Of a stretch of DNA of 22,984 nucleotides, positions 1 through 22,984 are shown one piece after another. How positions within the stretch are numbered: position 1 is the stretch's first letter; the number at the start of each line of letters is the position of its first letter. Under the pieces are notes generated by a model. The model made no database searches. It had not been told where the DNA came from and worked only from the letters and a program-made list of their open reading frames with translations. The stretch is from IMG/VR virus record IMGVR_UViG_3300044765_000256, positions 1 through 22,984 of that record; one strand, 5' to 3'. This DNA is from a virus. A program made the position numbers and the translations under genes.

Positions 1-225
1 GCGAACGGGAACGGGATGAATTCAGGGAACCCGCAGCGACGCGCCAGCGGATCGGCGGCAACCCTGAGCCAAGCCGGCGGTACACCGCCGGAAGGTGCAG
101 AGACTACCTGAGGGCTACAGCGCCCTTGATAACAGGCTCGAGCGTCCCGCACCCCACCCGCGCGTTGCAAAACGCCGGAGGGTGAAGAGATAGTCCGCGC
201 CAGAGGGAAACCTTTGGACCACGCG
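1..225 (+). ncRNA. Group I self-splicing intron, 3' part, interrupting a tRNA gene
   Basis: The conserved group I core is readable in order. Element P is AATTCAGGGAA (19-29) and element Q is AACCCTGAGCC (60-70); their TCAGGG (22-27) and CCCTGA (62-67) form P4. Element R is GTGCAGAGACTA (95-106) and element S is AGATAGTCC (188-196), and GACTA/TAGTC (102-106 with 191-195) form P7. A hairpin at 200-217 with a GAAA tetraloop (207-210) fits P9. The expected terminal G is at 225, directly before the tRNA 3' exon. The order and small size match the tRNA introns of subgroup IC3, such as the one in Azoarcus tRNA-Ile. The 5' splice site, P1 and part of P3 lie left of the window. There is no sign of a homing endonuclease ORF in the visible part. 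Confidence 0.88.
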
Positions 226-265
226 AATCCCTTGGTTCCAGGTTCGAATCCTGGTGGGCCCACCA
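226..265 (+). tRNA. tRNA 3' exon, probably tRNA-Ile(CAU)
   Basis: This is the 3' half of a tRNA. AA (226-227) fits anticodon-loop positions 37-38 and TCCCT (228-232) the 3' anticodon stem. The five-base variable loop TGGTT follows, then the T stem-loop CCAGG-TTCGAAT-CCTGG (238-254), the acceptor strand TGGGCCC (255-261), discriminator A and an encoded CCA (263-265). The CTTGGT-rich variable region and the acceptor resemble bacterial tRNA-Ile(CAU). A T36 before the intron would suit the U-G pair that group I introns need. The anticodon itself is outside the window, so the amino acid is an inference. It is also the likely phage attachment core. Confidence 0.85.
226..265 (+). other. Probable attL core (tRNA 3' end next to integrase)
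   Basis: An integrase gene of the P4 type begins about 215 bases downstream of the tRNA 3' end and is transcribed away from it. This is the usual arrangement at attL of prophages that use tRNA genes. The exact core cannot be defined because I found no second copy of this sequence in the window; the attR partner should lie further right. Confidence 0.55.
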
Positions 266-397
266 CTTAAGCTTCTCAGCACATCGCGGCAGTTCTCCCG
301 CATCTCACAAAGGTCGTAAATTTCCGGGGAAAACCGCCTACTTTTCCGCAGGACTTCTCACCTCCTCTCATCAAAGCTCACGTCAGCTGGTAGTATC

Positions 398-450
398 TTT
401 GGTGGTACAAATCTGCCGTCTCATACGTCGGCAGGCGAGATACCACCAAA
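398..450. repeat. Nested inverted repeat upstream of the integrase
   Basis: Outer arms TTTGGTGGTA (398-407) and TACCACCAAA (441-450) are perfectly complementary. Inner arms CTGCCG (413-418) and CGGCAG (429-434) are complementary too. The structure lies between attL and the integrase start. It could be an arm-type site, an excisionase or AlpA site, or an operator of the integrase promoter. The rest of 266-481 shows no gene and no convincing promoter. Confidence 0.6.
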
Positions 451-481
451 CGCACTGGAATGAGCGGTACAGGAGCGACAA

Positions 482-1723
482 ATGACGGAGCTGACGGCGG
501 TGGCCGCGAAGAATGCGAAGCCGCGCGACAAGATGTACCGGCTTGCTGCCGGTAAAGGCCTCTATCTACAGGTAATGCCGAACGGCGCAAAGTACTGGCG
601 ACTCAAATATCGGCATTTGAAGAAACAACCGAAGATGATCAGCCTCGGCGTTTTCCCCGAGGTGAGCTTGGCAGATGCACGCACTGAACGTGATCGCCTG
701 CGCCAACTCATTGCATCGGGCATTGATCCAAGCACACAACGTCGGGTAGACCGCCTAGCACGCGAACTCGCGACTGAGAATAGTCTGGAAGCAGTTGCTC
801 GCGCGTGGTTTTCTCAAAAGAGCAGCGATTGGGTGCCTAGCTACTCCAGAGGCGTAGTAAGCAGACTCGAAAACAATGTTTTTCCGTGGCTCGGCTCGAT
901 TCCGGTTAGCGAAGTCACCCCTTCGCAGATCCTGGCTGTCTTGCAACGCATTCATGAGCGCGGCGCAACTGAAACAGCGCACCGTACGCGTAACTATCTG
1001 AGCGAGATATTTCGCTTTGCCATTCGGCAAGAGCTGGCAGAGCGCGATCCAGCCGCGGATGTCGTAGGCGCCATTCCTCAGGCAGAAACAACTCACTTCC
1101 CTACCCTCACCGATCCAACTCAAATTGGCGAACTGCTGCGTGCCATAGATGGATATCGCGGCACCCACATCACACGCTATGCCCTCAAGCTTGCCCCGCT
1201 AGTGTTCACTCGCCCCGGGGAGATGCGTTATGCCGAATGGAGCGAGGTAGATCTGGCACGAGCCATCTGGACTGTGCCGGGCGTCAGACTAAAGATGCGC
1301 AAAGCCAAGAAAGCAAAAGCGGAGCCTCATATCGTCCCGTTGAGTCGCCAGGCAGTACAGCTCCTGAAAGAGCTTCATGCTTTGACCGGTGCTGGTCGAT
1401 ATCTATTTCCTGGAGAGCGCTCAGCGCTCCGGCCCATGTCAGAAAACACTGTTAACGGTGCTTTGCACGCGCTCGGATTCAAAGGACTGATCGTTACGCA
1501 TGGCTTCCGCCACATGGCCAGTACCGCATTGAACGAGGCGGGATGGGATCAAGATGCAATCGAGCGGCAACTCGCACACAAGGATCGAAACCGCGTGCGC
1601 GGGATCTATAACAAAGCCCAGTACATAGCTGAGCGTAAAAAGATGATGCAAGCGTGGGCCGATTATTTGGACAAGCTACGCGCGGGCGAAGTACTAGTCC
1701 CCCGAGAACTTAAGGCCGCGTAA
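482..1723 (+). CDS. int: Tyrosine recombinase, P4-type prophage integrase
   Basis: This 413-residue protein catalyses integration and excision of the prophage at the adjacent tRNA. The N-terminal part (about residues 1-90, with GKGLYLQV and YRHLKKQPKMISLG) matches the arm-binding DUF4102 domain of P4-type integrases. A core-binding domain follows at about 100-190. The C-terminal catalytic domain carries R244 (TRPGE), H340 and R343 (HGFRH), H366 (LAHKD) and nucleophile Y376 (GIYNKAQY), so all key residues are present. AGGAG lies a few bases before the ATG at 482. The length is normal for the family and there is no sign of decay. A strong hairpin follows the stop. The family is clear; the target site is inferred from position. 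Confidence 0.95.
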   Translation: MTELTAVAAKNAKPRDKMYRLAAGKGLYLQVMPNGAKYWRLKYRHLKKQPKMISLGVFPEVSLADARTERDRLRQLIASGIDPSTQRRVDRLARELATENSLEAVARAWFSQKSSDWVPSYSRGVVSRLENNVFPWLGSIPVSEVTPSQILAVLQRIHERGATETAHRTRNYLSEIFRFAIRQELAERDPAADVVGAIPQAETTHFPTLTDPTQIGELLRAIDGYRGTHITRYALKLAPLVFTRPGEMRYAEWSEVDLARAIWTVPGVRLKMRKAKKAKAEPHIVPLSRQAVQLLKELHALTGAGRYLFPGERSALRPMSENTVNGALHALGFKGLIVTHGFRHMASTALNEAGWDQDAIERQLAHKDRNRVRGIYNKAQYIAERKKMMQAWADYLDKLRAGEVLVPRELKAA

Positions 1724-1724
1724 T

Positions 1725-1751
1725 CGGGCGACCATTCGAGATGGTCGCCCG
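1725..1751 (+). terminator. Hairpin after the integrase gene
   Basis: CGGGCGACCAT (1725-1735) and ATGGTCGCCCG (1741-1751) form an 11-bp perfect stem with a five-base loop, starting two bases after the integrase stop. The T tract is poor, so it may be only partly intrinsic. It also separates the convergent gene that ends at 1763. Confidence 0.6.
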
Positions 1752-1762
1752 TTAACACGCTC

Positions 1763-1999
1763 TTACTCGCCGCTAAGCAATCGCAGCAACAGATCAGCGC
1801 GAGCCTTGAGGTCTGCGCTGATCACATCCAGAAGCTGATAGGTGGCATCAGGGTGTAACACGTTTCGCCGCATGCCTTCGGCGATGCCCGTGGAAGCCAC
1901 GTCGAGCGCATCGATGCGCTGACGTAAGGCTTCCACGTGACGAATCAGCTCCGCGGCGGGCGTGATCAATTCCGTAAGATGGTGAGCCATCAAGATCAT
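1763..1999 (-). CDS. Small phage protein of unknown function (78 aa)
   Basis: I do not recognise this protein. The start is set at ATG 1999 because CAGGGAAAACACC gives a Shine-Dalgarno site just before it; a longer in-frame reading to 2068 has no such support. The product (MILMAHHLTEL...) has no membrane segment or cysteines. It looks almost entirely helical, with heptad-like leucines and isoleucines in the first half and a LLLRLLSGE end. It lies downstream of, and in the same direction as, the primase gene, 172 bases away, so it could be the last gene of the early leftward operon. It converges on the integrase. Confidence 0.6.
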   Translation of the reverse strand: MILMAHHLTELITPAAELIRHVEALRQRIDALDVASTGIAEGMRRNVLHPDATYQLLDVISADLKARADLLLRLLSGE

Positions 2000-2034
2000 G
2001 GTGTTTTCCCTGTTTTGACTAATCTGTGGGACAG

Positions 2035-2063
2035 CTCGGCGGCGCGACACGCCGAGTTTGTTT
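2035..2063 (+). terminator. Possible intrinsic terminator
   Basis: CTCGGCG (2035-2041) and CGCCGAG (2050-2056) form a seven-base stem with an eight-base loop, followed by TTTGTTT. In this orientation it would stop rightward transcripts before they run into the antisense of the primase gene. The rest of 2000-2171 shows no further feature. Confidence 0.4.
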
Positions 2064-2171
2064 CGCAAAAAAATGGCGCGCCAGAATATCAGTCAACGCA
2101 CCACAGACAAGTCATTTCAGGCCACATTGGTCTTTTGCTGCACGATCACGTTTGCTTCGTACCGTAACGCA

Positions 2172-4862
2172 TCAATCATGCACGTTCGATGCTGCGCGCT
2201 CTCGACGAAACACCCAGCACTTCACCGATGCACCGCGACCTTCCGCGATACGGATGCCGCTGTTGACCGTGCGATAGGCGACAAACTTGCGCGCACGACT
2301 CTCGGGGAGCAGTCGCTTCAACTCGCTGTGCGCCGGCACGCGCAACCCGAACTGCGTCGCGCGGCTCTGAAACTCCGGCAAGCTCACCGCAATCAAGTCA
2401 TCGTCCCGGCTGTGATTGAGCTTCTCACCCTGGTCGGTGTCGTTGAGGTGATCGAACAGTTCCCAGAACTCCTGCACGACCGGATGATCGGCGTTGATGG
2501 CCTGTTGCCGGTCCACCGCCATCTGCGTTAGCAGATTGAACGCTGCGCGCTTCTGCTCGGCCGTGATCGGTACGACGTGTTCCAGCGCATCCACCAGCGC
2601 CATGATCTGCGCGTGGTTCTTGCAGATGCGCACGCTTTTGAGGTTGGGGTGCGCCTTGAGCATGGCTTCGTAGCCCGGTGCGAACTCCGCCATGGTGGCC
2701 AGAATCTTCGTTTCCCGCCGCACCGCCGCCAGAATGAACCCGCTCACCTGTTCGATCGGCCAGTTTTCCAGCGCTTTGCCCGAATGGCTGCCTTCGGCGC
2801 TGTGGCCGCTCTTATCGAACTTCAGATGCACAATGCGCTGTAGCACCGCGTCGCTGGCATCCACCACGGCGTTCTGGCTGATCACCACGCTGCCGCGGAA
2901 CGGTGGTTCATAAGTTTCGTTGCCGGCGCTTTTGAGGCCGCGTGCGCGGCCGATGCGCCCGTTGTAGAGGGGCTTCAATTCATCCCAATCGAACTGCTTG
3001 GCATGCAGTTTGTCCGAGCCGTTGGAGCGATCCGCTTCGATCATGACCATGGGGAGGTTGCCCACTTGGCCAAACGTGCGCGTGCGGCCGGCGAGCGTGC
3101 TCTTGGTGGGGTCGATGCCTTCGTGCTCCGGACGTCCGAGCAGCTTCCACAGGAATTCCAGCAGCGTGGTCTTGCCGGCGCCGGCTTCGCCGATGACTTC
3201 CAGGAAGGGATAGCTCTTGTCGCGCGCGCGGATCTGTTCGGCGAACAGGCTGCCTAGCCAAAAGGCCAGCGTCACCAGGCCTTTCACACCGAAGGCGGTC
3301 CACAGGTGTGTGAACCACGCATCGGTGTACTCGGCGCGGCTGGTGTTGATCTCCAGCTTCATCGACTGCAGCAAGCTCTTGATGTTGAGCTTGCCGATTT
3401 CGAAGTAGTCCTCGCTGTTGAGCTCGTACAGTGCACCGTCCTTCACCGCGACATCGCCCAGCACGTAAGTACTGTGTTCCTTGCTGTAGCCGATGAAGTC
3501 GATGGTCTCGACTGTCTTGATGCCGGCGAGCTGCTCCTCCATCAGGCGCATCAACTGCTGCGTGTTGCCGGTGAATAGGCCGCCGGGGCAGATGCTGGCC
3601 AGCCGTTTGCCAAACTCGGCCGCCGCCATGATCTGGCCGCCGGTAAAGGTGTTCTTGACGGCCGGACGGTCGTCGGGCTGGTTCACGCGGAAGTAGTACC
3701 AGCTTTCGTCCGTGATGTCGTTGCGCTGGTAATACAGCGCACGCGGGTAACAGGTGCTGATCGGCATGACCGCGTTGCACTCCTGCAAAGCCGCGTCCTT
3801 GATCTCGTCCTCGCTGAGGCCGTTGTCCTTGTCCTCGAGCGTCTCACGCGCCTTGGCGTATTTGCCGAGGTCCAGCTTGAACCACCATAGGCGATTCCCG
3901 AACTCGAACGGGAACTCGGCCTTGTTCGCGCGGTTGTAGACGAGCAGCGCCTTTTCGCTCGGCGTGCGCGCGATCAGCAGCGCACCTTCGTGCAGGTAGT
4001 CCTTGAGATGCTCCGGATTCAGCCGGTCGCGCTGGTGCAGGTCGTTCCAGTCGATTTTGCCACGGCCGTTCTGCTTGATCTGTGCCGCCTTGCAGTCCCA
4101 GCCTTGTTGACGGGCCTGCTTCGCCCATTTGCGGATATAGCGCTGGCCCGCGCCATCGTTGTCGACGCCATCCGTGTCGAGCGCCCATACCAGCGTGGGA
4201 CGATGTCCGGCGCGCAGCGTCGCCAGTTGCTCCAGCGCGCGATGCGGGTAGTTGTTGCAGGAGAGCGCCGCCACCGCGGGAAGGCCGTGCAGCCACAGCG
4301 CAATGGCATCGAAGATACCCTCAACGATCCACACCTCGTCGACCACTGAGAGATCCAGCTTCGGCGGTGCCCACCAATGACCGGCATGCTGGCTGCCATA
4401 ATTGAAGCGTGCCTTCTTCTTGCCAAACCGCTGCGGGCGGTCGATCAAGCGTTCCCAGTAACCACCACCGGGCAGCGCAAACCGGACCGTCGCCGTGCTG
4501 GCGTCCAGCTCGCGATCGACATAGCTTTCCTGCGTATAGCAGCCGCGCAAGCGCGCGATATCAAAGCCACGCGCGTGGGTGAGGTAGGCATCGGCCGCGG
4601 CATGCGGGTGCGTCGCGGTGACCTGGAAGCGCTCCGACCAACTCTCAAAGAGGTCGGCGTACAGATCCTTGACGTGCCCTTCCCAGCCGCATTTGTTCTC
4701 GCGGCCGCACCGCACCACCCATGGATGCTCCGCATTGGCGTAGAGCTCCTTCTTGCCGCAGTGGGGGCAGCGGCCTTCCTGCAGCCATTTGCCCTCCTTG
4801 TCCTTGAACGCATAGTCCCGGAGCAAACGCTGGGTGATGTCCTGGTGCAGCGTTGTGTTCAT
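2172..4862 (-). CDS. Phage replication primase-helicase (zinc finger, Toprim, P-loop ATPase)
   Basis: This 896-residue protein probably starts prophage DNA replication by priming and unwinding. A CHC2-like zinc ribbon uses C32, C35, C52 and C58. A Toprim domain follows with E181 (WIVEGIFDA) and D229/D231 (ALDTDG). A long linker leads to a P-loop ATPase with Walker A GEAGAGKT (558-565), Walker B VMIEAD (606-611), a sensor-like SQN (662-664) and a possible arginine finger in LQRIVHL (about 674-680). The start is ATG 4862, preceded by GAGG; it overlaps the stop of the AlpA gene as ATGA, implying translational coupling. It takes the place that gpA occupies in P2, but the architecture is of the P4-alpha or TOPRIM primase kind, not a rolling-circle nickase. 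Confidence 0.88.
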   Translation of the reverse strand: MNTTLHQDITQRLLRDYAFKDKEGKWLQEGRCPHCGKKELYANAEHPWVVRCGRENKCGWEGHVKDLYADLFESWSERFQVTATHPHAAADAYLTHARGFDIARLRGCYTQESYVDRELDASTATVRFALPGGGYWERLIDRPQRFGKKKARFNYGSQHAGHWWAPPKLDLSVVDEVWIVEGIFDAIALWLHGLPAVAALSCNNYPHRALEQLATLRAGHRPTLVWALDTDGVDNDGAGQRYIRKWAKQARQQGWDCKAAQIKQNGRGKIDWNDLHQRDRLNPEHLKDYLHEGALLIARTPSEKALLVYNRANKAEFPFEFGNRLWWFKLDLGKYAKARETLEDKDNGLSEDEIKDAALQECNAVMPISTCYPRALYYQRNDITDESWYYFRVNQPDDRPAVKNTFTGGQIMAAAEFGKRLASICPGGLFTGNTQQLMRLMEEQLAGIKTVETIDFIGYSKEHSTYVLGDVAVKDGALYELNSEDYFEIGKLNIKSLLQSMKLEINTSRAEYTDAWFTHLWTAFGVKGLVTLAFWLGSLFAEQIRARDKSYPFLEVIGEAGAGKTTLLEFLWKLLGRPEHEGIDPTKSTLAGRTRTFGQVGNLPMVMIEADRSNGSDKLHAKQFDWDELKPLYNGRIGRARGLKSAGNETYEPPFRGSVVISQNAVVDASDAVLQRIVHLKFDKSGHSAEGSHSGKALENWPIEQVSGFILAAVRRETKILATMAEFAPGYEAMLKAHPNLKSVRICKNHAQIMALVDALEHVVPITAEQKRAAFNLLTQMAVDRQQAINADHPVVQEFWELFDHLNDTDQGEKLNHSRDDDLIAVSLPEFQSRATQFGLRVPAHSELKRLLPESRARKFVAYRTVNSGIRIAEGRGASVKCWVFRRERAASNVHD

Positions 4863-5083
4863 ACGCCCTCGCCGCGTGCTGCGATCCAGGCGTTGATGGC
4901 ACTCTCGCGCCATCCCACCGCTTTGCTGCCCAGTTGGACGGCGCGCGGGAAATCACCGCTCGCCATCTGCCGATAGATCGTGGCGGTCGACAGACCGCAC
5001 CGCTCCCGCACCCGCGGCAGGCGCAGGATGCGATCGTGCGGCGCCGGTGTGGCCAGCGCGGGCTGCTCGGCGGTCCCGCTCAC
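4859..5083 (-). CDS. AlpA/Cox-type DNA-binding regulator
   Basis: This 74-residue protein belongs to the AlpA (MerR-like winged helix) family, which in prophages acts as excisionase or early regulator. Residues 19-70 read as the family pattern: ILRLPRVRERCGLSTATIYR, then GDFPRAVQLGSKAVGW and AINAWIAAR. The start is GTG 5083, which shares bases with the stop of the upstream gene (GTGA) and has GGGAG about eight bases before it. The stop overlaps the primase ATG (ATGA). A longer in-frame reading to 5377 is only the shadow of the upstream gene. Likely roles are Cox-like control of integrase directionality or of the early promoter; the precise one is not shown. Confidence 0.85.
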   Translation of the reverse strand: MSGTAEQPALATPAPHDRILRLPRVRERCGLSTATIYRQMASGDFPRAVQLGSKAVGWRESAINAWIAARGEGV

Positions 5084-5331
5084 GGTTCGGCTCCCGCTGA
5101 CGGAGGCGCGTCCTGTTGTGCCTGGACAGCGCGGTAGTGGTGCGCCGCCGCGATCAGCGCACTGCCGACGGCGATGGCCTGGTCGAGGGACAGGTAGATG
5201 CCGGCGGGGCCGGCATGCAGCGCCACGGGATGCCGTGTGTCCGTGAACGCGCTGGTGGTGATGTCGAGTTGGCCATCGGTCAGTGCGACGGTCGTGTGGC
5301 TGGACAACGCGGGAACGAGTTGATTGCGCAT
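5080..5331 (-). CDS. Small early-operon protein of unknown function (83 aa)
   Basis: I do not recognise this product. Its ATG at 5331 lies eight bases after the stop of the upstream gene and has AGGGCGAGC before it, and its stop overlaps the AlpA start (GTGA). The tight packing supports a real gene. The sequence begins MRNQLVPALSS, includes a stretch that looks beta-rich (TVALTDGQLDITTSAF) and then a helical region (LDQAIAVGSALIAAAHHYRAVQ). There is no signal peptide, and no obvious motif. It is probably an accessory replication or regulatory protein, judged from position alone. Confidence 0.7.
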   Translation of the reverse strand: MRNQLVPALSSHTTVALTDGQLDITTSAFTDTRHPVALHAGPAGIYLSLDQAIAVGSALIAAAHHYRAVQAQQDAPPSAGAEP

Positions 5332-5339
5332 GCTCGCCC

Positions 5340-5681
5340 TCAATGCGTCGTCGCCACGGTTTCGTGCCGCGCGGCATGCTCGCGGGCGAGACGAATCAGA
5401 TCGGCCGCGGTAAAGGCCATGCGGGCGCGCGTCACCGGGTCCACGACGAACACGGCAAAGCTCGTGCTGTGGGTGAGGTCGATGTGCGCTTTGGTGGCGC
5501 GCGTATCGACCTCGCCCAGCGCCTGCAGCGCAATGATGTGCACGCGTTCGACGGTGACGCCCTGCTCTTGGAGGTGCTGGGCGCAGCGCCCGATCAGGTA
5601 GTGGCGATCGTGCGCCAGGTGCTCGGCCTGGTGGGCGAGCAGGTAGCCGATGGCCACCTCGTGCAGTTTGGTCTGCGACAT
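5340..5681 (-). CDS. Early-operon protein of unknown function (113 aa)
   Basis: I do not recognise this product. The start is ATG 5681 with GGAGAG about ten bases upstream. The N-terminal half is histidine-rich and helical (MSQTKLHEVAIGYLLAHQAEHLAHDRHYLIGRCAQHL when read in pieces). The middle contains ALGEVDTRATKAHIDLTHST and a short hydrophobic strand FAVFVVDPVTRARM, followed by a final helix (AADLIRLAREHAARH). The gene lies 33 bases after the Ogr-like gene and eight before the next one, in the early leftward operon. The coding frame is well supported by packing and ribosome binding site. Function is unknown. Confidence 0.7.
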   Translation of the reverse strand: MSQTKLHEVAIGYLLAHQAEHLAHDRHYLIGRCAQHLQEQGVTVERVHIIALQALGEVDTRATKAHIDLTHSTSFAVFVVDPVTRARMAFTAADLIRLAREHAARHETVATTH

Positions 5682-5714
5682 GGTGAAGTCTCTCCAGGTT
5701 GTGGGGGGAAGGCG

Positions 5715-6002
5715 TTAGCCGGCCGACGCCGGCTCCGTGCGGCTGGCCGCACGCGAGGCGGCCAGCGGAATGCAGATGGCGGGGTTCGGGATGTCGCTGG
5801 GGCACAGCGTGCGGATGGCTTCGAGCCCGGCCACCCAGATGTGCCCGCAGGCATCGTTCTGGCACTCGAAGCGGACCTCGCGGTACGTCGGCGTCAGCAG
5901 GTCGCTGCTGCGCGCGCGGGCGAAGCTCAGGCAATGCGGGCACTTCACCCTGAAGCGGCTCTCGCGCCTTGCGGATTCTGAACGGGGCGGGTGACGGGTC
6001 AT
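5715..6002 (-). CDS. ogr: Ogr/Delta-family zinc-finger late transcription activator
   Basis: This 95-residue protein has the metal-binding pattern of the P2 Ogr and P4 Delta activators: C21-x2-C24, 22 residues, then C47-x4-C52 (KCPHCLSFARARSSD and FECQNDACGHIW). In P2, Ogr contacts RNA polymerase alpha and switches on late structural genes from dyad sites upstream of their promoters. The start is ATG 6002, overlapping the upstream stop (ATGA). The N-terminal extension (about 17 residues, rich in arginine) is longer than in P2 Ogr. Unlike in P2, where ogr follows gene D, it sits here in the early operon. Candidate targets are the dyads at 17092-17111 and 21746-21765. Family assignment is firm; the targets are inferred. 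Confidence 0.82.
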   Translation of the reverse strand: MTRHPPRSESARRESRFRVKCPHCLSFARARSSDLLTPTYREVRFECQNDACGHIWVAGLEAIRTLCPSDIPNPAICIPLAASRAASRTEPASAG

Positions 6003-6247
6003 GCGTGATTCACTCCCCGCACCGTATTCATGCACCCCGCAGGGGTCGGCACAGCCGCTGCACGCTCGTAGCTTTCCAGGCCGCGCAGGTACATCTGGCG
6101 GGCAAAGGCGGCGCTGGAGCAGTCATTCCGGCGAACATGGGCATCGTGACGGGCGCGCTCGGGGGCGAGCAGGCGCAGGGCGATGGCCTTCTTGGTGACC
6201 CCTCGCGGGGCATAGCGAACGGGTGATAGGCGCGGGCTCGGCATGGG
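5999..6247 (-). CDS. First gene of the early leftward operon, unknown function (82 aa)
   Basis: I do not recognise this product. The reading frame ends at 5999, overlapping the Ogr-like start as ATGA, and runs back to the divergent control region. ATG 6247 is the best start because it lies downstream of the proposed early promoter (-10 at 6280-6285); a GTG at 6328 would lie upstream of that promoter. The Shine-Dalgarno (GAGG) is about 12 bases away, which is weak. The protein is basic, with a helical stretch KKAIALRLLAPERARHDAHVR. It could be an early regulator or simply a leader cistron. Start and function are uncertain. Confidence 0.55.
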   Translation of the reverse strand, partial: PMPSPRLSPVRYAPRGVTKKAIALRLLAPERARHDAHVRRNDCSSAAFARQMYLRGLESYERAAAVPTPAGCMNTVRGVNHA

Positions 6248-6276
6248 GTACGATGGCCTCAATGTGTCACACAATT

Positions 6277-6336
6277 CGCAGAATACACGCAAATTGCGTG
6301 ATTGCAATACGCGATCCGCAGGATTCACGCAAAATG
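6277..6336. promoter_or_regulatory. Lysis-lysogeny control region: early promoter and operators
   Basis: On the - strand, TTGCAA (6307-6302) and TATTCT (6285-6280), spaced by 16 bases, form a plausible -35/-10 pair for the early operon. The palindrome CACGCAAATTGCGTG (6286-6300) fills the space between them, an ideal place for a repressor. A 20-base direct repeat with 17 matches, CGCAGAATACACGCAAATTG (6277-6296) and CGCAGGATTCACGCAAAATG (6317-6336), spans both sides, 40 bases apart. The repressor gene starts at 6350 on the other strand. Binding is inferred from position and symmetry. Confidence 0.65.
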
Positions 6337-6349
6337 AAGGGAGAGGCAG

Positions 6350-6748
6350 GTGGCCGAAGTTGAAGCAGCACCGATCATTGACCGGATGCAGGAAGTGATC
6401 GGCGTACGCACCGATATCGCGCTAGGGCAACATTTTGGCTACGGCACTAGCACCGTCAGCGGCTGGCGCAACCGCAACAAGGTGCCCTACGAGGAATGCA
6501 TGATCCTTGCAAAGCACAAGGGCGTGAGCCTGGACTGGCTGCTGCTTGGGGTTGGCCCCATGCATGGCGACGCAGCCGCCGCGCCGCTTATCGAAGGCAG
6601 TGGTGACCCGCGCATGCAGCGGATGGCCGGCTTCCTGTCCCACTGGAACGCCACGCACAACGAAGACGAAAAAGCTTGGTTGGAAATGCAGCTTGCTCGC
6701 TCGATACCCGAATATGCGGAGTGGGTGGCCACACGAGGAAAGTCCTAA
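6350..6748 (+). CDS. CI-type phage repressor with helix-turn-helix
   Basis: This 132-residue protein probably maintains lysogeny by blocking the divergent early promoter. The N-terminal half fits the phage CI repressor HTH family: IIDRMQEVIGVRTDIALGQ, then HFGYGTSTVSGWRNRNKVPY as the recognition region and ECMILAKHKGVSLDWLLLG as the closing helix with the typical DWLL.G end. The remaining 60 residues are a short helical tail; there is no LexA-like autoprotease domain, so induction by RecA cleavage is unlikely and P2/186-like control fits better. GTG 6350 is the start, after AGGGAGAGG. The proposed operators lie 15-75 bases upstream. Confidence 0.85.
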   Translation: MAEVEAAPIIDRMQEVIGVRTDIALGQHFGYGTSTVSGWRNRNKVPYEECMILAKHKGVSLDWLLLGVGPMHGDAAAAPLIEGSGDPRMQRMAGFLSHWNATHNEDEKAWLEMQLARSIPEYAEWVATRGKS

Positions 6749-6774
6749 CTCGCTTGCAGCAGGGGTCGGTCTCT

Positions 6775-6794
6775 CTATCGGTGAGACTCGATAG
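6775..6794. promoter_or_regulatory. Inverted repeat upstream of the toxin-antitoxin pair
   Basis: CTATCG (6775-6780) and CGATAG (6789-6794) are inverted, eight bases apart, in the 83-base gap between the repressor stop and the antitoxin start. It could be an operator for the pair. No clear -35/-10 pair was found in the gap, so the genes may also be read from the repressor transcript. Confidence 0.3.
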
Positions 6795-6831
6795 TGATCA
6801 AATGTGTCGCAGTGGATCAGGGAGCGTAACC

Positions 6832-7299
6832 ATGGCTACTGCCAAAGAGGTAGCGCAATACATCATCAAGTCTTTCCGCGAACGCGGCGATTCCGTCACC
6901 AATCTCAAACTCCAAAAACTTTTGTATTACGTGCAGGGATGGCACCTAGGCTTGTTTGGAAAAGAAGCTTTCACGGGTGACTTCAAAGCTTGGGTTCATG
7001 GACCCGTCAATCTAGATGTGTACCACGCCTATAAGCACAACAGGTGGAATCCAATCACGGATGCCATCGACGATGTCCAATTGCCAGATAAATTAGAAAA
7101 GCACATTGATGATGTGCTCGAAGTTTACGGTGACGATTCGGCTTGGTCGCTAGAGCGACGCACGCATCGTGAAACACCTTGGATCACTGCTCGCGGCGGC
7201 CTTCCCCTAGACGCCGAATGCAACGCCGTGATTACACAGCAGTCGATGAAGGAGTTCTTTGAGCAGGAAGCTAAAGATGAGGAAGATCAAGAAAACTGA
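6832..7299 (+). CDS. Panacea-domain (DUF4065, SocA/GepA-like) antitoxin
   Basis: This 155-residue protein is a likely antitoxin of the Panacea (PanA) group, whose members neutralise very different toxins encoded next door. The domain is recognisable from ATAKEVAQYIIKSF, the hallmark LKLQKLLYYVQGWHL, FTGDFKAWVHGPVNLDVY and a later LERRTHRETPWITAR. The start is ATG 6832, with CAGGGAG before it. The acidic tail (EAKDEEDQEN) overlaps the first 23 bases of the next gene, which supports co-translation. Codon and base use are AT-richer than in the phage genes. The family is clear; antitoxin function is inferred from family and from the overlapping partner. Confidence 0.85.
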   Translation: MATAKEVAQYIIKSFRERGDSVTNLKLQKLLYYVQGWHLGLFGKEAFTGDFKAWVHGPVNLDVYHAYKHNRWNPITDAIDDVQLPDKLEKHIDDVLEVYGDDSAWSLERRTHRETPWITARGGLPLDAECNAVITQQSMKEFFEQEAKDEEDQEN

Positions 7300-7708
7300 G
7301 CTCCCTGCACCTCAGGGAAGCATCCATAAGAGAAATGGTTTGCCAGACGACCTGGTCAGATTTTCGTTTAGGCATTTCCAAGCAAACGGCAAATTTTGTC
7401 TGCCAGATCAATCGCTGTTGCCGCTATACATTCAAACGCTGTTAGATAGATTGCGCAGCGTGTCTGATATGACGATTAGTGAATTCCGAACAAGCGGCAA
7501 CAAATCACTGAGGTCTCATTCGCATGATTGGGCGGAGACTACTGAGCCAAATGGATATGCTCATTTAAGTCAGCAGCTGCAGAGTTGTCAGCCATGGCAA
7601 TTCAGCCTTTCTGCCAACGAACATGGGCGTATTCATGGCATTTTGATCGACAGCGTCTTTTACGTGGTCTGGCTAGATCCTTGCCATGCCCTTTATCCGA
7701 AGAAATAG
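7277..7708 (+). CDS. Putative toxin partner of the Panacea antitoxin
   Basis: This 143-residue protein overlaps the antitoxin gene and is its likely toxin. ATG 7277 is preferred, since AGGAAG lies six bases before it; a TTG at 7259 is also in frame. I do not recognise a named catalytic family. Visible features are a basic N terminus (MRKIKKTELP), a helical middle (LPLYIQTLLDRLRSVSDM), SGNKSLRSHSHDWAETTE with several polar and histidine residues, and a C-terminal strand-turn-strand reading HGRIHGILIDSVFYVVWLD then PCHALYP. The C-terminal pattern is compatible with a small RelE-like or other nuclease fold, but this is only a guess. The 84 bases to the next gene hold no other feature. Confidence 0.65.
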   Translation: MRKIKKTELPAPQGSIHKRNGLPDDLVRFSFRHFQANGKFCLPDQSLLPLYIQTLLDRLRSVSDMTISEFRTSGNKSLRSHSHDWAETTEPNGYAHLSQQLQSCQPWQFSLSANEHGRIHGILIDSVFYVVWLDPCHALYPKK

Positions 7709-7792
7709 CATCGTTTGAGTATAGCTCGCGGACCTATAAAGTTCGCTCAAAAGGCAGTTGTTATGTCCATGTAACTCGTAGGGGGGCGGTGT

Positions 7793-8506
7793 ATGGAATG
7801 GCATGAAGCAATTGCCGAGATAAAGCCTCACATCTTCCACATCTCTACCCCGCAGGGAAGTGGCACCGGCTGGCTCGTATCGCTAAGCAAATCATCTGAT
7901 CTCTGTGCAATCGCAACGGCCGCTCACGTTGTTGACTATGCCCATTTTTGGGAGCTGCCAATCCGTGTTACACACGCTGCCACGGGGAAGTCAGTATTGG
8001 TGCGTGAAGCAGACCGCGCCCTCTTTTTGAATAACGATATCGATTCAGCTGCGCTGGTAATTCACCGTGAAGGCCTTACGGTGCCCGATAGTACAATCGA
8101 TCTGATGTCTGACGGATTCGTCATAAAGCCCGGAGTCGAAGTTGGTTGGATGGGTTATCCGGCCTTCCACCAGACTGAGCCATGCTTTTTTTCGGGACGA
8201 ATTAGTTTGTATGACGAACAGCGCAAGCGCTATCTCGTGGATGGGGTTGCCATCAATGGTGTAAGCGGCGGACCAACATTCCGCATTGGATACAAGAAAG
8301 TCGAGATGATCGGTATCGTCTCGGCATATTGGGCAAACCGATCTACGGGAGAGCTCCTTCCAGGGTTGGCCGTGATTCAAGACGTATCACAGTACTACGA
8401 CGTCACTAGGCGTTTTAAATCAATGGATGAGGTGAAGGCAGTCGAAACGCCGGCTTCCGATACTAAAGAAGCTACCAAGGGCAGTGAGCCGTCGGCTTCA
8501 CCGTGA
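7793..8506 (+). CDS. Trypsin-like serine protease
   Basis: This 237-residue protein has the trypsin/HtrA-type fold. The oxyanion-side segment GSGTGWLVS precedes H45 (ATAAHVVD), an aspartate follows at D84 (or D82) in NNDIDSAALVI, and the nucleophile is S158 in NGVSGGPTF. The catalytic triad is therefore complete. There is no signal peptide, transmembrane segment or PDZ domain, so it should be cytoplasmic. The last 35 residues look disordered (ETPASDTKEATKGSEPSASP). ATG 7793 follows a strong AGGGGGG. Its stop lies 24 bases before the DUF4238 gene, suggesting a two-gene unit. Such cytoplasmic proteases occur in bacterial conflict systems, where they cut effectors or partners; that role here is inferred. 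Confidence 0.82.
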   Translation: MEWHEAIAEIKPHIFHISTPQGSGTGWLVSLSKSSDLCAIATAAHVVDYAHFWELPIRVTHAATGKSVLVREADRALFLNNDIDSAALVIHREGLTVPDSTIDLMSDGFVIKPGVEVGWMGYPAFHQTEPCFFSGRISLYDEQRKRYLVDGVAINGVSGGPTFRIGYKKVEMIGIVSAYWANRSTGELLPGLAVIQDVSQYYDVTRRFKSMDEVKAVETPASDTKEATKGSEPSASP

Positions 8507-8530
8507 CATTGCAGGGCCTTGAAGAGCGCA

Positions 8531-9514
8531 ATGAATAAACCGAGACAAGAAGGCTTGGCCGTCATCCAACACTATGTGCCAAAATTTTTATTGCGCGAAT
8601 TTTCCACTGGCAAAAAAGATCAAATATTTGTTTACGACAAACACACTCAAAAAGAATATCCAACAAACGTAAAAAACATTGCTGCTGAGCGCGACTTCTA
8701 CAACTACGAAGTAGACGGCGTGGAGCATACGTTGGAACCGAAGCTTGCTGCTCTTGAATCAAAGGCGAAGCATGTTATTCAGCAGTTGCTGAGGAGCCAA
8801 AATATAAACGTACTAACACCGCTAGATCGCACAATCTTATCGATGTTCATGGCGGTGCAGTTCATTCGCACGCGGGCCGCAAGGGAATTCATGCGATCGG
8901 CTGTAGACGGTATATATGAGGCGATCAAATCTAAGGGGCGAGGAGATCCTGATTGGTTAAAGGCGGTTGACACATTTGTAGGCGACAATCTCACCGAAGC
9001 AAGAAGACGCCAATTCGAGGTGGAACAGGTTGAATCGGCGCCGCAAAGCTTTGCGCACCACGTTTTAGCGAAGCAATGGCTTCTGTGTAAATCGGATTCG
9101 CGACATGATTTCATCCTCGGGGATCACCCTATAGGGCTCCAAAACACCGAGAGTCATAATCGGCCGGGAAGCCTTGGTTTAGCATCGCAAGGAATTGAAA
9201 TATTTATGCCCTTGTCGCCAAGGTTTTGCTTGATGCTTATCTGCCCCACCGTCATGGCTAGGCTGAAGGTACTATCCGGCAGGGGGAAGGGTGCTCTTTA
9301 TGATGAGCTCAAATTAGCGAGCGATGTTTATAGATGCGCGATTATGGGAGAGACTTTGGATTTCGTTACAGAAAATGTGATCAATGCCAACTCGCTTCAA
9401 ATTATGTTCTCGGAGCGATACGTATTTGCTCGATCTTCTAACTTCGAGCTCGCTCGTGAAATGTTGCGTGATGATCCGGAGTTTCGCAACGGACGGCGCA
9501 TAGCGGTTGAGTAA
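8531..9514 (+). CDS. DUF4238 family protein
   Basis: This 327-residue protein matches the DUF4238 family, named from its opening IQHYVPKFLLREFS and the downstream DRTILSMFMAVQFIRTRAAR, FILGDHPIGLQN and MPLSPRFCLMLICP segments. The family has no proven activity. Conserved His, Arg and Asp positions in these segments suggest an enzyme or nucleic-acid-binding role, but no known catalytic motif can be claimed. ATG 8531 is chosen; a TTG at 8519 is also in frame. The gene is AT-rich compared with the phage structural genes and sits 24 bases after the protease, facing the convergent tail operon. It is probably cargo acquired by the prophage. Confidence 0.75.
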   Translation: MNKPRQEGLAVIQHYVPKFLLREFSTGKKDQIFVYDKHTQKEYPTNVKNIAAERDFYNYEVDGVEHTLEPKLAALESKAKHVIQQLLRSQNINVLTPLDRTILSMFMAVQFIRTRAAREFMRSAVDGIYEAIKSKGRGDPDWLKAVDTFVGDNLTEARRRQFEVEQVESAPQSFAHHVLAKQWLLCKSDSRHDFILGDHPIGLQNTESHNRPGSLGLASQGIEIFMPLSPRFCLMLICPTVMARLKVLSGRGKGALYDELKLASDVYRCAIMGETLDFVTENVINANSLQIMFSERYVFARSSNFELAREMLRDDPEFRNGRRIAVE

Positions 9515-9639
9515 GGCTTTAATCAAATAGTTTCTATGCGGAGATATTCGCTTCGCACAGCACTCAGATATCGCGTTAAGCCGTACCAGCATATAGGCTG
9601 GCACAATAGAAGGCAGTGCTGCCATATCTGTCGGAAGTG
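9515..9639. other. Convergent spacer between cargo and tail genes
   Basis: These 125 bases separate the DUF4238 stop from the gene D stop. A small hairpin, CCAGC (9586-9590) with GCTGG (9597-9601), is the only structure I see and has no T tract. I see no gene here. Confidence 0.5.
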
Positions 9640-10638
9640 CTAGCTAACACGGTGCTCTAGCTCAAGCTGCGTTACTAGTCCATGCTGACTCAGCGAATGC
9701 TCTGCGCGCACGGTGATCCAATCGGTCGCATCGATTCCTGGCTTGAACCCTCGCACCTGCACATGCATTTCGGGATAGAGGTCAGGTCTTCCATGCGCAA
9801 GCATGCACTCGAAGGTCACAATACCGCGAAGCAGTCGATGGTATTCACTACGTGCGGCTCGCAGTGCATTGCTCTTGCTGGCATAGATGGTGCGCAGCGT
9901 TTTTACGTCATTCCCGTCATCGTTGCCTACCAGGACCGCTTCGGTTTTTCCCGTGTGCATATCGTCATACAGCGCACGAATACCCCCATACGCATCACGA
10001 TCCGCCGCGTGGTACCGATGCTGATCCCCGTCCGAACGCACCAACTTCACGCTGGGTAGCGGTTTGCCCGTCGCTGTCGTGCCTTGACCAATGGGGCAAA
10101 AGATCAGCGTTCCCGCCTTGATGGTGGCTACCGCGTCGTAGTGCTTGCCCAGGCGCGTTAGGAAATTGATGTCGCTTTCGTTGGTCTGCTCAACGTGATC
10201 CACCGGTGCATCGGCAAGACTTGCGTGGCAACGCGGCGTGAGCCTGTTGCGTCCTGCCAGCTGATTGATGATGGCACCTACCGTCGTATCGGTATAGCTC
10301 TGCTCTCGCTGCTGCCGAGGATCGCCGCGCAAATGCGCGCTGCGACCGCGAAGGATGAGCTGGTCGGGTGCGCCGACATGCTCCAGCTCATCGATCGCAA
10401 ACGTTCCCATGTCGGTGAGGCCAGCGTCGTCCCAGCCCAGCCATACCTGCAGCGTGGCCGTGCGAGGCGGCAGCGCGAGCTTGCCATCGTGATCGCTCAA
10501 CTCGATATCAAGCTGGTCTGCAGTGTCCTGCCGGCACGCGCTGACTTTGAGTGAGATCAGCCGCGGCGCGATGGCCGAGGTGAGGTCGCGCCCATCGAGC
10601 GTGACCTTCCAACGCGGCTTCGGGTTGCTGCCGCTCAC
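9640..10638 (-). CDS. D: Tail hub protein gpD (phage late control D family)
   Basis: This 332-residue protein is the P2 gpD homologue, a baseplate hub component that joins the tube to the spike. The N terminus (PRWKVTLDGRDLTSAIAPRLISLKV, in two pieces) and the core INQLAGRNRLTPRCHASLADAPVDHVEQTNESDINFLTRLGKHYDA (read as segments) follow the late control D pattern. GTG 10638 overlaps the gpU stop (GTGA). It is the last gene of the leftward tail operon, as in P2. No ogr gene follows it, unlike in P2. Confidence 0.92.
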   Translation of the reverse strand: MSGSNPKPRWKVTLDGRDLTSAIAPRLISLKVSACRQDTADQLDIELSDHDGKLALPPRTATLQVWLGWDDAGLTDMGTFAIDELEHVGAPDQLILRGRSAHLRGDPRQQREQSYTDTTVGAIINQLAGRNRLTPRCHASLADAPVDHVEQTNESDINFLTRLGKHYDAVATIKAGTLIFCPIGQGTTATGKPLPSVKLVRSDGDQHRYHAADRDAYGGIRALYDDMHTGKTEAVLVGNDDGNDVKTLRTIYASKSNALRAARSEYHRLLRGIVTFECMLAHGRPDLYPEMHVQVRGFKPGIDATDWITVRAEHSLSQHGLVTQLELEHRVS

Positions 10639-11093
10639 GCGTAGCCTCGCATGCTGTTGCCGTTGTTCACGGTGCCGGTGAGGTTCTCGTTCCCCGGCGG
10701 TGCGCTCTGCACGCGCCCGTCGTCGGTACGCACCAGCGAGATCGTAAATTCCGTCCGACGCGGAATGCCGTCCTGCGTGAAATGCGTGGCACCTTCCTGC
10801 AAGTGATCGATCACCCAGGCACCCAACACATGGCCCGTGCCATCCACCAGCGCATACGCATCACCGGCATCGGCCATGGTGCGCAGCGTGGACAGGCTCA
10901 CGCGCTTGCCGGCGATCTCCGGCACCAGCACGCCGCTCAACGTGATGGTGTCCTCGCCCGGTCCGATGTATTGCCGTGCTTCGCGCGCGCCGACGCGGCT
11001 GTTGCCCGGATGCCGCCAGGCGGTCGAGCGGCGCAGCTCGTGGTACGCCAGATCCGGCAGTTGAAATACGAATTGTCCCAGTGCCATCAGCAT
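10635..11093 (-). CDS. U: Tail protein gpU
   Basis: This 152-residue protein matches P2 gpU, a tail protein near the tube-hub junction. Family hallmarks are the opening LGQFVFQLPDLAYHELRRST, WRHPGNSRVGAREARQYIGPG and TITLSGVLVPEI, followed by LRTMADAGDAYALVDGTG and a long GAWVIDHLQEG strand region. Three bases separate it from the tape-measure stop, and its own stop overlaps the gpD start. ATG 11093 is the start; a second ATG two codons later is equally possible. Confidence 0.92.
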   Translation of the reverse strand: MLMALGQFVFQLPDLAYHELRRSTAWRHPGNSRVGAREARQYIGPGEDTITLSGVLVPEIAGKRVSLSTLRTMADAGDAYALVDGTGHVLGAWVIDHLQEGATHFTQDGIPRRTEFTISLVRTDDGRVQSAPPGNENLTGTVNNGNSMRGYA

Positions 11094-11096
11094 GCG

Positions 11097-13850
11097 CTAC
11101 TCCGAATCGCTCAATCGCGAACGGGCCGCCGCGGCCTTGGCGCGCTCGCGGCGATCCAGCTCCGCGGACACGGCACGCGCCGTCGCGCGCGCATCGTCGC
11201 CGGGCGCCGCGTGCACGGTCACCGCGTAGGTGTTGGTGATGCTGCTGCCTGCGTTACCGGCCTTGAGCGGCGGACGGCTGTCGAAGGGGAGCGGTGATGG
11301 CGGCATCCGCCCATCGTTCCATTCCCACGTGCGCGGTTCGCGACCTGCCGTGGCGTCACCCTGGCCCAGCGCGGCCTTGAGCGCACGCCATTTGTCGAGC
11401 AACCCGTCAATCTTCTCGCTGATCCAGCGAAACGCCGTGGCGAAGGGTTGCTTGATCACCTCGGTGAGACCGCTCCAGTTCACCGTGATCCACCCGATGC
11501 ACTCGCCGATCTTGGTGCCCAGCCAGATGAAGGCCTGCACCACTGACGTCACCGCAGTGACCACGCCGGCCAACACCGTGCCGAGCACACGGCCGAAGGT
11601 CGCGCCCTGCGTCGCGGCGCTAGTCAATTGCTCCGACGTCGCCTGAAAGGGTTCGAACAAGGCGGTGAGCCAGTGCCACACAACGCCCAGCGCGCCGGCG
11701 ATCGCGTCCCACGCGGGGGCTAGGGGCGCCAGTGCAATGCCGAGCGTGGACAACGCGGGCAGCAACGCATCGCGCAGCCCCTGGCCGACGCCCACGACGA
11801 ACGCCTTGATCGGCTGCCAATACTTCCAGACGACAATGCCTAGCGCGGCCACGGCAGCAACCAAGGCCAGCACTGGCCAGCTCACGCCCGTGATCGCGAG
11901 CATGGCCGCCCGCGCGCCGGTAGCCATCACCGGAAAGACGTTGCGCGCGAGTCCGCCCAGGCGGGTCATCAGGCCCACACCTGCAGCGTCACCGCCAGCG
12001 GCGGCTGCGCCGCGCGCCATCGCACCCATCCGAAGGCGCCCGATGGCAAAGCGCAGCAGCGCGAACTGGCCGATCACACCGCCCAGCACCACCATCAGGC
12101 CGCCAGCGCTGACCATCAGCACGCCCAGGCCACCGGCCACCAGCGCCAGACCCTTGGCCAGGACGGGATGCTGCTGCGCTCCCTCCGTCAGCGTCTTCAA
12201 CACCACGACCAGCTTGCGCAATCCCGCCACATACAGCGGCAGCACCTGGCGGCCAAGCGTGAGGTAGAGGTTGCGCTTCTCCGCTTCGAGATCCGCTTCC
12301 TGTCCGGCCGCGGTCTCCCCGGTCATGCGGTACGTATCATCCAGGCTGGCGAACTTGCCCGCGGCAGCAAGCTGCTTCTGGATGTTCGCGCGCTGCATGA
12401 ACATGCCAGCAAAGAGGTCGCCACCCTTGCGCGCACTGAAGAGCGCATTGAGTTTGCTCACCACCTGGTCATCCGTGAGTTTCCCGGTCGGGTTAATGCG
12501 CGGGATGACCTCCGTCATCATGTAGTCGAAGGGGTTGCTCTCGTACAGCGCCTGGTTCTTGAGTGCGCCCGGCAACATCTTGGTGATGTGTCCGTTCTTG
12601 CCGTATTTCACCGCGTCCTTATTGATCAACCCCAATTGCGCGAGCGCTTCGGCAGTCTGCTGCGTGCTGCGCCCGGCTGCCCAGTTCTGGTAGGCCGACG
12701 CAAAGCCAGTACCGGCGCGCATGCCACCCATTTCCTGGATGGTATGCATGGCGCCGAAGAACAGCGCCTTCTCGTCCATCAGTTTGGCGGCTACGCCGCC
12801 GACCTTCATGGTTTCCAGGTAATCGGACGGTTTGACCAGGCCGCCGGAGCCCACGTACGCGCGACTCATCATGTCCAGCAGGTGCTGGAAGTCTTCGGGC
12901 GTCTTGGTCGCGTTGCGCAGCTCGCCGGTACGGATGGCATCGATCAGTTGGTTGACCGTCTCCTGCCCGTGACCATTGCCCTCGCCGTGCTCGGCCATCA
13001 GTGCGTCGAAGGTGTACTTGGCCTTCAGCAACGCGGGCGCGACCTGCACGGCCTCGTGCATGTCGCGGAAGATGGAGTTCGCATCCTTCACGATTTCCAG
13101 CTTGTCGTTGATGGCGCTGCCGCGGGTGGTGTCGCTGCGCACGAAGCGTTCCGCCTGTGCGATATCGGCCTCGCTCACGCCCTGCGCGCGTAACTGGGCC
13201 AGGTGCGTCTGGTAGACCTTCGCTTCATGCAGCGCGGGTTGGACCTGCGCGATCAGATGTTGGCCCGTTTGCAGCGTGGCGTAGCCGGCGATCGAGAGGT
13301 TCGCACCGGTCGCCTGGCCGCGCGCCAGACGCTCGCGCAGTGCCACCAATTGCTGCGCCTGCACGCCTTGGGCGCGCAGCGCGGCCGTCTGCTGCTCCAT
13401 CGTACGCGTGGCGACGGCCGCTTGGGTGCGCAACCGCGCTTCAGTGGCGCCGAGGTTGCGGGTGTCGACGCCGGCGGCAGCAAGGCCCTCACGCAGTTGC
13501 TGCAGCTTACGGAGCTGCTCGGCCTGCTGCGCCTTGAGATCGCGTGCCTCGGTGGTCAGGCGCTTGAACTGGCGGGACAGCGCCGCGGCAGGCTTGTCGC
13601 TCTCGCGCATCGCGCGCGCCATGGTGTGAATGCGCGCCTGCAGATCCTTCATCCGCGCGGCGGTGTCCCGCGTGCCTTGCTTGAGCGCACGAAACTCGCC
13701 GGCTTGCTTCTGCACGGCATCCAACTGGCGCAATGTATCGCGCGTTTTCTTGAGTTGCTCGGCCGCGGCCTTGCTGGCTTCCTGCACCTTTTTGAGCGGC
13801 CCCGTGGCCTTATCCAGGGTCTGCAGCAGCACCGACAGCTTGAGATCCAC
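11097..13850 (-). CDS. T: Tail tape-measure protein gpT
   Basis: This 917-residue protein sets tail length and is ejected with the DNA. About the first 180 residues are coiled coil, rich in Lys, Gln, Leu and Ala (LKKVQEASKAAAEQLKKTR, DLKAQQAEQLRKLQQLR). A globular middle carries the TP901-like tape-measure region (for example GGVAAKLMDEKALFFGAMHT). The last third has several hydrophobic segments (ALVAGGLGVLMVSAGGLM; WPVLALVAAVAALGIVVWKY; GTVLAGVVTAVTSVVQAF) that may cross the host membrane. The start is GTG 13850, with GGAG six bases before it, four bases beyond the E' stop. The length implies a tail similar to or slightly longer than that of P2, whose gpT is about 815 residues as I recall. 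Confidence 0.93.
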   Translation of the reverse strand: MDLKLSVLLQTLDKATGPLKKVQEASKAAAEQLKKTRDTLRQLDAVQKQAGEFRALKQGTRDTAARMKDLQARIHTMARAMRESDKPAAALSRQFKRLTTEARDLKAQQAEQLRKLQQLREGLAAAGVDTRNLGATEARLRTQAAVATRTMEQQTAALRAQGVQAQQLVALRERLARGQATGANLSIAGYATLQTGQHLIAQVQPALHEAKVYQTHLAQLRAQGVSEADIAQAERFVRSDTTRGSAINDKLEIVKDANSIFRDMHEAVQVAPALLKAKYTFDALMAEHGEGNGHGQETVNQLIDAIRTGELRNATKTPEDFQHLLDMMSRAYVGSGGLVKPSDYLETMKVGGVAAKLMDEKALFFGAMHTIQEMGGMRAGTGFASAYQNWAAGRSTQQTAEALAQLGLINKDAVKYGKNGHITKMLPGALKNQALYESNPFDYMMTEVIPRINPTGKLTDDQVVSKLNALFSARKGGDLFAGMFMQRANIQKQLAAAGKFASLDDTYRMTGETAAGQEADLEAEKRNLYLTLGRQVLPLYVAGLRKLVVVLKTLTEGAQQHPVLAKGLALVAGGLGVLMVSAGGLMVVLGGVIGQFALLRFAIGRLRMGAMARGAAAAGGDAAGVGLMTRLGGLARNVFPVMATGARAAMLAITGVSWPVLALVAAVAALGIVVWKYWQPIKAFVVGVGQGLRDALLPALSTLGIALAPLAPAWDAIAGALGVVWHWLTALFEPFQATSEQLTSAATQGATFGRVLGTVLAGVVTAVTSVVQAFIWLGTKIGECIGWITVNWSGLTEVIKQPFATAFRWISEKIDGLLDKWRALKAALGQGDATAGREPRTWEWNDGRMPPSPLPFDSRPPLKAGNAGSSITNTYAVTVHAAPGDDARATARAVSAELDRRERAKAAAARSRLSDSE

Positions 13851-13853
13851 GCA

Positions 13854-14299
13854 TCACTCCGTACCGTTGCGTTGCCGGGCGCGCTCGCGCCAGGCCATCA
13901 GTTCATCCAGCTCGAAATCGGCCATCGCGGCGGGTGGCCAGTGGAACACCACCGCGATGTCCGCCATCACGTCCTCTACGCAGTAAGGAACGCCGCTTTC
14001 TGCGAAGGCAGCAAAAAACCGACGATCTCCGCACCGAGCTTCATGAGATCGCTGGGATCAAGGCTTTCCACATCCGCGCCGGTGAGCGTCGGTAGCGAGA
14101 CGCGCGGCAGTACCTTGATGAGGGCCGCTACATCCAGCTGCGCGAGGTCGGACAGGTTGACGCCGCGCAGCTCGCCGGATTTGGGGCGGCGTAGCTCCAC
14201 GGACGCGATGGTCTGCGCGCCGCGTACAAGCGGCGTGTCCAGCGTGACGGTGACCAGGCCGGCCGATGCGGTGGTGGGAAGGTCGTGGGTGAGGGTCAT
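13854..14299 (-). CDS. E': Tail assembly chaperone gpE+E' (-1 frameshift product, about 148 aa)
   Basis: Ribosomes that slip back one base at TTTTTTG (14018-14012) leave the gpE frame after about 96 codons and continue for 52 codons to a stop at 13854-13856. The new segment reads AAFAESGVPYCVEDVMADI, VVFHWPPAAMADF, ELDELMAWRERARQR. Its WPP and D-ELM-WR-RA pattern fits the C-terminal extension of P2 gpE+E'. The extended form is thought to bind the tape measure while the tube polymerises. The conserved layout (chaperone, frameshift, tape measure next) strongly supports the event, though it is not shown experimentally. Confidence 0.85.
13976..14299 (-). CDS. E: Tail assembly chaperone gpE (unshifted form)
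   Basis: This 107-residue protein is the short form of the tail assembly chaperone. ATG 14299 is chosen because GGAG lies six bases before it; the longer in-frame reading to 14374 enters the FII gene. The sequence LVTVTLDTPLVRGAQTIASV followed by LRRPKSGELRGVNLSDL and the helical LDVAALIKVLPRVS is typical of the P2/Mu chaperone family (phage TAC). It ends ...LLPSQKAAFLTA, 18 codons after the slippery site. Confidence 0.9.
   Translation of the reverse strand: MTLTHDLPTTASAGLVTVTLDTPLVRGAQTIASVELRRPKSGELRGVNLSDLAQLDVAALIKVLPRVSLPTLTGADVESLDPSDLMKLGAEIVGFLLPSQKAAFLTA
14012..14018 (-). promoter_or_regulatory. Slippery heptamer T TTT TTG for -1 frameshifting
   Basis: In the gpE zero frame the codons read GGT TTT TTG CTG, so the heptamer fits X XXY YYZ exactly. 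It is the same heptamer that I recall for P2 genes E/E'. The -1 frame stays open for 52 codons beyond it. Confidence 0.88.
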
Positions 14300-14370
14300 G
14301 ATGCACTCCAGGCAAAACGTGAGAAACGCCCGCCGAACGCGGCGGGCAAAGAAGGAAGTCGCAGAGCAGC

Positions 14371-14880
14371 TCAAACGCCGAGCGCGCGGCGCTGCTCGGC
14401 GAGGCGGTCGACACCACCCACGTTGAACACGAAGTTGAGCGGATCGATCTCGATCAACACCTCGCCGTTCACGGCGAGCTTGTAGTAGGCGCAGCTCGTC
14501 GTGAACTTGTGCTGGGTGTTGTCGGCCGGTTTGGCGGTGCCGAAGTCGATTTCCTTGTGACGGCCACGCACCACGACTTCGACCGCATCCGTGGCGCCGG
14601 TGTCGTCACGCTGGTACGCGCCGGCAAAGCGCAGCAGGCAGCCGACGGCGCTGGTCACGCCGAACTGCTTGAGCGCATCCAACAAGAGGCCGCCGGCCGT
14701 CCACTCGAGCGTGATCGGCTCGCCGCCGAGATCGGCCTCGACGCCGGTGTCCATGCCACCACCGCGCCACTCTTCCATCTTGCGGCTGAGTTTGGGCAGC
14801 GTGATCTCGGCGATCTGGCCGAGGTAGTTGTTGCCGGTGTTGAACAGGTTGAAATTCTTGAGCTTGCGCGGCAGGGCCAT
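14371..14880 (-). CDS. FII: Major tail tube protein gpFII
   Basis: This 169-residue protein forms the inner tail tube. Its start MALPRKLKNFNLFNTGNNYLG (read in two pieces) and the segments AEITLPKLSRKMEEWRGGGM, GGEPITLEWTAGG and VVVRGRHKEIDFGTAKPAD are typical of P2 FII homologues. ATG 14880 lies 26 bases after the sheath stop. The stop is 71 bases before the gpE start. It is intact and of normal length. Confidence 0.95.
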   Translation of the reverse strand: MALPRKLKNFNLFNTGNNYLGQIAEITLPKLSRKMEEWRGGGMDTGVEADLGGEPITLEWTAGGLLLDALKQFGVTSAVGCLLRFAGAYQRDDTGATDAVEVVVRGRHKEIDFGTAKPADNTQHKFTTSCAYYKLAVNGEVLIEIDPLNFVFNVGGVDRLAEQRRALGV

Positions 14881-14906
14881 GCGGGCATTCCTTCAAAGGG
14901 CAAAGA

Positions 14907-16085
14907 TCAGGCGTTGATCGACGCGGCAAAATCGACGAGATAGCGATCGGTGATGCGCTGGCGCAGCTGCAGGTCTTCCAGCGGTGGCACCGGCGTGTAG
15001 TCGTAGTCGATGAAGAGATCGCCCCCGGCGAGCGATGCCACGGCGTTGGCGGACTCGTCGTACCAGGCGCTGGCGCCGATCACGTAGCCGCCGGTCTTCA
15101 TCTGGCGGAATTTCGCGTTGATGCCTTCGAGGATGTCCTTCACCAGGCTCGGGTACATCGACTTGTCGACGGCCCACAGATGGTCATCGGCAATGGTGTC
15201 GGCGAGCACCTGCGCCGTGCGCGTCGCGCTCTCGAACACAAACTTGGGCTCATCCGAACAGGTGCGGTTGCCCCAGAAGCGGAAGCCCTGCGCATTGACC
15301 AGCGTGGTGATGCCGGCTTGATTGAGCAGGCCCGCATCGGTGGCCGGGTCCTGCAGATCCCAGCTCACGTCGATACTGATGCCGGTCACGCCATTCACGG
15401 CCACGTTGGAGAGGGTCTTCTGCCAGCCCTGGCTTTCATCGATGGCGGCGCGCAGGCCCAGCGCATAAGCGGCGGACGGCACCTCGGCCGTGGCGTTGGT
15501 CGTCGTATCCCAGGCCGTGAAGTTCGGCCAGACCAGCATCACTTCGCGCTGGCTGAAGTTCGCGCGGTAGGCGATGACCTCTTCCACCTTCTTGGCATCC
15601 GGCACGTTGAGGTAGGCCATGCCGCGCAGCTTCTTGGCAATCGTCGCGAGCGCCAGGCCGACCGGCTGCGAGTCGAGGCCCGGCGCACCGAGGATGCGCG
15701 GTTTCACACCCAGGCGTGCTTGCGCGGCCAGTAACGCCTGCGCGCCGGTGAGCCGACCGTTGGCGTCCGTGGTGCCGATCACATTGCTGGTGGTCTCGGC
15801 CGCATCCTTGCCCTGCGCCACGCGCACGACCACCAGCACGGGCTTGGTTTGCGCGTCGATGGCGTTGAGCGCGGCCACCAGGGTGCCCTTGCCAGGACTA
15901 CCGGCCTTGCCGATGGCCGCCTTGAGGTCGGTGATCAGCGTCGGCGTATCGAGCGGAAACGTGGTCGGATCGGCGTCGTCGCTGATCGCCACCAGGCCGA
16001 TGACGGCGGTGGACACTGTGGTGAGGGTACGTGCGCCATCGGTGACTTCGATAACGCGGACGCCGTGGTGATAAGCCTGGGCCAT
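14907..16085 (-). CDS. FI: Contractile tail sheath protein gpFI
   Basis: This 392-residue protein is the contractile sheath. The opening MAQAYHHGVRVIEVTDGART and IGLVAISDDADPTTFPLDTP, the middle GAPGLDSQPVGLALATIAKK and ISIDVSWDLQDPATDAGLLN, and the conserved C terminus GGDLFIDYDYTPVPPLEDLQ with TDRYLVDFAASINA are sheath hallmarks. The start is ATG 16085, 24 bases after the gpW stop. The protein is complete, so the tail is of the contractile type. FI and FII are the fifth and sixth genes counted from the J promoter, skipping the cargo gene. Confidence 0.96.
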   Translation of the reverse strand: MAQAYHHGVRVIEVTDGARTLTTVSTAVIGLVAISDDADPTTFPLDTPTLITDLKAAIGKAGSPGKGTLVAALNAIDAQTKPVLVVVRVAQGKDAAETTSNVIGTTDANGRLTGAQALLAAQARLGVKPRILGAPGLDSQPVGLALATIAKKLRGMAYLNVPDAKKVEEVIAYRANFSQREVMLVWPNFTAWDTTTNATAEVPSAAYALGLRAAIDESQGWQKTLSNVAVNGVTGISIDVSWDLQDPATDAGLLNQAGITTLVNAQGFRFWGNRTCSDEPKFVFESATRTAQVLADTIADDHLWAVDKSMYPSLVKDILEGINAKFRQMKTGGYVIGASAWYDESANAVASLAGGDLFIDYDYTPVPPLEDLQLRQRITDRYLVDFAASINA

Positions 16086-16109
16086 GAAGGTTCCTCGTGG
16101 TGGGCGCTG

Positions 16110-16469
16110 TCAGGACGCAGCGCTGAGTTGCAGGGGGACGGTGAGGGAAACAGGAGTGGTAACCGGCGTGTCGGTGCGCGTGCCTTCCAGGGTCAGCACG
16201 ACCTGGCCGGGTGCGTCGCCGAGCGCCATCGCCACGCGCGACAGCTGCACGCGCGGTTCCCAGCGCATCAACGCCGTGGCTGTAGCGGCGTAGAGGCGTA
16301 AGCGCGTGGCGGCGTGGAAGGGTTGATCGATCAGGTACGGCAGCAGCGAGCCGTAGTCACGCCGCATCAGCCGCGTGCCGTATGGCGTTTCGAGGATGTC
16401 ACTGATGGACTGCTGCAGGTGAGCCAGCCCGTCGAGGGCTTTGCCGGTGGTGGCGTCGAGTCCACGCAT
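16110..16469 (-). CDS. W: Baseplate wedge protein gpW (gp25-like)
   Basis: This 119-residue protein belongs to the GPW/gp25 family, a wedge component of contractile baseplates. The signature is LAHLQQSISDILETPYGTRLM followed by RRDYGSLLPYLIDQP, which matches the family's I-x-IL-T-x-G-R---YGS-L pattern; the rest is beta-rich. ATG 16469 is three bases from the gpV stop. It is intact. Confidence 0.94.
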   Translation of the reverse strand: MRGLDATTGKALDGLAHLQQSISDILETPYGTRLMRRDYGSLLPYLIDQPFHAATRLRLYAATATALMRWEPRVQLSRVAMALGDAPGQVVLTLEGTRTDTPVTTPVSLTVPLQLSAAS

Positions 16470-16471
16470 GG

Positions 16472-17044
16472 TTACGTCGGCTCGCCGGAAAGGTACGCAC
16501 CCGGTTGCACACCTTGCGTCAGATGATGCTGCAAGCTGATCGTGCCGGCGACCACGTCTTCCGCGGCCGTAATGCCGGCATCGACGGAGACATTGTCGGT
16601 GACGTGCAAGGCGCCGGTGATGCGTGTGTCACCTGTGATCTCCACGCCAGCCGGCGCGACTAGGACGATCTTGCCGCCGGGCGGCAGCGCGACATGGAAT
16701 TCGTGCTTCGCGGGTGCGTAGCTGATCAGCGCGCCGTCGGGGTATTGCGTGATGTGCGTGGCATCGCCATCGACGGGCGCTAGCGCGTCATCACCGTACA
16801 AAGCTGGAAGCACGGTGCCGCGTGCGGTATCGCCGCCGGGGCTTAGCAGAATGACCTGTTCTCCGATGCTGGGTGCCCACCAGGTGCGTGCATCACCCGC
16901 GCGGTAGGTCAGCCAGCGCAGCGGCTTGGTGACGAGCTCGCCGCTACGCACCGTGCAGCGACGTGCGGCGTGATCGACGGAAGCGACCACGCCGTAGCGC
17001 AGGAGATTTTGCAGTAGGCGGGAGAGTTCGACGCGCGGGTCCAT
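16472..17044 (-). CDS. V: Baseplate spike protein gpV
   Basis: This 190-residue protein is the membrane-piercing spike. The N-terminal OB-like part (RYGVVASVDHAARRCTVRSG, WWAPSIGEQVILLSPGGD, GTVLPALYGDDALAP) and the beta-helix C terminus (VEITGDTRITGALHVTDNV, then DVVAGTISLQHHLTQGVQPG) are typical. The tip normally carries HxH with a bound iron (HVHGGV-like); here it reads HHLTQGV, so one His is replaced. ATG 17044 is chosen; a GTG at 17074 extends the frame by ten residues. A dyad lies 48-67 bases upstream. It heads the V-W-FI-FII-E-T-U-D unit. Confidence 0.93.
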   Translation of the reverse strand: MDPRVELSRLLQNLLRYGVVASVDHAARRCTVRSGELVTKPLRWLTYRAGDARTWWAPSIGEQVILLSPGGDTARGTVLPALYGDDALAPVDGDATHITQYPDGALISYAPAKHEFHVALPPGGKIVLVAPAGVEITGDTRITGALHVTDNVSVDAGITAAEDVVAGTISLQHHLTQGVQPGAYLSGEPT

Positions 17045-17091
17045 GCCGGCATGCTGCAGGCGACGCCGATACACTAGCGAGCAGGTGGCAA

Positions 17092-17111
17092 TGTACGGTA
17101 GTGCTGGTACA
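17092..17111. promoter_or_regulatory. Dyad TGTAC-N10-GTACA upstream of gpV
   Basis: TGTACGGTAGTGCTGGTACA has five-base inverted arms. It shares both arms plus CTGGTACA with the dyad upstream of gpJ, at identical spacing. It lies in the divergent gap between gpV and the DUF5677 gene. It resembles the P2 Ogr site, which I recall as TGT-N12-ACA near -55, but with 14 bases between. It is probably the activator site for the V-to-D unit. Confidence 0.6.
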
Positions 17112-17142
17112 GCCGTTGAACTACGAATCCTGGAAATCGGTC

Positions 17143-17865
17143 ATGGCGGACATCAAGGCAATGCTAGGCACTGCAAACGAAATCAAATTTTCATTTGATC
17201 AGGTGCTTTTGCGAGCAAACGTCCGGGATAGCGGTGAGGCCAGAGTCGCTGCATCTTTCTGCCTTACCATCTGCGAACAATTTGCTGCGGTCCTGTGCTT
17301 AGTTGAAGGAGAGCTGTCGACGCACGCGCCTGTCATGATTCGAGTCATGTTAGAAGGGCTGGCCGATCTGATTAATCTAACGAATGAACCGGGTTACCTA
17401 GATCAAATACGGTTTGAGAACGCCCGTAGCGATGTGGTGCTGTTCGAGCAATACGCATCTGATCCAGATATGCAAGACGACAAAGAGGCGCTAGAAACAT
17501 TGGCGAAATGGCGCTCTATTGCGATTCCCATTCGTGACGAGTTGAAAGCCAAGGGTCTTCAAAGGCGAGACATCAAGTGGAAGTTCGACAAAGCTGGGAT
17601 ATCACAGGACTACGTGGCGTACAGGGTATTTTGCTCCTACTCGCACAATCAGCTAACCACGCTTCTCTCGCGTCATCGTGGTAAATACGAACTTCGCTAT
17701 CATCACGAGCCGCCTCTTGAAATGACTGCTCGCACGTTATCAATAGCTGCCAGCATCCTATGCCGGACCATCAATGAACTCCCCAAGTTCACAGATATTT
17801 CGAAAGAAGAAGCAGTGCAGGTCACGAACGAAGCAGATAAAAAATGGGCTCGCTACTTGAGTTGA
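17143..17865 (+). CDS. DUF5677-like protein (cargo inside the tail module)
   Basis: This 240-residue protein resembles the DUF5677 family, which I recall as helical and HEPN-like. Features are a predicted all-helical fold, ICEQFAAVLCLVEGELST, the conserved-looking RVMLEGLADLINLTNEPGY (R-x-x-x-E-x-x-x-D), and YRVFCSYSHNQLTTLLSRH, where SxxxH recurs in the family. ATG 17143 is chosen with a weak GGAAA; an upstream GTG at 17101 would overlap the dyad. It is AT-richer than its neighbours and on the opposite strand to the tail genes. Function is unknown; a lysogenic-conversion or defence role is an inference from context. The 81 bases to the next gene show no convincing terminator. Confidence 0.65.
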   Translation: MADIKAMLGTANEIKFSFDQVLLRANVRDSGEARVAASFCLTICEQFAAVLCLVEGELSTHAPVMIRVMLEGLADLINLTNEPGYLDQIRFENARSDVVLFEQYASDPDMQDDKEALETLAKWRSIAIPIRDELKAKGLQRRDIKWKFDKAGISQDYVAYRVFCSYSHNQLTTLLSRHRGKYELRYHHEPPLEMTARTLSIAASILCRTINELPKFTDISKEEAVQVTNEADKKWARYLS

Positions 17866-17946
17866 GGGGGCGGCAGGAACAGACGATGTCCATTTCGAAT
17901 TGGCAGCCGCTGAGGTCTAACCATCACCGCCCTCTTGAGCGCCGGA

Positions 17947-18624
17947 CTACAGTGGTATAGCAGTCGCTGGAGGTGAGGCTAAGTAGTTGGCGGGTGGTGT
18001 GATGCCGCGCTCTGTAATTTCATGAATCATGCCGTCCTCGGTCCAGTAACGAAAGCCCCGGTAATCGGGCACGGCATCCCAGGCTTGCGTCCCTTCATTC
18101 CATAGCGCGCATACGTGCTCGCCCATTGGAGGTTGGAGCGTGGTTAAGGTGTCAGGCAACGCCACGCCTGGTTGCAGTGATGCCGCGCGCTGAGCGGTTG
18201 CCTTGATCCATAGCGTGCAGCGGCTGTAGTCCGGCGCCACCGACCACGCTTGCGCCGCATCATCCCATACCGAACATCGGCACTCGTCGAGCGCATACCC
18301 CGGCGGTGCGAGATGCGTGACACTTGTAGAGGGTACTTCTCCGAGAGCAAGCGTGTTCGGCAGCGGCTGTGCTGTCGTCGTGTCCCACAGCATGATGTAG
18401 CGGTAATCATCCACGACATCCCAGCCTGTGCCGTCCTGCACGAGGCGGCGCGTTTTATGTGGTCCTGGATCGGACCCTGGATCGACAAAGGTGGCATTAC
18501 TCGGCAACGGGTAGGTTTCTTCAAGTGGTGACAGGTACGCCTCCAGTTCGCCCAGATATTCGCGCGTGCGGGGGCAGAAAACGAAGGCACGCTTCGTCGG
18601 CGGAAGATTGTTCGTGTCAGTCAT
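17947..18624 (-). CDS. Tail fibre-associated protein with three WxVxxDY repeats
   Basis: This 225-residue protein lies directly after the tail fibre gene, in the position of the P2 fibre assembly gene G. Three internal repeats are visible, each with a tryptophan, a valine or alanine, then DY and a later W: WDVVDDYRYIMLW, WSVAPDYSRCTLW and WDAVPDYRGFRYW, spaced about 57-70 residues. It ends with GITPPANYLASPPATAIPL. The start is ATG 18624, 14 bases from the fibre stop; a TTG at 18648 would overlap it. Likely roles are fibre assembly chaperone or a minor fibre component. The repeats are seen directly; the role comes from position. Confidence 0.7.
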   Translation of the reverse strand: MTDTNNLPPTKRAFVFCPRTREYLGELEAYLSPLEETYPLPSNATFVDPGSDPGPHKTRRLVQDGTGWDVVDDYRYIMLWDTTTAQPLPNTLALGEVPSTSVTHLAPPGYALDECRCSVWDDAAQAWSVAPDYSRCTLWIKATAQRAASLQPGVALPDTLTTLQPPMGEHVCALWNEGTQAWDAVPDYRGFRYWTEDGMIHEITERGITPPANYLASPPATAIPL

Positions 18625-18637
18625 TGAGAAGTGCTCG

Positions 18638-20233
18638 TCAATAAGCAATGCAATGGAGCATGTAGGTACCCGCAGGCAGGTTGTCGGTGCCGCCCGCAGC
18701 CGCCACGGTTAGCGTATGCGTGTGGCCACCCGCGCCGCCGACACTGGCCGTGTGGTTGTGATCGCCGACAGCGGCAACCGAAATCGTGTGCGAGTGGTTA
18801 CCGGAACCGTTCATGCCGATATTGTGGCCGTGGTTGCCCTGCCAGTCGGTGGAGAAGTTATGCGCGTGATTACCGGCATCGTTCGTTTGACGTTGCATGC
18901 TTCGGAACGCCGGGCCACCCCCGCCGACATAGCTGGAACCGGTGCCATCGCCAAATACATTGTTGAGCGTGACGTGGGAGTGCTGGCCCTGTGCGTCAGT
19001 AGAACCGCTGTGCGCGTGATTGCCTTGCCCATCCGTCCATGCCGAGTGCACGTGATCGCCGCGGGCATCGGAACTGGCTGCGTGCGTATGCGAGCCGGCG
19101 TTAGTCAGCGTGACGCTGTGCGCGTGATCGCCCACGGCCGTCGCGCTCGCCGTATGCGTATGCGAAAGGATGGCGCCGGCATCGTAGGTGCCGACCTTGG
19201 CGGCCTTGACCGTGACGCGAATGGCCGTGCCTTCTCGCAGATTCGGGACGTTGAAGGTATTGGTGCCATCGCCCGCACCGTAGGTCGTACCAATGGCGGC
19301 GAACAGCGCCGCGTACTGCGTGCGGGAAATCGCCGCGCCGTCGCACAGCAGCGTGTAGGGCGGCGGCGTGGTGGCCGCGGTGACGATGATCTGGCCGGGG
19401 TAGTACCGCGATGTTCCATCCAGCTTGGTGGCGAGCGCTGCCGCCAGGCCGACGATGTCCGCGATCGCATGCTGGTGCGGCATGGGCGGAAAGGCCGCGG
19501 GCACGCCGGTCAGATTGGCCCACGCCTGATAGAAAGCTCCTTCCTGGCCGTCCAGCAGATCCGCATCCAACCCGTTGTTCGCACCGGTGTCCCTGAGCGC
19601 GGCGCTCTTGAGACCGAGCCCCGCGCGAAACGCGATGGCATCGACTGCCGCTAACAGCGCCTTGGCGAACTTGGTCGGAGCGCTCGTCCCGAGCCGATCG
19701 TCCAGGCCGGCTTTGAACGTCGCCGGCGTCACCGCTAGCGCAGCATCGGCGCCCGCGATGACGTCACTGGCAGCAGCCAGCTGCACCACCCCGGGTATAG
19801 TCGTCGTCGCCTTGTTGAGCTGGAAATTCGTATCCCCGAACACCAGGCTGGCCGCGTTGATGTCGGCGAAGCGCGTGTCGACGGCCAAGAGCAGCGTTGC
19901 CTGCGTCGACTTCTCCGCGAGGACGCCTGCCTGGCCATAGACACCGAACAGCGTGCCGTCCTGCAAATACAGGCCGATGCCGCGAACGGTGTAGGTATCG
20001 GTGCTGGTGTCGCGGATCGTGACGTGCACGGTGTCGGCCGCGGTGGCGCCGCCGCTCAGCGTGGTCAGTCGCTTGGCTTCACCCGGAAGTTTGGTGAGTA
20101 ACGGATCGGGGGTAAAGGTCGCCGCCGTCACGCCCACCGAAGCGACCAGCACCGCGTTGGTGCCGTCGTGCTTGGCATTGACCAGGGCGGCGCGACCGGC
20201 CGTCGTGACGGTCAGGGTCAAGGCTTGGGACAT
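18638..20233 (-). CDS. H: Tail fibre protein gpH with collar domain and HxH repeats
   Basis: This 531-residue fibre protein binds the host surface. The N-terminal third (MSQALTLTVTTAGRAALVNA, VRGIGLYLQDGTLFGVYGQA) fits the P2 fibre attachment domain. A tail collar domain follows (YYPGQIIVTAATTPPPYTLL, ISRTQYAALFAAIGTTYGAG, FNVPNLREG). The C-terminal 150 residues contain ten GxHxH motifs with a 12-residue period, broken by one loop of about 30 residues. In T4 gp37 such HxH sites bind iron along a needle. ATG 20233 is preceded by AGGAACCTTGAG, one base after the gpI stop. The variable host-binding part is probably the loop and tip. Confidence 0.9.
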   Translation of the reverse strand: MSQALTLTVTTAGRAALVNAKHDGTNAVLVASVGVTAATFTPDPLLTKLPGEAKRLTTLSGGATAADTVHVTIRDTSTDTYTVRGIGLYLQDGTLFGVYGQAGVLAEKSTQATLLLAVDTRFADINAASLVFGDTNFQLNKATTTIPGVVQLAAASDVIAGADAALAVTPATFKAGLDDRLGTSAPTKFAKALLAAVDAIAFRAGLGLKSAALRDTGANNGLDADLLDGQEGAFYQAWANLTGVPAAFPPMPHQHAIADIVGLAAALATKLDGTSRYYPGQIIVTAATTPPPYTLLCDGAAISRTQYAALFAAIGTTYGAGDGTNTFNVPNLREGTAIRVTVKAAKVGTYDAGAILSHTHTASATAVGDHAHSVTLTNAGSHTHAASSDARGDHVHSAWTDGQGNHAHSGSTDAQGQHSHVTLNNVFGDGTGSSYVGGGGPAFRSMQRQTNDAGNHAHNFSTDWQGNHGHNIGMNGSGNHSHTISVAAVGDHNHTASVGGAGGHTHTLTVAAAGGTDNLPAGTYMLHCIAY

Positions 20234-20234
20234 C

Positions 20235-20789
20235 TCAAGGTTCCTCAGCAGGCGCCACCAGGTCGAGGCGCGCAAACAGGCAAGGGCGTGCAACCGCGAC
20301 GAGGCCGGTCGCCGCGTAGAGGTTCACGCCTTGCGTAAAGGTGAAATGCGAACGCACGGGCTTCGTGCGGGTGACTTCCGCTATCACGTCGTCGACGTAT
20401 TGCGCGGTGGCTTCGGTGCCATCGGCGCCAGAGAGCGTCATCGACAGCTCGAAAGTGTGTGGCTCGCCTTTCGGTTCCTTCTGCCACCACTCGGTAATTT
20501 CTACGGCGCCGCCGAAGCTCTCGACCACATCGCTGACGCTCTTGGCCGTGCCCTTGTGCTTCTGAATCTCGAAGGCGCTGGCGATGCGGGCGCGTTTGAT
20601 GTGCTCGGGCCAATCGCTGCGCCAGGTATCGAGCGACAGTGCCCACGCTAGCCAGGGAAGCAACTCCAGCGGGCAGTTCTTGGGGTTCCACAGATCACGG
20701 ATGGGGACGGGAACCTCCCCGATACGGGCCATCGCCGCTTCCAGTGCACGCTCGGCTGATTTGGCGTTCGGTGGCAGGAGGCTATTCAT
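20235..20789 (-). CDS. I: Baseplate protein gpI
   Basis: This 184-residue protein belongs to the P2 gpI family and completes the wedge that holds the tail fibres. The opening LLPPNAKSAERALEAAMARI, then VPIRDLWNPKNCPLELLPWL, LAWALSLDTWRSDWPE and HKGTAKSVSDVVESFGGAVE match the family closely. The ATG at 20789 lies inside the end of gpJ (8 bases of overlap), and the fibre gene starts one base after its stop, so the three are translated together. It is intact. Confidence 0.94.
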   Translation of the reverse strand: MNSLLPPNAKSAERALEAAMARIGEVPVPIRDLWNPKNCPLELLPWLAWALSLDTWRSDWPEHIKRARIASAFEIQKHKGTAKSVSDVVESFGGAVEITEWWQKEPKGEPHTFELSMTLSGADGTEATAQYVDDVIAEVTRTKPVRSHFTFTQGVNLYAATGLVAVARPCLFARLDLVAPAEEP

Positions 20790-21681
20790 CGGTCCCGCCG
20801 TAGCGCAGGTCGATCGCGGTGCAATACGCCGCCTGCGTGCGGTTGATCACCAGGCGATCGGTGGGTGTATCGAGATCGACCCGCTGCATGCCCGGCACGT
20901 GGATGGCGGCATCCAGCCCGCTGCGCGTAATGTCGCGCCCGAGCTTGTGGGTGTCGACGACGAATTTGGCGAGATTCCGGTCCGAGTTCTCCAACACGAC
21001 CGCGCTGTCGGGCCCGGCGAGCGTGTAGCGCGTGCCCGCGATGCGGTAGGGGATGATCTCGGCGCTTTGCACGACGACTTCATCCGTCAGGGGACGCACC
21101 TTGATGGACGACAGCGCGGCTGCCACCGCGTCCAACGTTGCCTGCGGCGCCGTGCCATCGCCCGTACGCGAGAGCACCGTGACGAGGACCCGGCCGGGCG
21201 AGGGACTGGTTGCGCTGGCGTCGAGCACATCCGGACTCGCGCTGAGCGCGTGGAAGATGTACGCGCCTTCCGGCCCGGCCACGGAGAACCCTTCGGGCGA
21301 AAGGCGGATGCGACGCAGATAGTCTTCGTCGCCTTCCATGATTTTTGGAATGCTGCGCGACGGATCGCCTGGGTCCAAGGTCAGGCGTTCGACGTTGTAG
21401 AACGCGCCGAGATTGTCGAGGTCCGCGCCGCGGGCGTACGGCAGCATGACCGCCTTGGCGCCATCGTTGATGCGCTGGCGTAAGAGCATTTCGCGGTAGG
21501 CGGCGATCTGCAGCACCTTGTACGACGGGTCGGATTCGGTGAGCGCAGTGAATGTGCCATCACGCGTGCGCAGATCCGCGAGCATCTCCGCGAAAATCTG
21601 CTCGAACGAAATCGCCTCCACCACGGCGGGCGCTGGGAGCTGCGACAGATCGACGGCAGTCAGTCCGGTCATGGTCAACAT
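20782..21681 (-). CDS. J: Baseplate protein gpJ
   Basis: This 299-residue protein is the P2 gpJ-type baseplate wedge component. Segments AISFEQIFAEMLADLRTRDG, ESDPSYKVLQIAAYREMLLR, MLPYARGADLDNLGAFYNVE and SPEGFSVAGPEGAYIFHALS are diagnostic. ATG 21681 is used, with a second ATG three codons on; neither has a clear Shine-Dalgarno site. It heads the J-I-H unit, and a strong dyad lies about 65-85 bases upstream. Confidence 0.94.
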   Translation of the reverse strand: MLTMTGLTAVDLSQLPAPAVVEAISFEQIFAEMLADLRTRDGTFTALTESDPSYKVLQIAAYREMLLRQRINDGAKAVMLPYARGADLDNLGAFYNVERLTLDPGDPSRSIPKIMEGDEDYLRRIRLSPEGFSVAGPEGAYIFHALSASPDVLDASATSPSPGRVLVTVLSRTGDGTAPQATLDAVAAALSSIKVRPLTDEVVVQSAEIIPYRIAGTRYTLAGPDSAVVLENSDRNLAKFVVDTHKLGRDITRSGLDAAIHVPGMQRVDLDTPTDRLVINRTQAAYCTAIDLRYGGTDE

Positions 21682-21740
21682 AAGGTGCGGCGATACACCG
21701 TCTCATGCTGCCCATGGCAAACCTTCCAGGGCGAGTTTTA

Positions 21741-21770
21741 TCAGGTGTACCGATAACCTGGTACACCTGA
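21741..21770. promoter_or_regulatory. Dyad upstream of gpJ (11-bp arms, contains TGTAC-N10-GTACA)
   Basis: TCAGGTGTACC (21741-21751) and GGTACACCTGA (21760-21770) are perfect inverted arms around GATAACCT. The core TGTACC...GGTACA (21746-21765) matches the gpV site. There is no T tract on either side, so it is unlikely to be a terminator. It lies in the 116-base gap between the MBL stop and the gpJ start and is probably an activator site for the J unit. Confidence 0.65.
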
Positions 21771-21797
21771 ACCATAAACTCCGTAGATCATTCAAGG

Positions 21798-22766
21798 TTA
21801 GCGGCGAATGCCCTTGAAGCCGGGGTGATAGAGATTGCGAATCGTGTCTGCGTTGGAAGACAGAAGGCGAGCTTTCTTGGCCTCGAACGTGCGCCTGGAA
21901 GATATCTCTGTCGAGTTTGCTTTGTAATTTATAACTTCGTATTGACGGGCATGAGGATGCGCTGATTGGATAACCACATCACCCGTCTTGGTCGTGTAAA
22001 GGCAGATCCCCTTTTCGTATAAACGTTGCCTCACTGCATCCGACGGGTGATCGTACTGGTTGTCATAGTTGCTATTGCAAACGCAAACCGACGGATCGAT
22101 GTGGCTGAGGAATTTTTTTGTTGTGACGTCGTTATCAGCACCATGATGGGCCAAAATCATCACGTCAGTTTCGTTACAAAGAATTTTGGATGCGCGCAGC
22201 ATTGATCCTATGTTCGCATTTTCCACGTCACCTAGACTAAGAACATTAAACGATCCTGCGCGGAAAAATTTAACAGTAGAATTGTCATTGGATCCTTCGA
22301 CCAATTTCTTAGGATGATAAAATATATTGTTGTACCCAAGACCTTCGGCCGGATCTAAGCTAAGCACATATGTCGGGTTAACCCTCTGAAGCTTGACAGG
22401 CTTTGCTGTTCCTGATCGTCCAGACTCGTATTTTTGGATCATCTTCAGACATTCAATCGCACGATCACAATGTGGTTCATAGCCCGGAAACTCTATTTTT
22501 TCTGGTTGCAAATTTTGAAGAATCCAATCCAGGCCCGGTGGTGAGCAGTGGTCTGAATCCCAACTTGTAATATGTAAATCATCAATCGTGGTGCGCTGTT
22601 GAAGGTCGAGCTCATGCTTGATGGATTCTTTGCTGATATCTGTAGCAACCGCTTCTATCAAAGTGAAGTGATTGCCAGCCATGTAGGAAAAGGAAGCTCC
22701 CGCTTGGCCGAGTTGGTAAGCACGAAATCGAGTATTTATTGCTTTAAGGTGCCCAGGCATATTCAT
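21798..22766 (-). CDS. ComEC/Rec2-like metallo-beta-lactamase-fold protein
   Basis: This 322-residue protein has an MBL fold of the ComEC type. It opens with YQLGQAGASFSY, and the metal motif reads TSWDSDH (67-73) where SHxDxDH is usual, so the first His is Ser while D70, D72 and H73 remain. Later motifs are LGD (178-180), HHG (207-209) and DHP (239-241). Such proteins are phosphodiesterase- or nuclease-like; stand-alone forms occur in conflict systems. The start is ATG 22766: GGAG precedes it and it overlaps the upstream stop as TAATG. An ATG at 22808 is also in frame but lacks a Shine-Dalgarno site. The gene is AT-rich and probably cargo. The C-terminal 60 residues are basic and look helical. 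Confidence 0.78.
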   Translation of the reverse strand: MNMPGHLKAINTRFRAYQLGQAGASFSYMAGNHFTLIEAVATDISKESIKHELDLQQRTTIDDLHITSWDSDHCSPPGLDWILQNLQPEKIEFPGYEPHCDRAIECLKMIQKYESGRSGTAKPVKLQRVNPTYVLSLDPAEGLGYNNIFYHPKKLVEGSNDNSTVKFFRAGSFNVLSLGDVENANIGSMLRASKILCNETDVMILAHHGADNDVTTKKFLSHIDPSVCVCNSNYDNQYDHPSDAVRQRLYEKGICLYTTKTGDVVIQSAHPHARQYEVINYKANSTEISSRRTFEAKKARLLSSNADTIRNLYHPGFKGIRR

Positions 22767-22984
22767 TATGCTCCATTGGTAATAATTGAAGTTCGACTTG
22801 CTTGACATGACTGCCAATGAGAAGATGAAATGTCAGCTTGACGGGACTCTGCAATGTGATGCCCATGTCCCGAAATATTGTCGAAGTCGCAGTAATTCAG
22901 TTTCCGCAGCGTGGTAGGAAACTGGCACACCCAGTCTCGCCTTTTTTTGTCCTCCTCTTTCAGAGCGGCTTCCGCAATATTGAT
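22766..22984 (-). CDS. C-terminal end of an unidentified gene coupled to the MBL gene (partial)
   Basis: An open frame enters from the right edge and continues for 72 codons to a TAA at 22768-22766, which shares its last base with the MBL ATG. The visible end reads INIAEAALKEEDKKRRDWVC, then TTLRKLNYCDFDNISG and a Ser/His-rich tail ending SIITNGA. The first part is charged and helical. An open frame of this length could arise by chance, but the TAATG junction and the Shine-Dalgarno site inside its last codons support a real upstream partner. Nothing in it identifies a family; most of the gene lies outside the window. Confidence 0.55.
   Translation of the reverse strand: MNIAEAALKEEDKKRRDWVCQFPTTLRKLNYCDFDNISGHGHHIAESRQADISSSHWQSCQASRTSIITNGA

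Follow-up and report, generated by a model that had tools for sequence, protein, structure and literature searches.

In P2, the binding site of the late activator Ogr has the consensus TGT-N12-ACA, according to the report on Stenotrophomonas phage Smp131 (PMC3931495). For Smp131 itself, the same paper predicts four late promoters, PP', PO', PJ' and PV', and a tail region split into JIHG and VW-FI..D units, and this rearranged four-promoter layout was predicted earlier for Smp131 and xanthomonad prophages. The corresponding site of the Ralstonia phage phiRSY1 is TGTTGT-N13-ACAACA (PMC5694545). We used the annotated activator sites and promoters of P2 and 186 as a calibration set, with the P2 offsets counted by hand. 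In the promoters of both phages, the distance from the activator site to a NANNNT hexamer is 32-35 nt, and this hexamer comes shortly before the annotated starts (CAATCT, GAAAAT, GAAACT and TAGCCT in P2; GAAACT, GACAAT and TAGCCT in 186).

The DNA analysed here (the window), 22,984 bases long, is an entire IMG/VR contig and is recorded as linear. It carries a P2-type tail region on the minus strand, in which gpJ, I, H and G are followed by a plus-strand DUF5677 gene and then by V, W, FI, FII, T, U and D (Table 1). Two 20-mers, TGTACGGTAGTGCTGGTACA upstream of gpV and TGTACCGATAACCTGGTACA upstream of gpJ, were verified letter for letter. They are the only exact matches to TGTAC-N10-GTACA when both strands of the window are searched, where 0.01 are expected, and two exact matches were found in none of 100 shuffles of the window. 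When up to two mismatches are allowed there are nine matches of this type against 4.1 expected; only the exact pair is exceptional. The initial annotation had described two matching dyads and no third, which is correct for the exact pair. It had also placed gpV and gpJ on either side of the cargo gene. Both dyads do lie 5' of these genes on the minus strand, but the neighbours of the cargo gene (DUF5677, 17143-17865, plus strand) are gpG and gpV, and gpJ heads the upstream JIHG unit. The idea that the V site is bidirectional and also serves the cargo gene was dropped, as the plus strand has no NANNNT hexamer at the right distance.

Table 1. Proposed late-promoter elements, tail genes and candidate activator gene, in window coordinates
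Feature	Position	Strand	Basis
gpJ (JIHG) late-promoter activator-site dyad (proposed), TGTACC-N8-GGTACA	21746..21765	-	exact match and relatives
CTCGC element (-35 region), gpJ promoter, 10 nt after dyad	21731..21735	-	J/V alignment, site scan
CAGCAT, proposed -10 hexamer, gpJ promoter, 35 nt after dyad	21705..21710	-	conserved offset; P2/186 geometry
gpJ baseplate protein, first gene of JIHG unit	20782..21672	-	Pfam Baseplate_J, PHROG 4226
gpI	20235..20789	-	PHROG 48
gpH tail fibre	18638..20233	-	Collar domain, PHROGs
gpG-like tail fibre assembly, last gene of JIHG unit	17947..18648	-	PHROG 105
gpV (VW-FI-FII-E-T-U-D) late-promoter activator-site dyad (proposed), TGTACC-N8-CGTACA	17092..17111	-	exact match and relatives
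CTCGC element (-35 region), gpV promoter	17077..17081	-	J/V alignment, site scan
CAGCAT, proposed -10 hexamer, gpV promoter	17051..17056	-	conserved offset; annotated P2 V start
gpV baseplate spike, first gene of second tail unit	16472..17044	-	Phage_base_V
gpW baseplate wedge	16110..16469	-	GPW_gp25
gpFI sheath	14907..16085	-	domain/PHROG matches
gpFII tube	14371..14880	-	domain/PHROG matches
gpT tape measure	11097..13850	-	PHROG 28
gpU	10635..11093	-	PF06995
gpD, last gene of second tail unit	9640..10638	-	PF05954
Candidate late activator, zinc finger of the Ogr/Delta/B family, 95 aa, start ATG 6002	5715..6002	-	PF04606 E 1.5e-11, CX2CX22CX4C

The window sites read TGT-N14-ACA and had been called two bases wider than the P2 site. 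This is true with respect to the TGT-N12-ACA consensus as given in PMC3931495, but P2's own annotated sites deviate from it too, none of them being an exact match, and the consensus therefore does not define membership. Site width varies among P2-like clades, with 19 bp in the Xanthomonas relatives and in Burkholderia KS14 and KL3.

In both the J and the V promoter, alignment places CTCGC 10 nt beyond the dyad and GCAGCATG 19 nt beyond CTCGC; the order in the window is dyad, 10 nt, CTCGC, 20 nt, CAGCAT. CTCGC and GCAGCATG, equidistant after both dyads, had been overlooked in the initial annotation. It had pointed to GTGTATCG after both dyads as perhaps due to chance, and chance it is: GTGTATCG is not conserved among the relatives, and we rejected it as a promoter element. 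Counted from CAGCAT, the predicted +1 of gpV coincides with the first base of its start codon, the A at 17044, which would make the message leaderless, and the gpJ start is predicted near 21698, leaving a 26-nt leader. For J and V the dyad centre lies at -57 from the predicted +1. It lies at about -56 for the O and P promoters of the relatives, which have hexamers of the GACGAT or GAGGAT type at +34.

Searches with gpJ yielded as close relatives a Dyella acidisoli prophage (NZ_BSOB01000018, 92% gpJ identity) and IMG/VR contigs, the close group being defined as 88-93% gpJ identity, together with many Xanthomonas prophages at about 58%. The J dyad is centred 82.5-83.5 nt before the gpJ ATG in seven loci (the window and all six relatives compared), and the V dyad 57.5 nt ahead of the gpV start codon in five of five. 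Among close relatives the spacer bases of the dyads diverge while these positions hold. The Dyella acidisoli region holds a P2-like prophage whose genes include those for integrase, capsid (N), scaffold (O) and terminase (P), the names N, O and P being assigned from P2 order and homology. A third site, GGTACC-N8-GGTACC, is present in the divergent O/P (scaffold/terminase) interval and is conserved in four relatives; in a more distant one (L163) this interval carries TGTACC-N8-GGTACA. Late operons are hence preceded by sites at J and V in the window and at O/P in five relatives, and the O/P site of the window is out of view because the contig ends before that region. Given the O/P copies, TGT-N14-ACA was rejected as an invariant core. 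The best-conserved core is GTACC-N8-GGTAC, in which V-type sites carry single substitutions. The initial annotation had expected other late operons to be preceded by copies as well, and such copies were found, in relatives only, before the scaffold and terminase genes. The lysis genes have no separate dyad copy in front of them, and none is expected since in P2 the lysis genes belong to the O operon.

These comparisons also bear on whether the dyads act as RNA hairpins, that is, as attenuators or terminators of the upstream unit, and not as protein-binding DNA sites. The J dyad of the window would suit such a role, since it is embedded in a longer perfect inverted repeat with 11-bp arms downstream of a metallo-beta-lactamase-like gene. 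Nevertheless, no U-run follows it, and the relatives lack the extension, retaining just the 6-bp arms around an 8-nt spacer that varies freely. Moreover, the V dyad is flanked by divergent genes and the O/P dyad by divergent operons, neither of which it can terminate. We therefore regard hairpins as a very improbable explanation of the dyads, and DNA sites as the better one. Because the 11-bp-arm repeat is missing in the relatives, a second role for the J dyad of the window is possible.

The exact window dyad is absent from the Xanthomonas relatives, which have a 19-bp dyad, TGTAR-N9-YTACR, instead. Of their J promoters, 37 after dereplication, 81% have a NANNNT hexamer exactly at +34, compared with 7% when averaged over all offsets; the dereplicated V and P promoters have it there without exception. 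These dyads were picked by a search that tolerated one mismatch within a set distance range, which makes their number less certain than the -10 peak.

We scanned all of IMG/VR (2.9 million viral contigs) with a pattern consisting only of the dyad and CTCGC, the -10 hexamer being no part of it, and obtained 39 stretches. In 30 of them (31 sites) the match lies directly 5' of gpJ or gpV in P2-like tails with about 60-93% gpJ identity. All 31 of these sites have NANNNT (CACCAT, CAGCAT or CAACAT) at +34/+35, as against none of the eight testable sites elsewhere; independent lineages are fewer than loci, the 31 sites collapsing to 13 at 85% identity. The other nine stretches (L142, L144, L150, L151, L155, L165, L166, L171 and L177) are away from tail genes, and seven are repeats of a single, unrelated phage sequence. 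In the 5.3-Mb genome of Dyella acidisoli the dyad with CTCGC occurs only twice, at the prophage gpJ and gpV promoters, and it occurs in none of 232 other genomes of the same family, in agreement with the prediction that unrelated genes would hold few copies. The core GTACC-N8-GGTAC has two matches in Dyella acidisoli outside the prophage. One is at C20:47705; the other looks intragenic (coding), was not retained as a site and is taken as chance. A chance likeness of two short palindromes could draw on the abundance of two-mismatch dyads in the window. It is refuted, however, by the comparative sequence data, with a position conserved in all close relatives and matches that in 30 of the 39 stretches fall before gpJ or gpV, and, considering also how rarely an exact pair is expected, its probability is negligible.

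A candidate activator of the expected family is encoded in the window itself. A 95-aa frame matches PF04606 (Ogr/Delta) at 5808-5945 on the minus strand, with 44.4 bits for a cut-off of 26.3, and its CX2CX22CX4C finger is exact. Homologues with this finger are present in the window and in four of the five relatives searched, and six members of the clade share an identical finger core, which parallels the conservation of their operators. Only the finger region is common to the window protein and to P2 Ogr and 186 B, and the nearest fingers from named phages are those of the Burkholderia phages FLC5, FLC10, KS14 and KL3 (47-54% identity). The late regulon proposed in the initial annotation is supported by this protein, by the O/P copies of the relatives and by the specificity observed in Dyella acidisoli.

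We conclude that the dyads are very probably where an activator binds at two late promoters of the P2 type, PJ (gpJ-I-H-G) and PV (gpV-W-FI-FII-E-T-U-D). In lytic growth, the Ogr-family protein that the phage itself encodes would most likely bind the TGTACC/GGTACA half-sites, whose centre lies about 57 bp before the start, and recruit RNA polymerase to a core promoter formed by CTCGC around -35 and by CAGCAT as a weak -10. Activation would most likely produce a gpV transcript that begins on its own ATG and a gpJ transcript with a short leader. In the relatives, the third site, common to the divergent O and P promoters, would drive the head and terminase genes. The window also encodes a CI-type repressor (6350-6748) and an AlpA-like protein, and repressors too use palindromes upstream of genes; the dyads could then be operators through which a CI-like repressor, the AlpA-like protein or a host factor silences the tail genes in the lysogen. 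We find this unlikely. No dyad copy is found near the repressor or the early genes of the window, and the sites occur at late operons only, at -56/-57 from the start and with a conserved -10, a placement characteristic of activation that nearly matches the Ogr and B sites of P2 and 186. The confinement of the dyad with CTCGC to the gpJ and gpV promoters of Dyella acidisoli also argues for activator sites.

Judged from sequence comparison, the system is the P2 scheme with a different operator sequence, conserved across a clade of related viruses: a new operator in a known system. The four-promoter JIHG/VW-FI layout had already been predicted for Smp131 (PMC3931495). In the literature searched, which included few subscription journals, we found neither the TGTACC-N8-GGTACA operator, nor a CTCGC/-10 core shared by the J and V promoters, nor a comparison in which operators diverge and the -10 distance is fixed. 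Our analysis provides a testable late-promoter model (operator, -35 region, -10 and predicted starts) for a P2-like clade in Dyella and environmental contigs. It indicates that the DNA code of the activator differs between sibling phage groups and that the core promoter geometry is constant. More tentatively, and with the odds somewhat against it, the late regulons of P2-like clades may be mutually insulated. Ogr and its operator (half-site TGTACC, TGTAR, GTTGT or TGTTGT; spacing 18-20 bp or more) would have changed together with the -10 and its distance fixed, and for this reason sibling phages and satellites would be unable to cross-activate. The Dyella-type TGTACC-N8-GGTACA would then be a private code, and gpV, possibly also gpP, would be leaderless in the clade. 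Operator families matched to Ogr sequences could show which Ogr residues read DNA, a question to which the literature searched gave no answer, and compact, orthogonal activator-promoter pairs are a possible yield of such matching.

The promoters of the window resemble P2 PP, PO, PV and PF in having the activator site at about -55 and a shared O/P site, present in the relatives here and in the O/P interval of P2, and P2 V transcription is likewise annotated as starting on the V ATG. The P2 half-sites are imperfect and GTTGT...CCA-like, unlike TGTACC/GGTACA, and whereas VW leads the JIHG operon in P2, it leads the FI operon in the window. Phage 186 has 20-bp annotated B sites, a GAAACT/GACAAT hexamer at +34, a B-dependent pJ and one B site (p12/pV) common to divergent operons, the equivalent of the P2 O/P site; its half-site sequence differs, and no separate promoter is annotated at its P2-V homologue. 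Ralstonia phages phiRSY1 and phiRSA1 also have an Ogr homologue and a motif that precedes four late operons at -50 to -90 relative to the start codon, but there the motif is TGTTGT-N13-ACAACA and no sigma-70-type promoter sequence was reported (PMC5694545). Smp131 shares the JIHG / VW-FI..D split, the common O/P dyad, the placement of the J and V sites and an Ogr homologue with CX2CX22CX4C. Its sites are described as TGT-N12-ACA-like and 18-19 bp long, compared with the 20-bp TGTACC-N8-GGTACA of the window, and the account of its late promoters contains no CTCGC or -10 core (PMC3931495). The Burkholderia phages FLC5, FLC10, KS14 and KL3 differ from the window in their 19-bp dyad (TGT-N13-ACA), their AACA/GACA right half-site and their P2-like gene order, VWJIHG. 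However, their left half-site is TGTACC, as in the window, and at the start of V, KL3 carries N10-CTCGC and GCAACATG, like the window promoters.

The sequence lying 60-160 nt 5′ of gpJ is hypervariable among Xanthomonas prophages (loci L009, L011, L084 and others), and despite this variability the 19-bp dyad and, 34 nt downstream of it, NANNNT (the proposed -10 hexamer) are retained in the Xanthomonas loci. At window 21740-21771 the J dyad, the proposed Ogr-type activator site 5′ of gpJ, is extended into a longer inverted repeat whose 11-bp arms (TCAGGTGTACC/GGTACACCTGA) pair perfectly. This extension is found in the window only, the relatives being without it.

A different perfect inverted repeat, ACACGCT-N9-AGCGTGT, is conserved in the V promoters of Burkholderia phages FLC5, KS14 and FLC10, where it overlaps the interval from the Ogr-type site to the V start. 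Searches with tblastn matched Ogr-like zinc fingers in KS14 and FLC10 that are unannotated in both records (see table) and appear to be missed genes.

Coordinates of cargo and Ogr-like genes
Feature	Sequence	Position	Strand	Remark
Cargo gene	window	21798-22808	-	between head/lysis side and gpJ
DUF5677 cargo gene	window	17143-17865	+	antisense to tail genes
Second cargo block	window	6676-9514	+	between repressor and gpD
Ogr-like zinc finger	KS14 (L181)	3590-3778	-	tblastn match; unannotated
Ogr-like zinc finger	FLC10 (L183)	26187-26375	+	tblastn match; unannotated

By eye, the product of the cargo gene upstream of gpJ looks metallo-beta-lactamase-like; it had no match in Pfam and weak matches to LmuA and PDC-M48B in PADLOC, which makes a role in defence possible. 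The second cargo block holds a SocA/Panacea-type gene, a small ORF, a trypsin-like gene (weak RT-Protease/LmuA matches in PADLOC) and a DUF4238 gene (PADLOC match to DUF4238-Pers). At the equivalent place, the P2-like prophage of Dyella acidisoli carries, by reading of the region, genes for an AAA/SMC-like ATPase and for a Dam-like methylase. At the position of the DUF5677 gene, the close relatives L004, L005 and L083 differ in sequence from the window. Compared with P2, this gene occupies the fun(Z) slot, with fibre assembly on one side and the late promoter that follows on the other; the cargo gene upstream of gpJ sits in the slot equivalent to that of orf30, between S and V.
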